Shown: positions 1 to 64,000 of the stretch, in pieces
How the letters are laid out: each line of letters starts with the position of its first letter
Numbering within the stretch: the stretch's first letter is position 1
Virus record (IMG/VR): IMGVR_UViG_3300036761_003567
Coordinates: 1 to 64,000 of that record
Direction: 5' to 3' (one strand)
Length of the DNA stretch: 64,000 nucleotides
Source of the DNA: a virus
Notes under the pieces: model-generated
The model's input: the letters and a program-made list of their open reading frames with translations, nothing else
Databases searched by the model: none
What the model was told of the DNA's origin: nothing
Translations under genes and position numbers: made by a program

Positions 1-420
1 ATCGATTACTCGAGCCTTGATTCCCCACATACCCGCGAAGATGGGGAATTGGGCATTGTGATGGTTTTTATGGTCGCGCATGATATGGCAGATCTTGCCG
101 GACTTCATCCAGGCGTCCACAGCCGCCCTTTCCCTGACGTTAATCCGGCTATCGCTATCGCGGCAGACGACGAACTCGGCGTCCGGATCCGAAGCTGGCA
201 GGAATCTCCAGAACATGCCGCCCTTGATACTCTGGCTGTTCATGTCCACGACCGTGGCCCCGAGTTCGCTGAGCTTGACCACGAGATCCGGTGGCACGCT
301 GTGCACGAAGACTTTCAGCTTCCAGCCAGGATAGATCAGAGGCATGAGCTTGGCATTCTCTATGGCGCCGACCGTGTAAGTCGGATTGGCGCCATAGGTC
401 GACATAGAGACGATGTTCAT
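1..420 (-). CDS. glycosyltransferase-like protein, partial (runs off left edge)
   Basis: An open frame starts at 420 (ATG overlapping the TGA of the upstream gene) and runs without a stop to base 1, so only the N-terminal ~140 residues are visible. They begin MNIVSMSTYG and contain a nucleotide-sugar-transferase-like core with 'VCRDSDSR', a DxD-like acidic motif followed by 'INVRERAAVDAW'. This arrangement is typical of small GT-A-fold transferases found in phage and capsule loci. It is the third gene of a translationally coupled glycosyltransferase string (1151-2023, 417-1154, this one). The acceptor is unknown and the C-terminus lies outside the window. Confidence 0.6.
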   Translation of the reverse strand, partial: MNIVSMSTYGANPTYTVGAIENAKLMPLIYPGWKLKVFVHSVPPDLVVKLSELGATVVDMNSQSIKGGMFWRFLPASDPDAEFVVCRDSDSRINVRERAAVDAWMKSGKICHIMRDHKNHHNAQFPIFAGMWGIKARVID

Positions 421-1154
421 ATGATGTCCTTTGACCAGTATGGGTGCTGGCGCAGGATTGGCGGAAGCAGGTTCTTATCGAAGGGCTGCGGGTTCCAGAT
501 GCCGACGCATGTCGGATGGACGTCGGCAATGGTCTTATCCTTCTCCCATCTCAAGAACTTCTCTGGGAACCAGTTTCTGCGCAGTTCATTACTGTGGCCG
601 TGGCAGGACATCTTGTATTCTACGTGTTTCGCTTCCCTGGCATATCCCATGTGGTAGAAGATTCCGACTTCCCTTGGTACGACGAGGAAGCCCTTCTGAC
701 CAGGCATGTAGAATCGGTCGGGCGCCATGCCGTCGTCGCAGATCCAGTTGAAGCTCCGCCAGGGCGTCCTCAAGTTTAATTTAAAGGCATTCCTGGGCGT
801 CTTGAGAGCAAACTCCTTGACTGCAGCAAATTGTTCTGGGTACCAGACCTCATCGGCATCTATGACGCAGACTAGCTTCGACTGCGGATATTTCTCCCAG
901 ACGACGGATCTGTGCTTCCCTTCATCAGACCAGGCACCTTCTACCCATTCTATCTTATTCTTGGGATCACCAAACGTGTAAATGGAATTCCGGCAGGCTT
1001 CCCTGGAATCCGGATTGCTCAAACCGCTGCGAAATCCGTGGGATGGTACAGGTGCGTAGGCTACGAGCATGTGATCAATCTGATCATATATGCTTTTTAT
1101 GGCGTATCCGGCATAGTCACTGCCATAGTGCATGATCATGAAGCCGACAATCAT
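417..1154 (-). CDS. GT-A-fold glycosyltransferase (family 2-like)
   Basis: 245 residues. The N-terminus 'MIVGFMIMHYGSDYAGYAIKS' has the form of a GT2 start, and 'CVIDADEVWYPE' near residue 95 is a DxD-type metal and sugar-nucleotide site. Conserved Trp/Cys/His residues in the C-terminal half (HMGYAREAKH, WNPQPFDKN) match short glycosyltransferases of the 'family 2-like' type in phages. ATGA overlaps couple it to the glycosyltransferase genes on both sides. Substrate not inferable. Confidence 0.7.
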   Translation of the reverse strand: MIVGFMIMHYGSDYAGYAIKSIYDQIDHMLVAYAPVPSHGFRSGLSNPDSREACRNSIYTFGDPKNKIEWVEGAWSDEGKHRSVVWEKYPQSKLVCVIDADEVWYPEQFAAVKEFALKTPRNAFKLNLRTPWRSFNWICDDGMAPDRFYMPGQKGFLVVPREVGIFYHMGYAREAKHVEYKMSCHGHSNELRRNWFPEKFLRWEKDKTIADVHPTCVGIWNPQPFDKNLLPPILRQHPYWSKDII

Positions 1155-2023
1155 ATAGCCTCCAGCGCCATCTGTTTGACGTTGTTCTCGAACTTATATT
1201 TCTGCGTCCCCTTTTCCCACATCCGCCTGCCCATATCGGCCCATGGGCCATAATTGGATCTTACGGCTTCTTGTACAGTCTGGACCAGCATCTGAATAGA
1301 CGCGTCTGTGAAATCAACGTCTTCTTCGTAAGGGAATGGGTCAGCACACACTTCGCAGATGAGGGGTAATGCAAAAGCAGAGCAAACTGCGAATCTCAAA
1401 GGCTCGAATATAATATCGTTATCCTGGTGGACACAGTACATGAACTTCGTCGCCGAGAGGATCTTCTTCCTCTCCTCACCCCATGCGTTGGGAGATATCT
1501 TCAGACCCTTCATGCCGTTCAGGACCGGGACCCTCCGGCCGGCAACATAAGACATGTGCGTAATGTCGAACGTCTTCGTCGTGGGCGGAGTTCCGAGCCT
1601 CTCGTCACTGCCGACAGGAGCGAAAAGCGAGGGAATGTCGTTCTTGACCTTGTCGTAGATGGATCTGTCTGCGAACCAGAACTTGTCGAAGAGGTTAATG
1701 AGATCCAGCTTCCGTAGAACGCTCTTGAATTCTTCAATCGACCCATCTCCCGTCACTACGCCGCCGCCTTTCATGTCCAGGGGTGGCAAGATGCGTTCCA
1801 GGAATAACCAGACGATCTTGCAGGTCCTGGAAGCCTTCGGCCTCGCTTTCAGGGCCGAAATGACGCTCTCATTGACAGGACTGACGACATAGATACAATC
1901 CCTCTTGGGATCTATCTGGTTCTCGTTGCAGATCTCGAACCCGGACAGCTGCGTAAGGGATCTATAGTCCGCGTAGGACCCATACTCCTTGGCGGTGTGG
2001 ATGAAGACTACTTCCTTGGCCAT
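1151..2023 (-). CDS. glycosyltransferase, GT-B-like (CgeB/GT4-like C-terminal domain)
   Basis: 290 residues. The C-terminal half contains 'ERKKILSATKFMYCVHQD' followed by 'EPLRFAVCSAFALPLICEVC' and 'DPFPYEEDVDF'. This is the usual pattern of a GT-B fold in which an acidic residue before a helix contacts the nucleotide sugar and a remodelled 'a.a.G.P.i' segment follows. It is the first gene of a three-gene coupled glycosyltransferase set, directly downstream of the tail sheath gene and separated from it by a strong hairpin. Function beyond glycosyl transfer is inference. Confidence 0.55.
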   Translation of the reverse strand: MAKEVVFIHTAKEYGSYADYRSLTQLSGFEICNENQIDPKRDCIYVVSPVNESVISALKARPKASRTCKIVWLFLERILPPLDMKGGGVVTGDGSIEEFKSVLRKLDLINLFDKFWFADRSIYDKVKNDIPSLFAPVGSDERLGTPPTTKTFDITHMSYVAGRRVPVLNGMKGLKISPNAWGEERKKILSATKFMYCVHQDNDIIFEPLRFAVCSAFALPLICEVCADPFPYEEDVDFTDASIQMLVQTVQEAVRSNYGPWADMGRRMWEKGTQKYKFENNVKQMALEAI

Positions 2024-2049
2024 CTCTTATCTACTTCTGCCTGAATACA

Positions 2050-2078
2050 ACGATGGGGGCCTTGTGGGCCCCCATCGT
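2050..2078 (-). terminator. 12-bp perfect hairpin after tail sheath gene
   Basis: Perfect inverted repeat ACGATGGGGGCC / GGCCCCCATCGT with a 5-nt loop, 22 bases beyond the sheath stop codon on the minus strand. The following bases on that strand (ttgtattc) are only modestly T-rich. It fits a transcription terminator or mRNA 3'-end stabiliser separating the very abundant sheath message from the glycosyltransferases. Confidence 0.6.
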
Positions 2079-2099
2079 GTTCGGCGCGTAGGTCAGGGG

Positions 2100-5021
2100 T
2101 TACTGTGGAACAACCACTCCGCCGGCGATCAGAACTTCCTGCGCGGTGAAGCTCTGGTCCGTCCTCATGACCACGAGGTTGAGGACGACGAATTCTGCCG
2201 CGCGCGTCGGCTTGATGAATATCGAAACCCAGAGCTCGTTGCGGTCGATCCTCTCCGGCGTGTTGTTGGTGTCGTCGCAGACGACCTTGAAGCCGTACAG
2301 GCCGCGCCGGGCCTGGACGTCCGCCAGGAGCGGCTGGGAGACGTCGACCACCTGCGCCCGGGTGAACCTGTCGTTCGGCTCGAACACGAAGTTCCGGAGC
2401 GTCCTGACCAGGATCTTCTTGAGGTAGATCAGCAGCATCCGGACGTTGACCCGATCCAGCGCGCTCGCCTTGCGCTGCAGCGTCCTCTGGCCCCAGACCG
2501 TGATCCCATCCTGCGTGAAGTTCACGATCGGGTTGACCGCGTTCCCGCTCCCGTAGAGCAGGTTCCGCTCACCGAGAGTCGTGTTGTACTCGACGTCGAG
2601 CGGGGTCAGCAGGTGGCCGCGGTTGAGGCCCGCCGGAGCGAACCACACTTCCGCGACGTTGGCCGTCTTGGCGTAGACGCCTGCCACGTGGCCCGAGGGC
2701 GGAACCCAGATGTTCTGGCCGGAGAACTGGTCGAAGATCTTCAGCCAGCTGTAGTAGAGGGCGCCGTACGAGGAGTTGATCGCGGTCGAGAGGTCGCTCG
2801 AGAGCATCCCGTTGTGCCACTCGACGACCTGCTGTGGGCGGAGGCCGTAGGGCGGATCGACGATGTAGATCATGTCGCCGCGGGACTCGCACAGCTGGAG
2901 TCCCTGGCCGATGACCGCGCCAGAGCTGATGCCCGGGATCAGCAGGATGTTGGTATCGTACTCGTCCGAGTTCTGGAAGGCGAACAGCCCACTGGAAAGG
3001 GCCGGGTTCCCGATGATGACCCGGTCCAGCTCCGAGCTGAAGGCCGAATCGGTCGGAATTCCGTTTGCCGTACCGTTGGCGCCGCTGGCACGCTCCCACT
3101 GGAAGGTGCGGCGGATAAGAGTGCCGGGGTTCCTGACCTCGAAGGCGATGCCGCCGCTGCCGGTCACGGTGACCGCCGGATCACTCCCGAGGAAGGCCGG
3201 CCGATCCTCGTAATTGTAGAACGAGCTCCCGTTCACGCCACCGATGGCGGAATTCTCGTTCACGACATTGCCGATCCAGCGCTCGTTACTCTCGTCGAAG
3301 CTGATGTTGTCGATGCTGTCCTGCGCGACTCCGGAGCCGTCGACGAGCGTCAGGACGTATTTGCCGACGTCCCCTGCCGACGCGCGGTTGGTATCGATCT
3401 GGAGAGTCAGGTAGGTCCCGTCGATCCAGGTGCCAGGCGACTTTGCCACGACCCAGCCGACGATGTTCTGGAAGTACTCGGTGTCGGTCAGGCACTGCGC
3501 GCTGCCGGGCGCCGTCTCGCAGGAAAGCGGCACAGACGGCGTGATGTTGCCGGGGTCCGGTAGTGACACGCGCGGGTCGCTGAACCCGCGGAAATTGCGG
3601 TAATACGGGTAAGGGATGCCAACCTCCTCGGCGAACCTGAGCGTCTCGATGTTGCTCGCCGAGGCCAGGAGCTGGAGGAGATCATACTGCGTATCGTCGG
3701 CGGTGATGATCGCCACCCTGACATCCCCGTCGGCCACGGTGATGGGGAAGCTCTCGTAATAGCGCATCCCGAGATAGAGCCCGGATGCGTGAATCGCAGC
3801 CGCGATCATCGCAGCCGTGACGTTGGGCCCCACAGGAAGCGAGATGCTGAAGTTATGGACGTTCGTGCCGCTGGTAACGGAGAGCTTGATCCTGTCATCC
3901 GCCGTGGTGATGACGAAGGGGCTGGGCTCGGTGCCCACCAGGCTGCTCCGGGGGATGTCATATGCCCAGAGCGAGGTCCCCACTTCGAGAGCGAACCCCT
4001 CAGTGTCGATGATCTGAATGCGGTGTCCGGCCGTCTCGGTCACGATCTGGGGAATCCCACCGGACTCAATAGCGCGGTACCGCACCGCGCTTGGCGTAGG
4101 AGCTCCAGCGGCCAGATTGAATGCGGTCACGAAGTCCGCGTTCGTGGTGTAGGAAGCGACCGGCATCGTGTAGGGACCGCCGGAGCCACCACCACTGATT
4201 CCCTCGACGGCGACGTCGAACACCCTGTTGTTGGGTGCGACGCTGAAGGTGAAGATGTCCCCGGCCTCGATCGGGCATCCGCCGACCACCAGGACGGCCC
4301 CGGTCAAGCCGGTGGCGTCGGCACCGGAACCGATGGCAAAGGCAGCCGAAGCGCCGACTGGCGCCCCAGTGTCGGTCAGCGTGCCGGTCTGAATAACTGC
4401 ACCGTCGCTGTTCCGGATGATCTGGTAGGTGGCATCCTGGACGCTCGGCGCGCCATAGGAGCCGCCAGGCCCTTCCGTGATCAGGATGATGAAGCTGTCG
4501 TCGACCGCGCCGGTGTAAGTCCCGGTGACGACCAGCGTCGCATTCACCACGCCACAGGAACCCGACGGATCCACGTCCGTGAATTCGGGGGCGGAAACAG
4601 ACGCATCGTGGAATTCGTAAGGAGCGTCCACGGTGCATTCCCGCAGACGAAGGCGACCCAGGTCGATGCCCTGGAAGAGCGGAATGCGGCCGTACCCCTC
4701 GACATTCGCACCGCTCGTGTCGATGCAGATGTCCGAAAGCTCCGTCGGCTGCCCCTGCTCGCATTCGACGCCCACGCGCAGCGTGAACATCTGGTTCCCC
4801 TGCTCGAAATACCCCAGGGCCGCGAAGCCCATGTAGGAATCGAGAATCGGGGTTCCGAAGGTGTTCACCCACTGCTCGGACGTCGACGTGAAGATAGGCC
4901 TGCCCAGCTTCCCTTTCTGGGCCGTGCCGATCATCGCCGGCATCGTAGGACCTGCGGCAGCCGGAAGCAGACTGATGTCGATCTCGCGCGGGAAGACGCC
5001 GGGGGAGAGGAATACGGGCAT
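2100..5021 (-). CDS. contractile tail sheath protein
   Basis: 973 residues. The N-terminus 'MPVFLSPGVFPREID' is the characteristic sheath start (SPGV.E.D), and the C-terminal ~150 residues ('RMLLIYLKKILVRTLRNFVF', 'FEPNDRFTRAQV', 'GLYGFKVVCDDTNN') match the conserved sheath domain of T4 gp18-type proteins. It is much longer than T4 gp18 (about 660 residues); the extra length lies in the middle (about residues 130-500), where Gly/Thr/Ser-rich beta-type sequence suggests surface-exposed inserted domains. The start is supported by AAGGAG about 8 bases upstream. Preceded by a hairpin (5036-5070) and followed by a terminator hairpin, as expected for a highly expressed late gene. Confidence 0.95.
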   Translation of the reverse strand: MPVFLSPGVFPREIDISLLPAAAGPTMPAMIGTAQKGKLGRPIFTSTSEQWVNTFGTPILDSYMGFAALGYFEQGNQMFTLRVGVECEQGQPTELSDICIDTSGANVEGYGRIPLFQGIDLGRLRLRECTVDAPYEFHDASVSAPEFTDVDPSGSCGVVNATLVVTGTYTGAVDDSFIILITEGPGGSYGAPSVQDATYQIIRNSDGAVIQTGTLTDTGAPVGASAAFAIGSGADATGLTGAVLVVGGCPIEAGDIFTFSVAPNNRVFDVAVEGISGGGSGGPYTMPVASYTTNADFVTAFNLAAGAPTPSAVRYRAIESGGIPQIVTETAGHRIQIIDTEGFALEVGTSLWAYDIPRSSLVGTEPSPFVITTADDRIKLSVTSGTNVHNFSISLPVGPNVTAAMIAAAIHASGLYLGMRYYESFPITVADGDVRVAIITADDTQYDLLQLLASASNIETLRFAEEVGIPYPYYRNFRGFSDPRVSLPDPGNITPSVPLSCETAPGSAQCLTDTEYFQNIVGWVVAKSPGTWIDGTYLTLQIDTNRASAGDVGKYVLTLVDGSGVAQDSIDNISFDESNERWIGNVVNENSAIGGVNGSSFYNYEDRPAFLGSDPAVTVTGSGGIAFEVRNPGTLIRRTFQWERASGANGTANGIPTDSAFSSELDRVIIGNPALSSGLFAFQNSDEYDTNILLIPGISSGAVIGQGLQLCESRGDMIYIVDPPYGLRPQQVVEWHNGMLSSDLSTAINSSYGALYYSWLKIFDQFSGQNIWVPPSGHVAGVYAKTANVAEVWFAPAGLNRGHLLTPLDVEYNTTLGERNLLYGSGNAVNPIVNFTQDGITVWGQRTLQRKASALDRVNVRMLLIYLKKILVRTLRNFVFEPNDRFTRAQVVDVSQPLLADVQARRGLYGFKVVCDDTNNTPERIDRNELWVSIFIKPTRAAEFVVLNLVVMRTDQSFTAQEVLIAGGVVVPQ

Positions 5022-5035
5022 TTGCGCGCTCCTTA

Positions 5036-5070
5036 TTAGCCTTCTGATTATATTTGATCAGAGCGGCTAA
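5036..5070. promoter_or_regulatory. inverted repeat just upstream of the sheath Shine-Dalgarno
   Basis: TTAGCC...TCTGAT / ATCAGA...GGCTAA form an interrupted hairpin occupying the gap between the 90-residue gene and the sheath gene. The sheath ribosome-binding site (AAGGAG) abuts its base. It may be a terminator, an RNA processing site or a 5' stabiliser of the sheath mRNA. Confidence 0.4.
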
Positions 5071-5084
5071 TGGAGCTAATTCCC

Positions 5085-5357
5085 CTACGTCGTAGCAGTC
5101 CCGATGATTTTGATGTGTCCGCGCATCTGGAGGTTCTTGATCTGATCCAGGTCCAGGAAATTCTTCGGAATCTTTGCGGTGTGCTTCCCGCGGATGGAAA
5201 TGGTCTGCTCGGAAATAAAGAAGTCGCTCCCCGGCGGCCTCTGGCGGATGGAGACGACCTGGCTCCTGGGATTATAGAGCGTCACCAGGGGTCCTGCGGA
5301 AACGGCCTCCTTCTGCTGCTTCACTTCGCGCTGGCTAAGCGGCCTTGTCTTGCTCAT
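5085..5357 (-). CDS. hypothetical virion-region protein
   Basis: 90 residues, basic N-terminus (MSKTRPLSQREVKQQKEAV) followed by a beta-rich segment with 'NPRSQVVSIRQRPPGSDFF' and 'SIRGKHTAKIP'. No family recognised. Position between the tail-completion-like gene and the sheath gene suggests a small structural or tail-assembly protein. A Shine-Dalgarno (GGAGG) precedes the start. Confidence 0.6.
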   Translation of the reverse strand: MSKTRPLSQREVKQQKEAVSAGPLVTLYNPRSQVVSIRQRPPGSDFFISEQTISIRGKHTAKIPKNFLDLDQIKNLQMRGHIKIIGTATT

Positions 5358-5366
5358 GGCTCCCTC

Positions 5367-6179
5367 CTAAGTCCCAAAGAGAGATACGTGACCCAGTCGT
5401 GCCTGTATGACCTCGCCCGTCTCGTCCTGTATCGTATGTACTTTCCCGAGGATCGCAGGCACCAACTTTTCTGGAAGCGGGAGCCAGGCTTCCGCGGTCA
5501 TGCTTATGTCATACCTCACCTTCGCAATCCTGTCGCGGCCTGCCTCTATTTCGCTGCTGTCCGTATATCCTCCTAACTTCATGATCAGGTTGCCTTGCAA
5601 GAAGGCATCGGCAATATGGATTTCGGCCAGGGGGTCAAACCGAGTCAGGATTTGATAGAGGATGTACTCCGCATCCTGCTTATGCTCTGTCCAATAAGAG
5701 AGCTGATATTCCACCAGGAATTGCCTAGGTCTGTAAGTGAGCGAGAGCCTGGAACCCGGCTTGTCCGCGAATCGCTTCCGGATTCTCCAATAAGGCGGAC
5801 TAAACTTTTCCGCATGGAAGGTCGCGCTTCCCCTGTGGACCGACATGACCGGCAACCCGATGCGACCCTCTTTCAGGTCCTGCTGCCAGACAAGAATGGA
5901 CCTATCACCGCGGGGTATCCGAACGGTCATCTTCTTCACGCCATCTTTCGTCGGAACCGTAATATCAGAAAGCCATTCCTTGATGGCGGCGTCTGTTGTC
6001 TGGAAGCCGATCGGAAGAATGTTCCTGACGTCTTCGACGCCGACGTTGATCTTGTCATAGGCGATAGTCGACCTGCCGGTCAAATCTGGCAGGCGGATCA
6101 AAGGAGAATACTGCGGAGCGTGCTCGGGTGCCCCGGGCGGCTGGTTGGTCCGTGCTCTGAAGTCAAAGTCGTAAAGCAT
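5367..6179 (-). CDS. tail sheath stabilizer / tail completion protein, gp15-like
   Basis: 270 residues. The order of conserved features resembles T4 gp15-type tail completion proteins: 'VPTKDGVKKMTVRIP', a conserved 'GLPVMSVHRGS' after a short spacer, 'YRPRQFLVEYQLSYWTEH', then 'ILYQILTRFDPLAEIHI', meaning a beta-domain that folds on a 'Y.P.P..i.f.l' strand followed by '..ile.il..F.P'. The gene order neck, neck, this gene, sheath parallels T4 13-14-15-18. Overlaps the preceding gene by the start/stop junction at 6177-6181. Identification is by pattern, not by alignment. Confidence 0.6.
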   Translation of the reverse strand: MLYDFDFRARTNQPPGAPEHAPQYSPLIRLPDLTGRSTIAYDKINVGVEDVRNILPIGFQTTDAAIKEWLSDITVPTKDGVKKMTVRIPRGDRSILVWQQDLKEGRIGLPVMSVHRGSATFHAEKFSPPYWRIRKRFADKPGSRLSLTYRPRQFLVEYQLSYWTEHKQDAEYILYQILTRFDPLAEIHIADAFLQGNLIMKLGGYTDSSEIEAGRDRIAKVRYDISMTAEAWLPLPEKLVPAILGKVHTIQDETGEVIQARLGHVSLFGT

Positions 6180-6517
6180 TAGCTTATTCCCTGACCCTTC
6201 AGGATCTTCTTAAGCTCTTCCTTGCTCTGGAGCCTGTTCAGCACCGTCGCGAAGGGCCTCGTGCCCATCACCTCTTCCGTCTTGGCCATCATCGCGACTT
6301 CCGGGTTCGTGGCGGGGACGAAGATGGTCGCCCTGACGGCTTCCTTCTCCGGCCTCGATACGATGAATTCGGGATTTACCTTGTTGAACGAAATCTCCTT
6401 GATATCCTCAACGACTCCTATGGCGGCGGCCCGAGCAATCCCGTCCGCGCGATCGTTCACGTCGCGCCTCAGGTTGGCTTCCAATTCAGCCAGCGACTTG
6501 ACCGGGATCTTTCTCAT
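6179..6517 (-). CDS. hypothetical head-tail region protein
   Basis: 112 residues from ATG at 6517, which overlaps the upstream stop as ATGA; the open frame extends further but that extension overlaps the neighbour. Sequence: 'MRKIPVKSLAELEANLRRDV', an amphipathic helix, then 'EFIVSRPEKEAVRATIFVPA'. It has the size and helix-strand layout of small connector or minor structural proteins, but no family is recognised. Confidence 0.6.
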   Translation of the reverse strand: MRKIPVKSLAELEANLRRDVNDRADGIARAAAIGVVEDIKEISFNKVNPEFIVSRPEKEAVRATIFVPATNPEVAMMAKTEEVMGTRPFATVLNRLQSKEELKKILKGQGIS

Positions 6518-7086
6518 TTGTGATCGATGTCCAGGGTCTTGTCGTCGGTGATGTTCTGGACGAGCGCCGAGAAATAGAGCCACCTGTACATGAAATTGCC
6601 CTGATCAGTGGCGTCGATGACCCGGAACCTGCGAGCAGCACCAGGCCCTGTCGAATTGTGGGGGATCTCCACCATGTCCCCCGCCCGGATCATCCTCTTC
6701 TCTCCGAACTGCTGCAGGATCTCTGACCTCGCAAACACGACCGTAGTCGTATTGGGCGCGTCGACGCCCCACTTCGTCAATTCGATCTGAACGGGTTCCG
6801 GCTTGAAGAAGGCCTTGAGCAGGATACCGTTCTTGTACGAAGGGTTCGGGTCCTCGTCATACACCTGATTGTAATCGGCGTTGTCCGTCCTTACAAAGAG
6901 CCTAATCCAGGCGCCAGAGATGTGGATGAGCTCTAAAGCCATCCTCTCCGCGTACCCCATGTCGGGCTTCAGAGGATTATAAATGGAGATCGGCGAGAAC
7001 ACCTTCTCAACGTCGCTCCTGTGGTCAGGAACGTCATCGATGCTTATGAGCCGCTCTGCTATTCCAAAATTGAAGTCGTGCAGCAT
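6514..7086 (-). CDS. neck protein-like (gp14-like) structural protein
   Basis: 190 residues. Contains a motif order common to neck proteins of myophages: an initial segment with 'RLFVRTDNADYNQVYDEDPN', a central 'TVVFARSEILQQFGEKRMI', 'AGDMVEIPHNS' (GD + hydrophobic), then a strand with 'RFRVIDATDQG' and an aromatic 'YRWLYFSALVQ'. It lies between the gp13-like and gp15-like genes, as gp14 does in T4. Assignment is by context plus pattern. Confidence 0.5.
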   Translation of the reverse strand: MLHDFNFGIAERLISIDDVPDHRSDVEKVFSPISIYNPLKPDMGYAERMALELIHISGAWIRLFVRTDNADYNQVYDEDPNPSYKNGILLKAFFKPEPVQIELTKWGVDAPNTTTVVFARSEILQQFGEKRMIRAGDMVEIPHNSTGPGAARRFRVIDATDQGNFMYRWLYFSALVQNITDDKTLDIDHK

Positions 7087-7087
7087 C

Positions 7088-8005
7088 TTACCTGGGCTCC
7101 GGTTCAGTAAGCGGCCTCATAGGACCGATCGCTTCCGGTTCTGCCTTGCCTTCCATGCCGGACACGTATTGCTCCACGTCCTGGAACGTGAGCCCGCTGA
7201 TCTCCTCGAGCGCGCGCTTCGCCTCCTCCAGGTTAACGGCTGAGATATCGAACGGACGCGAATAGCCGGGCAACTTCTCCAGCCACGTTTGGACGGCCAG
7301 CAGCATGATGTGAGGAATCGTCCTGTTCTGTTCAGCCAGCCGATTTACGACTCCCATGAAGTCAAAAACTGCCTTTTCCTTCGACTTCTGGTGTTCTGCT
7401 TCCTTTTCCTTCTGGATAGCCTCGATTTCCTTGGTATGCTCTTGTTCCCAAGGCTCATCCACCTTCGTGACGACCTGCCAGTAGCCGATCTCCGGAGAGC
7501 CTTCGATCCAGAACCATTTATCCTTGGGAGCCTTCTGGATGATCGCGTCGAACTTCTGTTCGTCCGTGACGCCCGGAACCTCCTTCGCGTGGGTCAGGAG
7601 CCTGTCGATCTCGATGTCCTGCTGGTCCTTGATGTCCGTCTCTTCGGGCCTCTCGAAGCCCGGAGTCTGCCTCGGCTGCTGTGGGTTGAGGCCGTATTCT
7701 TCCAGAGTGCTTCTCAACCAGGCTATGAAAAGCCGGTCCGGCCGCTTGTCTGATTTCTTCAGAACGTCCGAGAGACGCTTCCCTTCCGGGTCGAGCATGT
7801 GCCACTCGCCCTCTCTTCCTTTCCTGCCTTTCTCCTTCTCCCGGAAGCCGACCGTCCCTGTCGTCGTAGCCTTGAAATAAATATCCAGCCGGATGATAAG
7901 CTTCTCGGGCGTGAAGCCGGGCACGAGACGGATGTCGATAATGCCCTGGTTTATCACGACCTCAGTCAGCAACCGCTGGAAGGCTTCCACAAGCGGATGG
8001 GTCAT
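7088..8005 (-). CDS. hypothetical structural-region protein
   Basis: 305 residues from ATG at 8005 (ATGA overlap with the upstream stop); an upstream in-frame ATG would overlap the neighbour by 45 bases. N-terminal beta-domain ('IIDIRLVPGFTPEKLIIRLD'), a charged middle with 'EKEKGRKGREGE', and a long Lys/Glu-rich helix around residues 180-220. The C-terminus is proline/glutamate-rich. No family recognised; the location suggests a virion or assembly protein. Confidence 0.65.
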   Translation of the reverse strand: MTHPLVEAFQRLLTEVVINQGIIDIRLVPGFTPEKLIIRLDIYFKATTTGTVGFREKEKGRKGREGEWHMLDPEGKRLSDVLKKSDKRPDRLFIAWLRSTLEEYGLNPQQPRQTPGFERPEETDIKDQQDIEIDRLLTHAKEVPGVTDEQKFDAIIQKAPKDKWFWIEGSPEIGYWQVVTKVDEPWEQEHTKEIEAIQKEKEAEHQKSKEKAVFDFMGVVNRLAEQNRTIPHIMLLAVQTWLEKLPGYSRPFDISAVNLEEAKRALEEISGLTFQDVEQYVSGMEGKAEPEAIGPMRPLTEPEPR

Positions 8006-8397
8006 TTGCAAGTTTCTCCACAACTCATGTATCCACCAAAACCACAAGCTTCCTGAGTCTGCGGTTCAGAAACTGGCTCATCCGCAAAGGCAGCCTCTCG
8101 CAGGATCTTGTACCAGTCCGGGCCCGGGAAACAGCAAGTACCCACCTGCGGCGGCGGGCCACTCGGAAGGACGAAATACTTCCGGGTCATCGTGTCGCCC
8201 GTGTTCAGCATGATGACGACCTGTGCCTCCGGAATCACTTCCAGGGCCTTCGCCAGCCGGATGAACGTCTTTGGGCAGAACATGTTTATGTCCAGGGTAG
8301 GCGTCGTCATGGAGCTCGAAGGCTCGCACCCCGGGAGCATGATCACGTTCCCGGGCAACACTTCCAGCTTGTTGGCAATGTTGAAGTCCGGGTTCAT
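8002..8397 (-). CDS. hypothetical protein with Cys-rich tail
   Basis: 131 residues. Two central regions resemble beta-strand pairs ('AQVVIMLNTGDTMTRKYFVL'), and the last 60 residues hold six cysteines (GTCCFPGPDW, QEACGFGGYMSCGETCK), suggesting disulfide or metal stabilisation. Coupled by ATGA overlaps to genes on both sides of the head-tail cluster. Confidence 0.6.
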   Translation of the reverse strand: MNPDFNIANKLEVLPGNVIMLPGCEPSSSMTTPTLDINMFCPKTFIRLAKALEVIPEAQVVIMLNTGDTMTRKYFVLPSGPPPQVGTCCFPGPDWYKILREAAFADEPVSEPQTQEACGFGGYMSCGETCK

Positions 8398-9182
8398 GCT
8401 GGTGAAAATGTGCCGCCCATCCGCGGCGGCTTGGTGCCGGCCCTGACGAACTTCATGACGTCCAATCTGTTTTTCAGGCTCAGGCGGCCGGGATCTGGCT
8501 GATCTCCCGGATCACCGATATCCTCTTGTGGCGTTGCTTCTTCCTTTTCTTTTCTGCGTTCCGCCGCCCCCGCCTGCTTTTCATCGTGAGTCGGCGGGTT
8601 CTCCTTTTCTGCTTCCTTTATTTTCTTTTCCAGGCTTCCGAGGATGCCTGCCAGGGCAGAGGGCTTATCCTTGACGATCGTATTCCCCCGCCCGAGAAGG
8701 GCAGCGATCTCGTTAGGAAGCTCAACCGAGAGGTCGTCCGTGTCGTAGATCGTCACGCTTATCCACTGGGACTGCTGGAAGAGCCTGTTCTTGCCGACCT
8801 GGATCTCGACCACGAACGGGTGCGAGTGGACGTCTCCGGACGAAACCAGTTCGGCCGGAAAGCCACACTCCGCTGCACGTTTGACGATCCTGTCAGCGAC
8901 GCCCTTTATGATGCTGAAGTGGCGAGATTCGTCTTTCTCGATCCTGCCCCTCTGAGGCTTCTGCTTTTTCTTTACTTCGTCGAGCGCCTGAGCCACTTCC
9001 CAGAGGACGACCTCGTCGCCAAACCGCCAACTATCCGCAGGAAGGAGGATCTGGCCTTCGAATACGACGTCTTCGCCAAGCTCAGCATTCTCGAGGATGC
9101 GGGATGCCAGTTGAAGCGAGGCGTCAGAGACGACGACCTTCTCATTCCCGTCCAGGAGCTGTGCAATTTCTTCGGGAGTCAT
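8394..9182 (-). CDS. hypothetical structural-region protein
   Basis: 262 residues. A globular N-terminal two-thirds (helix 'TPEEIAQLLDGNEKVVVSD', strands near 'HSHPFVVEIQVGKNRLF') is followed by a long charged low-complexity linker (about residues 185-240, 'KKIKEAEKENPPTHDEKQ'). The end overlaps the next gene by ATGA. No family recognised. Confidence 0.65.
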   Translation of the reverse strand: MTPEEIAQLLDGNEKVVVSDASLQLASRILENAELGEDVVFEGQILLPADSWRFGDEVVLWEVAQALDEVKKKQKPQRGRIEKDESRHFSIIKGVADRIVKRAAECGFPAELVSSGDVHSHPFVVEIQVGKNRLFQQSQWISVTIYDTDDLSVELPNEIAALLGRGNTIVKDKPSALAGILGSLEKKIKEAEKENPPTHDEKQAGAAERRKEKEEATPQEDIGDPGDQPDPGRLSLKNRLDVMKFVRAGTKPPRMGGTFSPA

Positions 9183-9199
9183 AGTTTTGCGTTCAACAA

Positions 9200-9940
9200 T
9201 TAATACATCATGAGCGGAAGGGGTTCTCCGAGAAGGATGGCGTCGTGCATCGCCTTTTCCTTTTCTTCAATCCCTTCCTTGACGAGAACATCGCCGTTCA
9301 GATTGATCTGGCCGCCATCCGGGCCCGGAATGGCGCCGAACTTCCGCCTAGCCTCTCCGATCATCTGCTTGGATTCTGCCAGCATGAAGCGCATGGCGAC
9401 CTCGCGAGCCTGCGGGGAGCGCCAGTTATAAATCACAGGAATGTAAAGCACGACCACGCCGAAGGCGCCCTTCGGGGTCGGATAGAGCCGGATCTTATTA
9501 TCCCCCAGGACTTCCCAGCCGCCTTCATTGCTGAGTATCCTCTGACTAAACTTGCGGTATTGCTGGAGGAGGTGATAGTCCGTCAACATGTTCTGGATGC
9601 CGGAGATGTTTCCTATATTAAAAAGGAAGCTCTCGGCCCCGAAGATGTTGTCGATCCGAGTCGTGCTGGGATCCCAGGCCACGTCCTGGATCCACCAGGC
9701 ATCCGCAGGCAGGTCGTAGGTCGTCTGGAGCGGCTGCGTCCGGAAATAGGCGAACTTCTGCTCCAGCGGGAAGTATCCGGCTGCAAAATCGCCGGTCGTA
9801 CGAAGCACGATCTCAAATGCCGCGTCATTTTGCTCGACCAGGACGTTGGGGCTGCCGAGCTTGGCGATAACGTACGCCTTCAGGTCCTCGGAGGCTACCT
9901 TGAGGACCTTCGGCATGTCTTTCGGGCCGAGGATGGGCAT
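9200..9940 (-). CDS. neck protein-like (gp13-like) head-tail connector
   Basis: 246 residues. 'TYDLPADAWWIQDVAW' in the first third and 'NMLTDYHLLQQYRKFSQ' followed by 'IRLYPTPKGAFGVVVLY' are the spacing and composition typical of T4 gp13-type neck proteins of large myophages (strand with Pro/Asp, helix with Tyr-x-Leu, then 'i.LyP.P'). It heads the 9940-2100 transcription unit that includes gp14-, gp15- and gp18-like genes. The start is preceded by AGGAGA. Confidence 0.6.
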   Translation of the reverse strand: MPILGPKDMPKVLKVASEDLKAYVIAKLGSPNVLVEQNDAAFEIVLRTTGDFAAGYFPLEQKFAYFRTQPLQTTYDLPADAWWIQDVAWDPSTTRIDNIFGAESFLFNIGNISGIQNMLTDYHLLQQYRKFSQRILSNEGGWEVLGDNKIRLYPTPKGAFGVVVLYIPVIYNWRSPQAREVAMRFMLAESKQMIGEARRKFGAIPGPDGGQINLNGDVLVKEGIEEKEKAMHDAILLGEPLPLMMY

Positions 9941-9999
9941 AAGAGTTCTCCTGACATAGTTTTGCGGGGGCAGCCTGCAGGGACTATCAAAGATATGGC

Positions 10000-10113
10000 G
10001 TGAATAAGAGAGATGTGTTGTGGCTCTTTGTACTTACCCTGGCAGTAACTTGCACGACATTCCTGGTGTTATTCATCCGCTGGACATTCGGCAGCGGACT
10101 AGGATGGTGGTGA
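10000..10113 (+). CDS. possible 37-residue single-pass membrane peptide
   Basis: GTG-started frame with the layout MNKRD + about 20 hydrophobic residues (VLWLFVLTLAVTCTTFLVLF) + a short 'IRWTFGSGLGWW' tail, the pattern of a small inner-membrane peptide with positive N-terminus. It lies on the plus strand inside a minus-strand gap. There is no good Shine-Dalgarno and the start is GTG, so it may be fortuitous. Confidence 0.25.
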   Translation: MNKRDVLWLFVLTLAVTCTTFLVLFIRWTFGSGLGWW

Positions 10114-10118
10114 TAGCC

Positions 10119-10216
10119 CCCGGCCGCCTTTGACCCCTTGGAGGCTCCGCGATGTGCGGGTTGCTACGTCTCGGCGGCCGGGATAGTTAGCCTCGCTAGA
10201 TTACCAATCTAGCGGG
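10119..10216. other. structured intergenic element (two GC-rich stems)
   Basis: The 9941-10225 gap holds two inverted repeats. One is a perfect 10-bp stem CCCGGCCGCC / GGCGGCCGGG (10119-10128 with 10173-10182) closing a 44-nt loop that contains a further ccgc/gcgg stem. The other is a 9-bp hairpin CGCTAGATT-acc-AATCTAGCG (10194-10214). The second lies just past the stop of the 10226-10753 gene on the minus strand and can serve as its terminator. The larger branched element could be an RNA structure of its own. Confidence 0.45.
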
Positions 10217-10225
10217 CCTGTTGGA

Positions 10226-10753
10226 CTAGGTCGGGAAGCTGCGCCCATCGATGCCGTAAGTCACGCCATTGAGTTCGATGTGGTAGATTCTTCCAGCCAG
10301 CCACGGCGAAATCGTCTCCAGGGTGGCCTTCAGCAGCCTCACGTCATCGTCCTGATCCGCGGTGGTGTTCACGCCGTCCCTAATGCTGCCGCCTGTCGTC
10401 GACGGACCTGTCAGCGTCTGATTCTGATAATCGACCTGCTTGTCCGTGAGAGGTGACCGGACGGGCTTCTCGCTCAGCATGAACCCCGTAAAGGTCAGAC
10501 GGGTCGGTTTCTGACCAAACTGCGGCGTGTGCATGACGGGACCGGGCATCTCGATCTGGATGCCAAAGCTCCCTACGACCATGCTCTTGATGTCGTCTTC
10601 GACCTGGTTGGCAATCTTCTCGATGTCCCTGATGATCTCGAAGCGACTGCCTTCGATGGGATCCACTCTCGAGAAGACAGTGAAGTTGGACCACTGCCCA
10701 TAGGTCGGCCCAGCAGGATTCGGGCTCCTGGGGTCGGTTGCCATCCTGGTCAT
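10226..10753 (-). CDS. hypothetical structural-region protein
   Basis: 175 residues. 'VDPIEGSRFEIIRDIEKIAN' forms a likely helix, and the middle contains 'PQFGQKPTRLTFTGFMLSEK' and a Gly/Thr/Ser-rich loop. It follows its own upstream region shared with a divergent plus-strand gene and is separated from the neck gene by a structured gap. Probably a virion protein by location; no family recognised. Confidence 0.6.
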   Translation of the reverse strand: MTRMATDPRSPNPAGPTYGQWSNFTVFSRVDPIEGSRFEIIRDIEKIANQVEDDIKSMVVGSFGIQIEMPGPVMHTPQFGQKPTRLTFTGFMLSEKPVRSPLTDKQVDYQNQTLTGPSTTGGSIRDGVNTTADQDDDVRLLKATLETISPWLAGRIYHIELNGVTYGIDGRSFPT

Positions 10754-10796
10754 AGGATTATTCCTCTCATGGTTCCAATATAAATTTGCCAGATGA

Positions 10797-10825
10797 TTGA
10801 CGCAAAGGCGAAGCCCTGATATACT
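10797..10825 (+). promoter_or_regulatory. consensus sigma70 promoter
   Basis: TTGACG at 10797-10802, a 17-nt spacer, and TATACT at 10820-10825, only one mismatch to consensus in each box. It lies 27 bases upstream of a plus-strand ATG that also has a good Shine-Dalgarno. It suggests transcription by unmodified host RNA polymerase, as for an early gene, in contrast to the surrounding structural genes. Confidence 0.7.
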
Positions 10826-10851
10826 ACTGGTGGAAAATTAAGGAGAAAGTC

Positions 10852-11316
10852 ATGCTCGACTACAACAAGTTCTACCATCTGATCCTGCGCCCAGACGCAT
10901 CAAAATGGAACACGGAATCCAGCGCCCGAGTCATGCTCCACGTCATCCTCGGCTGGGACCGCGATCTCTGTGCGAAAGTCGCCAGTGGCTTCATCAAGAA
11001 GAAGCCGCAAATCCTCCTCACGGCACCCCTGGAAACCGTCGAGCATCTCGCCGTCAAGATTTCTGACTGGGGTATGTGGGGCTTCAAGGTCTCCATCAAG
11101 CCCGTCGCCGGCAATCCTGACGACGAAGAGCGGACCTGGTCCAGAGGACCCTGTTGCGTCAGCAAGCTGGCGAAGCCCATCAAAGATTGCCCGCCCTGCA
11201 GCGGTCCGCCCATCCATTCCAAGACCAATCTCGTACACGGTCGGGCATGCAAGTATTGGTATTGCGAGACTCACGCCAAGTGGGCCAAAAACGAATGTGC
11301 TAAGCGCCCCTTTTAA
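10852..11316 (+). CDS. Cys-rich protein with L12/ClpS-like N-terminal region
   Basis: 154 residues, preceded by AAGGAG and the sigma70 promoter. Residues 30-80 ('RDLCAKVASGF', 'PQILLTAPLETVEHLAVKIS', 'WGFKVSIKPV') have the alpha/beta rhythm of the ribosomal bL12 C-terminal domain and related adaptor folds. The last 60 residues carry Cys/His pairs (CCVSK, CPPC, CKYWYCETHAKW, NEC) that could bind zinc. Antisense frames over this gene are long but lack translation signals. It is the only clear plus-strand gene in the first 20 kb. Role unknown; an early host-interaction protein is possible. Confidence 0.7.
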   Translation: MLDYNKFYHLILRPDASKWNTESSARVMLHVILGWDRDLCAKVASGFIKKKPQILLTAPLETVEHLAVKISDWGMWGFKVSIKPVAGNPDDEERTWSRGPCCVSKLAKPIKDCPPCSGPPIHSKTNLVHGRACKYWYCETHAKWAKNECAKRPF

Positions 11317-11331
11317 CACTCCCCAAATACA

Positions 11332-11407
11332 GCAACGGGCAGGCTCTGTGCCTGCCCGTTGCATCACGGTCAAATCACGCGGCTAAAAGTCGCTTACGCG
11401 ACTTTAG
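11332..11407. terminator. pair of hairpins between convergent genes
   Basis: A perfect 13-bp stem GCAACGGGCAGGC / GCCTGCCCGTTGC (11332-11344, 11350-11362) is followed by AAAGTCGC-ttac-GCGACTTT (11386-11405). They lie between the plus-strand gene ending at 11316 and the minus-strand gene ending at 11404, whose stop codon is inside the second hairpin. Likely bidirectional termination. Confidence 0.65.
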
Positions 11408-11787
11408 TCGCCGTCCACCACCATGGTCGCCAGGCCAGCCACCGTGCGGAGGTCGCCCTGGATGTCTTCCGCCCTGTGGACCTGATCCTTGACCAGGAAC
11501 ACATCGCGGCCGATCCGGACGGGCCACTGCAGCCCATTGATGGTCATCCCCGTCGCGAGCGTCGTCGCGGGGAGGGCGAAGCGGACCACCGGGTGACCGT
11601 AGCGGTGCGCGTCGGTGTTGAAGGCGTCGCGGGTCTGGCTCACGAGCACTTCCCGAGAGGGGACGCTCATGACCAGCGGGCGAAGCTTGCCGATGATGGC
11701 CTTGTCGGCCTCATGGCGCAGCTCCTGCCGATACGCCCTCACGCCCCTGAAGACCGAGATCGTTGCATTGACTGGTTGCTCGGCCAT
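11404..11787 (-). CDS. hypothetical structural-region protein
   Basis: 127 residues: 'AEQPVNATISVFRGVRAYRQ', then a predicted beta-rich C-terminal half ('RIGRDVFLVKDQVHRAEDIQ'). An AAGGAGGC Shine-Dalgarno precedes the start. No family recognised. Confidence 0.65.
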   Translation of the reverse strand: MAEQPVNATISVFRGVRAYRQELRHEADKAIIGKLRPLVMSVPSREVLVSQTRDAFNTDAHRYGHPVVRFALPATTLATGMTINGLQWPVRIGRDVFLVKDQVHRAEDIQGDLRTVAGLATMVVDGD

Positions 11788-11822
11788 CGTCTGCCTCCTT
11801 GCATGCGCAAAATCGCGCTGAC

Positions 11823-12665
11823 TTATTTTTGCGCGGAGGCTGCAGGAAGAATAACGACATCCTCAAATCCGAAGGCCGACAGCTTATTGAGGTCCAGCTT
11901 ATACGACCTGTTCAGGTCGATGTTGTCGCTGATGAGGAGCAGACGCCGCTTCTCCTCATTGAGCTGTTCGATCATGACAGCGATCTTGTTGATCCTGTCC
12001 ACGTAGGTCCTGACGACGCTCCTGAGCGTATTCAAGCGCGCCAGGGCCTTGTTCTCCTCGTCGGAGAGCTCCGCATTCCTGCGGCCGGAATCGCCCACGC
12101 TGCCCTGGTAACCCTGCCAACCGCAATTGCCCTGATGACCCTGGATGCCCGTCCATCCCGACGCCATGCTGCGGGCCGACAGCGAGGCGATCTGCTCCTC
12201 AAGGAAGACTTCGTCCAGGAACTTGTCGACGGCCCTGAACTTGTCCTTGTAGTCGTCGAACTTATCCGCGAATGTCGAAGCCTTCTCGGCGATCTGCTTC
12301 TCGGTCTGCGAGTTGAACTCGAAGACCTTCATGCGCATCCGATGGCAGATCTCATCGATCTCCCGCCTCATCGGCGCTGTGACCGCATTCTTCTCGTCTT
12401 CCCGCGCGATGCGCAGGTCATCGAGGAGACGGATCTGATCTTCTTTTTCCTGGAGGAACGTGCGGACGGAGCTGATAACGCCTTCGCACTCTCCAATCCG
12501 CGAGTTGATGGCCTGGACTCTCTTGCCGATGACCTCCCTGATCTCAGAGCCCTTCTTATCGAACAGGACTCCGACGATTGTTCCTTCCAGGGTAGTCACG
12601 GAGCAGACGGGATCATCCGAGCGGATCTGAATCGGCCGCCTGTATGCGCGAAGTGCCTTAGACAT
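11823..12665 (-). CDS. coiled-coil protein with short collagen-like insert
   Basis: About 280 residues. Two long heptad-rich coiled-coil regions (about residues 50-150 and 190-260) flank a run of eight Gly-X-Y triplets (around residue 170: GWT GIQ GHQ GNC GWQ GYQ GSV GDS). Such coiled-coil/collagen mixtures are typical of trimeric phage fibres or whiskers. The ATG at 12665 is preferred over the ATG two codons earlier because AGGAG lies 7 bases upstream of it. The Shine-Dalgarno can pair with a CTCCT 3 bases away (CTCCTttcAGGAG), which could tune translation. Confidence 0.65.
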   Translation of the reverse strand: MSKALRAYRRPIQIRSDDPVCSVTTLEGTIVGVLFDKKGSEIREVIGKRVQAINSRIGECEGVISSVRTFLQEKEDQIRLLDDLRIAREDEKNAVTAPMRREIDEICHRMRMKVFEFNSQTEKQIAEKASTFADKFDDYKDKFRAVDKFLDEVFLEEQIASLSARSMASGWTGIQGHQGNCGWQGYQGSVGDSGRRNAELSDEENKALARLNTLRSVVRTYVDRINKIAVMIEQLNEEKRRLLLISDNIDLNRSYKLDLNKLSAFGFEDVVILPAASAQK

Positions 12666-12733
12666 CGCCATTCTCCTGAAAGGAGGGTTACGAGAATGGC
12701 GACAGCGCGATTTTGTTCGTCTATCTGTCGCTT

Positions 12734-13363
12734 TTAGTCTACGCGAGGCATTACAATGCCTCGCTGATTTTGGTATTTACCACCTTTCCTTGCGTAATCT
12801 TTCTGCGGTTTGTATCCTCGGAAGAACAGGATCTGTGCGATGCCCTCCATCGCGTAAATCTTGGCCGGAAGCGGAGTCGCGTTGATGATCTCCACGACGA
12901 TCGTTCCGACGAATCCCGGTTCAATTGGGGTAGCATTGACGGCTATTCCGGCCCTTGCATATGTACTCTTGCCGAGGCAGACTCCGATCATGTTGTCTGG
13001 CATGCGGAACCGTTCCACGCTTTCTCCAAGCGCATAGGAATTCGGCGGGATAATACACGTCTTCCCGACGAAATCGACAAAGCAGTCGTCCGTGATCTTC
13101 TTGGGATCGATGATGGAGCTGCGGATGTTAGTAAAGATCTTAAAGTGCTTGGAAATCCTGATGTCGTAGCCATACGAGCTGTAGCCGTAGGAAATGGTGC
13201 CCTTCCGTTTCTCACCCTCCGCAGCCCTGTCTATGAATTTGAGCGCCTTCAGCTCATAATCACAGAGGATGCGCGGGCAGACTTTAGGCCAGGCAGAGAT
13301 CGGTATGGCACCTATCTGCTCCTGCGTCAGCCAGGCCGAATCGTCAGGTTGTCGCCTTCGCAT
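12734..13363 (-). CDS. dcd: dCTP deaminase (dUTP-forming)
   Basis: 209 residues. It converts dCTP to dUTP, feeding dTMP synthesis. Family signatures are clear: 'ISYGYSSYGYDIRI' (substrate strand), 'FVDFVGKTCIIPPNSYALGE', 'LGKSTYARAGIAVNATPIEP' with the catalytic Glu following the conserved 'PIEPGFVGTIVVE', 'PAKIYAMEGIAQILFF', and the C-terminal 'GKYQNQRGI' that closes over the nucleotide. Length fits the trimeric enzyme. It overlaps the upstream gene by 20 bases. Its presence implies control of the pyrimidine pool during infection. Confidence 0.92.
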   Translation of the reverse strand: MRRRQPDDSAWLTQEQIGAIPISAWPKVCPRILCDYELKALKFIDRAAEGEKRKGTISYGYSSYGYDIRISKHFKIFTNIRSSIIDPKKITDDCFVDFVGKTCIIPPNSYALGESVERFRMPDNMIGVCLGKSTYARAGIAVNATPIEPGFVGTIVVEIINATPLPAKIYAMEGIAQILFFRGYKPQKDYARKGGKYQNQRGIVMPRVD

Positions 13364-13763
13364 CCGGAGTCCTTTCTACGACTTCGACTTGGATCCTATG
13401 GAAACGGAAGGATCGACAAATAAGACCCTCTTCGTGCCGGACCAGAATAGGCTTCGCTACGACGTTATAACCCTTCTTGATACTATCCTGTAAGAAGATG
13501 CCGGCAGGCGTATTCAGGATTTCCAGGTCCGCGATTATCTCCTCGCCGTCCAGCCGAATGCCGAGGACCTTGTGCGACGGATTGCTCGTATCGGCTATCC
13601 GATCCGGGTCCCGGTTCAGGATACTGCCCACCATCTCCTGCTGGATCCTCAAAGCGAGTCGGGGATCCAGCAAGGCTTTCTCTATGGCGGAACGCGTGAG
13701 CGTAATGCCGTCCCTCTCTCCAGGCTTGTCGGCAAATACGCCTGTCCTGGCCGTGACCTTCAT
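13344..13763 (-). CDS. hypothetical protein, weak resemblance to prohead protease
   Basis: 139 residues. 'SHKVLGIRLDGEEIIADLEI' followed by 'LNTPAGIFLQDSIKKGYNV' resembles the strand-helix unit of S78/gp21-type prohead proteases ('G.i.IL.TP.G..l..l...G'). The protein is too short for a full protease and no His-Ser-type catalytic pair can be identified. The assignment is therefore tentative. Confidence 0.55.
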   Translation of the reverse strand: MKVTARTGVFADKPGERDGITLTRSAIEKALLDPRLALRIQQEMVGSILNRDPDRIADTSNPSHKVLGIRLDGEEIIADLEILNTPAGIFLQDSIKKGYNVVAKPILVRHEEGLICRSFRFHRIQVEVVERTPDAKATT

Positions 13764-14014
13764 CCCTTGAGAATGTGTTTTGAGACGAATTTGGTCATCG
13801 TGAACATCGAGACTTGCGACGCCCCTTCGAATAGCACCTTCAGCTTGTCGTCGGCGTTGATGTTCGTCTTCTTCACCTTGTCCTGCAGTCCGTTCTTCTT
13901 GATGTACTCCCAGAGCTTCTTGGTGATCTCGGTCCTGGGCTTCGGCTCCGGACCCACCACGGCCCCGAGTGCCTCATCCACCTTCACCGGCGCCATGAAC
14001 TTGTTCACCGCCAT
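13760..14014 (-). CDS. SWIB/MDM2 domain protein
   Basis: 84 residues, essentially one SWIB domain: 'VDEALGAVVGPEPKPRTEIT', 'KLWEYIKKNGLQD', 'DDKLKVLFEGASQVSMFTMT'. The spacing of the LW.YIK, LQD and F.G..V.MF.(L/M)TK signatures is complete. SWIB domains occur in chromatin remodelers and in a few bacterial proteins (e.g. fused to topoisomerase in Chlamydiae). Here it is free-standing. Role unknown; protein-protein or nucleic-acid-associated function is likely. Overlaps the next gene by ATGA. Confidence 0.85.
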   Translation of the reverse strand: MAVNKFMAPVKVDEALGAVVGPEPKPRTEITKKLWEYIKKNGLQDKVKKTNINADDKLKVLFEGASQVSMFTMTKFVSKHILKG

Positions 14015-14034
14015 GCCGAGCTCCTTAACTGGGT

Positions 14035-14490
14035 TTAAGCCTTCAAAGGGTTTTCATAGACACCAGGCGTACTGTTTGGGATTATCGTAGCGCCAACGAC
14101 CTTGCCGTAGAATTCCACGGGTCCGACGCCTCCAACGATGCCGTAGACGTAACCCAGTTCGCGCAAGCCGTGGAGGGCGGACAGCAGGAGAGCCCTCCCT
14201 ATGCCGCGCTTCCGATACGAACTGGAGACGCCTTCCGGACCCAGGAAAGCCCTCGCGGTGCATTCATAGGCGCAAAAGCCGCAGACCTTCCCATTGTCGA
14301 TGGCGATGAAGAGAGTCGACGGCTTCAACGAAAAGGCGACAGACGCCTCATCGGCCCAGCCTGGTCCGAAGTTTGACAGAATGAAATGAAGTACGGGCGT
14401 CATCTCGAATGGAAGCGCCCGGCGGATCACGATCCCCTGTACGCGTGGTATCGCCGGAATCTCTAACAGCTTGACCAGCATGTCTGCCAT
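14035..14490 (-). CDS. GNAT-family N-acetyltransferase
   Basis: 151 residues. The acetyl-CoA site is visible as 'SSSYRKRGIGRALLLSALHG' (R-x-x-G-x-G/A) followed by 'LRELGYVYGIVGG' and the terminal 'VEFYGKVVGATIIP' strand. This is the complete GNAT core with a short N-terminal extension. Acceptor unknown; it sits in a metabolic block with dCTP deaminase and the PurZ-type enzyme. Confidence 0.8.
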   Translation of the reverse strand: MADMLVKLLEIPAIPRVQGIVIRRALPFEMTPVLHFILSNFGPGWADEASVAFSLKPSTLFIAIDNGKVCGFCAYECTARAFLGPEGVSSSYRKRGIGRALLLSALHGLRELGYVYGIVGGVGPVEFYGKVVGATIIPNSTPGVYENPLKA

Positions 14491-14500
14491 ACCGTCCGAC

Positions 14501-15775
14501 TTAAATAGTTACGTGAATTTTGTCCGCGGTATTCGGTCCAGTCCCCAGGATGATGCACATTCCCATGTCCGGCCAGTTCGTATCGCTTTTGAAGACGTCG
14601 AGCACGTTCTCTTGCAGCCAGGCCATCACCTTCGGCGTGATGGTACCATCACGCCCGGACAGGGCGTCGTTCAGGCGTATATTACCGCGCCGGCCAGTCA
14701 TATCACCATCAAGATAGTTCACGAAATTGACGGACAGAAAGATCCAGCCGTTCGCGCGGTTGTATTCGATGGATTGCTTGAGATTTTGCTTGGAGAAGGT
14801 GAAGACGCGGCGTGGAAGCTTGGTGACGCTAGTGATCTCCGTAATAGGCGTCGGAGATCCGGAGATCTTGGTGACTTCTTCCCAGGTCGTCTCCACCTGG
14901 TCAGAATAACCTGGTCCGCTGTTATATTTCACGACTTGGTAGGGCTTCCCCTCCTTCTCGTACTTCTGGACCTCGTCCCACGTCATGTGTCTATTCCCGT
15001 CCAGATACTTGTTGCTGTTGATCCGGATCGGATAAGTCCTGAGGTTAATGATGACGTTCCCGGCATAATGGACCGGGAGCATCATGTCATCCAGTCCTGC
15101 CGCCGTCGTGCAGTTCCGGGACGTCGTGAAAGGGAACATTTCGGCTAGGAGGTAGGACAACTGGAAGCCCTGCGCGATTTCCAGGAGTCCAGACTGTCCA
15201 TCCTTCAGCCTTTGTATGATCTCACCTGGCACGTCGCATAGGAATTGCTTCAGCTCCGGAATGTCCCTCGCGTACTTGGCTTCCTTGCGCCGCAAGACTC
15301 GCCTGGCGCGACACGCGCCGGCGCCATGGGCGGTACTGCCCGCCTTCATGGTCCCGTCGTGCTTCTCTGTGGGGAATCCTTCAAAATCCAGCACGCCGCG
15401 CTCGAATCCGGAGTCGATGTCCTGGAGGATGGCCGCGACCGGACTAATCCCAAGCTTGTGCGGGGGTACGTTGTTCTCCTTGATCTCTCTGAACAGGGCT
15501 GGCAGCTCGATGATCGCCCCCGGGCCGATGTAGAGCTTCTCGTACTTGTCGACCATGTAAGCACAGCTGTTGAGTGTCTGGTAGAAGAACTTCCGGCCGT
15601 CGTCCAGCTTCACCCAATGGCCCGCCTGCGGAGCGAAGGCATTACAGGCAAATTGCCAGTTCTTGGCATATTCGCAGAGATGAGATCCCAGTACGCCCTT
15701 CCCCGAGCTCCCAGCCTGACCGTCGAGCAGGACCGTGAGCTCGCCAGGACTAAAAGCGAATGATGTGTCGAACAT
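14501..15775 (-). CDS. adenylosuccinate synthetase family, PurZ-type (candidate 2-aminoadenylosuccinate synthase)
   Basis: 424 residues from ATG at 15775, with AGGAGG 6 bases upstream. The P-loop reads 'LLDGQAGSSGKG'. Aligned with the PurA signature G-Q-W-G-D-E-G-K-G, the catalytic base Asp is replaced by Ser, the change described for the phage enzyme PurZ, which makes the diaminopurine (Z) precursor from dGMP and aspartate. 'FAPQAGHW' keeps the catalytic His of 'GGHNAGH', and 'GFQLSYLLAEMFPFTTSRNCT' matches the PurA 'EGAQG..LD...P..T.S..T' block with divergent residues. The C-terminal region contains 'VNFVNYLDGD', corresponding to the 'TKLDVLDG' base-binding segment. It lies in a nucleotide-metabolism operon. 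Substrate is inferred from the Asp-to-Ser change and not proven; ordinary PurA activity would be unexpected without the Asp. Confidence 0.7.
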   Translation of the reverse strand: MFDTSFAFSPGELTVLLDGQAGSSGKGVLGSHLCEYAKNWQFACNAFAPQAGHWVKLDDGRKFFYQTLNSCAYMVDKYEKLYIGPGAIIELPALFREIKENNVPPHKLGISPVAAILQDIDSGFERGVLDFEGFPTEKHDGTMKAGSTAHGAGACRARRVLRRKEAKYARDIPELKQFLCDVPGEIIQRLKDGQSGLLEIAQGFQLSYLLAEMFPFTTSRNCTTAAGLDDMMLPVHYAGNVIINLRTYPIRINSNKYLDGNRHMTWDEVQKYEKEGKPYQVVKYNSGPGYSDQVETTWEEVTKISGSPTPITEITSVTKLPRRVFTFSKQNLKQSIEYNRANGWIFLSVNFVNYLDGDMTGRRGNIRLNDALSGRDGTITPKVMAWLQENVLDVFKSDTNWPDMGMCIILGTGPNTADKIHVTI

Positions 15776-15783
15776 CGCGCCTC

Positions 15784-16113
15784 CTAGAATGATTTCTGCA
15801 ACCAGGCAACTGGGACCCAAATCAGAACGTTCCTCTTCCCCCGCCTTACCCTAATGCGCGCGTGGGCATAATCCTTCTGTATGACGGTTGCTGGCTCCAG
15901 GTTCAGCTCGTGGCCCTTATTGACGACGTAGACTTGCTCATTGACCAAGAAACGCGGAATGATCACTCTCCGTTTCTCGTGCCTTATGAAGACGACTTCA
16001 AAGAAGAACCCCTTCAAGCATGAGACACAATCCACCTGGAATGAGCGCTTTTCCTGTTGCTCGCTCTCCAGCTCGTTTTCTGTTCCGCAGTAAGGGCATC
16101 GAACGGTTTCCAT
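15784..16113 (-). CDS. zinc-ribbon protein
   Basis: 109 residues. 'RCPYCGTENE' and 'VDCVSCLKGF' form a treble-clef or ribbon-type C4 zinc site. The rest is a basic beta-rich region ('KRRVIIPRFLVNEQVYVVNK', 'DYAHARIRVRRGKRNVLIW') that looks like a small SH3/OB-like barrel. Directly upstream of the PurZ-type gene (8-base gap). Nucleic-acid binding is likely. Confidence 0.65.
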   Translation of the reverse strand: METVRCPYCGTENELESEQQEKRSFQVDCVSCLKGFFFEVVFIRHEKRRVIIPRFLVNEQVYVVNKGHELNLEPATVIQKDYAHARIRVRRGKRNVLIWVPVAWLQKSF

Positions 16114-16116
16114 TAC

Positions 16117-16878
16117 TCATAACTTTTCTGTCTGATCCGGCACTTTCGCTTCTTGGGCAGATTCTTGCTTCGGAGCGAGAGGCTGTGCAGGCTGGTTCTG
16201 GATCTCCTGAGCCATTCGGAGAATGGACCGGGCCTGGTCCAGCGACACGCCGATCCTGGTTACCCCGGGGATCTTCAGCAACGCCGTCACCTTCTGGCAC
16301 TGCTCCCGCGGGTCCTTGGGGAGTCCGCAGACCTTCACGAGATTGGGCGCGTCGGCTCGGACCCTCTCCACGGCTGCGACGATGGCTGTGAGGGCAGGCA
16401 CGATGACGAGGCTCGTCTCCAGCCTCACGAGGGCGGGCCGACTGAATTTGAATTCCTCGCAGCAGGCCTTGATCTCGGCGTCGTTCCGATTGAAGATGCC
16501 CAGGACGAACCGAATCTCAGCAAGCGGGTTGTATCTCTTGATGAGGTCCGTGATGGCCCGGATCTCATTCTTGCAGTTGGCTTCGCCTCTGTTGGCGCTT
16601 AGGACGATTTCGAACCCATCTGCCTCGAACGCGTCCTGGGGGACGTCCCGGAGCTTGTCCAGCGCAAACTCCCTTCCGGCAGGAAAATCCACCGCCGCCA
16701 CGATCCTATACTGTCCGTCCCGAGTCGATTTGTCGACGATAGCCGCTTGGACGGCGGTCGGCGGTACCATGACGGCCTGACACCGATTTTTTGATGCGAA
16801 CATACCCGCATCGACCAGTTCCCGCTGGTTCAAGCCGCCGACCTCGATCTCGAGCTTGGACGTGATCTGGATCGTCAT
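16117..16878 (-). CDS. deoxyribose-phosphate aldolase-like TIM-barrel protein
   Basis: 253 residues from ATG at 16878 (ATGA overlap). The order resembles DeoC: 'NRCQAVMVPPTAVQAAIVD' (C.aV.v.P..V), 'QYRIVAAVDFPAGREFALDK' (v..v.gFP.G....K), 'ADGFEIVLSA' (GA.EiD.V), 'AEIRFVLGIF' (k.I.E), and C-terminal 'NLVKVCGLP' (vK.sGG). The strand that normally bears the Schiff-base Lys (vKTSTG) reads 'LVRLETSLV', so that Lys appears replaced by Arg. It may be an altered or non-catalytic aldolase. It is paired with a nucleoside deoxyribosyltransferase-like gene, consistent with deoxyribose/nucleoside metabolism. Confidence 0.55.
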   Translation of the reverse strand: MTIQITSKLEIEVGGLNQRELVDAGMFASKNRCQAVMVPPTAVQAAIVDKSTRDGQYRIVAAVDFPAGREFALDKLRDVPQDAFEADGFEIVLSANRGEANCKNEIRAITDLIKRYNPLAEIRFVLGIFNRNDAEIKACCEEFKFSRPALVRLETSLVIVPALTAIVAAVERVRADAPNLVKVCGLPKDPREQCQKVTALLKIPGVTRIGVSLDQARSILRMAQEIQNQPAQPLAPKQESAQEAKVPDQTEKL

Positions 16879-17513
16879 TTTTGCCCTTTCTGCGGCATCC
16901 AGGTCAAGAAAATCCACTTCTTCGGATCTATTGGCCGATTGCCTTCGTTAATATGTCTCACGGCCGTCAAGAGCTGATCCTCGTTCGGGAAGAAGACGTC
17001 ATCCATGTCGCTGATCTTATCTACGAACATCGACACCAGCCACATGGATGGGACGCCGTCAGGACAGATGAACATGACGGGGGCGCCGGCCCTGGACAGG
17101 AGCGCCAGCTCTTCAAACGTCCCCACCGTGAATGGGCTCTTGGGCAGTCGGCAGATACACCAGTTTGTCGCATGGACCATCCGAAGGCAGACGTCCCTCT
17201 GAATATGCATGTCCTGGAGAGCCGCCTCGGCTTCGCCCTTCTCCGTTTCCACTTCCGAAGGCGGGACCAAGCGGCCCACAAAATTTGAACAAACCCTTGG
17301 CGTGCCAGGTCGACAAAAGAATTTCTCGTTGATGTCTGCCTGCGGCCGACGACCTCGAGGGCCGACCCATTCCGGCTTGACGAGGGGGTTGAGGACGATA
17401 ACGTCCATCCCGGACAATTCCTGCGTCAGCCGACTGCGCCATTCAGCTGCGTGAGGGTCCGCCTCCACAGGTCCACCTAAGTATACTGTCGTCCCGCTTA
17501 AAATACCCATCAT
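16875..17513 (-). CDS. nucleoside 2-deoxyribosyltransferase-like protein
   Basis: 212 residues. N-terminal 'TTVYLGGPVEADPHAAEW' is the Rossmann-like opening of the NDT superfamily ('iylaGP..'). 'MHIQRDVCLRMVHATNWCIC' supplies the conserved Asp strand, and 'TVGTFEELALLSRAGAPVMF' contains the GT..EL motif whose Glu is the usual nucleophile. Known members exchange bases on deoxyribonucleosides or hydrolyse them. Coupled by ATGA to the aldolase-like gene. The start (MMGIL) overlaps the stop of an HNH gene. Confidence 0.7.
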   Translation of the reverse strand: MMGILSGTTVYLGGPVEADPHAAEWRSRLTQELSGMDVIVLNPLVKPEWVGPRGRRPQADINEKFFCRPGTPRVCSNFVGRLVPPSEVETEKGEAEAALQDMHIQRDVCLRMVHATNWCICRLPKSPFTVGTFEELALLSRAGAPVMFICPDGVPSMWLVSMFVDKISDMDDVFFPNEDQLLTAVRHINEGNRPIDPKKWIFLTWMPQKGQK

Positions 17514-17890
17514 TGTCTCATTTCTTTTAAGAATGCTTTCACTTCGTCATTGGTGTGCCTGTTTTTACCTAAATTTATAAATTGACAAACCAATTGCACA
17601 TTCCCGACGAGATATCCTCTCTTGCTGTCTATCCTATCAATAGAAATCGAAGCATGATTTCCGAGAGTGTGCATCATCTGCAAACCGCTTAAAGCACATT
17701 TTCCGTCTTGAGCTCCGTACAAGTCAATTAAATACTGGCATGTAATTGTGTCAGGTGCCGACCCTATTCTCGGCTTCGCTATTATGAATCTGTTTGTGAT
17801 AAAATTATGGGCTGACCGCTCTACCCATGCCGCTACTCTCCGTCTGTGTTCGGCTTTTTTCTCGGGAGTTAATTGTTTATACTTACCCAC
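17510..17890 (-). CDS. HNH homing endonuclease, single domain
   Basis: About 126 residues from a GTG at 17890; an ATG at 17947 in the same frame would overlap the preceding HNH gene by 65 bases. The C-terminal half has the HNH family signature 'SISIDRIDSKRGYLVGNVQL' followed by 'VCQFINLGKNRH', shared with the neighbour and with the 60.1-61.2 kb gene. AT-richer than flanking metabolic genes. Its stop overlaps the start of the deoxyribosyltransferase-like gene, so the insertion has kept translational coupling. Free-standing homing endonucleases spread into sites in related phages. Confidence 0.7.
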   Translation of the reverse strand: MGKYKQLTPEKKAEHRRRVAAWVERSAHNFITNRFIIAKPRIGSAPDTITCQYLIDLYGAQDGKCALSGLQMMHTLGNHASISIDRIDSKRGYLVGNVQLVCQFINLGKNRHTNDEVKAFLKEMRQ

Positions 17891-18464
17891 GCCGCAATCC
17901 GGCCAAGAACTCCTTGGCGGCCTCATTGGTTCCAGAATACTTACCAAGATTTACAAATTGACACACAAGCTGGATATTACCACGCACATATCCAATACCA
18001 TTATCGATTCGGTCTATGGATATAGCATTAAGCTTTCCAATTTGGTGTACAAGCTTGACGCCAGACAGCGCACACCTGCCGCTTTGTCTTGCGTACAAGT
18101 CAGCTAAAAATCTCAGATCAACGTCCAACTTCAACGGCCTCCGAAACACATAGCGTCCGTCGGGTTTTTGATGCTTGCGAAGTCTAGTGCGTTTCTTGAT
18201 GCTACCATATAAACCTGCCAAGAAAGAGAATGGCGTCTTCTCTATGTTGTGCCTGTGCTTGAGCTGATAATATTCTCTCCTGGCAAAATAGCATTTACTC
18301 TTCGCGTGCGATATTCTCTCCTTATTTGCAATCCTATAAAGCTTCTTTTTGTTATTTGTACAAGTCTTGCACACAGATCCGTACCCACGCTCGTTCAATG
18401 AAAAATCCAGCGTTTGTTTGACAAACCCACACTTACTACACACCTTTGTATCTTTTTGTTCCAT
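17883..18464 (-). CDS. HNH homing endonuclease with zinc-finger N-terminus
   Basis: 193 residues. An N-terminal CSKC...CKTC zinc finger is followed by a basic helical linker, then 'DLRFLADLYARQSGRCALSG' and the HNH core 'AISIDRIDNGIGYVRGNIQL'. Paralogous to the next gene and to the double-HNH protein at 60.1-61.2 kb. It ends inside the start region of its neighbour, so the two form a tandem pair. Confidence 0.8.
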   Translation of the reverse strand: MEQKDTKVCSKCGFVKQTLDFSLNERGYGSVCKTCTNNKKKLYRIANKERISHAKSKCYFARREYYQLKHRHNIEKTPFSFLAGLYGSIKKRTRLRKHQKPDGRYVFRRPLKLDVDLRFLADLYARQSGRCALSGVKLVHQIGKLNAISIDRIDNGIGYVRGNIQLVCQFVNLGKYSGTNEAAKEFLAGLRRG

Positions 18465-18510
18465 CGAATCTGACCCAGAATCGAATTAAACGACTATGAT
18501 ATTTAGGTGG

Positions 18511-18687
18511 TTAACCCTTCTTCGGAGTGCTAATCTTCTGGTCGATGTTGGCCTGCTGGTTGCGCTTCTGGATCTCGAAGGCATCCTTGATCGTCATCTG
18601 GAAATAGGGGTTCCCGCCACCGTGGGCGCCCTTCGCAGAAGACGACTGGGTCGTACCTTCGGGCTTGATCGGCTTGACGTTTGCCAT
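18511..18687 (-). CDS. small hypothetical protein (58 aa)
   Basis: ATG at 18687 preceded by GGGAGG; the frame encodes MANVKPIKPEG, a Ser/Gly-rich linker, 'GNPYFQMTIKDAFEIQKRNQ' and ends STPKKG. The strong ribosome-binding site and clean spacing between neighbours support a real gene. Function unknown. Confidence 0.6.
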   Translation of the reverse strand: MANVKPIKPEGTTQSSSAKGAHGGGNPYFQMTIKDAFEIQKRNQQANIDQKISTPKKG

Positions 18688-18710
18688 TGTTTTCCTCCCG
18701 CCTATATTTG

Positions 18711-19709
18711 CTAGAGGTGGGACGCAGTTTCGAGGATGGTATCCACCGCGGTCTTTTGATCTAATCTGGAAAAGAATTGCAAGAAAGGGAAAGGGTTGTA
18801 CGTCGAACAGAATACGTATCGGCTTCTTTCCATTTCATTCAGATGTTTTGCGGCATACATGTAGCTGTCAGCTTCCTTTTCGAAGCGCGCCTTGCGGTTC
18901 CTATCGTCGACGTCCGGATTTGCTCCCCAGGGGTAGAGCTTCCCGTTGACGGCAGTCATATCGCAGCCGAAGATGTAGACCTTCGCGAAGTCCATGAAGT
19001 AAGCAATCTGCATTGCCGAATAGACGCTCGACCGACCGATATAGAAGCCCGCCTGGAGGTCCTTTGAGAAGCCTATGCCGGCGATGTGGCGTGCGATAAC
19101 CTGTCCCGGCCTCCTGTCGCGGACCGATCCGGAGTTGATGGGCGTACCAGTGAACGAGTTCCAGAGCTCTCGGTGCCTATCCAGTTGATTCTGGTCCACG
19201 AAGCACCAGTATTTCGTCGGCCAGATCCGCTTGTCTGGCTTATTAATGCTCATCAAGTCGATCCTGCTGTTGCCCTTCAGCCTCTCTAACGGTGCCTCCG
19301 TGTGTGATGGGCCATTGCCCACGATGACAAGGATCCGACCGTGGCCTATTCCCTTGAGCGCTGCGATGACCGGCCTGTAAGTCTGGAACATGTGGTCGCG
19401 GTCGCGTGCAACTTGAGAAAGTGCGCTGGACCGGCGAGCCACGTTGATGACGCTAGTCCTGAAGTTAGGCGGCGGCCGCGTCTGAAAATGGTGAGGAGGC
19501 GGGATGATGCCCATCCTCGGGCGCTGGAGCGTGGGAACCGCAGTACGACGAAACGAGACGGTCTGATTTACCGTCGGCGGCCTTGGGGCAGGAGGCGTCG
19601 GGAGGGCCAGAGCGAACGGGACCGGACGCTGAACGATGATTACAGCACCGGACCGTCTTACGGCTGGACGCGAAATGCGATATTGAATGACACTAGGTGC
19701 CTTAGGCAT
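18711..19709 (-). CDS. DUF115/MptE-like Rossmann protein
   Basis: 332 residues. After a proline/arginine-rich N-terminal ~100 residues comes 'GHGRILVIVGNGPSHTEAPL', 'RIDLMSINKPDKRIWPTKYW' and 'VYIFGCDMTAVNGKLYPWG', the glycine-rich loop and following segments of the DUF115 family (6-hydroxymethylpterin diphosphokinase MptE-like and motility accessory factor proteins, the latter linked to glycosylation). In a phage with many sugar genes, a role in surface or sugar modification is plausible but inferred. Confidence 0.6.
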   Translation of the reverse strand: MPKAPSVIQYRISRPAVRRSGAVIIVQRPVPFALALPTPPAPRPPTVNQTVSFRRTAVPTLQRPRMGIIPPPHHFQTRPPPNFRTSVINVARRSSALSQVARDRDHMFQTYRPVIAALKGIGHGRILVIVGNGPSHTEAPLERLKGNSRIDLMSINKPDKRIWPTKYWCFVDQNQLDRHRELWNSFTGTPINSGSVRDRRPGQVIARHIAGIGFSKDLQAGFYIGRSSVYSAMQIAYFMDFAKVYIFGCDMTAVNGKLYPWGANPDVDDRNRKARFEKEADSYMYAAKHLNEMERSRYVFCSTYNPFPFLQFFSRLDQKTAVDTILETASHL

Positions 19710-19941
19710 GCTTTACGGTGCCGAGGCTCAGAACGTCCCCCGCAATCTTAGAGAGCGCTCCCGCCAGCCTCGAGGACTTCACGTCAGACGCCCGCGCGAC
19801 ATAAACCTTAAGTCCGCCTTCCTTGACGGTGATCATGAAGCTCTCTTCGGCGTTCTTTGCGATGGTGTTGAAGAGGTCCTCCTCCGTCGCGGGCGGAGCA
19901 AGACGCGCAAGAGCTTCTGTTATGGCCTTCTTAACGCTCAT
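19702..19941 (-). CDS. hypothetical protein
   Basis: 79 residues starting MSVKKAITEALARLAPPATE; the ATG at 19941 overlaps the upstream stop, so the 11-residue longer version is unlikely. One predicted helix, then strands with 'FMITVKEGGLKVYVARASDV'. No family recognised. Confidence 0.6.
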   Translation of the reverse strand: MSVKKAITEALARLAPPATEEDLFNTIAKNAEESFMITVKEGGLKVYVARASDVKSSRLAGALSKIAGDVLSLGTVKHA

Positions 19942-20395
19942 TATTTGACTTTTGATCAGGGTAATACTTGACAAGAGGCGTTCGGCATGTTAAAATGCGC
20001 CCAGTTTGAGGTTCGTTGAAGTGAGACAGGTTTTCGAAGGCTCGCCGGCCGTATTTCACAATCTTGCTGTTCTTGCGCTTTTCCGTTGTCTTGTGCGTAT
20101 AAAGGCAGCGGAACACGGCAGTCGTCAGCAAGTTGAAAACCGGCGCGCGTCCTGGGGTGAAAGTGAGAGTGCCCGCCCTGATCTTTCCCATCGTGTGGGC
20201 GAAGGCATGGTGAGCGAGCTCATCCAACTCATCTTCTGACTGCGGGTGAAATTGTGTTGCGACTCCTCGACAGATCTTATACACGTCATCTGACAGTGTC
20301 TTCCATGCCCGTCGGCTGTTCGTCCTATGGTAGGGATGCGTCAGCAGACACTGACTCCAATTCGCTTCCAGCATCTTCGTGTCTACGTAAGCCAT
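19931..20395 (-). CDS. putative sigma-factor-like protein (gp55-like)
   Basis: 154 residues from ATG at 20395 with GAGG 8-9 bases upstream. 'DELDELAHHAFAHTMGKIRA', a short turn, then 'GRAPVFNLLTTAVFRCLYTH' and 'KTTEKRKNSKI' have the layout of a sigma region 2 in T4 gp55-like late sigma factors (helix, F-x-P/aromatic 'F..T...', basic patch that recognises the -10 region). It heads the minus-strand structural block, divergent from another sigma-like gene. Identification is by pattern only. Confidence 0.4.
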   Translation of the reverse strand: MAYVDTKMLEANWSQCLLTHPYHRTNSRRAWKTLSDDVYKICRGVATQFHPQSEDELDELAHHAFAHTMGKIRAGTLTFTPGRAPVFNLLTTAVFRCLYTHKTTEKRKNSKIVKYGRRAFENLSHFNEPQTGRILTCRTPLVKYYPDQKSNNER

Positions 20396-20479
20396 GCTAT
20401 TGTCCTCAGGACTGAAATACCTAAAGCAACACAAAAGTTTCCTGTTTTATAGAGGTGGGGAAGAGGAGGAGGAGAGGGT

Positions 20480-21487
20480 ATGCAGCTAGCCCGTCTTTTT
20501 CTGCGCGGCTCTCTATGCAACAAGACGATGCGGGGTCTCTCGCGTACGCAGCAGCAGAATGTCCAGGGCATCGTAAACATGATCCTGTCGGATCCTGCCC
20601 TCACGCCGGCAAGACAGTCCTTCCTCCGCGCCCTTGGCAACACGATAGGGAACGAGTACAAGGACCCTTCGTTTGCCGACGAGGAGGCGATTATCGCAAT
20701 CTGGCGGGCCGTCGTCTCGGCGCTCTACCACAAGCCGATTCCGGGCGTGATAGAGAATGGGAAGCAGCGAAAGAAGTTCTTCCAGGAGTGGATCTTCAAC
20801 GCGCTCCGGCAGATCCTCAATGAGAACAAGATCCCACAGATCCGGACGACCAACACCGTCTGTGGCCTCAATACGAAAGTCGGAGCTCAGGTTCTCAGCG
20901 GGTTCCTCATGGACAGGAGCGTGCCGGTCACCTGCGTCCTGGCCCGGTCGGACAAGCATGTCGAAATCACGGCCGAAGTCCTTCGGCTCTCACTCAACGA
21001 GCTCCAAAGCCTCTGGCGCATTGAAAAGGTCCTGCGCAATAACGGCGTCAAGGTCGTCTATGACGACAAGCATTACAACGTCGTGCATATCAAGGCCGAC
21101 AAGGCCGAGGTCGTCGAAATGCAGATCCCGGCCGCGATCAATATCAAGCTCGTGAGCTTCGAGTCGAAGAAGGCTAATGAGGAAGACGACCGCCTTCGCT
21201 ACACGCTCGAGTACAAGATGGCGTCCGAGACGAGCGCCGCCGACCAGAGAAGGGTCGAATTCAACGACTTCGTCGAGCACCTCAAGGGTACGCTTCCTTC
21301 GGATGCCAAGGAAGTCCTTAAGATCATCGTGAAGCCGCCCCAGGTTTATGTCCGGAAGCACGGCGACGACGTCCGACAGAAGACCGTTGCCAATTTCCTG
21401 CGGAAGACGCCCAAGGAGATGGCCCGGATCTTCGACCTCATCCGGCTGCAGTGCTTGGGGGCGGGCTACACGATCGACAAGACATGA
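20480..21487 (+). CDS. putative sigma-70-like transcription factor
   Basis: 335 residues, ATG preceded by GAGGAGGAGAG. 'ADEEAIIAIWRAVVSALYHK' followed by 'FFQEWIFNALRQILNENKI' resembles sigma region 2.1-2.3, and the C-terminal 'DFVEHLKGTLPSDAKEVLKI' with 'FLRKTPKEMARIFDLIRLQC' resembles a region 4 helix-turn-helix (L...LP..a..vl.l..../..iA..l..sp..v..i...i). The middle region has no recognised similarity. Divergently transcribed from the late-sigma-like gene; the 84-base gap between them must hold both promoters. Confidence 0.45.
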   Translation: MQLARLFLRGSLCNKTMRGLSRTQQQNVQGIVNMILSDPALTPARQSFLRALGNTIGNEYKDPSFADEEAIIAIWRAVVSALYHKPIPGVIENGKQRKKFFQEWIFNALRQILNENKIPQIRTTNTVCGLNTKVGAQVLSGFLMDRSVPVTCVLARSDKHVEITAEVLRLSLNELQSLWRIEKVLRNNGVKVVYDDKHYNVVHIKADKAEVVEMQIPAAINIKLVSFESKKANEEDDRLRYTLEYKMASETSAADQRRVEFNDFVEHLKGTLPSDAKEVLKIIVKPPQVYVRKHGDDVRQKTVANFLRKTPKEMARIFDLIRLQCLGAGYTIDKT

Positions 21488-21675
21488 AGACCGTCGGCAT
21501 ATACCGCTGGTCCGGTGATCCTTTCGAATTCGTAGAGATCCTATGTCATTGTGTCAAGAAATTCCTACGGAGGCTCACGCCAAGAAATCGCGTCTGGACA
21601 AAAGAGGATAAATACTGGGATGAGAGATCTTCGGGATGCGAAAGGTGGCAGTTGCCTTTTGAGTGGGACGATTAG
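21484..21675 (+). CDS. small hypothetical protein (63 aa)
   Basis: ATG overlaps the previous stop codon as ATGA, which suggests translational coupling. The product (MKTVGIYRWSGDPFEF..., ending WQLPFEWDD) is rich in Trp and charged residues. It converges by a few bases with the minus-strand gene ending at 21672. No family recognised. Confidence 0.5.
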   Translation: MKTVGIYRWSGDPFEFVEILCHCVKKFLRRLTPRNRVWTKEDKYWDERSSGCERWQLPFEWDD

Positions 21676-22178
21676 AGGACAGGTCTACGCTTCTCGTAAT
21701 AGCTGCCACCAGACGAACCGGTCCGCGGTCTCTGCATCGGCACCATGGGGATGACCGACGTAGAGACATTTACCGTCTCGTTTTCGTCCTCGAAGACGCT
21801 CAATAGGAACCGGATCACCTTCCTCGGGGTCGCGTTCAGTTCCAGGATGCTACCAGCGGGAGCCGTCGTCTGCTTCAGCTCCATCAGGTTCTTGTGCATC
21901 GTCTTACCCAGGAACATTCGCTTCGTCCCCAGGGCGAACATGTTCCAGCCCAGCTTCACGATGCCCACCTTCGGATCGATGTTTTCGACGTAGGGAATAA
22001 CTTCGATCTTCTCCGCGAGCGCCGGGATCTGCTTGGGAATGTCCTGGAGGGTAGGCGGGTAGACGTGAATGTCGAAGTTGCTCTTAAAGCCTCTCTCCAC
22101 GAAATACTTCACCAGCGACCGCATGACGAATTCGCGGCTAAGATTCTGGCGGATCTTTTCGATCATATCGGAGCGCAT
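21672..22178 (-). CDS. hypothetical protein
   Basis: 168 residues. An N-terminal helix ('MIEKIRQNLSREFVMRSLVK') is followed by beta-rich sequence and a Ser/Gly/Arg-rich tail (GSSGGSYYEKRRPVL). Located downstream of the SbcC-like gene on the same strand with a 19-base gap, so possibly part of the recombination operon. Confidence 0.6.
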   Translation of the reverse strand: MRSDMIEKIRQNLSREFVMRSLVKYFVERGFKSNFDIHVYPPTLQDIPKQIPALAEKIEVIPYVENIDPKVGIVKLGWNMFALGTKRMFLGKTMHKNLMELKQTTAPAGSILELNATPRKVIRFLLSVFEDENETVNVSTSVIPMVPMQRPRTGSSGGSYYEKRRPVL

Positions 22179-22196
22179 AAACTACTTTTGCGCTCA

Positions 22197-23990
22197 TTAG
22201 CGGGCCTCCACGATCTTCGAGAACCCGCCTTCCTTGATGACCTTGATCTTGGAGGGGAAGGCATCCCTCATCTCGTCCTTGTGGGAGATGACGAAGACGG
22301 CATCCGGCCGGTTCTGGTTGCCCTTCTTGACGAAGTCCTTCTCGATGACGTCCACGAAGGCCTGGACGCCGACGGTGTCCAGCCGGCCGTCGACTTCGTC
22401 CAGTACCATGACGTTGCACTGGATGCCGTAGATCGCCACATAGAGGTCATAGAGGGCGAACATGACCGCGAGGTCGATCCGCTTTCTCTCGCCTCCGGAG
22501 CAGTAGTCATAGTCCCATTTGCTGGTCGAGTCCTGGAGCGTCGGAGTGAATTTCAGGTCGAACTCGCAGCCGAAGGCCTTCAGATAGTATCCGACGCGCT
22601 CGTTGAGGAACGGGACCAGGTCGCCCAACATGAAGCTCTTGAGCTTCTTCTTGTCGTTATAGGCGTTGAAGATGTACTGGAGATGACGCAGGAGGATGTT
22701 GTATTTCTTGACCTGGTCTGTCTGATCCTGGACGGTGGTCTCGCCGAGGCGGATGCTCGCCTCGCCGCGCTTGATCATGTCCCCGTAAGGATTCTGTTCC
22801 GTCTGGATGCGCTTGATCTCCCCGCCGACTCCCTCAATCTGCTGTCGGATGCGCTCGATCTCCCGGCAGACGGCCTCCGCCTCCGCCACGGTCTGCTTTG
22901 GACCGGCACTTTCAACCTTCTTCCGGGTTATTTCGATGAGGCCATCTATGCGAGCGACTTCCTTCTGGAGAGCGTCTATCTGGCCCTGCAGCTCTTGCTT
23001 CTTGCCAGAGAACGGCTCGCAGACGCTGGCGACGTGATCCTTGCCAATAGCTTGCTTACAGCTTGGACACGTCGTGCCAGCTTTGGCCTTCCAGGCAGAC
23101 TCCTCTCCAGCGATCCTGCTTATGTCCCTGCCGAGGCTGAATACGAGGGCAGCCTTCTTCCGCTTCTCTGTTTCGTATTCGCTTAGCTTGTCCTGGATCT
23201 TCTCGATGACGGCCCACTGCCGCTTAAGCTCGATGACGTCGGGCGCCTGCTTATTCAGGAGTTCCGACTGGAGGGCCTTCTTGCGAGCCTCGGCCTGCGA
23301 GACACGCGAAGCGCAATCCTGTTCCCACTTAGCTTGATCCGCTCGTCTGGCCTTTATCTCCTCTTGCAAGCGAACAAGCTCTTGCTGCTGGGAGTCCAAA
23401 GCCACGGAAAATCTGGCCTGCTCTATCTCGCAGGCAGAAATCTTCTCCTTGGCGACCTCGGCCCAGACGTTGATACGATGGAGGTTGAAGACGCGCTCGA
23501 GGATGGCTCGGCGCTTCGCATCCGTCAGCTCCAGGAAGGACTTCCCGAGCTGCCCGAAGAAGACGCAGCTGGTGAAGATCTCGAAATCCAGACCGAAGAG
23601 CTTGATGACATACTTCTGGGTATTTTCCGTAGTGGACTGCGTGATGTCCGCGCCATCCTTGGCGATGGATAGCTCGGCGACTCCCTTCGACTTCCGGGTC
23701 CTCGTGATGACATATCCGTCCACCGTCTCTATTTGGACGAAGCAGTCCTTCCCGGTGAACCAGTTGATGACTCCGTCGCCAGGACGATCCTTGTTGATGG
23801 TACGCCCGAAGAGACACCACAGGATGGCCGCGGCCAGGGAGGACTTACCCGCCCCGTTGGAGCTTCCTTCCTCGTCGCCCAGCTTCTCGCCGACGATAAG
23901 GGTCGGTCCGAGATCAGCCACTTCAATGCGGCTGATCTCGTCTCCGTAGGATAGGAAGTTTTTGAGCTCGACGCTCTTGATACGGATCAT
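22197..23990 (-). CDS. SbcC/Rad50-like recombination endonuclease subunit (gp46-like)
   Basis: 597 residues. ABC-ATPase head split by a coiled coil: Walker A 'GSSNGAGKSSLA' near residue 41, zinc hook 'TCPSCKQAIG' in the middle, ABC signature 'CSGGERKRIDLA', Walker B 'VMVLDEVDGRLD' and a switch His ('VISHKDEMRD'). It pairs with the SbcD/Mre11-like nuclease to process DNA ends for recombination-dependent replication, as gp46/gp47 do in T4. Short coiled coils compared with cellular SbcC are normal for phages. Coupled by ATGA to the metallo-beta-lactamase gene upstream. Confidence 0.95.
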   Translation of the reverse strand: MIRIKSVELKNFLSYGDEISRIEVADLGPTLIVGEKLGDEEGSSNGAGKSSLAAAILWCLFGRTINKDRPGDGVINWFTGKDCFVQIETVDGYVITRTRKSKGVAELSIAKDGADITQSTTENTQKYVIKLFGLDFEIFTSCVFFGQLGKSFLELTDAKRRAILERVFNLHRINVWAEVAKEKISACEIEQARFSVALDSQQQELVRLQEEIKARRADQAKWEQDCASRVSQAEARKKALQSELLNKQAPDVIELKRQWAVIEKIQDKLSEYETEKRKKAALVFSLGRDISRIAGEESAWKAKAGTTCPSCKQAIGKDHVASVCEPFSGKKQELQGQIDALQKEVARIDGLIEITRKKVESAGPKQTVAEAEAVCREIERIRQQIEGVGGEIKRIQTEQNPYGDMIKRGEASIRLGETTVQDQTDQVKKYNILLRHLQYIFNAYNDKKKLKSFMLGDLVPFLNERVGYYLKAFGCEFDLKFTPTLQDSTSKWDYDYCSGGERKRIDLAVMFALYDLYVAIYGIQCNVMVLDEVDGRLDTVGVQAFVDVIEKDFVKKGNQNRPDAVFVISHKDEMRDAFPSKIKVIKEGGFSKIVEAR

Positions 23991-24856
23991 GTGGTTGGGA
24001 AGTCAAATTCCTGTCCACGCGTGACGAAACCCAGGAAGCCATCGGCCTTCGGATCCTGCGTCGGCTTCGGCTGATAGTGGTACAGCCACATCTTCTTCTT
24101 GATGTCAGAGTGGAGCGTCTTGAGGTCATCGTAATGAGCGTGGACCTTGGAGTAGTAAGGCGCCGTCTCCGTGTCGTGGAAGATGAGGTCAGCAGACTGG
24201 TAGAACTTCGTGATCTGGTTCGGGCAGAACTGCGTGTCCGTCGTGAAGAAGATCCGTGGACCGAACACCGCGTATTCAGCCCCACGAAGCTCTTTCAACG
24301 AAGAAATACTAGGAATGTTATTCTGGTCGACAATACAGCCGGTCGCCATTCTGTGCTTGCATTGCTGAATCATGAGTCCATAGCTGTGTGTGATCTTGAA
24401 GCCACTCATGATGTGGACTGTCTGGACCGGCGTGAACAAGATGCCTTCCCATACGAAACTGCTATTGATCGGTACCGGGTGGCATTCGAAGTAATCGGTG
24501 ATGTTCATCACCTTCTCTTCGAGGCTCTCGAGCCCACCGCACAGGCTGTGTTCCCAGAGCTCCTTCATGAGCTCCGGGACGCAGAAGAGAAGAGGCCGTG
24601 GATCGCCCGGCTTCTTGGTGAAGTAGCGGACGAACGCCAGATATTCCATCCCGCCGATGTGGTCTGCGTGGAGGTGCGAGATATAAGCGGCATCGATGTT
24701 TCGCGCGTCCAGACCCAGCTTGCCCAGAGCGAACCGAATGTCGCTCCCGCAGTCGATGAGCAGCCTCTTACCCGAGGCAGCCTGCACGATCGCGTTGGAC
24801 TGGAAGTACTCTTCCGTCGTAAACGCGCTACCGCATCCCGCAAAGGTGAGTTTCAT
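23987..24856 (-). CDS. metallo-beta-lactamase-fold nuclease/phosphodiesterase (RNase Z-like)
   Basis: 289 residues, starting MKLTFAGCGSAFTTEEYFQS. 'AYISHLHADHIGGMEYL' is the zinc-binding HxHxDH motif, with downstream ligands likely at 'FTTDTQF', 'LIFHDTE' and 'VHAHYDDL'. The overall layout is that of RNase Z/PDE-type MBL hydrolases, not of beta-lactamases or glyoxalases. Lying between gp46- and gp47-like genes suggests a role in DNA or RNA processing during replication. Start chosen at 24856, just past the neighbour's stop. Confidence 0.85.
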   Translation of the reverse strand: MKLTFAGCGSAFTTEEYFQSNAIVQAASGKRLLIDCGSDIRFALGKLGLDARNIDAAYISHLHADHIGGMEYLAFVRYFTKKPGDPRPLLFCVPELMKELWEHSLCGGLESLEEKVMNITDYFECHPVPINSSFVWEGILFTPVQTVHIMSGFKITHSYGLMIQQCKHRMATGCIVDQNNIPSISSLKELRGAEYAVFGPRIFFTTDTQFCPNQITKFYQSADLIFHDTETAPYYSKVHAHYDDLKTLHSDIKKKMWLYHYQPKPTQDPKADGFLGFVTRGQEFDFPTT

Positions 24857-24857
24857 G

Positions 24858-25925
24858 TTAGTCCTCGCTGATTTGGACGCTGATCCGTTCCTCTGCCTCT
24901 GCGATGATCTGCGCATTCAACTTGGCCAGGATCTTGTAGTTCAAGCCTTCCGGCTTCTCCTTCTCCAACCATCTCTCTAGGAGCTTCTCGGGGGTCTTCA
25001 TGTCCACTTCACTCTTGCGGGCGGCCTCGATCTCGACATCCTTCTCTTTCGGTCTGATCCAGCTGACACCAAGAGCCCCACGCTCCCGGGCCATCTTGTC
25101 CAGCTTGGACAGGTCTTCCTTGGTATAGTCCTTCGTGAGGATCAGCCTAACGTTGTTCCCCTTGAAGAACTCGGGAGGCTTCTTGTCGGCATCGGCATCC
25201 AAGACCGTGAGATAAAGGGGCGGCGGCTCGCCTTCCGCACCGATGGACCGGATGTTGATGAACTCCCACTTCATCTTGTCCGTGTCGCAGACGATGAAGC
25301 CGTGCGGGACGAGCCCCTCATCGAACCTGAACGCGACCGGGCTTCCGGGATAGGTGATGTTCCCGACCGTCTGATGGCAGTGAAAGTGGCCCGCAAAGGC
25401 GAGGTTGAATTTCGTCTTATCGAAGTTCACGAAGGACCAGTTCTTTAGCAGGAAGCATTCGTTCAGCTTCGCGCCGCAGACGCCGATGTGCGTCAGGAGG
25501 ATGTCGTCCGACTTGATCTTCTTCTCGACAGCGGCGAGCTCCTTCATGTACTGCTGCTCGTCGTAGATGAAGGGGATGATCCAATACTTGCCGCCGACTT
25601 TCTTGATGGATGGCTCAATGGTAACGAGGGATGAGAGCGATCTTAACGAATGAATGTCCCAGGAATTCTTCAAGAACATGTCGTGATTGCCAGGGAAGGC
25701 AAGCCATGACAACTGCTGGCTCTCTTCTTCCTCGAAGAATGCGTGAACGGCGTTGAGGACCTCAATGTTGAGATTGACACGGTCGTGAAAAAGATCCCCA
25801 AGGATAAGGACGTTCTTGATTCCCATCCGAATGGCGTAATGGCGAATAGCCCGCGCCGCCCAGAGCGTATAGCTCAGCTTCCGGGGGACTCCCGCGTGCC
25901 AATCCGCCGTTATGATGACCTTCAT
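24858..25925 (-). CDS. SbcD/Mre11-like nuclease subunit (gp47-like)
   Basis: 355 residues. Calcineurin-like phosphoesterase motifs in order: 'ADWHAG', 'LGDLFHDR', 'FPGNHDMF', 'LLTHIGVCG' and 'AGHFHCHQ', giving the di-manganese site. The C-terminal part is an extension for the ATPase partner. With the gp46-like protein it forms the end-resection complex. Overlaps the small gene upstream by ATGA. Confidence 0.95.
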   Translation of the reverse strand: MKVIITADWHAGVPRKLSYTLWAARAIRHYAIRMGIKNVLILGDLFHDRVNLNIEVLNAVHAFFEEEESQQLSWLAFPGNHDMFLKNSWDIHSLRSLSSLVTIEPSIKKVGGKYWIIPFIYDEQQYMKELAAVEKKIKSDDILLTHIGVCGAKLNECFLLKNWSFVNFDKTKFNLAFAGHFHCHQTVGNITYPGSPVAFRFDEGLVPHGFIVCDTDKMKWEFINIRSIGAEGEPPPLYLTVLDADADKKPPEFFKGNNVRLILTKDYTKEDLSKLDKMARERGALGVSWIRPKEKDVEIEAARKSEVDMKTPEKLLERWLEKEKPEGLNYKILAKLNAQIIAEAEERISVQISED

Positions 25926-26104
25926 TTCTTCTGCTTCTTGTCCTCTTTCTTGCCATACTCCGCCTCAACGGCTTCCTCGGCGCCCCTGAGGATCTCGACA
26001 GACTTGGCAATGGCCTGGTCGATGGACCCCTCGCCATTGGCGCTGATGATCGCCGCCATCTTGGCCACCATCTTCACGGCTTCCTGCTTGTCCATGTGGA
26101 TCAT
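25922..26104 (-). CDS. small helical protein (60 aa)
   Basis: ATG preceded by AGGAGG at 7-base spacing. Sequence of mixed helix: 'MDKQEAVKMVAKMAAIISAN' ending in a Lys-rich tail (KKEDKKQKK). First gene of the gp47-like operon; unknown role. Confidence 0.6.
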   Translation of the reverse strand: MIHMDKQEAVKMVAKMAAIISANGEGSIDQAIAKSVEILRGAEEAVEAEYGKKEDKKQKK

Positions 26105-26158
26105 ATTCAGCCTCCTGGACCCGTTCCACTAAAATACGCCACGTATTTCACTTTTCAC

Positions 26159-28972
26159 ATGAGCATCACAGACGCAGACATCCAGGCGAAATTCCCATTC
26201 TCCCAGTTCCGGCCTGACCAGCTCGAGGCCGTCCGCCTCACGCTTGACCAGTTCGACAAGGGCAAGAAGTTCGTCATCATCGAGATGCCCGTAGGCGGTG
26301 GCAAGTCCGCCATTGCCTATTCCGTCGCCCAGTTCTTTGCCAATTCCTATTACCTTACGATCCAGCGCTTCCTCCAGGACCAGCTCATGGGGGACTTCGG
26401 CCAGCCGCCCAGAGATGGCCTCCTTCCGATGGTGGACCTGAAGGGCCGCGGAAACTACCAGTGCACCCATGCCCAAAGAAACGCCTTCGCTCTCGTCCGG
26501 GGACTGCTTTCGTCCCTCGGCCATCCCGATACCATAGCAAAACAGGTAGCGGAATACTTCGTCAAGAATCGGAACTTCGAGGGCCTATCCATAAAGCTGG
26601 ACTTCGACGCCGTCTCCAAGATCGTCGAGATGGTCGAGAACAAGCCGGGCTGCGATAAGGGAGTCTGCCGGACTCGGGACGGCAAATCCAGGTGCAAGGA
26701 CTGCTTCCCGAACGGCCTTCCAGCGCTGTGTCCTTATTGGGCTAGGAATGCCCAGGCCCAAGCCGCCCAAATCTGCCTCATGAACTTCCGGGTGTTCCTC
26801 CACCAGACGGTCCTGACGAACGCCTTCGGCCACCGGGATCTGATGATCGTGGATGAGTGCTTCCACCCGCACACGAATATCGTAACCGACAGAGGAAGAA
26901 TCCCCATCGGCAAATTAGTGAACAAAAGAATTGATTGTTCTGTACTGTCCTATAACAAAAAGCTTCAAAAGCTCGAATTCAAGCCAATATCCCGCTTCTT
27001 AAAACGAGGAAAGCGACCAACTTTTAAAGTGATTGCCGGGAACAGGGTGATGTACCCAACAGCAGACCACAAGATCCATACGCCAAATGGCCTCAAGAAA
27101 CTCTGCGACCTTCGTGTCGGCGATTTGATCATCGTAAACGAACCAGAAATCTCCCACACACAACAACAAATCCTCCTTGGATCGTTATTAGGTGATGCGT
27201 CAGTACAAATAGTCCCATCGAAAAGGAAATCGTGGAAATATGCCCCCAAAGGGGCAAGAGCCCGAGTTCGATTCGTCCACAGCTCAAAACAGCTTACTTT
27301 CCTGCGTTGGAAGTACAATATTCTGAAGGAACATGTAAATACTGGCCCCAAGATTTTTAAAAGTAAGGGGTTCTCAAAACGTGTCGCACGATTCAACACA
27401 AAGTGCAACATGTTTGAACAAATTAAAGTCGTAATCCGGAACCACAAGAAAACTCCCAACAAAGCATGGTTCCAGAAAATAGAAGACCTTGGATTGGCTG
27501 TATGGTTTATGGACGATGGGTCTTGCAACAGAAACACAATCCACCTTCACACAGAAGGATATACCTTACAAGAAAATCGAAAAATTGCCTTCTGGCTGCG
27601 GGAAACTCTCGATATCCCAGCTAAGGTTCTGTCATACTGCAAGCGCGACCATGTGCTGTACTATATTACGCTTGGTAGAAGTGGCAGCAGGATCTTAGCA
27701 CAAAAGATAGCCAGGTTTATACCACCATTCATGCGATACAAGCTACCCAGTGGACAGTGGGATCCTTATAACCCAGAACTGGAAGTCAAAAGATCAAAGC
27801 CAGTTAGCGCACAGCCCGTCTTCTCTATTAACCCATACAAGGAAACTGTCACGTACGATCTAGAAGTAGCAGACAACCATAATTATTTTGCCGGTTCTAG
27901 CCTCGTCTCCAATTGTCATCAAATGGAATCGGAGCTGATGAACTTCATCGGCTTCAGCCTGAATGACAAGTCGCTCCGAGAATACGGCATCGTCCTGTCC
28001 GAGATGGGCTCCGCCGCCGAGTACGCAAGGTTCCTGAAGGATAAGGACATCCTGGCCGTCATCGAGAACATACTGAAGATGGCGCGCGCGGCCGGAGACC
28101 TTGAGAAGGAAGACGAGTGGATGGACATCGAGAGGCGGTGCGGGCACTTCCTCGCAACGGCCGAAGACGGTAACTGGGTCGCCCTCTTCAAGGATACGGA
28201 CCAGAGGAAGAAATACAAGGTCATCTGGAACACGGTAGAACTCAAACCCGTCTATGTCCGCAAGATGGCCCACGACTTCGTGTTCAACAGGGCGGACAAG
28301 GTCCTCATGATGAGCGCCACGGTCCTGTCGGCGAAGACGGTCTGCTCATCCCTGGGGATCGAAACGAATGACATGTACGCCATCCGGTACGGAAGCCGCT
28401 TCCCCGTCGAGAACCGCCCGATCTTCTTCACGCCGGTAGGTTCACTCAGCTATAAGAACAAGGCGGAGACCCTGCCCAAGATCGTGCCGGCCGTCGACAA
28501 GATCCTGAATAAGTATAAGGGCAAGAAGGGCATCATCCACACGCACAACTTCGAGATTGCCAGGTTGCTGATCAGCGAGTGCGAGACCAGGGACCGCATG
28601 CTCTTCCAGGAGGATTTCGAAAACAAGAAGGAAATGCTCAAGGAGCACGCCGAACGCGAGGACTCCGTAATCGTAGCTCCCGCTATGCACGAGGGGCTGG
28701 ACCTGAAAGACGAGCTCAGTCGCTTTCAGATCATTGTAAAGATGCCGTACCCGCCGATCAAGGGAAACCCACAGCTTGAAGCCCGGATGCAAGACTCGCA
28801 GGAATATTATGACTGGCTGACGGCTCTCAAGCTGGTCCAGGCAACGGGCAGGTCAGTGAGGTCAGAGACGGACTGGGCGCACACTTATATCCTGGATGCC
28901 GATTTTGAATGGTTCTTGCGAAAGGCTCGTGGAATTCTGCCGAAGTGGTTCAAGGAAGCGATCAGGACCTAG
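26159..28972 (+). CDS. DinG/XPD-like SF2 helicase interrupted by an intein
   Basis: 937 residues as encoded, about 585 after splicing. Walker A 'EMPVGGGKSAIAYSVA'; a cysteine-rich region between motifs ('GCDKGVC', 'SRCKDCFP', 'CPYWAR') that looks like the Fe-S cluster of XPD/DinG helicases; the Walker B/DExH box (IVDE|CHQ) is split by the intein. Later motifs: 'VLMMSATVLSA' (motif III), 'KGIIHTHNFE' (IV) and 'LVQATGRSVRSETDWA' (VI). Likely a 5'-3' DNA helicase. The ATG at 26159 is used because the longer frame from 26096 would overlap the divergent gene; there is no strong Shine-Dalgarno. Confidence 0.88.
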   Translation: MSITDADIQAKFPFSQFRPDQLEAVRLTLDQFDKGKKFVIIEMPVGGGKSAIAYSVAQFFANSYYLTIQRFLQDQLMGDFGQPPRDGLLPMVDLKGRGNYQCTHAQRNAFALVRGLLSSLGHPDTIAKQVAEYFVKNRNFEGLSIKLDFDAVSKIVEMVENKPGCDKGVCRTRDGKSRCKDCFPNGLPALCPYWARNAQAQAAQICLMNFRVFLHQTVLTNAFGHRDLMIVDECFHPHTNIVTDRGRIPIGKLVNKRIDCSVLSYNKKLQKLEFKPISRFLKRGKRPTFKVIAGNRVMYPTADHKIHTPNGLKKLCDLRVGDLIIVNEPEISHTQQQILLGSLLGDASVQIVPSKRKSWKYAPKGARARVRFVHSSKQLTFLRWKYNILKEHVNTGPKIFKSKGFSKRVARFNTKCNMFEQIKVVIRNHKKTPNKAWFQKIEDLGLAVWFMDDGSCNRNTIHLHTEGYTLQENRKIAFWLRETLDIPAKVLSYCKRDHVLYYITLGRSGSRILAQKIARFIPPFMRYKLPSGQWDPYNPELEVKRSKPVSAQPVFSINPYKETVTYDLEVADNHNYFAGSSLVSNCHQMESELMNFIGFSLNDKSLREYGIVLSEMGSAAEYARFLKDKDILAVIENILKMARAAGDLEKEDEWMDIERRCGHFLATAEDGNWVALFKDTDQRKKYKVIWNTVELKPVYVRKMAHDFVFNRADKVLMMSATVLSAKTVCSSLGIETNDMYAIRYGSRFPVENRPIFFTPVGSLSYKNKAETLPKIVPAVDKILNKYKGKKGIIHTHNFEIARLLISECETRDRMLFQEDFENKKEMLKEHAEREDSVIVAPAMHEGLDLKDELSRFQIIVKMPYPPIKGNPQLEARMQDSQEYYDWLTALKLVQATGRSVRSETDWAHTYILDADFEWFLRKARGILPKWFKEAIRT
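26858..27913 (+). mobile_element. LAGLIDADG intein in the DExH box
   Basis: 352 residues, from Cys (CFHPHTNIVTDRGRIP) to '...VADNHNYFAGSSLVSN', followed by +1 Cys (CHQMESE). Splicing joins ...IVDE to CHQM... and restores DECH. Block B is 'TADHKIHT' (conserved His). The endonuclease domain carries two LAGLIDADG-like motifs ('LLGSLLGDAS', 'GLAVWFMDDGSC'), and the C-terminal His-Asn is present as 'NHNYF...SN'. Both splice residues and endonuclease acidic residues look intact. AT-richer than the extein. Confidence 0.95.
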
Positions 28973-29246
28973 CCAGATTCGAGAAGTAGCTTTGAATTTC
29001 CTTCTCTGGCACTATGTCGACATTACTGCCTGGTTTGTCTATGCTCATAATATTACCAGCGTGTGGTGCAGTTACAAGCACATGGGACGGATAGAGAGTA
29101 CCTATGTTGTTCTTGATCGTATCAAGAGGTCCAAATGTAACCAACGTAAGATGGTCTGCAATATAGTCGAAGACAAAATAGATCTCACTAGCTCCCGATT
29201 CCGTCGGCTGCTCCATCGCCTTATTCAGCTTTTTCTCGAAGTCCAT
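28962..29246 (-). CDS. small paralogous protein A
   Basis: 94 residues starting MDFEKKLNKAMEQ. Its N-terminus and the 20 bases upstream (AAGGTGCA-A-ATGGACTTCG) closely match the neighbour at 29255-29503, indicating tandem duplication. The rest differs ('SEIYFVFDYIADHLTLVTFG'). The stop overlaps the stop region of the convergent helicase gene by 11 bases. Function unknown. Confidence 0.6.
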   Translation of the reverse strand: MDFEKKLNKAMEQPTESGASEIYFVFDYIADHLTLVTFGPLDTIKNNIGTLYPSHVLVTAPHAGNIMSIDKPGSNVDIVPEKEIQSYFSNLARS

Positions 29247-29254
29247 TCTGCACC

Positions 29255-29503
29255 TTATCTCATCCCAACGTCGTACCACTTGCCGTTAAACAAGAAGACA
29301 ATTAGGCCACTACCACCGGCGGTGCCCCCGCTCTCGAGAGCGGGGATCATCGTGAACCCCTGCCCCTGGAGATCCGTAATAGACTGCGGAAGCGGCTTGC
29401 CATCCGCCTGAGGAACCGTCTCTGCCAGCGTATCCCCTGCGACGGGGTACTTCGCGTCCTGAATGGACTCAAAAGCCTCATTCAGCTTTTTCGCGAAGTC
29501 CAT
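29255..29503 (-). CDS. small paralogous protein B
   Basis: 82 residues starting [20 protein letters not shown] and ending GKWYDVGMR. The helical N-terminus is shared with the adjacent copy; the tail is Gly-rich. Its start lies inside the end of the fucose-synthase-like gene (26-base overlap). Function unknown. Confidence 0.6.
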
Positions 29504-30428
29504 TTTGCACCTCATACCATTCCAGGGTCTTCTTAAGACCGTCATCGAACGTTGTCATAGCTTTGAATCCGAACTCCTCCTCGGCCCGGGTCGTATCCAG
29601 GCAGCGCCGCGGCTGGCCGTCCGGCTTGGTCGTGTCCCAGAAGATCTCACCATCAAACCCGACGAGGTCCCTTATCTTATTGACCAAGTCGAATATCCGA
29701 ATCTCGAAACCCGCCCCGATATTCACCGGTTCCGGCTTGTCGTACAGATCCGTGGCTAGGACGATGGCTCTAGCGGCGTCCTCGACATATAAGAATTCCC
29801 GCGTTGCCGTGCCAGTTCCCCAGATAGTAACCACTGACTCCTTCGCCGCCTTTGCCTCTACGAACTTCTTGATCAGGGCCGGAATGACGTGAGACGATTC
29901 CGGATTGAAGTTATCACCTGGACCGTACAGATTAACGGGCATGAGAAAGATCGCATTCAGACCATATTCCTGTCGATAAGCCTGGGACTGCACAAGAAGC
30001 ATCTTCTTGGCCAAACCATAGGGTGCATTCGTCTCTTCCGGGTAGCCGTTCCAGATATTTTCCTCTTTAAACGGGACCGGCGTGAACTTGGGATAACAAC
30101 AGATTGTCCCAAGGGCTACGAGCTTCTCGATGCCCGCCTTGCGGCCCTCTTCTATTATGTTAGCACCCATCATCAGGTTATCGTAATAGAACTTCCCTGG
30201 ATGGGCCTTGTTAGCGCCGATGCCGCCTACGACGGCCGCAAGATGAATGACAATGTCGGGCTTGGAGTCGTTATAGAGCTTCTTGACTGCCTCGGGATCA
30301 ACAAGATTATAGTTCTTGCTGCGGGGTACGAAGAGGTGGCAGCCAGCCTTCTCGAGCTCACGCCCTACGTAGCGCCCAAGAAACCCGCTGCCTCCCGTTA
30401 CCGTAACCCTCTTATGTTGTAGGCTCAT
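29478..30428 (-). CDS. GDP-L-fucose synthase-like NAD(P)-dependent epimerase/reductase
   Basis: 316 residues. Extended SDR: '[20 protein letters not shown]' (NAD(P) glycine-rich loop), '[15 protein letters not shown]', '[20 protein letters not shown]' and the catalytic 'YGLAKK' Tyr/Lys pair, ending with sugar-nucleotide binding residues. The CYP...P segment and '[15 protein letters not shown]' match GDP-L-fucose synthase (reduction/epimerisation of GDP-4-keto-6-deoxymannose). It supplies an activated deoxysugar for one of the neighbouring glycosyltransferases. Confidence 0.9.
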
Positions 30429-31033
30429 GTAGATCCGGAGCCCCCAAACGACGGCAGGACAGGGAAATCGCTCTGACCCGTCGGATTATAGGCCACGACG
30501 ATATGCGAGGCCTCTGTAATGTAGAAGGCGTCTCCGGACTCGATCCTGGCCCTTATTCCCTTCTCTTTGATATATACCTGGAAGATGCCGTTCGATCCGT
30601 CAACGATGTAGGCAAGAATGCTACCAAAGGGGATGTTCAGGTAGGTTTCTGCCCTAGAGACGGCTATAAGAGCCTCGTCGTTGTCATAGAACAGGAAACC
30701 GTCTCGCCACACGTCAGTCACCAGGATCTCGTTCGTGGACGACATGCGCAAGAAAGTGACGATCTCGCCGGTCTGGGGAACATAAGTTCCCTCGCCGGCT
30801 ATGCTTATCGTCTCGACCTTGCGTAGATAATCGAAGAGGAAGTTCCCGCGAACCTCCAGCCGCGAATTGTAGTTCAGGATGTCCTGATCCGGCGACGAAA
30901 CTTTTGCGATCTCAAGGTCGCGCAGGCTTGAAAGCAGAAGGGGACAGAAGGCGCTTATGAACGACTTCGCGCGGGACTTCACGCTATACCCGACGTCGGC
31001 TATTGCTTCCATGTTATTAGCTTTGATACTCAA
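30425..31033 (-). CDS. hypothetical protein (possible baseplate/fibre-associated)
   Basis: 202 residues. The N-terminus is helical, the central two-thirds beta-rich ('[20 protein letters not shown]', '[20 protein letters not shown]') and the tail is Pro/Ser/Gly-rich (SFGGSGST). Coupled to the fucose synthase gene by ATGA. No family recognised. Confidence 0.55.
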
Positions 31034-31043
31034 AGTTTAAGAA

Positions 31044-31955
31044 ATGGATCATTATAAGAACCTCTTCTACGAGCGGATGATCGGCTGGAAGCCGGCCCAG
31101 TTCGGCAGTCGCGTCCACACCGTCTTCAGCTGCACGGATACCCTCTATCAGTACTGGCAATGCGAGCTTCTAGCCTATACTTATCGAAAGGTGGGCCAGC
31201 CAGGGCCTCTCACCCGCCTCGTCTCAACCAACAAGGAAGTAAAATACCCGTTCTCGGAGAAGACGTTCAAAGCGACTGACTATAGCATCCATCCGCGGTC
31301 CGGCGACAAGTACCTGGCCTACAATAAGCCATCCGCACTCATGGAATGGCTAAAGCAGGCCAAGCCCAAGGAATCCACCATCGTCGTCATCGATCCGGAT
31401 TGCGTGTTCCTCTCCAAATACGTCGGCGAAGCACTACCGGGCAAGCCAAAGGCAGCTTATTACTGCTATATGGAGCCGGGAGGCGACTTAGGTAAGTTGC
31501 TGATTTCCAGACATTGCCGGAGGAACAAGGAACTGGTCCAGTCCGTAGGCATCCCCGTCGTCATCCATAGGCAAGACCTCGAAATCGTCGCGCCAAGATG
31601 GCTGGAGGTAACCCGGGAAATCCGCGATGACAAGGAATGCCATAATGCCGTCGGCTGGATCGCCGAGATGTTCGGCTATACGATTGCCGCCGCGGAGGCC
31701 GGACTGAAAGGTGACGTAAAGCGGCTGTGCGTCTTCCCACCCGAAGATTCAGTGGACGCACCTTTCATGCATTATTGCGCCGCAAGCGAGAACGAGGCAG
31801 AGGGCTTCATGTGGCACAAGGGAATCTACAAGCCCTGGGAGCAGCCTCCGATGCCTCCTCCGGGTAGCCCAAAAGCAACCCTAGTCCTTGCTCAGCTCTT
31901 GAAGGAGGCTGCAGACGTTTATGGCAACGCAGCAGGCGTGGGCGTCCCCGTCTGA
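31044..31955 (+). CDS. glycosyltransferase resembling plant Hyp/Ser O-glycosyltransferases (HPAT/SERGT type)
   Basis: 303 residues. 'VHTVFSCTDTLYQYWQCELL' followed by 'AYTYRKVGQPGPLTRLVS' reproduces the diagnostic N-terminal block of hydroxyproline O-arabinosyltransferases and peptidyl-serine alpha-galactosyltransferases (h.T.fs....Y..WQ...l...frk.gqpGp.TRL.S). 'VVIDPDCVFL' is the DxD site and 'WIAEMFGYTIAAAEAGLK' matches the conserved 'W.aEMyg...gaa...l'. In plants these act on extensin-type proteins. The phage acceptor is unknown, with fibre or host surface protein possible. The end overlaps the convergent GT2 gene by 37 bases. Confidence 0.7.
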   Translation: MDHYKNLFYERMIGWKPAQFGSRVHTVFSCTDTLYQYWQCELLAYTYRKVGQPGPLTRLVSTNKEVKYPFSEKTFKATDYSIHPRSGDKYLAYNKPSALMEWLKQAKPKESTIVVIDPDCVFLSKYVGEALPGKPKAAYYCYMEPGGDLGKLLISRHCRRNKELVQSVGIPVVIHRQDLEIVAPRWLEVTREIRDDKECHNAVGWIAEMFGYTIAAAEAGLKGDVKRLCVFPPEDSVDAPFMHYCAASENEAEGFMWHKGIYKPWEQPPMPPPGSPKATLVLAQLLKEAADVYGNAAGVGVPV

Positions 31956-32761
31956 ACGACCGGCCCAAGGGCTTCCTTCACCACTTGCATGACCTGCTCG
32001 CGCGGGACGAATTCCGAGAAATGCTCGACGACTGGCGCAATATCCAACCCAAGCTCGGCATGTCCGATGACGTAATTGTAGAGCTTGTCTTCGATCCGGA
32101 CTGGATAACTCATGCCGTGCGGCCTATTAAACCTGTGCACCCACTTTAACCAGGGCATGCAAAGACACTTCCGACCCGCCTGTCTAAACTTCTCGTGAAT
32201 GTAGCCTTCCTCGCCGCCGAAGCCCCTGAACCTCGGATTGAAGCCGAGCCACGCAGATTTCTTGCAGGAAAAAGCGCCCATCCCCTGCATCGGGATCTCT
32301 TTTACGGCGCTGTCCAAGTTGTCTACGTGAACGCTATCACTCCAGATGCCCCACATCTCGCCACGCCAGACGGGATTGAAATGCGTCGCCACATATTTCA
32401 AGTCATCGTAAAGCAGAGGACCTTGAATGAGATCCTTACACTCCGGATTTGCCTCGTAGAAGGCCTTCAGACTTTCTATGGCCCCCGGCGGGAAGAGGAC
32501 GTGGCAGTCGCAGCAGAGTACAAAGTCGCCCCTGGCTTCCATAAAGACAGCGCCCTTCGCAGCCGCGGGGCCAGACCTGTTCATCAGGCGCATATATCTG
32601 CCGTCGACGCTCTTGACGAAGTTTTCCGTCGTCTTGCACCCGTAGCTGTCGATGACCAGAATCTCCGTATCCTTCAGGTTCTGATACATCCGGAGGGCCA
32701 TGATAGTGAAGAAGACGCCGTCATAATCGTCATAGACCGGGATGCCTATCGTCAGCTTCAT
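31919..32761 (-). CDS. GT2-family glycosyltransferase (GalNAc-transferase-like)
   Basis: 280 residues. N-terminal 'LTIGIPVYDDYDGVFFTIMA' is the GT-A opening; 'GDFVLCCDCHVLFPPGAIES' is the DxD-like metal site (D-C-H variant), followed by 'NPRFRGFGGEEGYIHEKFRQ', the 'GGeE....' acceptor-side motif seen in polypeptide GalNAc-transferases and related GT2 enzymes. Start ATG at 32761 would overlap the probable true end of the upstream collagen-like gene as ATGA. Confidence 0.8.
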   Translation of the reverse strand: MKLTIGIPVYDDYDGVFFTIMALRMYQNLKDTEILVIDSYGCKTTENFVKSVDGRYMRLMNRSGPAAAKGAVFMEARGDFVLCCDCHVLFPPGAIESLKAFYEANPECKDLIQGPLLYDDLKYVATHFNPVWRGEMWGIWSDSVHVDNLDSAVKEIPMQGMGAFSCKKSAWLGFNPRFRGFGGEEGYIHEKFRQAGRKCLCMPWLKWVHRFNRPHGMSYPVRIEDKLYNYVIGHAELGLDIAPVVEHFSEFVPREQVMQVVKEALGPVVQTGTPTPAALP

Positions 32762-32768
32762 ACGATAG

Positions 32769-34226
32769 TTACGGTTGAGGCGTGGTAGACGACGACGTTG
32801 AAGATGAACTCGAAGTTGGCCTTCGTGTCGAGGACGAGGATGAGGTCCTGTAGCTCATGCCGCTACCCGAAGTATAGCTTCCGCCCTTTTCAACGAACGC
32901 AGGAATGACGGCGCCCCTTTCCGGAGGTATGAAGTCGCCCTGGATGCCGCAGGGCCCGTCGCCCACGTTCGGGCACCAGAAGAATTCCGCCTGGCAGCAT
33001 TGTTCCGGCGGCGGCGGGTCCAACAGGATCTCGAATGGGAGCGGCGTCTCGGCATTCGTAAACCAGTCGAACGTGAAGGACTGATAGTGTGCCAGGTCGA
33101 CGCAGCAGGATGCTGGTTGCCAATTCGGCAGATCCAGGGGCGGCGGCGTGAAGTCAGGCGGCGCGAAGAGGAACGACCAGATCGGCTTGCAGGACTTCAT
33201 GGTTACGGCAACGGCACAGAAGAGCGCTTCCCGGATGCCGCCAATGGGCATCGAATTAGACGATGGCGAGAGGTCGCTGACGCAGATGTCCCTCGGAAGC
33301 GTAGCCTTGACGAGGTACATCGTGCTCGAGATGGGCGATTTCCGCATTGATATGACGGCAGAAGTCGCCTTGATCGAGGCGTCATCAAAGAAACTCGTAA
33401 CGACTTCCAGGAAGCGAGTTCCGTCCTGTCCCGCCTGCCCTTTTGCGCCCTTCTGTCTTGCCTTAAACCGCCAGTCAGTCAGATTGCCGATATTACCCGT
33501 GAGCTTGACGGTTCCAGTAACGGCCCCCGTGGCGAAGATGAGGTCGCTCGAGGGATCAACGCCGATTGTCTCATCAACGACATTCACGGTAGAACCGGTT
33601 CCGCCGAGTGGTACCACGAATTCAATTGCGTACTCCGAAGCCTGACCTGATCTGAACAGCCTAACCGAAATGTCGGTTTCGATAGGCGTACCAACTAGCG
33701 CGTCGATCTTGATCGTATCCGGCTGTACGAAGACTGGCGTCTGGAATTCTTCGGGCGCCGCCGGCGTTCCGTCCTTCCCCGCGTCGCCTTTCTCGCCCTT
33801 TGGACCCTTGCATCCCACGCAGCAGCGGCTCATAACATTGTGGAAGAGCCGTGCCTTATCGACCTCGATGCGGAGGTTGGTGGACCCGTCGTCCAGCTTC
33901 TCTACGGTGAAGGCAATGAGCCTGTCGGACGAATAGAAATAGTAATAGTACGGTGAGGCGCTGTCCGTCCTGATCTTGAAGGCTTCGAAGGACGTGCCCC
34001 CTTTGATGAGATCCTGGACGAGCTTCAACAGCTTATAGATGTCGGGGGAGACGAGGCCGGATTCCTGCTCGGTGACCACCTGAAACGCGCGCAGGAGACC
34101 CCTTGCGTTCCAAGTCTTCGTGGAGCCGTTATACTCGAAGATGTTCCCGAAGAGGTCGGCTATTGCGTCGCCGTCCTTCGGACTGAGGGGCAGCTTCCGT
34201 ACGAATGGTGGATAAATGGCAGTCAT
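32769..34226 (-). CDS. collagen-like fibre/structural protein, probable frameshift at C-terminus
   Basis: 485 residues as read. N-terminal 'YPPFVRKLPLSPKDGDAIAD' and 'NIFEYNGSTKTWNARG', a run of Gly-X-Y triplets near residue 140 (GCK GPK GEK GDA GKD G) and another near 260 (KGA KGQ AGQ DG), then beta-rich Cys-containing domains ('CCQAEFFWCPNVGDGPC'). It looks like a trimeric adhesin or whisker. The encoded last ~28 residues are an odd Ser/Thr run. Reading one base back (-1) from about 32858 gives 'ELQDLILVLDTKANFEFIFN' + 'VVVYHASTVTIV', in the phage's typical codons, ending with TGA at 32758 in an ATGA overlap with the next gene. A single missing base is therefore likely. See finding. Confidence 0.75.
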   Translation of the reverse strand: MTAIYPPFVRKLPLSPKDGDAIADLFGNIFEYNGSTKTWNARGLLRAFQVVTEQESGLVSPDIYKLLKLVQDLIKGGTSFEAFKIRTDSASPYYYYFYSSDRLIAFTVEKLDDGSTNLRIEVDKARLFHNVMSRCCVGCKGPKGEKGDAGKDGTPAAPEEFQTPVFVQPDTIKIDALVGTPIETDISVRLFRSGQASEYAIEFVVPLGGTGSTVNVVDETIGVDPSSDLIFATGAVTGTVKLTGNIGNLTDWRFKARQKGAKGQAGQDGTRFLEVVTSFFDDASIKATSAVISMRKSPISSTMYLVKATLPRDICVSDLSPSSNSMPIGGIREALFCAVAVTMKSCKPIWSFLFAPPDFTPPPLDLPNWQPASCCVDLAHYQSFTFDWFTNAETPLPFEILLDPPPPEQCCQAEFFWCPNVGDGPCGIQGDFIPPERGAVIPAFVEKGGSYTSGSGMSYRTSSSSSTRRPTSSSSSTSSSTTPQP

Positions 34227-34399
34227 CAGTTTATCTTTTCAGGGACCAGTTCGAGCGTCCATCCCTTCTTGCGGCAATAGTCCTCGACCTGGCTTATCTG
34301 CCATCCGATCATGTACTTGACGATAGGCGGGGCTCTATGGACGACTTTATCTACCGAGATGCCAGCAGTGAAGTGAGGAGCCAGGATGCGGCACAGCAC
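34226..34399 (-). CDS. small hypothetical protein
   Basis: 57 residues from a GTG at 34399 with GGGGGAGG 9 bases upstream; an in-frame ATG at 34426 is also possible. 'RAPPIVKYMIGWQISQVEDY' then 'CRKKGWTLELVPEKIN'. TGATG overlap with the fibre gene start. Unknown function. Confidence 0.45.
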   Translation of the reverse strand: MLCRILAPHFTAGISVDKVVHRAPPIVKYMIGWQISQVEDYCRKKGWTLELVPEKIN

Positions 34400-34439
34400 A
34401 AATACACGCCTCCCCCTCATCCGCATGGGAGAAAGGCAG

Positions 34440-35129
34440 GATAAGAAAATCCTATCCCGCGAAAGACGTGAGAAGAGGAGCTGGCGCGGGATCTGATGAG
34501 GAGCCCAGGATGGCCCAGGCTATGTTCCCATTGTCCCCTCCGTACATGCGGCCACATGGTCCCAATGTGCATCGCACCAGTGGGTTTGTTCGGCCTGTAC
34601 GGCGCCAGCTCTTCTTCGTCACGTCCAGTTCTCCATTACGACCTTCAGGAAGGACAGTTGCCTCATGGCTTCCAGCAGCCGCCATGAGGGCAGTCCAGCC
34701 ATCCAGCCGACGGATGTCGCACTTCACGGTGGGACCCGTATTCCCGGCCACCATGACTCGGCAGAGGCCCTATCCGCAGCTCCCGCTGCAGGAGCTCTTC
34801 CATGCGTGCTGTACCGGGCTATGAGGCATTGAGTTCGCCCGGGGGCCTCCGTCCTGCCGAGATTCTACGATGCCGTCGTGGCAAAGGACCCGTCGCTTGA
34901 ACCGGCTTGTCAAGGTCAAGCCCACGCTGGCTTACTCCGTCGGTCTCATTCCACCGACATCTTTCAGCCAGCGCTCTTGTCCGCACTCCTCTGACCGGGT
35001 CGCGGGCGGACATGGAACGTTTTGGAAACCTGCCGCTTTCGCCCTCTTGTGGCAAATGCCCTTTTCTGGCGGCGGCGTCTCTTATATACGTTTACACCGG
35101 CTACCCGCTTCCTCTCGTATTTCATCAAC
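34440..35129. other. 690-base stretch without a convincing gene
   Basis: All frames are broken or have unnatural composition. The longest minus frame (34452-34754, starting MVAGNTGPTVKCD) has no Shine-Dalgarno and passable codon use, so it cannot be excluded. Plus frames at 34468-34824 and 34870-35133 look like shadows. A GTCCGC/GCGGAC stem is visible near 34979-35010. Possibly a decayed gene, promoter region or structured RNA. Confidence 0.4.
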
Positions 35130-35747
35130 ATGAAGGTGGAAGAACTCAAGTTTGGCGCGAAAGCCAAGGTCGTTAAGACGCTAGATGGCCTATCAGATAA
35201 AAGAAGATCTTCGTTTATAGGCCAAATCGGAGTCATCGTTGGCTTCTTTGCCCTAGATAACGCCATCGATAAAAAGACGAGATTCTCCGTCTCCCTGCGA
35301 TTTGATAACTCCTTAGGCATTGAAGAGTTCGATATGTGTGAGCTCGAACTAGATGCCGGTCCAGATGCCCTAATAAAAGCGATTGCAGAATTGGGCGGAA
35401 TCGAACAGAATAATAAGGTTTTCGTCGATGTGGCCGGTAAAGGCGATACGACGACAATTTCGAATGCTCTTGAGATAGTCCAGACTCAGCCATGGCTGGC
35501 CAGCGGAGCAATCCAGCCCATCGGAATAGCAGCTCAGCCCATCAAGCCAGGCGAGAGCGGATTCGTGAAGTTATTCGGCACTTTTGCAGAGGAGACGGAC
35601 CCTGAGAAATTAAAGAAAATGTCTGACCAATTCGGCTACGCAGGGGCTGTCGGCATCGACGGATTCGGCAACCCGATCGTCATCCCTCCGAAGCGTCCAC
35701 AGAAAAATAAGCCAGGCGAACTCGGGGAGAGAAAAGTCGAGGCATGA
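35130..35747 (+). CDS. hypothetical protein with SH3/KOW-like N-terminal segment
   Basis: 205 residues starting MKVEELKFGAKAKVVKTLDG. The first 70 residues ('FGAKAKVVKTLDG...FIGQIGVIVGFF...SVSLRFDNSLGIEEF') have the strand pattern of a small beta-barrel with G-x-x-G-V-V, as in KOW/SH3 or ribosomal-like folds. The C-terminus is Pro/Lys-rich. No Shine-Dalgarno is evident, so the start is uncertain. Confidence 0.6.
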   Translation: MKVEELKFGAKAKVVKTLDGLSDKRRSSFIGQIGVIVGFFALDNAIDKKTRFSVSLRFDNSLGIEEFDMCELELDAGPDALIKAIAELGGIEQNNKVFVDVAGKGDTTTISNALEIVQTQPWLASGAIQPIGIAAQPIKPGESGFVKLFGTFAEETDPEKLKKMSDQFGYAGAVGIDGFGNPIVIPPKRPQKNKPGELGERKVEA

Positions 35748-35748
35748 C

Positions 35749-36030
35749 ATGCTTGGATGGTTATGGCGAAAGATAGTGGGGCAGCCAAGGCCTCTAGAGG
35801 TCAAGCTGACGCTCAATATTCCGCAAGGCGTCATCCACGTGAGGCATCACTTTGATAGAGAAGGATCCGCGGCTCAAAAGGCAGCGATACGACCAGGACC
35901 TGGGAATTCCCAAGGATCTATGGCCGATCCTTCTGCCGGAACCCGCGCGGAAGACTTGCCGATCGAATCGCTCTTCAAAGGCCAGAACCTCCCCGAAGTC
36001 CAGCTCGGCCAAGACACCGACGGCAAGTAA
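35749..36030 (+). CDS. small hypothetical protein overlapping the actin-like reading frame
   Basis: 93 residues starting MLGWLWRKIVGQPRPLEVKL, 1 base after the previous stop. Its second half shares bases with another open frame (from TTG 35852) that continues into the actin-like gene. Its first 35 residues look genuine; the C-terminal part may be a frame artefact. Either overlapping genes or a frameshift. Confidence 0.4.
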   Translation: MLGWLWRKIVGQPRPLEVKLTLNIPQGVIHVRHHFDREGSAAQKAAIRPGPGNSQGSMADPSAGTRAEDLPIESLFKGQNLPEVQLGQDTDGK

Positions 36031-36262
36031 GCCAGCACCAATAAGTATTTCAGATCCGATAACAAGAGCCCTGAAAGCCGAGGGCTGGACTCCTGGGAAT
36101 CTCAAGGTCATAAAGGACAGACACTTCGTACCGAAAAGCAAGATCGTAAAGGACAGGGAGAGGCAGGAACTCGTAAAGAAGACGGCTTATCTGATCACGA
36201 AGCCGCCGAGAGGCTTTGCAGAATATCAGAAGAACGTAGAGACCATTTTCAGGAGCGGTACG

Positions 36263-37267
36263 ATGGAACGCCTAGGACTTGATATGGGGACGAAGAACAT
36301 CGTCCTCGCCTATAAGAAGGACGGGCAGGTCTGCTTCCGTCGAGAGGTCAACGGATTCATTTCCGTGGTCAAGCAGGATAACTTCACCAAGGAAATGCTC
36401 GTCCAGTCGCAGGTTCCCTTCATCGAGCGGGACAAGGACTTTATCGCCATCGGCAGCAAGGCGGAGGACCTGGCCTACTCGTTCGGTAAGGAGCTCCAGA
36501 GACCGATGGTCAATGGAGTGCTCTCGGTCACTGAGCGGCAGGCGATGTCCATCATGGGCGTCATCGTGAAGTCCATCATCGGGAAGCTCAACGACGACGC
36601 CATCCTGTGCTACTGCATCCCAGGCCTGGCTATCAACCAGGACGTGAACGTCGACTTCCACAACAAGGTCATCCAGGCGATCCTGGCGTCCTTCGACGTC
36701 AAGGTCAAGCTCAAGGGAAGCTCGATCAACGAGGCACGCGCCATCGTCATCGCCCGCTCGCCGGACAAGGACAAATCCGGGATCGGCATCTCTTGCGGCG
36801 CCGGGATGATCAACATTTGCTACTGCCTCTTCGGCATTCCGGTCTACGAGTTCTCAATCGTCGGGGCCGGCGACTGGATCGATAAGGAATCCGGCAAGGC
36901 AACGAACGAGAGCCCCACGGCCATCGCCAAGGTCAAGGAGTCGCCAGAGACGCGGCTGGATGGCGGGATGCCCGCGGACTTCGTCCGCAGGGCGATCTTC
37001 CTGAACTACACGATCCTCATCGAGAGGATCGCCAAGAGCATCGCCGAGGGCTTCCGCAAGAACGAAGGCAAGGCCAGGGCGCCGAAGCCCATGCCCATCT
37101 ACATCGCCGGCGGGACTGCCTCCGTCGGCGGCTTCCTCGCGCTCTTCAAGGAAGTCTTCACGAAGCAAGAGATGCCGTTCCAGGTCGGCGAGATCTCGCT
37201 CGTGGACAAGCCGCTCTACGCAGTCGCCGAGGGGTGCCTCATCGCAGCCGAGAAGCACGAGGGATGA
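36263..37267 (+). CDS. actin-like ATPase (ParM/MreB superfamily)
   Basis: 334 residues from ATG with AGGAG at 7-base spacing. Actin-fold motifs in order: phosphate-1 'LGLDMGTKNIVLAY', phosphate-2 'GIGISCGAGMINICYCLFGI' and adenosine loop 'IYIAGGTASVGGF'. Such filament-forming ATPases segregate plasmids or, in some phages, position DNA or virions. The same frame is open upstream to 35852 (TTG), encoding a basic proline-rich stretch and 'ITRALKAEGWTPGNLKVIKD', so an N-terminal extension of up to 137 residues is possible; 36031-36262 contains nothing else. Directly upstream of the dnaE locus. Confidence 0.8.
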   Translation: MERLGLDMGTKNIVLAYKKDGQVCFRREVNGFISVVKQDNFTKEMLVQSQVPFIERDKDFIAIGSKAEDLAYSFGKELQRPMVNGVLSVTERQAMSIMGVIVKSIIGKLNDDAILCYCIPGLAINQDVNVDFHNKVIQAILASFDVKVKLKGSSINEARAIVIARSPDKDKSGIGISCGAGMINICYCLFGIPVYEFSIVGAGDWIDKESGKATNESPTAIAKVKESPETRLDGGMPADFVRRAIFLNYTILIERIAKSIAEGFRKNEGKARAPKPMPIYIAGGTASVGGFLALFKEVFTKQEMPFQVGEISLVDKPLYAVAEGCLIAAEKHEG

Positions 37268-37461
37268 AAATCGTCCGTACTCATTGCGGAATGGCCCTGT
37301 GCCTCATTCGTATGGCCGAAAATGAGGCACGAACGGGGAGAAAGGCCATATTCATCTCGAAAGAGGCGTCCCTCGGACGGATGCGCGATTTCACGATCGC
37401 GGGAGGACAGCCGGTCCCCGGCGGGGAGGAGTCCGGGCCGGAATCCGTAGGTAGCCAGTGA
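37264..37461 (+). CDS. small hypothetical protein (65 aa)
   Basis: ATGA overlap with the actin-like gene. 'MKIVRTHCGMALCLIRMAEN' then 'GRKAIFISKEASLGRMRDFT', Gly/Pro/Glu-rich end. Translational coupling suggests a partner of the actin-like filament, but no family is recognised. Confidence 0.5.
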   Translation: MKIVRTHCGMALCLIRMAENEARTGRKAIFISKEASLGRMRDFTIAGGQPVPGGEESGPESVGSQ

Positions 37462-37528
37462 TTGCGCTGGCCTGATTGAGCGCCCCGAATCCGGCCATCC
37501 GTCCGAAGGACGCCTACTTGGGTGATGC

Positions 37529-38878
37529 GTGGCAGACCCGACTGACCGAGACAAGCAAATCGAGGCGGCCGAGAAGGCCTACCCAGGCCCGAAGGACTTC
37601 GTCCACCTCCATTCTCATTCCGTATTCTCGCCATTGGACGGCCTTCCTGATCCTGAGGATTACGCCAAGGAATGTCAGCTCCGCGGATTCCCTGCTATGG
37701 TCCTGACGGACCACGGCAGCATGGGAGGAATTCCGGATGCCTATCTGGCTGCAAAAAGCGCGAAGGTAAAGTTCATCGCGGGCTGCGAGATCTACTTCAA
37801 CGACAAGCACCTCGAGTGGGCAGAGAAACAGAAGCTCGGTATTTCTATCGGCACCATCAAGGCGCAGGACGCAGAACTACGCGACGAATATGTCCGCAAC
37901 AGGCACGTGACCGTGCTTACGAAGAACATGGCCGGCTACAGGAACCTGGTCATGATGCTCACGAACGCCTGGGAAATCGGGCATTATTACAAGCCCAGGA
38001 TCTGGCTGGACATCATGAAGCAGCACCAGGAAGGTCTAATCATCCTGTCCGGGTGCCTGAATGGCCCTATCTGTCATTATCTCCGGAAGGATAATACGAA
38101 GAAGGCGATGGAGTACATCAAGAAGTTCAAGGACATCTGGGGAGATGACTATTACCTCGAAGTCCAAATGCCTGGTAAGGAAATCCCGGACGGCGTAAAG
38201 ACCTTCATCAAGCTCATGACCATCGCGAAGTCAGTAGGCTTCAAGGCAGTCCTGACGAACGATACGCATTACCTGAGGCGGGAGGACTTCCAGGTCCAGA
38301 AGCTCATGATGGCCATCGACCAGAAGCTGAGGGTCGATGACCCGAATCTCTTCCACGTGAATTCGGACGAGCAGTTCTATAAGACGCGGGCGGAACTAAG
38401 GCAGACTTTCCAGGAACAGGGGTACGCCTATGGCGGACACATTACCCTGAAGGACTTCGAAGCCGCCTGTGATAACGCGCTAGAGGTCGCCCAGAAATGT
38501 GAGGGCTTCAAGCCGGACACGAGCCTGAAGCTTCCGGAAGTGCCCGACGCGGATAAACAGCTCGTCGCCCTGACGCTCCAGGGGCTCCGCCGGATCAATA
38601 AGCATGAAGATGAGGTCTACGTCGCCCGTGCGAAGCGGGAACTCAAGATGATCATCGAGAAGGGCTTCAGCTCTTACTTCCTCATCACGCGGGATCTGAT
38701 CGCCCACTCAAGGAGCCTTGGCTTCGAAGTGGGGCCTGGTAGAGGCAGCGTGGGAGGCTCGCTCGTGGCGTATCTAATCCAAATAACGACGATAGACCCC
38801 ATCGTATTCAAGCTCAATTTTGAAAGGTTCATCAGCCCGTCGCGCGGCGGCAACCTCCTTAGGGTGACCATGTCATGA
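37529..38878 (+). CDS. dnaE: DNA polymerase III alpha subunit, N-terminal piece
   Basis: 449 residues from GTG. PHP domain: 'FVHLHSHSVFSPLDGLPDPE', 'MVLTDHGSMGGI', 'IAGCEIYF' and 'LTNDTHYLRR', with metal-binding residues largely intact, so proofreading-type PHP activity is possible. The start of the polymerase palm follows: 'RAKRELKMIIEKGFSSYFLI', 'VGPGRGSVGGSLVAYLIQIT', 'FERFISPSRGG'. In full DnaE proteins this last segment runs within 10-40 residues into the catalytic PDIDxD motif; here the frame ends instead with LLRVTMS and a stop that overlaps the next gene's ATG. The C-terminal piece is at 41316-43403; 449 + 695 residues equals a normal DnaE length. Active only if the two polypeptides (or RNAs) are joined or assemble. 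Confidence 0.93.
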   Translation: MADPTDRDKQIEAAEKAYPGPKDFVHLHSHSVFSPLDGLPDPEDYAKECQLRGFPAMVLTDHGSMGGIPDAYLAAKSAKVKFIAGCEIYFNDKHLEWAEKQKLGISIGTIKAQDAELRDEYVRNRHVTVLTKNMAGYRNLVMMLTNAWEIGHYYKPRIWLDIMKQHQEGLIILSGCLNGPICHYLRKDNTKKAMEYIKKFKDIWGDDYYLEVQMPGKEIPDGVKTFIKLMTIAKSVGFKAVLTNDTHYLRREDFQVQKLMMAIDQKLRVDDPNLFHVNSDEQFYKTRAELRQTFQEQGYAYGGHITLKDFEAACDNALEVAQKCEGFKPDTSLKLPEVPDADKQLVALTLQGLRRINKHEDEVYVARAKRELKMIIEKGFSSYFLITRDLIAHSRSLGFEVGPGRGSVGGSLVAYLIQITTIDPIVFKLNFERFISPSRGGNLLRVTMS

Positions 38879-39492
38879 CACAGGGTGCCATTGCTCTGAC
38901 ATCCGTGCCCCGAGACGAAATTGTGGCCATCAAGGCCCTCCTGGGTCAGGCCGTATCGACGCTCCGCGTCCTGACGATCCTGATCGGAAGCCCGAAGGAC
39001 TCCCCGAAAGAGAACGCGACCAAGATGGTCGGGCTCCTAGCCGTGTGGCCAGACATCGCGGACGAGTTTGCTGACGTCGTCCTCCAGCGGACCACCGTCC
39101 CAAACAACGCGGGTCAGACGACGCACAAGCTCATGCGCCGGATCGCGGATATCACGCTAGAGCCTCTAAAGGCTGCATTCGACGTCCTCCGCGACAGATA
39201 CAAGGACAGCCCTATCGTCGTCACTACGAACGACGAGCTCAAGACGAAGATCCTTTCGGCGCAATTTCCGACGCCGGAAGGACTGGTAGAGCCATTCGTC
39301 GATCGGGAGACCGACGGGTATCCTGAGGCGACTTCCGGCGTGCAGACCGTCGAGTCCGTCCGGAACGTACGCAGAGCCTATCTGGAAGCCATCGCCCGTG
39401 TCGTCCTCTGGGGGACTAGCAAGGATCCCCTAAAGGCGAACGAGGATGCGAGGCCGGCCTACGACGAGATCATGAAAGAGGTGAGAATATGA
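38875..39492 (+). CDS. hypothetical protein inside the dnaE gap
   Basis: 205 residues, ATGA-coupled to the DnaE N-terminal gene. Helical, with 'EIVAIKALLGQAVSTLRVLT', 'QTTHKLMRRIADITLEPLKA' and a mixed C-terminal half. Typical phage codon use, i.e. not AT-rich like the homing endonuclease. No family recognised. First of three genes occupying the interruption. Confidence 0.65.
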   Translation: MTQGAIALTSVPRDEIVAIKALLGQAVSTLRVLTILIGSPKDSPKENATKMVGLLAVWPDIADEFADVVLQRTTVPNNAGQTTHKLMRRIADITLEPLKAAFDVLRDRYKDSPIVVTTNDELKTKILSAQFPTPEGLVEPFVDRETDGYPEATSGVQTVESVRNVRRAYLEAIARVVLWGTSKDPLKANEDARPAYDEIMKEVRI

Positions 39493-39929
39493 GCTTGAAG
39501 CCGATGATCTATCTGGCTGCCTTCTCGACTACGGGTAAGTCTCCGGTGAATGGGAAGGTGGACACTGGCGTAGCCGTCTGCGTAAAGGCCGAAGACGAGA
39601 CCAGGACGTGGCTTCTGCCATTCTGGTCGGCGACGATGAACCAGGCGGTGCTCATGGGGTTGAGGTTCGGCATCTTGGCGATCAATCCCAGGAACCGCGA
39701 CTTCCTCCAAGTTACCACGGATAGTCAATATCTCGGGAACGTGCTGGCGAAGAAGGGAGACAAGTACGGGTTCAATCCGGACTCGAACGTCGAGCTCATC
39801 AAAGAGGCACGCGACCTTTGCGCTACCGCAAAGGATATGACATGCTTGGTGTGTAAGACTGACGTACTCATCGCCGAGCTCCGTGAGAAGATTCGCGTGC
39901 TCGGCAAGAAGAGGCTGGCGAATGTCTGA
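39489..39929 (+). CDS. RNase H-like fold protein, degenerate
   Basis: 146 residues, coupled to the previous gene. 'IYLAAFSTTGKSPVNGKVDT' + 'GVAVCVKAEDE', 'MNQAVLMGLRFGILAI' and 'FLQVTTDSQYLGNVLAKKGD' follow the RNase HI layout (G-rich strand, 'n..aEl.al..aL', 'i.TDS.Y..n'). The first catalytic Asp and the helix Glu are not obvious; the TDS Asp remains. Possibly structural or inactive. Lies in the gap between dnaE pieces. Confidence 0.5.
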   Translation: MSLKPMIYLAAFSTTGKSPVNGKVDTGVAVCVKAEDETRTWLLPFWSATMNQAVLMGLRFGILAINPRNRDFLQVTTDSQYLGNVLAKKGDKYGFNPDSNVELIKEARDLCATAKDMTCLVCKTDVLIAELREKIRVLGKKRLANV

Positions 39930-40308
39930 TTGGCAGAAGATCGCCGAATTCGCGCGCAAGAAAGTTGCAACGCTTTCCAAGGAGCATGCGACCCGGCTTG
40001 AATTCGAGATCAAGGAAATAGACAAACAGGGCGCGAACGACTACTGGATAAACCTGCTGAAGTCCATGCAGAAGTTCGAAGCGAACACCAACGGCCTCGT
40101 CCTTCCATTCCTCCTGGGCATCACGCCGGTCGACCCGGTCGATTGTGAATATGTTTTCAAAATTGATGAGACTGGTGAAGAAGATGATATTATGCGGCTC
40201 GTGCTAGACAATGGTAAGACAATATCGGTACCATCACGAGCGCTGATTAAGACGATAAATGGACCCATAATCGCGAAAGATTTGAAAGTTGAAGATGAGC
40301 TGACGTAA
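39922..40308 (+). CDS. DnaE-like fragment with Hint-like tail
   Basis: 128 residues (overlaps the previous gene's stop). Residues ~20-72, 'ATRLEFEIKEIDKQGANDYW', 'NTNGLVLPFLLGITPVDP', parallel the DnaE segment RELEMI..KGFSSYF...SLVAYLIQITTIDP of the intact N-terminal gene. The GPGRGS loop is missing, so it cannot be catalytic. From 'VDCEYVFKIDETGEEDD' to 'IIAKDLKVEDELT' the sequence is AT-rich and resembles the 'i..L.nG..i.v.....i.t..G...A.dL...Del' strand pattern of intein/Hint N-terminal domains, but the His of block B is absent. Likely an eroded copy of dnaE/intein carried with the endonuclease insertion. Confidence 0.45.
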   Translation: MSDWQKIAEFARKKVATLSKEHATRLEFEIKEIDKQGANDYWINLLKSMQKFEANTNGLVLPFLLGITPVDPVDCEYVFKIDETGEEDDIMRLVLDNGKTISVPSRALIKTINGPIIAKDLKVEDELT

Positions 40309-41157
40309 AGTTGTCACATGTTTTAAATCTCTCTCTGTCATAACGCCAAAAGAATGGCGTTTTTTTGAGCACCACCGGCGTAATGCGGGTAATTTTCTCT
40401 TGCAAGATAGCCACATTGCGACACCCATGCGGTCTAAATTATTAGGTTTCTTGCCGGATATATATTTAGAATACTTTATTTCAATGATTAGGCGCTTATT
40501 AATCAGTAAATCTGGGACCATGAAGAATTCATTGCACTCTATTTGTAATGGTTCGTATCTTAGCGAGTGGACATCGCCTAATGATGCAAGAAGTTTTACG
40601 GCCTTCGCTTCCAGGGATGACTTAACTCTAAAAAGACCAAATCTGGTACGTATCGTTTGCACACGCGGCGATGTGGCAACGTAGTGCAAAGCGCTTATCT
40701 TTGACAAATGCTTTCTGTAATCGCCATAACGCATGTTGAGCGTGGCAATTCTTTTCCTGTTTGATTTTGGATTTTGAATAGAATACGCAACGCCGTAACG
40801 CTTCCGATGCGTCTTAATTATTCTCTCCCAAACGCCTGGTAGTTGAGTGTTGTGCGTAACGCCCAAATGTTCTTTTAGGGATTGCCGATAACGCGCATAC
40901 CCGGATTTGCTCTGCATGTAGTGCTCAGAGCCGTACCGTGACTTAAAAGTTCGCCTTCTATGGTCATCTATCTGTTTGTATATAGTCCTTTTGTCCTTAC
41001 AAATTCCATGCCTCTTCAAGGCGCGAACAACAGATGAGGTGCCGCATCCGACTCTTTCTGCTATCTGTATCTGTGAGAGGTTTTGGTCGACATACGCGTA
41101 TTTCAGATATGAAGAATTGAGCCTCTCACGCAAAGTTGACGTGGATTTTCTACCCAT
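40234..41157 (-). CDS. homing endonuclease (HTH plus PD-(D/E)XK-type nuclease)
   Basis: 307 residues, antisense to the flanking genes. N-terminal HTH ('QNLSQIQIAERVGCGTSSVV' 'RALKRHG'), a central repeated Tyr/Arg/Lys-rich DNA-binding region ('THRKRYGVAYSIQNPKSNRK') and a C-terminal nuclease with 'SSLEAKAVKLLASLGDVHSL', 'FMVPDLLINKRLIIEIKYS' (PD...ExK). AT-rich versus neighbours. The 3' end overlaps the DnaE-like fragment by 75 bases. Its location in the gap of a fractured dnaE parallels reported 'fractured gene' loci in phage metagenomes, where a free endonuclease lies between split gene halves. No clear Shine-Dalgarno. Confidence 0.75.
   Translation of the reverse strand: MGRKSTSTLRERLNSSYLKYAYVDQNLSQIQIAERVGCGTSSVVRALKRHGICKDKRTIYKQIDDHRRRTFKSRYGSEHYMQSKSGYARYRQSLKEHLGVTHNTQLPGVWERIIKTHRKRYGVAYSIQNPKSNRKRIATLNMRYGDYRKHLSKISALHYVATSPRVQTIRTRFGLFRVKSSLEAKAVKLLASLGDVHSLRYEPLQIECNEFFMVPDLLINKRLIIEIKYSKYISGKKPNNLDRMGVAMWLSCKRKLPALRRWCSKKRHSFGVMTERDLKHVTTLRQLIFNFQIFRDYGSIYRLNQRS
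40342..40366 (+). terminator. intrinsic terminator downstream of the DnaE-like fragment
   Basis: AACGCC-aaaagaat-GGCGTT followed by seven T's, on the plus strand 34 bases after the fragment's stop codon and within the antisense endonuclease coding region (its codons read SKKRHSFG). It would stop transcription from the dnaE-N operon before the dnaE C-terminal gene. Confidence 0.65.
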
Positions 41158-41203
41158 GGGGTATATTTGATGAAGATTGTTAAGATAAACATCATTCGAG
41201 GGA

Positions 41204-41309
41204 ATGTCCGGAAAGTCAGCGGTGGTGCCTATAACGCCAGCGGGATCACGGTCCTACCACAAGTCGGAATCCCGCACCGCGTTGAGTACCACGCTGACCT
41301 TCCGGACAT
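41204..41309 (+). other. long inverted repeat at the dnaE 3' junction
   Basis: ATGTCCGGAAAGTCAGC (41204-41220) pairs with GCTGACCTTCCGGACAT (41293-41309) at 16 of 17 positions. An inner GCGGGAT / ATCCCGC stem (41240-41246 with 41269-41275) lies in the loop. The right arm ends exactly where the dnaE frame resumes (ATA GAT GTG GAT). The repeat has no coding explanation as a palindrome. It is consistent with a splicing-type RNA fold, a translational control element or an endonuclease target scar. Confidence 0.6.
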
Positions 41310-41315
41310 ATAGAT

Positions 41316-43403
41316 GTGGATCTCCAGCCTGCCGCACGCCCCCTTATTAGGCAGTACGCCACAAAGAAATATGGGATGGAGAATGTCTGTAGCGTAGGCC
41401 TCTGGCAGACCTACAACCCAAAGCTCGCCTTGCAGGATGCGGCTCGGGCACTCGGAGCTGACCATCACGAAATCCTGAACATAACCAAGGAGCTTCCGGA
41501 AGACTTCGATGAAATGTCCAAGGAGGACGCACTCAAGGAGTTCGACGAGCTAGCCACTTACTATAAGGCGAATCCACACATCGTCGACATGGCTTATCGG
41601 ATCGTCGGCCGCATCAAGACGCAGGGCCGGCACGCCGGAGGCCTCATCATTTCGTCCGTCCCCATCAGGGAATATGTGCCCCTGATGAAGCTCGGCGGCG
41701 TGGAGTGGACGACGGCCTGGACCGAGGGCAAGAACACGCAGCTCAGCAAATTCGGCTTCGTCAAATTCGACATGCTCGGACTCAAGACGATCCAATACAT
41801 CGCCAACGCCTTGAAGCTCATCGAACAGAACCGCGGCGTCAAGATCGATTGGGAGAAGATCCCGCTGGATGATAAGGATACGCTTGCGCTTGCGGCCAGC
41901 CTGAAGACGGATTCGACGTTCCAATTCGATACGGATCTGGCCAAGAGTATCATCCTCCGCGGCGGCGTCAAGAGCTTTAACGATCTGATGGTCTATACGT
42001 CACTCGGCCGCCCCGGCCCCATGCCGCTTATTGAGAAATACGTAGAGCGGCGTGACGATCCGAAACAGACATGGCGGAATGAAATTCATCCGAAGCTGGC
42101 GGAAATACTTGGAGAAACGTTCGGCGTCTGCGTCTATCAAGAGCAGCTCCAGCAAGTCTGGATCGACGTCTGCGGCTTCACATTCGCGGAGGCAGAAGAG
42201 GCCCGCAAGATCATCGCCAAGAAATGGCAGGACAAGCTACCTGCACTCGGCCAAAAGGTCGTGAAAGGCGCGGTCCGATTGTTGGGCGGCAAGAAGGCGG
42301 AAGAGCTCTGGCAGACCATGGTCACCTTCGGCCGCTACGCCTTCAACATGGCTCACGCGACGGCTTACACTATCATTGCCTACCGGACGCTCTGGCTGAA
42401 GACGCATTACGCCCCGGAATGGTGGGCCGCCGTCATGTCGGACTGCGGTCGGGACAGGCTCGTCCGGTACATCGGGATCGCAAAGTCGGAAGGCGTTCAA
42501 CTGGGGACCCTCGACTGCAGGACGCTCACAGAGAGCTTCACGGTCTCGGGCGACAGAGTGCTGCCAGGCCTCAACCTGGTCAAGGGCATCGGCACGTCCT
42601 CCAAGAAGCTTGCGGAGAACAATGCCGACTACAAGTCCGTAGACGAATTCATCGAGAAGAACGGGAAGGGGCGCATCGTCATGGAGCGCCTCATTAAGCT
42701 AGGCGGCTTCGATAAGATCTTCCGGAACAGGAAGACGCTCTGGCTCTGGTATCTCTGGAAGCACGCCGGCGAGAAGCAGACGAAGGACCTGGTAAAGGCC
42801 ACGTTCGCCTGGCCGGAGAATCGCGTCGTCGCCGAGAGGCAGAAGCAGATCCAGGCCTTCAGAAAGCTTTACCCCAAGAAGAAAGTGCCGCCGAAGCTGG
42901 AGAACTGGAACCCGAAGATCGATCCGACGTTCGAGGATTTCGCCAAGAAGTTCAACGAAGACTTCATGGACCGGGAAATCCTAGCCTTTGAGAAGGCTCA
43001 TCTCGGGTTCTACTGGTCATCTCCTATGAGCCAGTTCGTGCACAAGAACCTGACAATAGCCCAGGCCAAGTACTCGAATAACCTGGAATGCGTCATCGAC
43101 TCTATTACCACGAAAAAGTCCGAGAAGACCAAAAACGAATATCTGAAGCTCACGATTACGGACGGCATCGAGACGGCGCCGCTCGTCGTCTGGTCCGATG
43201 CCTTGTCTGACAAGACGAACGCCGAGGCGCTTGCCGTCGGCGGAGGCATCTCCGTAAAGGTAGCCTGGTCAGACAAGTACAGGAGCTTCTCCATAGCTTC
43301 AGGGTCCATGATCATCCCGCTCATCAAGAAGGGGCTCGAGCCAGACGCGCCGGTTCTACCTGCCCCGGATGAATTAGAGGAAGCTTATGCTGCTGACGAG
43401 TAA
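41316..43403 (+). CDS. dnaE: DNA polymerase III alpha subunit, C-terminal piece
   Basis: 695 residues from a GTG that is the second residue-pair of the catalytic motif (I-D-V-D-L). Fingers/palm: 'GLWQTYNPKLALQDAARALG', 'RIKTQGRHAGGLIIS', 'FVKFDMLGLKTIQY' (third catalytic Asp), 'YTSLGRPGPMPLIEKYVERR', 'VCVYQEQLQQV', 'NMAHATAYTIIAYRTLWLK', then HhH ('GLNLVKGIGTSSKKLAENNA') and OB fold ('VIDSITTKKSEKTKNEYLKL'). Starting at this GTG loses the first catalytic Asp codon (GAT 41313-41315). An alternative ATG at 41170 encodes MKIVKINIIRGNVRKV ... EYHADLPDI and reaches the motif in another frame; 2 extra bases (TA near 41310) separate it from this frame. Real frameshift, assembly error or recoding are open. 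Confidence 0.9.
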   Translation: MDLQPAARPLIRQYATKKYGMENVCSVGLWQTYNPKLALQDAARALGADHHEILNITKELPEDFDEMSKEDALKEFDELATYYKANPHIVDMAYRIVGRIKTQGRHAGGLIISSVPIREYVPLMKLGGVEWTTAWTEGKNTQLSKFGFVKFDMLGLKTIQYIANALKLIEQNRGVKIDWEKIPLDDKDTLALAASLKTDSTFQFDTDLAKSIILRGGVKSFNDLMVYTSLGRPGPMPLIEKYVERRDDPKQTWRNEIHPKLAEILGETFGVCVYQEQLQQVWIDVCGFTFAEAEEARKIIAKKWQDKLPALGQKVVKGAVRLLGGKKAEELWQTMVTFGRYAFNMAHATAYTIIAYRTLWLKTHYAPEWWAAVMSDCGRDRLVRYIGIAKSEGVQLGTLDCRTLTESFTVSGDRVLPGLNLVKGIGTSSKKLAENNADYKSVDEFIEKNGKGRIVMERLIKLGGFDKIFRNRKTLWLWYLWKHAGEKQTKDLVKATFAWPENRVVAERQKQIQAFRKLYPKKKVPPKLENWNPKIDPTFEDFAKKFNEDFMDREILAFEKAHLGFYWSSPMSQFVHKNLTIAQAKYSNNLECVIDSITTKKSEKTKNEYLKLTITDGIETAPLVVWSDALSDKTNAEALAVGGGISVKVAWSDKYRSFSIASGSMIIPLIKKGLEPDAPVLPAPDELEEAYAADE

Positions 43404-43620
43404 GGATGGCATCGCCTGCGATCTATGCGGGAGAGAATACAAGCACAAGTTCTCGTATTACTCTGCGGAATTTACGAAGATCTCGGCCGACGCCGAGAAG
43501 AAGATCACTGGCCCAACGGAAGTGGACAAGAAGTATCTGAACCTGGACATCTGCCAGATCTGCTATGACGGCTTCGCAAAGAAGGTCGTAGAAGTCGCTA
43601 AGGCTAAGGGCATGGCCTAG
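43387..43620 (+). CDS. small zinc-finger protein
   Basis: 77 residues, ATG with GAGGAAG Shine-Dalgarno, overlapping the dnaE end by 17 bases. 'IACDLCGREYKHKF' and 'LDICQICYDGF' form a C4 zinc site with helix between. Probably nucleic-acid or protein binding; unknown partner. Confidence 0.6.
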   Translation: MLLTSKDGIACDLCGREYKHKFSYYSAEFTKISADAEKKITGPTEVDKKYLNLDICQICYDGFAKKVVEVAKAKGMA

Positions 43621-43629
43621 GAGATAAAG

Positions 43630-43977
43630 ATGGGAACCTATGATATGCTAGAAGTCGTCATCGGCGGCGAGACGATGCAGGCACGGCCCGTGGCCTGGGC
43701 TGAGGAAGTGCCCATCAAGTTCCAGACGACTTGCCCGAAATGCTCACAACTCATCGAGTTCGATGGGCACGACTTCGTCTGTGCCTCCTGCGGGACGCCC
43801 GGGGCCGTAAAGAATAACCCGCCGCCCCCGGTCGGGATAACGGTGGCGGTCTTTCCGGATCTCAAGAACGTGGGGATGGTGGAACAGAAGATCCCAAAGG
43901 GGCCTATCCTGGACCCCCTGGATGAGGGCCTGTTCCCGAAGGACTTGCTGGATCTCCAATACCTGGAAAAATCATGA
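43630..43977 (+). CDS. zinc-ribbon protein
   Basis: 115 residues; ATG preceded by GGAGAT. 'TCPKCSQLIEFDGHDFVCAS' + 'CGTPG' is a canonical zinc ribbon near the middle, then proline-rich linker and an acidic C-terminus. Coupled to the next gene by ATGA. Function unknown. Confidence 0.65.
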   Translation: MGTYDMLEVVIGGETMQARPVAWAEEVPIKFQTTCPKCSQLIEFDGHDFVCASCGTPGAVKNNPPPPVGITVAVFPDLKNVGMVEQKIPKGPILDPLDEGLFPKDLLDLQYLEKS

Positions 43978-44903
43978 AAGTCGTAATCCTAGGAAGCGGC
44001 TTAGTTGGCCTACTCGCCAAGGAAATCTTCGAAGATGCCGTAATCATCCCCTTCGGCAAGTCGCGATTCTTCTATTTCGCCCCACCCCTCGCTGATGACT
44101 TCATCATCCGTAGCGAGAAGATAGACCCTTTCATGGGCCCGTGCCTAAGACAGTTTTTTGGGCACCTCGCAGCCGCACCTCTCATCATGAAAAGGGTAAT
44201 TTCACTGGGCGGACAACTCGCAACTGATTCTATCGCAATCAAGCAGTATATTTCGAAGGTCTACGAGGATGCTCCAGCCTACGCGCAGGACCTACTGAAG
44301 ACGGAATTCGCTACTTATCCGATGACGTGCCACAATCTTTATAGGAAGCTTCTGGCGAAGCACATCAATGCCTTGAGGGCCGAGATAGAGGTTCGCGGCA
44401 TCCCATTGAAAATAGACCCGGGTATCGTCCATTGCGATCTCGGCACCGTGGAATATGACCGAATCATCTCGACAATCCCGCTGGACGTCCTGCTGGAACT
44501 TACTGGCGTGTTTCAGTCGCTCTCCGCGCACGATGAACACTGCTTCCACATTACGACGGATGCTCTGGACTTTGAGGGAGCAAGCCAGGTCCTAGTCGCG
44601 GACAATCCTATCGGCTTTCACAAAGTCGACAAAGTCGGCATTTATGACTACATCTTTCACAATCTGGGATCCATTGAGACGCCGCTCCCTTATTTCGATG
44701 CCTTTATTGCCCATAACCGTTATCGTATCGTCGGAGAGACGAAAATCCTTAAGGCGATCCCGAAATCGCCGCACGCTCCCCGGATTCCAGAACTAAAGGA
44801 CAAGTTCAAGATAGACCTGGTCGGCAGCTGTGCGCAATGGGACGACTTCATGGACATCGCTTCGTGCACCTGGCGGCTTCTCCAGCTGAAGGACAAGCCG
44901 TAG
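43974..44903 (+). CDS. FAD/NAD(P)-dependent oxidoreductase, UDP-galactopyranose mutase-like
   Basis: 309 residues. 'KVVILGSGLVGLLAKEIFED' is a dinucleotide-binding GxGxxG motif. 'VEYDRIISTIPLDVLLELTG' (the 'd.vi.t.P...l' segment) and the C-terminal 'VGSCAQWDDFMDIASCT' (G-x-x-A-x-W.y..md) match flavoenzymes such as UDP-galactopyranose mutase and protoporphyrinogen/amine oxidases. Shorter than typical UGM (~380 residues). Fits the sugar-modification theme, but the substrate is not proven. Confidence 0.6.
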   Translation: MKVVILGSGLVGLLAKEIFEDAVIIPFGKSRFFYFAPPLADDFIIRSEKIDPFMGPCLRQFFGHLAAAPLIMKRVISLGGQLATDSIAIKQYISKVYEDAPAYAQDLLKTEFATYPMTCHNLYRKLLAKHINALRAEIEVRGIPLKIDPGIVHCDLGTVEYDRIISTIPLDVLLELTGVFQSLSAHDEHCFHITTDALDFEGASQVLVADNPIGFHKVDKVGIYDYIFHNLGSIETPLPYFDAFIAHNRYRIVGETKILKAIPKSPHAPRIPELKDKFKIDLVGSCAQWDDFMDIASCTWRLLQLKDKP

Positions 44904-45611
44904 ATGACTTTCACTCAGGACTTCCCTGAAACCTCCAGTCTCCTACAATACTACCTCTTTCTGGATAGAAATATGAACAAGGATAGAAGGCACAGGATGC
45001 TGTCGTTGCTCGGAGCAGTATGCCACGAATGCCAGATGTGCGTCCTCGGAGAGCATGCCCAGGAAGTCAGGGGGCACAAATTCGACCCGCATTGCTGGAG
45101 TTCGATGAAAGTCTCAAAGATCATGGTCATCGGACAGGGGCCTGGCCTGAATGAATGTCTGGAGGGGGTGCCATTCGTAGGGGATTCAGGCAAGAACTTC
45201 AATGAGGAGCTCGCGCGGCACGGCCTGACCCGGGACAATTTCTACATCAGCAACACGGTAAAATGCTATGCGCCTCAGAATCGTGCGCCGACGGAATCAG
45301 AAGTCAGTGCGTGTAAGCTCTTCTTACAGATGGAAATGGCCATTTTGAGGCCGGTGCTCATCGTGACCCTCGGGCAAGTCGCCTTCGACAGGATGTGTCC
45401 AAACCACGATTACTCGTCAAGCTTGGGGACGATTTCCAGAGATAACGGTTCGGGCCATGTGCCTGTCTTTGCGGTTTATCATCCGTCGCCGAGGAACTTG
45501 GAAGTGCCAGAACGGAAGGCGAGATTCAAGAGACAGATGGCCGTCCTTTGTGCTCTCGTTAAGAAGATTGAGGCTGGCGCTCTAAAAGATAGCCCTGAGT
45601 CGTTTTCTTGA
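44904..45611 (+). CDS. uracil-DNA glycosylase, family 4/5-like (Fe-S)
   Basis: 235 residues. 'CHECQMCVLGEHAQEV' and a later 'HCWSS'/'NTVKCYAP' supply the cysteines of the Fe-S cluster typical of family 4 UDG. 'KIMVIGQGPGLNECLEGVPF' followed by 'VGDSGKNFNEEL' is the uracil-binding GEAPG-type motif, with 'YISNTVKCYAP', and 'VPVFAVYHPSPRNL' is the C-terminal His motif. It would remove uracil from DNA, consistent with a phage whose dUTP rises through dCTP deaminase. Starts right after the preceding stop. Confidence 0.9.
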   Translation: MTFTQDFPETSSLLQYYLFLDRNMNKDRRHRMLSLLGAVCHECQMCVLGEHAQEVRGHKFDPHCWSSMKVSKIMVIGQGPGLNECLEGVPFVGDSGKNFNEELARHGLTRDNFYISNTVKCYAPQNRAPTESEVSACKLFLQMEMAILRPVLIVTLGQVAFDRMCPNHDYSSSLGTISRDNGSGHVPVFAVYHPSPRNLEVPERKARFKRQMAVLCALVKKIEAGALKDSPESFS

Positions 45612-45903
45612 GCTTCCAACCATCCTTCTCGACGAACTTCCGCAGCTTGCAGATGAGGGCGCTCGGGAAGCAGATTCCGAAGGCTTCTACCAGGTCCTTC
45701 GACGACACAGGTCCGCCCGCGGTCTGAAGCTTGTCCCTTAAGATCGTCAGCTTTTCCGGGCTATAAAGACAGAAGACTTCTCTCGGCTTGGACGCATCGA
45801 TGAGGGATTTTAATCTCGATTGGAAAGTATCTGAAAATACGGCGGGGACTATCGTCCTGACTTCCTCGTCAGTAATTAAGAATACGTTCAGTATGTTGGG
45901 CAT
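45559..45903 (-). CDS. hypothetical protein, antisense orientation
   Basis: 114 residues starting MPNILNVFLITDEEVRTIVP and ending with a basic patch (WKLKKTTQGYLLERQPQ). A minus-strand gene between plus-strand genes, with 53-base 3' overlap with the UDG gene. Winged-helix-like pattern in the C-terminal half ('LVEAFGICFPSALICKLRKF') is possible but not recognised. Confidence 0.55.
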   Translation of the reverse strand: MPNILNVFLITDEEVRTIVPAVFSDTFQSRLKSLIDASKPREVFCLYSPEKLTILRDKLQTAGGPVSSKDLVEAFGICFPSALICKLRKFVEKDGWKLKKTTQGYLLERQPQSS

Positions 45904-45918
45904 GGAGATTTAAATACC

Positions 45919-46692
45919 ATGGCAAAATGTTGCCTCTACTGCGGAACACAGGAGAAGATCGTCATAGACATGACGATGTCCCTCGTGGAAGGGGAATCGC
46001 CGGTAGCCATCTCCCTGTGCGAACAGCACCAGAACAAGACGCAACTTCCGTCTCTGAAGAAGGCCTACCTAAAGAAGAAACAGGCTATCGAGAAATTGAA
46101 GCAGCAAGCCAAGCAATACGGCTTCGACGTCATGGACACTGCCCCGGCAGGGCAGGCTATCAAAGTCTCAGTGCCCGCTAAGGCTGCTGGGCCTACTATC
46201 GTGCACGTCCAGAAATCTGGAGAGCAGACATCGCAACCTGCGCCCCAGGCTGCGCCGGCTTCACAGCAATCAGACGCTCAATCTGCCGTTTCTACGCAAG
46301 GAAGGCCTCTACTTGCCAATGTTCCGGAGGATACCGAGGCACCCAGATTCGCTGCTCACGAAATCGACAAGAAGAAGGCACCAAAGGTCCTATCAACCAC
46401 GGAGCAGATTTACGAGCGTGGAGACGGCCTGCCCATTAAATTGCCGAAGAAGATCGTGAGCGAGGCGGGCGAGACGAACATCCGGGTAGTCCAGACCGGT
46501 GGGGACGCTGCTATGCAGGCGCGGCTCAAGAACCTGAAAAGCCAACTGGACCAGAACGAGAACGCGCACTCCTTCAACAAGGACGGATACGCCCTGCGGA
46601 CATGCACGCTCTGCCAGGGAAAGGGGAAGACGGCCATCAACGGTCAGATATGTACGAAGTGCAACGGAGCTGGTGAGGTGTCGAAACTCTAG
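45919..46692 (+). CDS. protein with C-terminal DnaJ-type zinc finger
   Basis: 257 residues. An N-terminal treble-clef-like 'KCCLYCGTQE', a helical segment, a long Ala/Gln/Pro/Ser-rich linker (about residues 95-150), and C-terminal 'TCTLCQGKGKTAINGQICTK' + 'CNGAGEV', a CxxCxGxG pair as in DnaJ zinc fingers. Chaperone-adaptor or assembly role possible. No J-domain present. Confidence 0.7.
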   Translation: MAKCCLYCGTQEKIVIDMTMSLVEGESPVAISLCEQHQNKTQLPSLKKAYLKKKQAIEKLKQQAKQYGFDVMDTAPAGQAIKVSVPAKAAGPTIVHVQKSGEQTSQPAPQAAPASQQSDAQSAVSTQGRPLLANVPEDTEAPRFAAHEIDKKKAPKVLSTTEQIYERGDGLPIKLPKKIVSEAGETNIRVVQTGGDAAMQARLKNLKSQLDQNENAHSFNKDGYALRTCTLCQGKGKTAINGQICTKCNGAGEVSKL

Positions 46693-47012
46693 GGCCTGTC
46701 GAATTTGCCCTTCCTCTGAAGGAAGCCGGAGTGCCTTGAGCCCTTCCGCTTCGGTCCAGCGTCCCCGCCCATCAGATCCCCGCCTAATGGACTTCCGCGG
46801 CCAATCTTCCCCTGTACGGCGCCAATCGGCGCATTGAAGTAAATCCGATGCCTCGGCTTGAGCGGCGTATCTTGATTACCAGATCTCTGTGGCAGGAGCT
46901 TCTTTTGTGCGGGGTATGATCTAAGCGGGTCCTGCATTCTCTTGAAATACCGCAGACCCATGGCTTGCTTGAGGTCGCCTGCTGTGGATTCGAATAGCGC
47001 GGTCAGTCTCAT
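46689..47012 (-). CDS. hypothetical basic protein
   Basis: 107 residues, minus strand. 'MRLTALFESTAGDLKQAMGL', then a Lys/Arg/Gly-rich low-complexity half (IGRGSPLGGDLMGGDAGPKR). The stop abuts the convergent zinc-finger gene. Possibly a structural or DNA-associated protein. Confidence 0.5.
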   Translation of the reverse strand: MRLTALFESTAGDLKQAMGLRYFKRMQDPLRSYPAQKKLLPQRSGNQDTPLKPRHRIYFNAPIGAVQGKIGRGSPLGGDLMGGDAGPKRKGSRHSGFLQRKGKFDRP

Positions 47013-47515
47013 TTTGCAGCTTTTAGGGCCTTGTCCCTCTCAGGTTGTGGGTTTGGCCCGCCCCCGGTCCAGGGCGGCTCGTGAGACATTTCGTGCTTGT
47101 CGGCATTGGAGGTGAGGTCGACCAGCTCGTCCATCCGCGGATTCCAGCCAGCAGCCCTCTCTCCGCCCTCCACCAGCTCCTTGATAACCTTGTCGACTGA
47201 CTTCAGGGCGAGGTCGCGGTCCTCTTGCGGGAGGCCCATGGAGCGCATTTCGGTGTCCATCGCCAGCTTGAACGTCGGATCGTCGATGTACTTGTGGCAG
47301 TGAACCTTGCTGAATGCGGCAGTGAGGGAGTCGGCGAACTTACTTTCGGAGATCGCAAGCTGGTACATATCGTCGATGGTCTCTCGATGGAACTGCATGA
47401 AGTGAGAAGACTCCCGCTTCACCTGGTCCGGCTTGTGATAAGCCAGACCTAGCCTAGCATCCTGGTGCAACATGTTGCGGACGGCTTCCAGGAGGAGCTT
47501 CTCACTAGCGTTCAT
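47009..47515 (-). CDS. hypothetical helical protein
   Basis: 168 residues from the ATG at 47515 (an upstream in-frame ATG at 47527 has no better signal). Mostly alpha-helical ('KLLLEAVRNMLHQDARLGLA', 'DPTFKLAMDTEMRSMGLPQE'), C-terminal proline/charged tail. Coupled to the next gene by ATGA. Unknown. Confidence 0.6.
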   Translation of the reverse strand: MNASEKLLLEAVRNMLHQDARLGLAYHKPDQVKRESSHFMQFHRETIDDMYQLAISESKFADSLTAAFSKVHCHKYIDDPTFKLAMDTEMRSMGLPQEDRDLALKSVDKVIKELVEGGERAAGWNPRMDELVDLTSNADKHEMSHEPPWTGGGPNPQPERDKALKAAK

Positions 47516-47559
47516 GGCAGTCTCCATTTAATGGTCAACATATCTTTGAGGAAGGCTTT

Positions 47560-47805
47560 ATGTTTAGACAAAATGACATCGTCCGTTTGAAGGAAGAAAA
47601 GCACGTTAAATATGTCTCCGGCCCAAAGGGCAGGCCAGCCACGCCCAAAGGGGATTGGATAGTCGTCGGTTCCATGGGTGCGGATCTCATGCTGGCTAGA
47701 AACAATACTATCATCCGAATTCCCATGATCGACGTCGTCAAAATCGCTTCGTATGACATGGGTAGGATTCTCAAGGCAGTCGACGACGCAAAGCCAGTAT
47801 TTTAA
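47560..47805 (+). CDS. small beta-barrel-like protein
   Basis: 81 residues, GAGGAAGG Shine-Dalgarno. 'MFRQNDIVRLKEEKHVKYVS', 'GDWIVVGSMGADLMLARNNT' give an SH3/DUF-like strand pattern of 'V.l......w.V........l....' typical of small phage barrel proteins. Just upstream of recA. Confidence 0.55.
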   Translation: MFRQNDIVRLKEEKHVKYVSGPKGRPATPKGDWIVVGSMGADLMLARNNTIIRIPMIDVVKIASYDMGRILKAVDDAKPVF

Positions 47806-47833
47806 TTGAGCGCGGCCCCTTTAAGAGTATCCC

Positions 47834-48880
47834 ATGGCGAAAGAAAAAGATGAGTTCCAGGCCGAAGAGAAGGCGATCCAACATGCCTGGGATTCTGTCG
47901 AGAAGGACTTCGGCAAGGGTTCCGTCATGCACGGGCAGACGATCATCCGCGATATTGAGGCTATCCCGACGGGATCCCTTCGCCTGGACATCGCCCTCGG
48001 AATTGGGGGAGTTCCTCGTGGCCGTATCACGGAGATCTATGGTCCTGAGGCGTCAGGGAAGACGACACTCTGCATGGAAATTGTCAAGAACGTCCAAGCC
48101 AAAAAGGGCCGGGCAATGTTCGTTGACGTCGAGAACGCCTTCGACTCTGCCTATGCCAAGAGGATTAATTTAGACATGGACAAGCTCTACCTTTCCCAGC
48201 CAAACAGCGGCGAACAAGCCTTAACCATCGTCGAGAGGTTCGTAGCATCGAATGCCATGGACCTTATCGTCATCGATTCCGTCGCCGGCCTGGTCCCCCA
48301 GGCAGAATTGGAAGGCGACCTCATAGATAAGCAGATGGGCGCCCAGGCAGCCCTCATGTCAAAAGCCTTACGCAAGCTGGCGCCCATCGTAAACAAGACG
48401 AAGACCTGCGTCATTTTCACGAACCAGCTGCGAGAGAAGATCGGAGTCATGTTCGGAAATCCGGAGACGACATCCGGAGGCCGCGCTCTGAAATATTGGG
48501 CGTCTGTCCGGATCGAGATCAGGCGCCTTTCGACCGTCAAGGAAGGAGACGATGCCGTCGCCATCATCGTCCGCGCCAAGGTCCAGAAGAACAAGGTCGC
48601 CCCGCCGTTCCGCCAGGCCGAATTCAAACTCGTCTTCGGGAGAGGCATCCAAAGGGAAGCTTGCATTGCCGACATGGCGGAGCAGTGTGGTATCCTGAAG
48701 AGGGCCGGCGCCTGGATTTGCTTCAAGGACGAAAAGATTGGGAACGGCATAGATCAAGCTCTTAAATTCCTTGTAGAAAGGCCCGAGATAACAGCGGAAC
48801 TGGAGAACCTGGTCCGGGAGGAGATCCGGAAGAGGGACGTGATCATCAGCAAACCGGAGGAGGAAGCGCCGGAGGAATAA
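47834..48880 (+). CDS. recA: RecA recombinase
   Basis: 348 residues, bacterial-type RecA, not the shorter UvsX. Walker A 'IYGPEASGKTTLCMEIV', 'GRAMFVDVENAFDSAYAKRI' (catalytic Glu region), 'DLIVIDSVAGLVPQAELEGD' (Walker B and loop 1), 'FTNQLREKIGVMFGNPETTS' + 'GGRALKYWASVR' (loop 2) and 'GAWICFKDEKIGNG' in the C-terminal domain. It works with SbcCD, gp32-like protein and helicases in recombination-primed replication. Confidence 0.97.
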   Translation: MAKEKDEFQAEEKAIQHAWDSVEKDFGKGSVMHGQTIIRDIEAIPTGSLRLDIALGIGGVPRGRITEIYGPEASGKTTLCMEIVKNVQAKKGRAMFVDVENAFDSAYAKRINLDMDKLYLSQPNSGEQALTIVERFVASNAMDLIVIDSVAGLVPQAELEGDLIDKQMGAQAALMSKALRKLAPIVNKTKTCVIFTNQLREKIGVMFGNPETTSGGRALKYWASVRIEIRRLSTVKEGDDAVAIIVRAKVQKNKVAPPFRQAEFKLVFGRGIQREACIADMAEQCGILKRAGAWICFKDEKIGNGIDQALKFLVERPEITAELENLVREEIRKRDVIISKPEEEAPEE

Positions 48881-48911
48881 AAGATACGCCAGGCCCAATA
48901 GGAGTCTGGCT

Positions 48912-49304
48912 ATGGCTATTGTCAGCGCATTCCGGATCGATGACGTCGTGTATCTAAGGTCCTCGGCGCAGATCGGCTTCCTGGAAGCCTACAAGATCAG
49001 CGGGATCTTCCAGCTCAGGAACGACCGGTATGTCTACACGATCGACATCAACAGGAGGCCGCCGTCCGCTCAGACGCTCGGCGACCATATTGACCTGAAG
49101 CGCATCCAGACGCTCTACTTCACGGAGGATGAGCTTCTGACGTTCTGCGAGGCCGAGACGCTTGTCGTGCAGAATCTCGAGAGAAGGCTGCGGGAGGAGA
49201 AGGCTCGGTTCGCTGCCAGATGTTCAGTTTCACCAGGATCGGGAAGCACCGGTCCGACTCCGCCTGGAAGCGGGAGCGCCGGATCAACTGGGAGTGCCCC
49301 ATGA
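48912..49304 (+). CDS. hypothetical protein with Gly/Ser/Pro tail
   Basis: 130 residues, ATG with AGGAG. Two-domain look: beta-rich first 90 residues ('FRIDDVVYLRSSAQIGFLEA') and a low-complexity tail of Gly/Ser/Thr/Pro. The ATGA overlap with the next gene indicates co-expression. Unknown. Confidence 0.6.
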   Translation: MAIVSAFRIDDVVYLRSSAQIGFLEAYKISGIFQLRNDRYVYTIDINRRPPSAQTLGDHIDLKRIQTLYFTEDELLTFCEAETLVVQNLERRLREEKARFAARCSVSPGSGSTGPTPPGSGSAGSTGSAP

Positions 49305-49750
49305 ACAGACGATCTCTTTTAAAAGCCCTCACACTCCTCCCATTTGCACCCCTGCTCGGACGCAAGACAGAAGCAGCCATTCCGAATGGAGAAGACGACC
49401 TAGCCTATTGGCGGCGCATTCCGAATGGAGAAGACGACCTAGCCTATTGGCGGCACAAAGTAGAGCATTGCGAATCGATTGGGGACCATAAGAAGGCAGA
49501 GCTTTACCGCAGGAGACTGCTGCTCGCCGAGGACGTCGCTCTAATCCACGACATCCAACGGGCCAGAAATGGTCGGAAATTCTCTATGCACGTGGAACGT
49601 GTTGGTCGGGAAACTCTTTGCGTCACGATTCCAGCCGACCTATCGCCCCAGGAGGCCGTGAAGTATCTCGATTCCATAAAGAGACACTTTCGAAAAGTTG
49701 GGTGTCGCAATGCACGACGAGGTCTGGCACAAGCATATCTATTTAGCTGA
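49301..49750 (+). CDS. Tat-signal-like protein with internal duplication
   Basis: 149 residues from ATG at 49301. 'MNRRSLLKALTLLPFAPLLG' is a twin-arginine-type signal (RRxLLK plus hydrophobic h-region and a short basic end). After it lies 'IPNGEDDLAYWR' twice, the result of a 39-bp tandem duplication. The rest is helical, then 'FSMHVERVGRETLCVTIPAD'. Export of a phage protein through Tat would be unusual; the motif may also be coincidental. Confidence 0.6.
   Translation: MNRRSLLKALTLLPFAPLLGRKTEAAIPNGEDDLAYWRRIPNGEDDLAYWRHKVEHCESIGDHKKAELYRRRLLLAEDVALIHDIQRARNGRKFSMHVERVGRETLCVTIPADLSPQEAVKYLDSIKRHFRKVGCRNARRGLAQAYLFS
49378..49455 (+). repeat. 39-bp tandem duplication (two copies)
   Basis: CATTCCGAATGGAGAAGACG... 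repeated with 38 of 39 bases identical and in frame, giving a doubled 13-residue segment. The near-identity of copies, also at synonymous sites, points to recent slippage. Confidence 0.85.
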
Positions 49751-49759
49751 ACAAAAAGA

Positions 49760-51172
49760 ATGTCAGACGAACAGACCCTTCACGATAAGGATTCTCGCAC
49801 GTTCGGCGAGAACGAAGAACAAGCCATCATAGCGCTAGCCTTCGACCTCCCGGAGTTTTTTAGCTCCGTCGTGCCCTACCTCCAGATCGATCACTTCAAG
49901 CACATCCCGTCCAAGTTCCTGTTCGCCATCATCAAGAAACTCATAGAGAAGCACCGGGTATCGCCGACCCGCGGCCTGGTAAAGGACATTGCCAGGAAGA
50001 ATCTCACGGTCGATGACGATTATGAGCCGATCATCTCCCTCATCGACAAGCAGTCTGATCCCCGGGAAGCTCCGGTTGTCAAGCAGTCCGTCGTCGAATT
50101 CGCCAAGCGTCGCGCCCTGGGACTCCTCTACTCCAAGGAAGTCATGGAGGAAGTCTCGCGCGGAAATTATGACCGCGTGAACGAGATCGTCGAATCAGCC
50201 AGGAAGATCACCGACGTCAGCCAGACGGGAATCTGGTTCTTCGAGCGCGCTCACGAGCTCTTCACGGTGGAGAATGAGATCAAGTTCACGACGGGCTTCC
50301 CGAAGCTGGATAGGTACATCAACGACGGCGGGCCTACGATAAGCGACGTCTTCGTCTGGATGGCTCCGACTAACGTCGGCAAGACTTACATGCTCTGCAA
50401 CACGGGCGAGGCTAACGTGCGGGCCGGGCACAACGTCGTACACTTCTCCTTCGAAGGAGACATCAAGAAGACCCAGGTCAGGTACGCCGGCGCATTCACC
50501 AATGTGCCGGTCGTCACGCATATGCATCGGATGGCGCACAAGGATCAGATCACGCAAATCCTGAGCCGATGCAAGGCCCATTATGGAGCGGAACTCGTCC
50601 TCTACAAGTTTCCTGCGGACGAGGTCAGCGTAGACACCCTCCATCAGGTCATGGACTTCCTGAGGCGGAACAAGGGCTTCAATCCGAGAGTCGTGATTAT
50701 CGACTACCTGGAACTCATGGTCTCGCGGAACAAGTTCATGAACCGGGACGATTACGCTAGACAGAAGTCCATCTCCACGGAGCTGTGCGGATTCGCCGAC
50801 AAGGAAAACGTGGCAGTCTTCACGGCGACGCAGACCAACCGGTACGGCATGAACGAGGAAGAGCAGTCCAGCAAGAAGACGGCCGGGACTGGCGGCGGGA
50901 AGTCAATCGACCTGGATAAGATCGCAGAGTCCTTCGGGAAATCTATGCCGCTTTCCTACGTCGTGAGTATCAATCAGACGAAGAACGAATACGAGGCCGG
51001 CTACGACGCGAGCCGGGCTGAAAACACAGCCGCCCGAGCGAGACTCTTCATCGCCAAGAATCGGAACGGTCCGAAGTCCGAGACAGTAGCTATCCGTATG
51101 AACTACGTCACCATGAAGGCCAAGGAGGACGAGCCGGCCGTCAACATTACGACGGTAGGCGGGAATTCCTAA
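49760..51172 (+). CDS. replicative DNA helicase, DnaB/gp41-like
   Basis: 470 residues. N-terminal helical domain (1-150), then RecA-like motor: 'FVWMAPTNVGKTYMLCNTGE' (Walker A variant NVGKT), 'NVVHFSFEGDIKKTQVRYAG' (Glu of motif 1a), 'RVVIIDYLELMVSRNKFMNR' (Walker B), 'KENVAVFTATQTNRYGMNEE' (motif 3) and 'ARLFIAKNRNGPKSETVAIR' (Arg-finger strand). Ring helicase for the replication fork. The next gene starts on its stop. Confidence 0.92.
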   Translation: MSDEQTLHDKDSRTFGENEEQAIIALAFDLPEFFSSVVPYLQIDHFKHIPSKFLFAIIKKLIEKHRVSPTRGLVKDIARKNLTVDDDYEPIISLIDKQSDPREAPVVKQSVVEFAKRRALGLLYSKEVMEEVSRGNYDRVNEIVESARKITDVSQTGIWFFERAHELFTVENEIKFTTGFPKLDRYINDGGPTISDVFVWMAPTNVGKTYMLCNTGEANVRAGHNVVHFSFEGDIKKTQVRYAGAFTNVPVVTHMHRMAHKDQITQILSRCKAHYGAELVLYKFPADEVSVDTLHQVMDFLRRNKGFNPRVVIIDYLELMVSRNKFMNRDDYARQKSISTELCGFADKENVAVFTATQTNRYGMNEEEQSSKKTAGTGGGKSIDLDKIAESFGKSMPLSYVVSINQTKNEYEAGYDASRAENTAARARLFIAKNRNGPKSETVAIRMNYVTMKAKEDEPAVNITTVGGNS

Positions 51173-51531
51173 TGCCAACTTACAACTACATCTGCGAACA
51201 TCACAAGACGGAAGATAGTCAGGATTTCGTCTTCGAAGTCAATCACGGCATGAACCAGAAGCCGGAAGTCCTCTGTCCCCAGTGCAAGAAGCCCTGTAAG
51301 AGGACTTGGCTGGGGATGACGTTCCAGTTCTTCTTCCCTGGCAATGGGCTGGTCAGAGATAAGGCAGGCGCCAGGCGTAGTATGAACCTACACCAACTCG
51401 AGAACGACGACCCCTATGGTTATATGCGCCAGCCGGGCGAGAAAGCGGACTTGGTGGACAAGCTCCGAAAGGGCGGCAAGCACCAGGGACACCCGAAGGT
51501 CATCGCGACCCACGGGATCAAGAAGAAATGA
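51172..51531 (+). CDS. FmdB-like zinc-ribbon regulatory protein
   Basis: 119 residues. 'PTYNYICEHHKTEDSQDF' and 'VLCPQCKKPCKRTW' are the typical FmdB/putative regulatory zinc ribbon ('P.Y.Y.C..c......f.......CP.C....'). Between the helicase and polymerase-like genes; function unknown. Confidence 0.7.
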   Translation: MPTYNYICEHHKTEDSQDFVFEVNHGMNQKPEVLCPQCKKPCKRTWLGMTFQFFFPGNGLVRDKAGARRSMNLHQLENDDPYGYMRQPGEKADLVDKLRKGGKHQGHPKVIATHGIKKK

Positions 51532-51854
51532 GCTACTGTGGAATGCGTTTTCCAGGGTCGCCAGGTCTACTTCAAATGAAAACGTGGTACAGCGCCATCT
51601 GTCGCAAATGTGGAGAGGGCGCGCAGATCTTCGTCTCAAATCCGAGCTGTACTATGGCCTACCTTGGAGAGAAGGATAAGGAGATTCAAGCCTTCCTAGA
51701 GAAGCACTTCGGATGTGAGCTCGAGCTCATCTGGCGGGATGACCAACTGGACGCACTCTTCAATTCGGGCTGGAAAGTCAGCATTCTCCCGGGCGTCTGC
51801 CGTTATTTCCGACCGGAAAGTATTTCATCTCCGTGTCCAAGCACGCCTTCGTAA
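51528..51854 (+). CDS. zinc-binding hypothetical protein
   Basis: 108 residues, ATGA-coupled. 'MKTWYSAICRKCGEGAQIFV' with a further Cys gives a partial zinc site; 'FGCELELIWRDDQLDALFNS' follows. The last ~10 residues overlap the next gene (TAATG junction). Unknown. Confidence 0.5.
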   Translation: MSYCGMRFPGSPGLLQMKTWYSAICRKCGEGAQIFVSNPSCTMAYLGEKDKEIQAFLEKHFGCELELIWRDDQLDALFNSGWKVSILPGVCRYFRPESISSPCPSTPS

Positions 51855-53017
51855 TGTGTCAGTACACGAAGCAGTCCTCTCGTCCGCTCATGGCTGCCTT
51901 CATGGACGACGGGAGTGATGCCGTCAGATCGTACCCCCTGCTTCTCTCTGGCGTCGGTCTCAGCTTGAAGACGGTCTGGGAGAGCGCAAAGGCCATCCTT
52001 GGAGAATTCAAAGGGAGTCCTCTTCCCGCCGTAACGATGAACGACTTCAAAACGGTCCTTGATTTCCTGGACCGCGAATGCAACCTACTGGCGCATCCGT
52101 TTAACGTCTGGGATTTTGGCATCCCGAAGCAGCCGAATTACGGCACGCTGTCCGCCGAGAGGGCAAGGGAGATCTGCGAGAAGCTCGTCCGCGGCGTTGC
52201 CAGCATCCAGCCCACCCCCTGGATGAAGCTGCTTGGAAGAGCCACGCAAGTCTACCACATGCTCCAAAAGCGCGGTCTCATGAATGGCCATCTTCTTACC
52301 TATCCTCGGTATGTCCTCAACACGGTCAGTGGCCGGTCGAAGACGCTGGGTTTCAACGTCCAGGGGACGGACGCATCCTATGACGTGAAGCACCCCGATG
52401 AAGAAAAATCCTATTTCATCCATCTGGACTGGATCTCAGCAGACCTTAAGGCTGGCCAGATCCTGAGCGGGGACGAGCTCCTTGCTGAAGCCTTCAGGAA
52501 GTCCGATCCCTACACCGTCATGGCGAAGGGAGACCTGACCCGGGCAGATTGCAAGGGCATGATGATCCGTGCGCTCTATGAAATGGATCAAGATAGTCCA
52601 GCCCTTCAGTTCTGGCCAGACCTTCAAAAATGGGTCGCGGTCGAAAAAGCCAAGTTGGAAGACAGAGGCTGGACGGAGTCCGTTCTGGGTAGAAGGTTCA
52701 GAATGGCCACAGAAGGCGATCCTCTCCACAATATGAGGAGCGTATTTAACGCCTCGCTCCAGGGGACGGTAGTGCACGCCATGCACAACGCCCTCTGGCA
52801 GATTTACAAAGTGATGCCTGATTGTATCGTGGCGGAGATGCACGACTCGATTACTCTGGCAGCGAACAGGCATGCGATTAAGGAAGTTCTGAATGTCGGC
52901 GTCGAAGCCATGCTCCATCCGTTCAAGGACATACTAGATAGCAATCCGACGTTTCCGCTTCGGATTTACGTCGGCCGTCATTGGAAGAAGTGGAAGCTTT
53001 ACAAGGAAATCCGATGA
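51854..53017 (+). CDS. divergent family-A DNA polymerase-like protein
   Basis: 387 residues from ATG in a TAATG junction (GTG at 51833 also possible). Motif A 'HLDWISADLKAGQILSGDEL' (D-Y-S-q-i-E-l-r type, first Asp kept), motif B 'DLTRADCKGMMIRALYEMD' (R...K kept, the Phe/Tyr pair altered) and motif C 'IVAEMHDSITLAA' (catalytic Asp kept, next residue Ser instead of Glu). There is no 3'-5' exonuclease or 5' nuclease domain. About 190 residues precede motif A. It could be a lesion-bypass, priming or Z-tolerant polymerase; activity is uncertain because several conserved residues differ. Confidence 0.7.
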   Translation: MCQYTKQSSRPLMAAFMDDGSDAVRSYPLLLSGVGLSLKTVWESAKAILGEFKGSPLPAVTMNDFKTVLDFLDRECNLLAHPFNVWDFGIPKQPNYGTLSAERAREICEKLVRGVASIQPTPWMKLLGRATQVYHMLQKRGLMNGHLLTYPRYVLNTVSGRSKTLGFNVQGTDASYDVKHPDEEKSYFIHLDWISADLKAGQILSGDELLAEAFRKSDPYTVMAKGDLTRADCKGMMIRALYEMDQDSPALQFWPDLQKWVAVEKAKLEDRGWTESVLGRRFRMATEGDPLHNMRSVFNASLQGTVVHAMHNALWQIYKVMPDCIVAEMHDSITLAANRHAIKEVLNVGVEAMLHPFKDILDSNPTFPLRIYVGRHWKKWKLYKEIR

Positions 53018-53514
53018 CAGCCCCCAAGAACAAATGGTTTGCCGACAATATTCCTGAGGACGTTGCGAATATCGTCGTCCGCATCCACGTTAAGGTGCCA
53101 GGTGGCGGCACCATCTCTCGAGACTTTAGGACTGATGTAGAAATAGACTACGACAATCTCGAAGAGCAGCTCGCAAGGACACCAAGCGCGTTTTCTTATT
53201 GGGCCGGAGTCATGAGCGAGCAGAAGATGGTGGTCGGCGTATTCGAGCGCAAGATAAAGAGACGCAGAGCCATAGTCGCAGAACAGATCCTTAATACAGC
53301 CAAGGCAGAAGGCGTTTCCCTGCGTGCCGCAGACATAAAGGAACTCATTGAGGCAGATGACATTCTGGAGAAGCTGGAAGCGGAGCTCCTGATCGCGCAG
53401 AGGTCCTCTGGCAAGCTTTACAACATCGTAGAAGCGATAAAGATGAAGTCTGAACATTTGCGGTCATTGGCGGGCTTTAAGAGACAAGAACTCAGGGACG
53501 CCGGAAGCGTGTAG
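53014..53514 (+). CDS. hypothetical protein of the replication cluster
   Basis: 166 residues from ATG at 53014 (ATGA overlap). 'NIVVRIHVKVPGGGTISRDF' opens a beta-unit, followed by a long helix ('KMVVGVFERKIKRRRAIVAE', 'DDILEKLEAELLIAQRSSGK'). The gene sits between polymerase-like and ssDNA-binding genes and may be a replication accessory or recombination mediator (UvsY-like size), but no sequence family is recognised. Confidence 0.5.
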   Translation: MTAPKNKWFADNIPEDVANIVVRIHVKVPGGGTISRDFRTDVEIDYDNLEEQLARTPSAFSYWAGVMSEQKMVVGVFERKIKRRRAIVAEQILNTAKAEGVSLRAADIKELIEADDILEKLEAELLIAQRSSGKLYNIVEAIKMKSEHLRSLAGFKRQELRDAGSV

Positions 53515-53550
53515 GCCGTATTTCACGGAGAACCATTAAAGGAGGAAGTC

Positions 53551-54627
53551 ATGACAGTGATCCGGGAGAACGAGGACATTGCGCGAATCCGCAAGCTGAT
53601 GCAGGACAAGAAGGGCGGCGGCCAGAAGGATCCGAATGAGTTCCGGTTCCCCAAGGCCAAGGAAAACGAGACGCTCACTTACTACATCAAGTTTCTACCG
53701 CCCGTTCCGAGCATGGGCGACCTCTGGTTCTACATGAACGGCAGCCACTTCATCGACAACAAGCGGCTGGAATGCCCGCGCATCCACGACCAGGGAGCGG
53801 AATGCCCGCTCTGTCAGTTCGGCTTCCAGCTGATGGACGGGATGGACAAGGAGCAGAAGAGCAAGATTGCCAAGACATACCTCGCCAGGAGCTACTACGG
53901 CGTCAACATCTACTTTCCACAGTCCACCAACGTGCAGGAAGATCTCCGCGGCAAGGTCTTCTGGGCCAACATCCCGAAGACGCTCTACGACAAATGCGAG
54001 GAATGCATCCTGCGGGACGACGCAGGAAGCGAGGATGATCCCGCGCCGTTCGGCCTGTTCTACAGCGAAAAGGCCGGATACGTCATGAAGGTCGTCATCA
54101 AGAGCAAGGGCGGCTACAACAACTACGAAGAGTCCAAGTTCCTGGTCACGACCAAGGGGCCTCTGTCCAAGGACGAGGCCAAAGTCAAGGAGATCCTGTC
54201 CAGGCGGCATGATGTGCCTACGAAATTCGTTGCACGCGATCTGGCGGCGCTCCAGGCGAAGGTGGACCAGATCCTGAAGAAACCGTCGACCGTCACGGCG
54301 GGAGACGATGCCGGCTTCCACGAGGATCACACGGAAGAACAGCCCGTGGCAGCCAAGTCTGCGCCGGCCGCAAAGCCCGCGGCAGCCAAACCTGCCCCAG
54401 CAGCAGCCAAGTCTGCGCCGGCCGCAAAGCCCGCGGCAGTCAAACCTGCTCCTCCTGCGGAGGAATTCCAGGACGAGGTTACGGAGGAAGCTCCTGCCAA
54501 GCCATCGGCTAAGACAGCGGCCGCAAAAGCTGCGCCTGCGCCGGAGCCCGAGGAGTCTCCGGCAGATGGTGGGCCCATCGCGGACGCGGAAATCGACAGC
54601 CTACTGAAGGAAATCAAGGACGAGTAG
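53551..54627 (+). CDS. single-stranded DNA-binding protein, gp32-like
   Basis: 358 residues, AGGAGG upstream. N-terminal basic region, then the zinc-containing core 'KRLECPRIHDQGAECPLCQF' (C...H.....C..C as in T4 gp32), 'LARSYYGVNIYFPQSTNVQE', 'GLFYSEKAGYVMKVVIKSKG', followed by an Ala/Pro/Lys-rich linker (residues ~270-310) containing an internal repeat and an acidic tail ending 'LLKEIKDE', the usual C-terminal protein-docking acidic tail. Confidence 0.92.
   Translation: MTVIRENEDIARIRKLMQDKKGGGQKDPNEFRFPKAKENETLTYYIKFLPPVPSMGDLWFYMNGSHFIDNKRLECPRIHDQGAECPLCQFGFQLMDGMDKEQKSKIAKTYLARSYYGVNIYFPQSTNVQEDLRGKVFWANIPKTLYDKCEECILRDDAGSEDDPAPFGLFYSEKAGYVMKVVIKSKGGYNNYEESKFLVTTKGPLSKDEAKVKEILSRRHDVPTKFVARDLAALQAKVDQILKKPSTVTAGDDAGFHEDHTEEQPVAAKSAPAAKPAAAKPAPAAAKSAPAAKPAAVKPAPPAEEFQDEVTEEAPAKPSAKTAAAKAAPAPEPEESPADGGPIADAEIDSLLKEIKDE
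54349..54456 (+). repeat. 54-bp tandem repeat encoding Ala/Pro/Lys linker
   Basis: Two adjacent copies beginning GCAGCCAAGTCTGCGCCGGC, differing at a few bases, encode AAKSAPAAKPAAAKPAPA and a near copy. They lengthen the flexible linker between the DNA-binding core and the acidic tail of the gp32-like protein. Confidence 0.8.
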
Positions 54628-54654
54628 CCGGTTCTGCTAAAGCGTAATCGGAGG

Positions 54655-54683
54655 CGGGCGCGGGACACCGCGCCCGTTTCTTT
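54655..54683 (+). terminator. intrinsic terminator after the gp32-like gene
   Basis: CGGGCGCGG-gaca-CCGCGCCCG followed by TTTCTTT, ending immediately before the ATG of the exonuclease gene. It presumably limits read-through from the abundant ssDNA-binding protein message and shortens the leader of the next gene. Confidence 0.85.
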
Positions 54684-55535
54684 ATGAAGCACCTCCTGGT
54701 AGACGGCCGCAACTCGATCTACCGCGCCATGTTCGCGGGAATGGCGGACCCTGCCTTCCGAAAGTCCGGGTTCCACACCATCATCATCTTCGTTCGGTTC
54801 CTCCACCACTACCTCCGCACGTTCAGGCCATCAGAGATCCACGTATTCTGGGATGACAAGCCAGAAAACCTCTGGCGCCGGAAATTCTTCCCGGCTTACA
54901 AGGCACAAAGAAAGGCGGAGCGCGACAAGAGGAACGCCTTTGACGTCGATAAAGTCATGGCAGATTGCGTCAATGTTGCCATGGCGATCATACCGGAAAT
55001 GGGCATCCGGATGTACTTCCGTGAGACACAGGAAGCGGACGACCTAATTTACGCGTTCATTCAGACCCTGCAGGACAAGGAGTCCGCGACGATAGTCTCC
55101 AGCGATAGCGATTTCGTACAGCTCGAGAAGGGAAATGTTCATGTCTTCAATCCGATGCACACTGGACACCGGAAGGAATATAGATATCCTCTCTTAATGA
55201 AGTGCATGATGGGCGACAAGGCCGACAACATTCCCGGCTATGTCGGCATAGGTCCCAAGAGGGCTGCGAAGCTCTGTGAGAATGATGGTGAAATGAAGGC
55301 CTTCCTGAAGACCAGGGGCATCAAGACGCTCGTCGATAATAGGTTCCTCATCGATATGTCGAAGTGCCCGTTCGTTGAGGACAATGTCAAGTACGTCAAG
55401 GCTATAAGATCCTCACGCCCTGTCTTCAACGGGCCTGCCATAGAGACGGCAGCAATGCGGCTCAAGATCCGGGGTCTCATAGGGGAATTCCATAGATTCG
55501 TCCTCCCATTCAAAAATCTAACCAGGATAAGTTAA
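54684..55535 (+). CDS. 5'-3' exonuclease / RNase H (FEN family)
   Basis: 283 residues. 'KHLLVDGRNSIYRAMFAGMA' (first metal Asp), 'IHVFWDDKPENLWRRKFFPA' + 'YKAQRK', 'FRETQEADDLIYAFIQTLQD' and 'SATIVSSDSDFVQLEKGNVH' metal clusters, then the H3TH 'MMGDKADNIPGYVGIGPKRA'. It is the T4 RNase H/FEN-type nuclease that removes RNA primers. Very short leader because of the terminator immediately upstream. Confidence 0.95.
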   Translation: MKHLLVDGRNSIYRAMFAGMADPAFRKSGFHTIIIFVRFLHHYLRTFRPSEIHVFWDDKPENLWRRKFFPAYKAQRKAERDKRNAFDVDKVMADCVNVAMAIIPEMGIRMYFRETQEADDLIYAFIQTLQDKESATIVSSDSDFVQLEKGNVHVFNPMHTGHRKEYRYPLLMKCMMGDKADNIPGYVGIGPKRAAKLCENDGEMKAFLKTRGIKTLVDNRFLIDMSKCPFVEDNVKYVKAIRSSRPVFNGPAIETAAMRLKIRGLIGEFHRFVLPFKNLTRIS

Positions 55536-55546
55536 AGGAGAAAAAG

Positions 55547-55792
55547 ATGGCAAGCGTACACGTCGCCTCCACGATTATAAAGCCGATCGACGCCACGGGA
55601 AGCGTCGTAGACAAGAACAACACGACTATCAGCGTCATGACCAAGAGCAGCTCGGAGATCCGCGTCGACGTAGCTGGATTCCCGACTATCGAAGCGTATC
55701 TCGCGGCTGAGTATGCCAGCGGGTTCAGACTCATACACATGGATCAGACCTATATCATCACGGATGATACGCTAATCGGCAGCAATCCATAA
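55547..55792 (+). CDS. small hypothetical protein (81 aa)
   Basis: AAAGGAG precedes ATG. 'MASVHVASTIIKPIDATGSV' beta-rich start; 'FPTIEAYLAAEYASGFRLIH' helix; compact, acidic end. Followed by terminators. No family recognised. Confidence 0.6.
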   Translation: MASVHVASTIIKPIDATGSVVDKNNTTISVMTKSSSEIRVDVAGFPTIEAYLAAEYASGFRLIHMDQTYIITDDTLIGSNP

Positions 55793-55795
55793 CGA

Positions 55796-55851
55796 GCCAG
55801 CTCCCACTGGCTTGACCTAGCTGGCCCGCAGGTTCGTGCTTGCGGGCCAGC
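55796..55851 (+). terminator. tandem hairpins
   Basis: GCCAG-ctccca-CTGGC (55796-55811) and a perfect 11-bp stem GCTGGCCCGCA / TGCGGGCCAGC (55820-55830, 55841-55851). No T-run, but they close the unit before 55876 and may act as a terminator or RNA end protector. Confidence 0.5.
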
Positions 55852-55875
55852 AGCGTATATAAGTCAGGGTGAACA

Positions 55876-56445
55876 ATGGGTAATTCGTGGAAAGTCGCTG
55901 AGCGAAAAGTAGCCCGTCTCCTGGGTAAGTGGGCTTGTGGAAATGAAGATGCCCTCCGCCGGATGCCCCTCCAGGGGCGCATGATGGAAGAGTATCTCGG
56001 CGACATTATAGTAAACGAGGCGGCTCCGGAAGATGTCCGAAAGAAAGGCGCCGCCTTCCTCAGCAAGTTCATGATCGACGTCAAGAAGAGGATAACCAAG
56101 CAGAGCGCTACGGGATGGCATTTCGAGCAGTTTCTGACCAGTCCGAAGCACCAAATATTTGCCTGGTGGCGAAAACTCGAGGGAGCGGCAGAGAAGTACC
56201 AGAAAATGCCACTTCTGATCATTACCAAAGGGGACAGAAACTGGTTTATATTGGTAGATGAAAAATTGTATGGTAGGGTCAAAGTCAGAAGGCAGGGTCT
56301 AATGCCGAATTCCATCACTATTAAGTGCCTGGAAGCAAAGACACTTATGGCAATGAATCTCTTTGACTTCCTGAAGATACCCGTGGAGGCCATATGGCCT
56401 GTGGAGCCTGCGGCAAGCGCCGAGAGCAGCAAGGCGCAAGCGTAG
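55876..56445 (+). CDS. PD-(D/E)XK nuclease-like, putative Holliday-junction resolvase
   Basis: 189 residues. 'GNSWKVAERKVARLLGKWAC' is the N-terminal basic helix of resolvase-like nucleases (g..fEr.va..L). 'MMEEYLGDIIVNE' (GD in 'E..GDii') and 'SKFMIDVKKRITKQ' (the ExK strand, Asp variant) complete the fold, and 'LLIITKGDRNWFILVD' follows. It would resolve recombination intermediates during replication. Activity is inferred from pattern. Confidence 0.65.
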   Translation: MGNSWKVAERKVARLLGKWACGNEDALRRMPLQGRMMEEYLGDIIVNEAAPEDVRKKGAAFLSKFMIDVKKRITKQSATGWHFEQFLTSPKHQIFAWWRKLEGAAEKYQKMPLLIITKGDRNWFILVDEKLYGRVKVRRQGLMPNSITIKCLEAKTLMAMNLFDFLKIPVEAIWPVEPAASAESSKAQA

Positions 56446-56618
56446 CCCCAAAGGGCTCACATATTGCCATAGGTCGCCCTGTCATTAGCGTCGGCGTTGC
56501 CGAACGCTGCCCCAGGTGCGGCTGGCCTATGAGACGGGTACATAAGTTCGACAGGGAGAAGAGACAGCCGACGCTCGCCCTGGTATGTATCAACAACCAC
56601 TGTAGGTTCTCTCAGTGA
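56394..56618 (+). CDS. small zinc-binding protein
   Basis: 74 residues, GGAGG 7 bases upstream. Starts MACGACGKRREQQGAS (CxxC) and later 'RCPRCGWPMRR' and 'VCINNHCRF': a two-site Cys-rich protein. Overlaps the resolvase-like gene by 52 bases in a different frame. Confidence 0.55.
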   Translation: MACGACGKRREQQGASVAPKGSHIAIGRPVISVGVAERCPRCGWPMRRVHKFDREKRQPTLALVCINNHCRFSQ

Positions 56619-57040
56619 CGCAACTATGCCAATCTCTCCTACTCTGGCTCATGGCCGCCCTGGCCGTCGAGGCCGTCACTGAGATTGTCGTATCATCCAG
56701 CCTATTCTTCGGCCTCCGTACCGGCATTTCGCGTCTTCCAGGCCGGATCGGGGCGTTCTTCGGCGAGCTCGTTTCCTGCGGCTACTGCTTTTCCGTTTGG
56801 GCAAGCGCAGCCGTGGCATGGGCCCTTCCGGGGGCCCTCTTCCCCGGCGAGTATGGCTGGGTTGCCGATATTGCCTTGCGCACGTTCGCACTTCACAGGG
56901 TATCTAACTTCATGCACGGCAAGATAAAGATGGCGTGTGACCGGCCACCCCAGGAGCATGTCCTGACGCTGTTCATCCGGGAGAAAGACGATGACCAAGG
57001 AACTGAAACTGGAACCAGTAATAGTCAAGAGCCAAGCTGA
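56615..57040 (+). CDS. DUF1360-like membrane protein
   Basis: 141 residues from GTG (GTGA overlap). At least three hydrophobic segments ('LLLWLMAALAVEAVTEIVVS', 'GELVSCGYCFSVWASAAVAW', 'VADIALRTFALHR') with the CGYCFSVWAS motif in the second, resembling the DUF1360 'CP.C..fW...' pattern. A short charged C-terminus. Inner-membrane location likely. Confidence 0.65.
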   Translation: MTQLCQSLLLWLMAALAVEAVTEIVVSSSLFFGLRTGISRLPGRIGAFFGELVSCGYCFSVWASAAVAWALPGALFPGEYGWVADIALRTFALHRVSNFMHGKIKMACDRPPQEHVLTLFIREKDDDQGTETGTSNSQEPS

Positions 57041-57305
57041 CATCGTCCAGGCCCTCAAGCCTTTCATGGACGACAAGCATCAGCTCCGGGCTTCACTCCT
57101 GGAAGGCTTTGAGCTGGTCAAAAAGCGAAAGCTGTTCAACGAGAAGACGGATTCCGGTCTGGACGTGGACCAGATGCACTTCTGGGTCGATGATCTTATC
57201 AAGCAGCGGATGGGTGGCAAGCGCAAGGACATGGTCGTCGTCTGGGAGTTGCCAGAAGGGAAGTTCCAGTTCGAACCTCTAACAAAGAAGCTTTCCGATG
57301 CCTGA
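56991..57305 (+). CDS. hypothetical protein
   Basis: 104 residues, overlapping the membrane gene by 50 bases. 'MTKELKLEPVIVKSQADIVQ', then a likely helix-rich domain; no family recognised. Confidence 0.55.
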   Translation: MTKELKLEPVIVKSQADIVQALKPFMDDKHQLRASLLEGFELVKKRKLFNEKTDSGLDVDQMHFWVDDLIKQRMGGKRKDMVVVWELPEGKFQFEPLTKKLSDA

Positions 57306-57606
57306 TCAATCAGTGATGGTGGACCTCGCCCATTATGCCGCCATAAGCACTTGGCAGCCTAAGATGGGCGACATCGTAATCTGGCACGGCTGGTTTACGC
57401 ACTGGTATGGCGTCGTGAACCAGGTCCAGGCCAGTGGGCACGTTTCCGTTATCCGCGGCGGCCTTCCGCTCCTCCTGTTCACGATGGATCAGGATTCCAT
57501 GCAGAGGAAGACGAAGCTGGTTCACATCACGAAGATCAGGGCGTCCCGAGGCGGAGAATGGGCGGCTATTCAGACGGCCAACAATCAGATAACCTGGTTC
57601 GTATGA
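57298..57606 (+). CDS. hypothetical beta-rich protein
   Basis: 102 residues. 'MPDQSVMVDLAHYAAISTWQ', 'MGDIVIWHGWFTHWYGVVNQ' resembles a small SH3-like or DUF-type barrel ('GD.v......y.GvV....'). Coupled to its neighbours. Confidence 0.55.
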   Translation: MPDQSVMVDLAHYAAISTWQPKMGDIVIWHGWFTHWYGVVNQVQASGHVSVIRGGLPLLLFTMDQDSMQRKTKLVHITKIRASRGGEWAAIQTANNQITWFV

Positions 57607-58127
57607 CGCCAACCATCCTCCCCTATGTCCCGCTCCTCGAGCTGAAGGATGTCAAGCCAATTCTCGGGCGCCTTTGTTACTTCATAGAACCCTACAAGCT
57701 GGAAGGCGTCGCTGTAGTCATCTATCTGTCCAAAGGGCTCTTTCACGTAAAAGCCAGCAAGTGGAGTGGAATGACGGTCTCTGCTGACCTGGACGTTACG
57801 AAGATCAAGAAAGGAACGCTGGAAGCAGATATTCTGGCGAGGTGGATACCGCACATCATCAAGATTATGAAGTATGCGAAGATCATCCAGGCAGAGTACT
57901 ATTTCAGTGGGATGATGCTCGTGGACGTAAGGCTATCCGTGGACAAGTTCATCGGACCCGGCATGCTCCGGGACCTCTTTGCCAAGACCATTTCCACCCA
58001 GAAGATCTTGAAGGTCGCGGCTGCGACGGAAGAGGAAATGAAGGGCATAGCCGCGATTCTGAAGCCCTCTGTATACAAAACTATAGTAGCCGGAGATGAT
58101 ATGGTCCCCCTTTACTGCAAGATATGA
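57603..58127 (+). CDS. hypothetical protein
   Basis: 174 residues from ATG at 57603 (ATGA overlap). 'ILGRLCYFIEPYKLEGVAVV', then strands and helices with many hydrophobics, ending 'IVAGDDMVPLYCKI'. No family recognised. Confidence 0.55.
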   Translation: MTPTILPYVPLLELKDVKPILGRLCYFIEPYKLEGVAVVIYLSKGLFHVKASKWSGMTVSADLDVTKIKKGTLEADILARWIPHIIKIMKYAKIIQAEYYFSGMMLVDVRLSVDKFIGPGMLRDLFAKTISTQKILKVAAATEEEMKGIAAILKPSVYKTIVAGDDMVPLYCKI

Positions 58128-58231
58128 AACTCAAGAGACTTCACTCCAACATCGCGGGCGTAACCCTCGTGAGGCCGCTTCCGATGTTCCTAGAAGCGAA
58201 GCGAAAGCGAAAGGCGCGCCGCAACAAGTAG
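58124..58231 (+). CDS. very small basic protein (35 aa)
   Basis: ATGA overlap with the previous gene: MKLKRLHSNIAGVTLVRPLP and a Lys/Arg-rich tail (AKRKRKARRNK). Coupling and position 8 bases before the glycosyltransferase gene support a real product, but it could be a leader peptide. Confidence 0.45.
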   Translation: MKLKRLHSNIAGVTLVRPLPMFLEAKRKRKARRNK

Positions 58232-58238
58232 ATATGTC

Positions 58239-60158
58239 ATGCCCCTCATCGAATTTGTCAATCCGAACCAGCATAGCGTACACTTGATGGGTCCGGACAA
58301 GAAGGTCATCGTCGTAGGCGGCAAGCAGAAGGTCGTCCTCCAGGATTGGTTTTCCAGGTATGCGCCCAACTTCATCCGACCGGTCCGCGGAGTAGAAAGG
58401 GATTCCATCTCCGTAATCAATCCCAATACGCGTCCGCAAGTCCAAGTCGCACGTGCCACCCGACCCAAGATCCCCACTGGCATAAAAGGAATTCGAGTAG
58501 AATATGCGAATCGTGCGATCAAGGTATTGAATGAGCGGCATGGCCATCCGCGCCAGCCAGTAAACATTAGGAACCATGGTCCTATCGTCGGAAAGACGAC
58601 CTTTCACGGGGAGGTCGCGACAAAGTATTTCCAGATGATCATTCCGTCTTTCAGAATTTGCCTTTCCAACGACATTGGCGTCGGCATCTTAAGTTACAAC
58701 AGGCTCGGATCCATCCAGCGACTTCTGGCGTCTATTGCGGCTCACACGAACCTCCAGAGAACAACCGTCTTCGTCAGCGATGAGTCATCCCAGCCGGAAG
58801 TGAAGCAATGGCTGCGGACCGTCGACTGGATCGTCCTTTTGGACAATCAGGAACGTCTTGGGGTTGCAGGGAATACAAATCGCCTCATCCAATGCCTAGA
58901 TAGGTTCAGACATAAGGTCATCCTCAATGACGACGTCGAGATCCTGGCCAATGGTTGGGAGCAGTTTTATCCGGTGGCTACGGCCGAATCCGGGATCCAT
59001 CATTTCTGCTTCAGACAGCTTGGCGTCTATGGCGCAGCAAAGACTGGCGTCGTAGAAACCAGAATCAAGGGCAGGCTCATCAAGTCGGTCCATGATAAGC
59101 CGCAGGGCGCCGTGATAGCCTACGACGATGCCGCGGCCAGGGCCGTCGGCTTCATGGACGAGTCTATGGGGCTCTATGGAATGGAGCACGTCGACTGGTC
59201 CAATCGCATATCCCTTTCCGGCATCCAGCCGCGAGGGTTCCACGACGTGGAGGGCTCGGAGCAGTTCTTCAAGCTCCATAATGAGTCTTCCGCCGTCGAG
59301 GGCAGGGTTCAGCTGCTGCTCAAGGCGCGAGAGCTCTGGGAAAGCGTAAAGACAAATCCTGCTCGAATTCACGTCCAGCGCACGCCGCGTTCAGACGTAC
59401 CGAGCGTAAGCTGCGTCATTCCCTGCCGCGGTTTGGAAAGACAGAAGTCTGTCGATGCGGTCATCGCCTGTATCAAGGGCCAGAACTTCCCCGCCGTAGA
59501 GATCCTGGTCGTCGAGCAGGACGAGACGGAGAAGATCCGCCTGAGCCAGTTCGCTCGGAAGTTATTCATCAGGGCACCACGCGAACAGCCTTTCTGCAAG
59601 GCAGTCGCCTTCAACAAAGGCGTAGCAGAGACGAAGCATCTACAGCTGGTCCTGCAGGACGGGGACATTATCTTCCATAGGGATTATCTTAGAAAGCTCA
59701 TGGGCGTGCTGAAAGGGCAGCAAGGAGCCCACATCGGCAAGGAAGTTATCTACATGGACAGCGCTAGCACGAGTGAGATTATTTCCCAATTCAGAATCAG
59801 CGAGAGCCTGAAGTCGAGCCAGGTCGTCGGTTATTTCGAGGGAGGCTCTCTGGCCTGCACAAAGCAGGCGTACTTCGCCTGCGGCGGGTTCCTAGAGGAG
59901 TTCATCGGCTACGGATGTGAAGACTGCGACTTTTTCAATAGGCTCAAGAACCTCGGAAAGTTCTTCGACGTGCGGACGGAGGCCTTCATCCATCTAGATC
60001 ATGGTCGCCCGCCGGGATGGAAGGAAATTCACGCGAAGAATAAGAAGCTCTTCGCCAATCTCAAGGTCGGGCATGACATGACCCAATTGTCGGGATATTG
60101 TCGCGGAAAGCTGCGTACTGCCGGGTACGGCCCCCTCATGGATAGCCTGGGCATTTAG
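58239..60158 (+). CDS. double-domain GT2 glycosyltransferase
   Basis: 639 residues. An N-terminal ~140-residue region (beta-rich) precedes a first GT-A domain starting 'IGVGILSYNRLGSIQRLLAS' with 'RHKVILNDDVEILANGWEQF' (DxD). A second GT-A domain starts 'PSVSCVIPCRGLERQKSVDA' with 'HLQLVLQDGDIIFHRDYLRK' and 'FIGYGCEDCDFFNRLKNLG' (ED...F..R acceptor-side motif). Two catalytic domains in one chain suggest processive or two-step sugar addition. Acceptor unknown. Confidence 0.85.
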   Translation: MPLIEFVNPNQHSVHLMGPDKKVIVVGGKQKVVLQDWFSRYAPNFIRPVRGVERDSISVINPNTRPQVQVARATRPKIPTGIKGIRVEYANRAIKVLNERHGHPRQPVNIRNHGPIVGKTTFHGEVATKYFQMIIPSFRICLSNDIGVGILSYNRLGSIQRLLASIAAHTNLQRTTVFVSDESSQPEVKQWLRTVDWIVLLDNQERLGVAGNTNRLIQCLDRFRHKVILNDDVEILANGWEQFYPVATAESGIHHFCFRQLGVYGAAKTGVVETRIKGRLIKSVHDKPQGAVIAYDDAAARAVGFMDESMGLYGMEHVDWSNRISLSGIQPRGFHDVEGSEQFFKLHNESSAVEGRVQLLLKARELWESVKTNPARIHVQRTPRSDVPSVSCVIPCRGLERQKSVDAVIACIKGQNFPAVEILVVEQDETEKIRLSQFARKLFIRAPREQPFCKAVAFNKGVAETKHLQLVLQDGDIIFHRDYLRKLMGVLKGQQGAHIGKEVIYMDSASTSEIISQFRISESLKSSQVVGYFEGGSLACTKQAYFACGGFLEEFIGYGCEDCDFFNRLKNLGKFFDVRTEAFIHLDHGRPPGWKEIHAKNKKLFANLKVGHDMTQLSGYCRGKLRTAGYGPLMDSLGI

Positions 60159-61227
60159 ATTGATGTGCTCGGAGCATTCTTTTAAATTCAATTAACGCGT
60201 GATAGCTCCGAGCCAAATTGACCCACACGCATACCAATTGGATGTTATCCTTTAGATAGCCAGTCGAATTCTCTATCCTGTCGATGCTACAGGAATTTAG
60301 ATGACCTCCCTGGAGTCTCATCGGCACTTTCGTGATAGCGCATCGTCCTTTTTGACTCTTATAAAGATCACATAAGAAATCGAGCGTTAAGTTATGGTTA
60401 AAACCCTTTCGTCTTTTGAATATTTTGCTATGAATACGTTGTCTTATTACTCGGAATAAATGTCTGAAGTATGTTCTGATTTTGGTATCATTGGTATTGT
60501 ATTCCCGACCGCCGCCATTTCTAAACTGTTTTAGTGTTTCTCTAAATTCTCTGGCCGTATGTCTTCGACGGCCCAAATTTACCCATTTGCATACCAGTCT
60601 AATATTTCCTTTGTTATACCCCATATTGTTATCGATGCGGTCAATAGATACTGAAAGAAGATGTCTAAAGCAGTGTGTCATTTTAATGCCGGTGGCTTTA
60701 CATCTTCCATTTTGACGTTCCCATAGCTGCATTAGGTATTCAATGCCAAAATCGCAAGGTTTTCGTAGCCTTGCCAGAGCGGATCTGAGGAAGTTTTCCG
60801 GAGTGCTCTCTCTGTGCTGTTTTATGGAGTCGTTGTGCTGCCGTCGCCTAGCCGGGCTACTTTGCCTTTCTCTACTTTCTAGTCTTTTCTTTAATTTCCT
60901 ACACTCATAACAAATATTCTTGCGTTTTGGTCTGAAGCGGGATAACTCGGTAGTGCCACATACGTTGCACCTTGGGGTAAGATTAGTTTGGCTTCTTGAT
61001 AAATGTTCCCTTGCGCGGCACCCACAATGTGGCGGGTATGATTTTGCCACATAATTCACTTCTGATATGCACTTTACGCATTTATTACCACATTCGCAGT
61101 AGAATTTATAGAAAACGCGCTTTGGTTCATGTTGCATATGAAAAGGGCGACTCACCACTTTTAGATGGCCGACGATAGTACCTATCTTTAGTCGCCGATG
61201 CTGCGAATCTATTGGCAAAAAGTACAT
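60136..61227 (-). CDS. homing endonuclease with two HNH domains
   Basis: 363 residues from ATG at 61227 (the longer frame would overlap the divergent gene). N-terminal CxxC/CxC zinc motifs ('FYCECGNKCVKC', 'RCNVCGTTE', 'ICYEC'), then HNH copy 1 'SVSIDRIDNNMGYNKGNIRL' and copy 2 'SCSIDRIENSTGYLKDNIQL', each followed by a Trp/Val-rich helix (VCKWVNLGRRR, VCVWVNLARSY). Related to the single-HNH pair at 17.5-18.5 kb, but here two units are fused. AT-rich. Overlaps the end of the glycosyltransferase gene by 23 bases. Confidence 0.85.
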   Translation of the reverse strand: MYFLPIDSQHRRLKIGTIVGHLKVVSRPFHMQHEPKRVFYKFYCECGNKCVKCISEVNYVAKSYPPHCGCRAREHLSRSQTNLTPRCNVCGTTELSRFRPKRKNICYECRKLKKRLESRERQSSPARRRQHNDSIKQHRESTPENFLRSALARLRKPCDFGIEYLMQLWERQNGRCKATGIKMTHCFRHLLSVSIDRIDNNMGYNKGNIRLVCKWVNLGRRRHTAREFRETLKQFRNGGGREYNTNDTKIRTYFRHLFRVIRQRIHSKIFKRRKGFNHNLTLDFLCDLYKSQKGRCAITKVPMRLQGGHLNSCSIDRIENSTGYLKDNIQLVCVWVNLARSYHALIEFKRMLRAHQSKCPGYP

Positions 61228-61234
61228 AGATGAT

Positions 61235-62221
61235 ATGCGCGTGCTATTACCACATAGACCCGGGGGCGCTTTCAGCTTCATATCAGATGGATGGCTCAAT
61301 GCCTTCATTGCCACGGGTCACCAAGCGCAACGCTGGGACGGCAAACAAAGCTCCTGGAATATATTTGATCCGGATCTGATAATCGCATGTTCTGGCCACC
61401 GCCAACCCATACCCGCACCGCGCGGCAGAACAAAATTGGCCGTCCATGTGAACCCTTACGGGCCAGAAAAAATTAAAGGCATTGATGAGCCACAGGAGGC
61501 TATAAACTGGACTCTCGCGCAACGGCCAGATGCCGTATTCGGATACGGCCACAAAGACGACGGGAGATTCTGGGAGTATTGGACTTCAAAACATGGCATC
61601 CCTTGGGTGCCGATGGCTACGGCCGGGGATGCCACTGTCTTCTACTCCAGGCAAGGTCTAACAAACGCCCCGGTGCCGCGCGACATCCCCATAGGGTACG
61701 TTGGCGGTCGCTGGGATTACAAGGCCAAGAATTTGGACAGATATCTGTTTCCCCTTTTCTCAAACAAGACGCTTGGCTGTAAGGTCCATGGCTGGGGCGG
61801 TTGGCAGCCCGGGATCAGCTCTGGTGTCATTCGGGACGAGGACGTGGCTGGTTTCTTTTCGAGATGCCGAGTCTGCCCCTGCGTTGCCGAACCCCATACC
61901 ACACAATGGGGTATAGACTTGCCGGAGCGCGTATTCAAGGTTATCCTCTGTGGCGCCCTGGCTATCCACGATCCTGTAAAGGGCCTGGAACGATTCTCGA
62001 CGAACATCGTCATGGCCAATGGCCCGATGGAATTCATAGAGCTCTGTGTCAAATGGTCCAGACCGGAGATGGAACCACAGCGGCAGGAACTCGCCCGGAA
62101 ACAGCGAAGGGACATATTAAACGGACACACTTACTTCCACAGGCTGGCAGGACTGCTGAGGACAGTAGGATTTGCAGGGGAGGCGGATAAGATGCTCGAG
62201 CACGCCAAATCAATAGTCTAA
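61235..62221 (+). CDS. glycosyltransferase, GT-B/CgeB-like
   Basis: 328 residues. 'IPIGYVGGRWDYKAKNLDRY' (a sugar-nucleotide loop with GxxG) and 'PERVFKVILCGALAIHDPVK' (the C-terminal 'ps.R.fe..a.G....' motif), typical of GT-B enzymes such as CgeB-like spore glycosyltransferases and phage sugar transferases. Close to another glycosyltransferase, with a homing endonuclease in between. Function inferred. Confidence 0.6.
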   Translation: MRVLLPHRPGGAFSFISDGWLNAFIATGHQAQRWDGKQSSWNIFDPDLIIACSGHRQPIPAPRGRTKLAVHVNPYGPEKIKGIDEPQEAINWTLAQRPDAVFGYGHKDDGRFWEYWTSKHGIPWVPMATAGDATVFYSRQGLTNAPVPRDIPIGYVGGRWDYKAKNLDRYLFPLFSNKTLGCKVHGWGGWQPGISSGVIRDEDVAGFFSRCRVCPCVAEPHTTQWGIDLPERVFKVILCGALAIHDPVKGLERFSTNIVMANGPMEFIELCVKWSRPEMEPQRQELARKQRRDILNGHTYFHRLAGLLRTVGFAGEADKMLEHAKSIV

Positions 62222-62568
62222 GCCGGCTTCTCTTCCCTCTGTTCCGCTTCCAGCTTCGCCACGAGCTTCTTCAAGTCCACGAGCGGTACCTTCTCCAGTT
62301 TGATGCCCTCATCCAGGAAGGCAAAGTCCACTTTCTTCTTTCCGATCCCGTCCAAGACCTTCCGGAGGGCCGCCCCAGAGGCCTTCATCCAGAATTGGGC
62401 CTTTTGCTGGCTAAGCTTCCTACGATATTCCGTCGCAAGCCTGATGATAATGAGATCCCCATCCGCGAGGGAAAGCTTTTCTATTACGGACTTCAGGAGA
62501 GCATCCTTGACGTCGGGCGCTGGTTCGCCGCCAGGCAGATAGGGTGGTTTCGGAGATCCGTTGTTCAT
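62218..62568 (-). CDS. hypothetical protein
   Basis: 116 residues, minus strand. Mostly helical ('DVKDALLKSVIEKLSLADGD', 'QKAQFWMKASGAALRKVLDG') with a Glu/Lys-rich end. Convergent with the glycosyltransferase gene at a 4-base overlap. Unknown. Confidence 0.55.
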   Translation of the reverse strand: MNNGSPKPPYLPGGEPAPDVKDALLKSVIEKLSLADGDLIIIRLATEYRRKLSQQKAQFWMKASGAALRKVLDGIGKKKVDFAFLDEGIKLEKVPLVDLKKLVAKLEAEQREEKPA

Positions 62569-62584
62569 GGGGGTCCCTTTTGGA

Positions 62585-63061
62585 TTATGCGTGTGAAATA
62601 CAGGTAGCCATCGCTATCGTCCTTGCGGACACGAGGATGTTGCCGATATAGAGTTCCTCGACGAGGACAGCCGGCTTGCTCTTGTCGCTATGGAACCAGG
62701 ATTTGGCAAGGAGGAGGGCTTCGTTGGGCCTATACTGTCTTTCTGAGTGCGACCAGGCGAGATTTTGTGGCAGGAACGGATGGCCTTCTATGCTCGCCAT
62801 CTCGCGGTAAGCCCTGTAGTATCGTTCCTCTTTTCCCGTTGGGATGAATTGTGATCTGTCGAGATGCGCTGCAATGAAGACCTTTCCATTACCTGTGCCG
62901 CACGGAGAACCCGTATACCTGACAGTGTAAATAAGGGTACCGGCGCTTTTCATATCACTTATATCGGAAGAGCTACAGATGACGTCTTCTTTGGACGGAG
63001 GGAAGAGAGAACCATCCCTGACGTCGGCCCCCAGCCGGACGGCAAAATGGCTGATTTTCAT
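62585..63061 (-). CDS. hypothetical protein
   Basis: 158 residues from ATG at 63061 (frame extends to 63097). Contains 'FAVRLGADVRDGSLFPPSKE', 'RYTGSPCGTGNGKVFIAAHL' and several Cys residues. No family recognised; coupled to the gene downstream. Confidence 0.5.
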   Translation of the reverse strand: MKISHFAVRLGADVRDGSLFPPSKEDVICSSSDISDMKSAGTLIYTVRYTGSPCGTGNGKVFIAAHLDRSQFIPTGKEERYYRAYREMASIEGHPFLPQNLAWSHSERQYRPNEALLLAKSWFHSDKSKPAVLVEELYIGNILVSARTIAMATCISHA

Positions 63062-63118
63062 ACAGACATTTAAAACAGACTTGGATTCTGCTGTCAATCA
63101 TTTGTGTATCTAATAAAT

Positions 63119-63472
63119 ATGGAACCACTTCGCCTCAGGCTCGTGAAGCAGGCAAAGGAAGAGGAATCAAAGTACTTTCAGAAGTATATCGTCATCAAGA
63201 GAGAGAAGATTGGCGGCCTATTTGCCAAGTTCATGAAGGCCGTCTTCAACGCAGACATCGGCCCCCGGGAAATCGAGACGTTCAAGAGTACGCTGGATGG
63301 CATGATGAATCTCCAGGGCCTCCACTATTTCGTCGTCAATCTGGATGAAAAAGAAGGCCGGGAAGCCATGATCCAGTACTGGCTCTTGAAAGGCTATCCT
63401 CGCGAAGAGATAGAGAAGTGCATCCCAAGTTTAAAGGAAGAAGCCAATGACCAAGCCAAAGGCAAAAGCTGA
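63119..63472 (+). CDS. hypothetical protein
   Basis: 117 residues from ATG at 63119 (a GTG at 63104 in frame is possible). 'MEPLRLRLVKQAKEEESKYF' helical start, 'FVVNLDEKEGREAMIQYWLL' and a Lys-rich end. The sequence taataaata lies just upstream of the ATG; it is reminiscent of the T4 late promoter, though too close to the start to serve as one. Unknown. Confidence 0.5.
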   Translation: MEPLRLRLVKQAKEEESKYFQKYIVIKREKIGGLFAKFMKAVFNADIGPREIETFKSTLDGMMNLQGLHYFVVNLDEKEGREAMIQYWLLKGYPREEIEKCIPSLKEEANDQAKGKS

Positions 63473-64000
63473 GCAGAAAAAGGAAGTCCCACCGTATCCG
63501 GTCGTCCCAGCAGACCTCCGGGAGATGGCAGGCCGGATTCAGTTTAGCCTGAAGCCGAGTCCCTTCGTAGCGGACAAGGCTGCGGACGACTTCGCTACCT
63601 TCGTGACAGCGAACATCAACCATAGCGCCCTCCGTATACTATCTCTGGAAGCTAAGATAAATGGCGACAACCCCACGGTTGCGATCCAGAAGGCGGATGA
63701 AGCCTTCGGCGGAGTTGCGGAATTCATTTTCGTACAATGCCCGTACTGCCACACCCCACTTCACATCATCGACAACATACACCTCGCGAATTGCCCCGAA
63801 GTCCAGAAGAAATATTCCGGCAAGACGGAGCTCTGGACGACTGGGCAGTGCCTGAAGGATTTCCCGGATACCCAGATGAGATCCTGGCTTGCTTCCTACA
63901 TTGCACATCTTTCAGTAATGGCGCCCGGCCCGGTTGCTGAGACGAGCCCGATTCCGCCGCGTCCGGCAGTCATCGACAAGCGCAAGGGGTTGAACGCGAT
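63447..64000 (+). CDS. zinc-binding protein, partial (runs off right edge)
   Basis: Open from ATG at 63447 (GGAAG Shine-Dalgarno) to the last base with no stop, at least 184 residues; it overlaps the previous gene's end. 'MTKPKAKAEQKKEVPPYPVV' start, then 'FVQCPYCHTPLHIIDNIHLA' with later Cys, a CxxCH-type zinc site, and a Pro-rich end. It could be a ring- or zinc-ribbon-type adaptor; the C-terminus is outside the window. Confidence 0.6.
   Translation, partial: MTKPKAKAEQKKEVPPYPVVPADLREMAGRIQFSLKPSPFVADKAADDFATFVTANINHSALRILSLEAKINGDNPTVAIQKADEAFGGVAEFIFVQCPYCHTPLHIIDNIHLANCPEVQKKYSGKTELWTTGQCLKDFPDTQMRSWLASYIAHLSVMAPGPVAETSPIPPRPAVIDKRKGLNA

Follow-up and report, generated by a model that had tools for sequence, protein, structure and literature searches.

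The characterized Z (2-aminoadenine) genomes in the papers searched belong to small phages of approximately 40–45 kb that carry DpoZ or PrimPol. In the PurZ enzyme of cyanophage S-2L, the residues S23, T273, and Q308 are PurZ-specific and interact with substrates (Czernecki et al., PMC8342488). Arthrobacter and Gordonia phages with a PurZ0 synthetase carry DutZ and DmtZ in addition. DmtZ hydrolyses dAMP and can also move the deoxyribose phosphate of dAMP onto the Z base; the assay used for it was coupled with E. coli DeoC (PMC12884076). Here, we describe a purZ-type gene and its neighbors in IMG/VR virus record IMGVR_UViG_3300036761_003567. The window, that is, the whole stretch of DNA analyzed, comprises positions 1–64,000 of this record (64,000 nucleotides), and the full record of 107,223 bases is an incomplete fragment. 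The PurZ-type active site of the encoded synthetase, its placement in the tree, and the linkage of PurZ with an NDT-superfamily protein and a DERA-like protein were established by computation. The NDT and DERA folds of the two upstream proteins were likewise shown by computation, from structures predicted by a model.

The ORF at 14501–15775 (minus strand, ATG start) encodes a 424-aa homologue of 2-amino-adenylosuccinate synthetase. It matched Pfam PF00709 at 48 bits (cut-off, 27), which makes it a member of the adenylosuccinate synthetase superfamily, and PHROG 1211, "2-aminoadenylosuccinate synthetase" (E value, 5.6e-35). The best-scoring model was NCBIfam PurZ NF038379 (143 bits; E value, 8e-42), and the best PDB match was the PurZ of phiVC8 (6fko; E value, 2.5e-23). 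The Pfam, PHROG, NCBIfam, and PDB matches agree, so that the family assignment is not due to chance. The curated cut-off of NF038379 (300 bits) was not reached. This model covers closer relatives, and the protein was treated as a new PurZ clade and not as a member of NF038379.

The P-loop motif GQAGSSGKG (residues 19–27; codons at 15695–15721, minus strand) carries Ser23 instead of the catalytic Asp13 of PurA. In a 19-sequence alignment, S23 was aligned with S23 of S-2L and Asp13 of E. coli PurA, and H53 with His41 of PurA. The same column is Ser in the enzymes of S-2L, phiVC8, SH-Ab, Ghobes, and HunterDalle. Ser was also found at this site in all close relatives whose motif was read and in every non-PurA row of the alignments checked. 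The P-loop of the window protein has a second change, from Glu to Ser, and the catalytic His in its QAGHW stretch is flanked by changes of Asn to Gln and Thr to Trp. The equivalents of His41, Lys16, Thr129, Arg143, Gln224, Thr239, and Arg305 were all retained in the alignment. At the sites of S-2L T273 and Q308, the window protein has T315 and N353, and Asn at the 308 site is shared with phiVC8 and SH-Ab; the residues of E. coli PurA at the three diagnostic sites are Asp, Gly, and Asp. PurA Arg303, which contacts the ribose 2′-OH, is replaced by Leu, as it is in S-2L and SH-Ab. The three diagnostic substrate-contacting residues, together with the tree position, make it very likely that this protein is a PurZ rather than a PurA, its use of dGMP being inferred. 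The Ser signature alone is no proof of dGMP use, given that a Ser-type gene is also present in two bacterial MAGs, described below.

In a tree of 62 rows, which did not include archaeal PurA rows, the two PurA rows were split off by a branch with a support of 100, and the window protein was located across from them. Its clade consisted of 21 rows with a support of 99, and PurZ0 branched earlier on the PurZ side. The members are the window protein, proteins of 17 metagenomic contigs with 32–65% identity to the window PurZ, Flavobacterium phage MaF61, and two further rows (L134 and L057). The window PurZ is therefore assigned to a new PurZ clade, encoded in a new-type Z gene cluster. The window phage is a large tailed phage, and about twenty uncultured relatives of it carry PurZ, on contigs of up to 371 kb. 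MaF61 is a cultured 168-kb myovirus (laboratory host, Flavobacterium sp. B330) with its PurZ at 14974–16317 of its record (L007). When the text of its describing paper was searched, neither aminoadenine nor PurZ was found to be mentioned. One PurZ ORF of 755 aa (L133:12657–14921) is split by an intein-like insert.

A first-pass annotation, made from the sequence alone, had reported the replacement of Asp by Ser in the P-loop with retention of the catalytic His, which was borne out by the 19-sequence alignment. It had also called the enzyme PurZ-type, which the three diagnostic residues and the tree support and with which the PurB and kinase genes near PurZ in relatives agree. Its proposal of a Z genome stands as a hypothesis only. 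The stronger evidence, provided by the NDT and DERA-like genes that lie just upstream of purZ and are linked to it, had been overlooked there.

Three genes are located upstream of purZ in the same direction. The nearest (15784–16113, minus strand), between the DERA-like gene and purZ, encodes a zinc-ribbon-like protein of 109 aa whose role is unknown and which has homologues in six clade contigs. It is preceded by the gene of a DERA-fold protein of 253 aa without a Pfam match (16117–16878, minus strand), and then by that of a DmtZ-like protein of 212 aa (16875–17513, minus strand), which had a sub-threshold NDT match; the two genes share an overlap of 4 bases. Their homologues were identified in 9–10 of the 17 clade contigs, and the gene order was mostly conserved. 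A GNAT acetyltransferase gene directly after purZ (14035–14490) was considered as a member of the module and rejected, having no relative in the 17 clade contigs.

The linkage was also observed when viral contigs were scanned with an NDT profile, a scan in which PurZ itself plays no part. All 17 contigs detected had an adjoining DERA-like gene, and in 16 of them PurZ was encoded 0.6–4.1 kb downstream on the same strand; in the 17th (370.8 kb), PurZ was located elsewhere in the record. As L125 and L140 are the same phage, the scan represents 16 distinct phages, every one of which encodes a Ser-type PurZ. Scanning again with divergent NDT members gave no new contigs. A DERA-like profile brought in two more, L200 (356 kb) and L202 (341 kb), each of which encodes a Ser-type PurZ 0.4–1.2 kb downstream. 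The PurZ proteins linked to these genes belong to at least three lineages, one of them with an intein-like insert, and had Ser wherever the motif was read. The linkage is not strict in reverse, since no NDT match was found in seven clade contigs and MaF61 despite their PurZ. Moreover, the scan profiles were built from PurZ-linked members, and distant unlinked homologues may be missed. A tblastn search of phage records with the NDT and DERA-like proteins gave no match, and metagenomic contigs were used instead. It is also possible that the three genes stay together merely because the phages carrying them descend from a single lineage.

When the PDB was searched with sequence profiles of the NDT and DERA-like families, no convincing match was obtained; convincing matches came from structure prediction and profile–profile comparison. 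The predicted structure of the DERA-like family had a mean pLDDT of 88, and its 50 best PDB matches were DERAs or designs derived from one (best E value, 1.4e-11). Profile–profile comparison of the family with six DERA sequences gave an E value of 5.8e-6. The site of DERA D102 was acidic in all 18 DERA-like sequences. At the site of the Schiff-base Lys167, 13 of the 18 have Arg (Arg152 in the window protein), four Lys, and one Asn. The K201 site is Lys in 15, including the window protein, and Val in three. The three Val-bearing proteins have Lys at the Schiff-base site, so that none of the 18 proteins lacks both lysines. As Lys167 is not conserved as the Schiff-base criterion demands, the family was named DERA-like, and aldolase activity is not claimed. 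The action of this protein as an aldolase or as a binder of deoxyribose-5-phosphate is an inference that we would, on balance, narrowly bet against.

The predicted structure of the NDT protein (pLDDT, 84) matched NDT-superfamily enzymes with an E value of 1.3e-4, with a TM score of 0.73 by target length for DNPH1. Compared profile to profile, the family matched DmtZ of Ghobes and Arthrobacter phages with an E value of approximately 1e-5. Equivalents of DmtZ Tyr6 and Glu103 (Y11 and E135 in the window protein) were present in 18 of 18 sequences, and the site of Asp12, which contacts adenine, was Glu or Asp in all 18. The site of the lid residue Trp124 was Trp in 17 of 18. The Asn77 site, which is Asp in most NDT enzymes, was Cys in 17 sequences and Asp in one. 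Four of the five key positions of DmtZ are retained, and because the criterion of Asn77 is unmet, the protein is called DmtZ-like and not DmtZ. That it is directed at dAMP is inferred, with the evidence leaning slightly in favor.

No DatZ was detected in the incomplete 107-kb record with PF01966 or PF13023, and MazZ, DutZ, PurB, and a DUF550 helper were not found in this fragment either; the DUF550 search had no positive control. The protein encoded at 95899–96510, which had a weak phmmer match to an HD protein of MaF61, proved not to be an HD protein. The DCD at 12734–13363 was rejected as DutZ, since the model it matches is that of dCTP deaminase and a single relative has a homologue of it near PurZ. 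PurB was identified in the records of contigs L041, L042, L025, L043, and L047 and of MaF61. The gene that immediately follows PurZ encodes a nucleotide kinase in two contigs, an adenylate-kinase-like one in L044 and a thymidylate-kinase-like one in L041. A guanylate kinase gene lies near PurZ in L043, and a related gene annotated as guanylate kinase lies farther off in MaF61.

The replicase gene is DnaE (family C), which was found in 11 of the 25 records examined. Its N-terminal part, with the PHP domain and the start of the catalytic domain, is encoded at 37529–38878 (plus strand), and its C-terminal part, with the rest of the catalytic domain, fingers, and HhH, at 41376–43403 (plus strand). 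In each of these 11 records, DnaE is divided between two ORFs, and the break falls at a similar profile position. In the window, other ORFs lie between the halves, among them a minus-strand ORF (40234–41157) with a weak TnsA-like nuclease match. A family-A polymerase core of 394 aa is encoded at 51833–53017 (plus strand), with the Asp of motif A and HDS in motif C and without a 3′–5′ exonuclease domain. Lacking the exonuclease domain that DpoZ has, it was rejected as DpoZ by architecture, and no full-length DpoZ was found in the incomplete 107-kb record. Five other clade records contain related family-A ORFs of 371–395 aa, and DnaE is present in every one of these records; the function of the 394-aa core is unknown.

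The earlier annotation was correct in reporting a DnaE polymerase, now resolved as two ORFs, and a family-A polymerase-like protein, but its hint that the latter might be DpoZ is not supported. Its observation that DatZ and MazZ are not visible in the window held and extends to the rest of the fragmentary record. Clustering with PurA or the absence of DatZ and MazZ from the complete genome had been proposed there as grounds for refutation; the outcome is mixed, as the protein does not cluster with PurA, yet neither DatZ nor MazZ was found in the 107-kb fragment.

Other features of the window were also recorded. A protein with a metallo-beta-lactamase fold, encoded at 23987–24916 between SbcC-like and SbcD-like genes, matched the Anti-Pycsar Apyc1 model at 92 bits (cut-off, 50). 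An intein-like insert splits the helicase ORF at 26159–28972 and carries a LAGLIDADG endonuclease domain. A 471-aa protein (35852–37267) matched Pfam Volactin at 208 bits (cut-off, 35). Sugar-modifying gene clusters at 29478–32761 and 58239–62221 encode an NAD-dependent epimerase, a hydroxyproline O-arabinosyltransferase-like protein, and several glycosyltransferases.

PurZ-like genes with Ser/Thr/Asn at the diagnostic sites were also found in two bacterial MAGs of alphaproteobacterial type, UBA6503 (994-kb contig) and OFTM141 (L114:9207–11678 and L115:9278–11622). The setting is chromosomal, with the gene order cmk-like, PurZ-like, rdgB-like, and rpsA-like, the names being judged by eye. No other PF00709 member, and thus no PurA, was detected in either MAG genome (1.6–1.8 Mb), both of which are incomplete. 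The enzyme could be a cellular replacement of PurA or could belong to a cell making dZ. These chromosomal genes raise the question of what role the Ser-type enzyme has in cells.

The following mechanism is proposed for the window phage. PurZ would condense dGMP and aspartate, using ATP, to N6-succino-2-amino-dAMP, which PurB (that of the host, or phage-borne in several relatives) and nucleotide kinases would convert to dZTP. The phage replicase would then build dZTP into DNA, replacing some or all adenine. The DmtZ-like NDT enzyme would remove dAMP, either yielding adenine and deoxyribose-5-phosphate or transferring the sugar phosphate to the Z base, and its DERA-fold partner would bind or cleave deoxyribose-5-phosphate. 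This adjacent, co-inherited pair would stand in for the known helpers DatZ, MazZ, and DutZ, none of which was found in the sequenced part. The main reading, that PurZ makes the dZTP precursor and the NDT/DERA-like pair limits dAMP, is considered likely (probability of approximately 0.68), with the enzyme activities inferred. PurZ activity of the synthetase is itself very likely, with dGMP and ATP as inferred substrates, while Z in the virion DNA is a probable inference that remains unproven without base analysis. A bolder reading is that DnaE-bearing large or jumbo phages make Z-DNA via a separate, DatZ-free system, made up of PurZ and of DmtZ-like NDT and DERA-fold proteins, the latter two destroying dAMP in two steps, so that a DnaE-type replicase would copy the Z genome; we give this joint claim slightly less than even odds.

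Among the rival explanations, the strongest is that dZ nucleotides are made, yet adenine is replaced only in part or Z arises merely as a minor product, because dATP is not strongly removed and DnaE does not select Z; the NDT/DERA-like pair would then serve general salvage of degraded host DNA. It is supported by the failure to find DatZ or a DpoZ-type polymerase, by the DERA-like protein without the classical Schiff-base Lys, and by the seven clade contigs and MaF61 without an NDT match. However, every record in which the NDT and DERA-like families were detected also has PurZ, which general salvage would not predict, and the adenine-contacting acid of DmtZ is retained in 18 of 18 sequences; we regard this explanation as unlikely.

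A diverged PurA acting on IMP (or GMP) could instead adjust ribonucleotide pools and leave ordinary adenine in the genome. The Ser-type enzyme being the only PF00709 member detected in the two MAGs, in a housekeeping gene order, speaks for this, with the caveat that the MAGs are incomplete. It is made very unlikely by the absence of the catalytic base Asp13, the PurZ-type T315 and N353, the change of Arg303 to Leu, the position of the clade on the PurZ side of the tree, and the linked NDT family, which concerns deoxynucleotides. Large phages often hypermodify bases, and a succinylated or otherwise N6-substituted purine might be kept in the DNA, for example with the aid of the GNAT acetyltransferase encoded directly after purZ. 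This possibility is all but excluded, as the GNAT lacks relatives in the clade contigs and PurB, which removes the succinyl arm, is present in six clade members including MaF61.

If the main reading is true, the range of Z-DNA would grow to include large phages (PurZ contigs reach 371 kb, and many of them have DnaE) as well as a further polymerase family; 2-aminoadenine DNA may thus occur more widely than is known and be produced by a new route. The NDT and DERA-like companions represent a testable new way of nucleotide pool control, and the Z question can be tested directly in MaF61, which is cultured and whose PurZ belongs to this clade. No report of PurZ linked to an aldolase gene or of PurZ in DnaE-bearing phages was found in the open-access literature searched; subscription papers, including Tong et al. 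(2023), were outside its scope.

Compared with the PurZ enzymes of Vibrio phage phiVC8, cyanophage S-2L, and Acinetobacter phage SH-Ab 15497, the window PurZ is alike in Ser, the PurZ-type Thr, Asn/Gln, and the catalytic residues, and its TKLPRR stretch is identical to that of S-2L. It differs from them in sequence (approximately 31–32% identity), in its 424 aa with extra stretches, and in belonging to a separate clade, and the phage itself differs in being myovirus-type with DnaE and in having no DatZ or MazZ neighbors found. The PurZ-like gene of MaF61 (PQ858689) is of the same clade, with the Ser-type motif GSSGKG and 34% identity over 95%, whereas that phage has a family-B polymerase, its own PurB, an HD_3 hydrolase, and a MazG-like gene and lacks an NDT match. 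The PurZ0 phages with DutZ and DmtZ (PMC12884076) resemble the window phage in combining a Ser-type synthetase with an NDT-superfamily enzyme, and the Tyr, Glu, adenine-contacting acid, and lid Trp positions of DmtZ recur in the window NDT family. The window synthetase is not PurZ0-type, having Asn and not Asp at the 308 site and a different tree position; its NDT companion has Cys at the Asn77 site, and a DERA-like protein is present instead of a dUTPase-type DutZ. Compared with DERA (DeoC), this protein shares the fold, the acid at D102, and the Lys at K201, but it has Arg for the Schiff-base Lys167 and is too distant in sequence for Pfam. The DmtZ and DeoC pair of the published assay (PMC12884076) corresponds to the same two folds that these phages encode side by side.

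Follow-up and report, generated by a model that had tools for sequence, protein, structure and literature searches.

A two-gene phage DnaE with an apparent decayed split intein in its second gene and a stop codon directly before the catalytic aspartates

How a DNA polymerase could be made from a gene lying in several pieces is the question raised by a stretch of 64,000 nucleotides (the window, W) of the virus contig IMGVR_UViG_3300036761_003567 in IMG/VR. As an earlier note described, the dnaE pieces A (37529-38878, plus strand) and F (41310-43403, plus strand) are separated by a 2.4-kb gap that contains a minus-strand endonuclease-like gene, and the identity and coordinates given there for both pieces were confirmed by Pfam and by phrog_405, of which A matches positions 42-439 and F positions 448-1029. 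The two end points were said to lie close together in ordinary DnaE, and by alignment they adjoin in full-length phage DnaE, whose sequence there is an unbroken FERFLD-xTRx-xMPDIDTD. Searches of viral contigs and genomes with F, with the small gene D and with the end of A gave at least 20 contigs, the largest of 408 kb and all sequences being metagenomic, and the same order of A, small genes and a second polymerase gene (DEF) was found in about 20 related phage contigs. Since the layout recurs in independent contigs, misassembly of the gap is excluded. L036 and L037, which came from a search with E, a short reading frame of the gap, were chance matches in unrelated genes.

Architecture of the polymerase genes

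A encodes 449 aa ending FERFISPSRGGNLLRVTMS at its stop codon and is assigned as the N-terminal DnaE subunit, comprising PHP and the start of the palm with the GPGRGS loop, by Pfam (PHP, E 2e-39, plus DNA_pol3_alpha), by its relatives and by an AlphaFold model matching PolIII alpha (2hpi, Z 29.8). Its C-terminal tail is conserved as SPSRGGxLLxVxM, in relatives SPSRGGxMLNVKM, and this gene end is common to about 20 relatives. F contains the catalytic DVD, the end of the palm, the fingers, HHH and part of the OB region (Pfam finger E 1.1e-36, DNA_pol3_alpha E 9e-24, HHH_6) and is 69-70% identical in L003 and L004. Together A and F carry PHP, DNA_pol3_alpha, DNA_pol3_finger and HHH_6, all above cut-off, which is the domain set of a family C DnaE.

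Three small genes were placed in the gap by the earlier note, and two of them hold as such. B (38875-39492, plus strand) is an open reading frame coupled to A and without a family match in Pfam and phrog searches; genes at its position were also found in relatives. C (39489-39929, plus strand) is a small open reading frame with only a weak Pfam RNase_H match below cut-off (E 0.18). The third, D (39922-40308, plus strand), is instead the start of DEF. In about 20 relatives DEF begins D-like and runs uninterrupted into F, mostly after at least two small genes, as in L028 (...GLVIAYLMGICSVDPIAANIKHNISYQPDFPDIDIDFLPNAR...), and it encodes a palm start once more, besides the catalytic DxD and the fingers. 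D of the window is matched by the model of intact DEF at E 3.6e-26, which identifies D as polymerase sequence, and against phrog_405 positions 352-431 D gives E 0.002. It is thus with the first 73 codons of D (39922-40140) that, by homology, the second polymerase gene really begins; they are a second palm start aligning with that of normal DnaE but lacking the GPGRGS loop, whereas A has the loop and no catalytic Asps. GPGRGS occurs in A only and DVD in F only, and the same holds in the intact relatives, so the two are not in one polypeptide and the active site would be formed jointly by the A and DEF proteins. An AlphaFold model of intact DEF (pLDDT 70) matches PolIII alpha (4iqj, Z 21.6) and is good for residues 144-609; pLDDT is below 50 at residues 84-102, the junction, and no position on the PolIII palm was obtained for D.

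Judged from these comparisons, the division into A and DEF is evidently an old, ancestral two-subunit form of DnaE. The 2.4-kb gap accordingly has two sources, the older operon genes B and C and a younger element in DEF. A polymerase fractured with an endonuclease in the gap, as first proposed, is found here, but the separation of A from F is mostly the older two-gene architecture, which has no endonuclease. A literature search covering papers outside subscription journals found no account of a phage DnaE divided so that one subunit carries PHP.

A split-intein-like element between D and E

DEF lies in pieces in seven contigs, namely the window, L003, L004, L016, L019, L114 and L172, hereafter the carriers. 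It is broken twice in them, by an intein-like element between D and E and by a stop codon between E and F. In each carrier with D (L114 begins after D), D does not end at DPI(K) but goes on for about 55 further residues, the tail, before its stop, and E opens with about 32 residues peculiar to it before (G)IPHxxEYxxDFPD(I/V). In the intact relatives DPI-x-x-IPH is continuous and the junction is clean (DPI-x-IPH-...-FPDIDIDF), which places the tails exactly at the point of insertion. The element broke the second gene, DEF, and did not part A from F. E of the window (41170-41313, plus strand) consists, according to alignments, of a putative decayed intein C-half (E', codons 1-32) and the polymerase segment GIPHRVEYHADLPDI, with the C-terminus VEYHADLPDI and the stop TAG at 41311-41313. 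The earlier note mentions neither E nor the stop in front of the active site nor the hairpin described below.

The tail of D (D', 40141-40308, plus strand) resembles intein block B in its pattern, LDNGxxIxVPSxAxIKTxxGPIxAKDLxxGDEL, and is assigned by HMM as a decayed split-intein N-half comprising the block B region, without Cys1 and without TxxH. An HMM built from five D tails and run against 7,476 ORFs hit the L172 tail and, at E 8.6e-6, the N-half of a split intein lying in F of L173; the residues of D matched against this L173 half were 74-128. The L173 N-half passes the curated TIGR01445 and its C-half ends HN followed by S. Direct matches of intein models to D' or E' were found in none of Pfam, NCBIfam and PDB sequences, the relation being seen only via the L173 split intein. 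For E' the HMM scored intein C-halves no higher than decoys, and only E' of L172 starts like the L173 C-half (MKIKSIT).

The absence of a complete split intein, as earlier stated, holds throughout: Cys1/Ser1, TxxH of block B, the terminal Asn/Gln and C/S/T at +1 are missing as splicing residues in every carrier (alignments of 5-7 carriers), position 1 reading C, A, A, K, E... across them, and block A is absent. A, D, E and F are conserved as proteins across the carriers. Window and L004 differ in the first 32 codons of E by 5, 0 and 17 changes at codon positions 1, 2 and 3, respectively, and E is evidently protein-coding besides holding the hairpin described below. On this evidence from sequence the element is best described as a decayed split intein.

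Between D and E lies a putative homing endonuclease on the minus strand (40234-41157), with HTH, DUF7487 and a PD-(D/E)XK-like part (Pfam PF24308, 39.1 bits against a cut-off of 27; TnsA-like, E 0.00098, below cut-off). No relatives of it were found among phage isolates at E 1e-5. Endonucleases were found in three of the seven carriers, antisense and of the same type in the window and L003, where they occupy the same place and are 52% identical, and in sense orientation and of an unrelated type in L172. L004, L016 and L019 have none in the D/E gap, D and E overlapping as ATGA in L004 and being spaced by 86 nt in L016 and 56 nt in L019, and the split between D and E therefore persists without an endonuclease. 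The terminator mentioned in the earlier note, at 40342-40361, was not clearly above chance (4 found against 2.4 ± 1.5 expected), and both terminator and promoter scans of the gap were near chance.

Stop codon, hairpin and synthesis of the EF protein

In all seven carriers the stop ends E 0-2 codons before the catalytic DxD. The junctions read GAC ATA TAG ATG in the window, GAT ATA TAG ATA in L004, GAT ATA TAG ATG in L003, GAT GTT TGA CAT in L016, GAC ATA TGA ATT GAT in L019, TTC CCA TGA GCG TGA TGT in L114 and CCT GAT TAG CTG GGA CAT in L172; these are five junction sequences across seven contigs, GAYATATAGAT being common to W, L003 and L004. Coding resumes in another frame in six of the seven (+2 in the window, L004 and L003; +1 in L016, L114 and L172) and in the same frame only in L019 (0). 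A fixed -1 frameshift as a general rule was rejected, since the E-to-F frame varies between relatives. F of the window is open from 41310 and had been listed from the GTG at 41316, a start that would drop the first Asp. No ATG, GTG or TTG keeps both catalytic Asps in W, L003, L004, L019 and L172, whereas an in-frame start lies upstream of them in L016 (ATG) and L114 (TTG). The catalytic codons of F are conserved despite the lack of a usable start in those five, which argues that they are translated in some non-standard way.

E also contains a long RNA hairpin (41204-41309, plus strand) with its 3' base at the stop codon, supported by folding, by synonymous shuffles and by covariation. One such hairpin, covering E from about codon 12 to the stop, was found in each carrier, with z-scores against synonymous-codon shuffles of -3.7 (window), -3.5, -5.2, -4.3, -6.6 and -4.2, and -7.1 in L172 (7/7 carriers). 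Seven intact relatives gave z between -0.2 and -1.3 and no hairpin, and none of 90 windows in F genes was at or below -3.4. In a six-carrier alignment 86.8% of the cells pair and there are 13 double changes, neither value being reached in any of 500 shuffles, and pairing drops to 29-49% when the structures are slid along the alignment. By these measures the hairpin is evidently under selection beyond coding.

Of the ways of restoring a polymerase left open by the earlier note, fragment assembly, with ribosome hopping added, fits best; splicing is disfavoured, neither catalytic residues nor an Rfam intron having been found, and no second copy was encountered. From the two-gene architecture, the element, the hairpin with its selection, the stop and the matched codons, which are established by sequence, we infer hopping, docking by D' and E' and assembly into one active polymerase. 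In this phage a split-intein-plus-endonuclease element has invaded DEF, and its intein has lost the splicing residues. The ribosome would translate E and halt immediately upstream of the active-site codons, and the hairpin, refolding behind it, would pull it forward over the stop to re-pair at a matching codon. In the window the proposed site is ATATA (41308-41312, plus strand), with take-off at AUA 41308-41310 and landing at AUA 41310-41312 around the stop UAG 41311-41313, as read from the sequence and from GAYATATAGAT in L003 and L004. This shift of +2 nt would give DLPDI-DVDL, the fused EF peptide being VEYHADLPDIDVDLQPAAR (peptide ...EYHADLPDIDVDLQPAAR). EF is thus probably made by hairpin-driven hopping, and A, D and EF would assemble without covalent joining, with the intein remnants D' and E' likely remaining as docking tails on D and EF. 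A would supply PHP and the GPGRGS loop of the palm, and DEF the second palm start, the catalytic Asps and the fingers.

The exact PD(I/V)DxD is obtained by forward slips of 2 nt in W, L003 and L004, 6 nt in L019 (AUA to AUU), 10 nt in L172 (GAU to GAC) and 1 nt in L016, and the take-off and landing codons specify the same amino acid in W, L003, L004, L019 and L172. L114 has no matched take-off and landing codons, and L016 has only a prfB-like +1 re-pairing on GUU UGA C.

The main rival to hopping is reinitiation of F at a near-cognate codon, whereby termination at the E stop would be followed by a non-standard start (AUA, AUU; AUG or UUG in L016 and L114) and the hairpin would couple F to E. 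The E stop and the first codon of F do overlap or adjoin, with ATG-TTT-GAC in L016, AUU in L019 and AUA in W, L003 and L004 at the junction, and the hairpins could serve translational coupling, hairpins over intergenic starts being a known coupling device. However, no convincing Shine-Dalgarno sequence precedes F, L172 lacks a near-cognate codon at the junction (GAC after TGG), and the repeat of the last E codon before the Asp is not predicted. The palm would moreover be broken directly before the catalytic Asp, within a beta strand at the active site, and be held together non-covalently. Reinitiation is on balance rather unlikely.

It is quite improbable that the split intein still splices by some unusual chemistry and joins D to EF covalently. 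D' is homologous to a split-intein half, and the extein residues on either side of the insertion are direct neighbours in intact relatives, but the carriers have no conserved Cys/Ser/Thr at position 1, block A, TxxH, terminal Asn/Gln or C/S/T at +1, and such splicing would leave the E/F stop unexplained. As improbable is a decaying locus in which DEF is a pseudogene and the host polymerase or a PolA-like protein copies the genome. One gene does have several breaks, and a short PolA-like ORF is present at 51833-53017; in the search for an alternative polymerase no family B polymerase was found, and the 107-kb record, which is linear and may be a fragment, contains neither another copy of A, D or F nor any other dnaE. 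Decay does not agree with the conservation of A, D, E and F as proteins or with the selection on the hairpin beyond coding. Removal of the insert by a self-splicing RNA intron, for which only the endonuclease in the gap speaks, is scarcely credible, cmscan against Rfam (E up to 10) having found neither a group I nor a group II intron, D' and E' being conserved as protein, and the extein codons GIPH...DLPDI lying in E upstream of the stop, so that splicing of the insert would keep the stop.

Relation to known systems

Hairpin-driven hopping has its closest counterpart in T4 gene 60. There the take-off codon is followed at once by a stop, and the ribosome is moved on to a matched codon by stem-loops that refold in its wake (PMC11194080). 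Both loci have a take-off codon followed by a stop, a 5' stem-loop in coding sequence and, at most of the junctions here, a matched landing codon; in both endonuclease invasion split a replication gene, there the topoisomerase gene 39/60, with mobA, and for the bypassed T4 insert an origin in a degenerate intron has been proposed (PMC5009743, PMC11194080, PMC2988022). The gap is 1-10 nt here and 50 nt in T4, the hairpin here is about 105 nt, the remnant is a split intein and not an intron, the gene is DnaE, and the hop length varies among relatives. Natural translational bypassing has, to our knowledge, been proven only very rarely, chiefly in T4 gene 60 and in yeast mitochondria. Stop-hops were reportedly seen in synthetic constructs by Weiss et al. 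in 1987, and the L019 junction AUA UGA AUU has the pattern of those. The L016 junction GUU UGA C resembles the prfB +1 frameshift. The 2016 review of Atkins et al. (PMC5009743) describes synthetic stop-hops in which matched codons flank a stop, and according to it no in-frame example was known from nature.

That the pieces of a split phage enzyme can come together and function is known from the DNA polymerase gp43A/B of Aeromonas phage 25 and from NrdA of Aeh1 (PMC2988022). As here, those genes are split near an endonuclease, and there the reassembled pieces are active; gp43A/B is a family B polymerase, unlike DnaE, and neither a hairpin nor recoding is described there. With intein-related halves at the end of D and the start of E, and an endonuclease gene between the two, DEF also recalls the fractured genes of marine metagenomes and phages, in which a free-standing endonuclease accompanies a split intein. 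The carriers differ from these genes in that the intein halves lack the splicing residues and that an extra stop and a hairpin lie inside the C-terminal extein.

It may well be, though the case is evenly poised, that the locus holds a mobile cassette working without RNA or protein splicing, a decayed split intein with swappable endonucleases, and that the cassette keeps the gene it sits in functional by a hairpin-driven stop-hop of +1, +2, +6 or +10 nt exactly where the polymerase active site begins; the hop of L019 would then be an in-frame stop-hop occurring in nature. The seven related genes with five junctions form a natural mutant series varying in hop length, codon match and hairpin, in which the role of the 5' hairpin in pushing ribosomes forward is testable. 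They also illustrate how an essential gene may keep an intein that no longer splices. The relatives taken together reveal phages whose DnaE palm is common to two proteins, the genes for A and DEF lying far apart on the genome in one record (L147).

Inteins and endonucleases in the broken second polymerase gene

In L173, a related viral contig, the F part of the second polymerase gene DEF is fractured by a genuine split intein (G009:C1:303000-309500, parts 2055-2348 and 4748-6370). Its N-half lies at the site GHPGPMD|C, and the C-half, ending in HN|S, follows about 2.4 kb downstream. No closer relative of the window's decayed intein was found than this split intein. Inteins also occupy a second site in F, FGRYxFN: in L029 and L020/L022 the intein is in cis, whereas L172 and L174 carry a split N-half there, with the remainder of F far downstream. 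Between D and E, L172 carries on the sense strand a REase_MTES_1575-like, endonuclease-like gene with a zinc-finger-like part (4383-5879, minus strand), which is unrelated to the endonuclease gene between D and E in the window. This position thus hosts endonucleases of two kinds.

The basic stretch in E

An invariant arginine is located within a basic stretch of E at codon 14 (window 41209-41211), the same codon in most of the contigs with broken DEF. It lies 33 residues upstream of the stop codon, a distance similar to that of the KKYK nascent-peptide signal in T4 gene 60, although codon 14 doubles as part of the hairpin arm.

Location and interruption of A

Operon linkage of DEF with A, the gene of the DnaE N-terminal subunit, is not needed, since in G001 (the record of L147) A (143802-145265, plus strand) and DEF (85322-87919, minus strand) are about 56 kb apart on opposite strands. 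A is itself interrupted in two relatives, G008 (63264-66998, minus strand; a 1275-aa frame) and G009 (298043-300828, plus strand; a 1.4-kb gap near the palm), probably by further inteins.

Other genes in the window

Directly 3′ of F, a small CxxC protein (DGIxCDxCG) is encoded at 43387-43620 (plus strand), and this neighbourhood is conserved among relatives, for example L028, L030, L031 and L032. Besides the DnaE pieces, the phage is predicted to encode a short second polymerase-like protein, a family A polymerase-like ORF of 394 aa (51833-53017, plus strand) with a partial match under the Pfam cut-off (E 1.3e-6).
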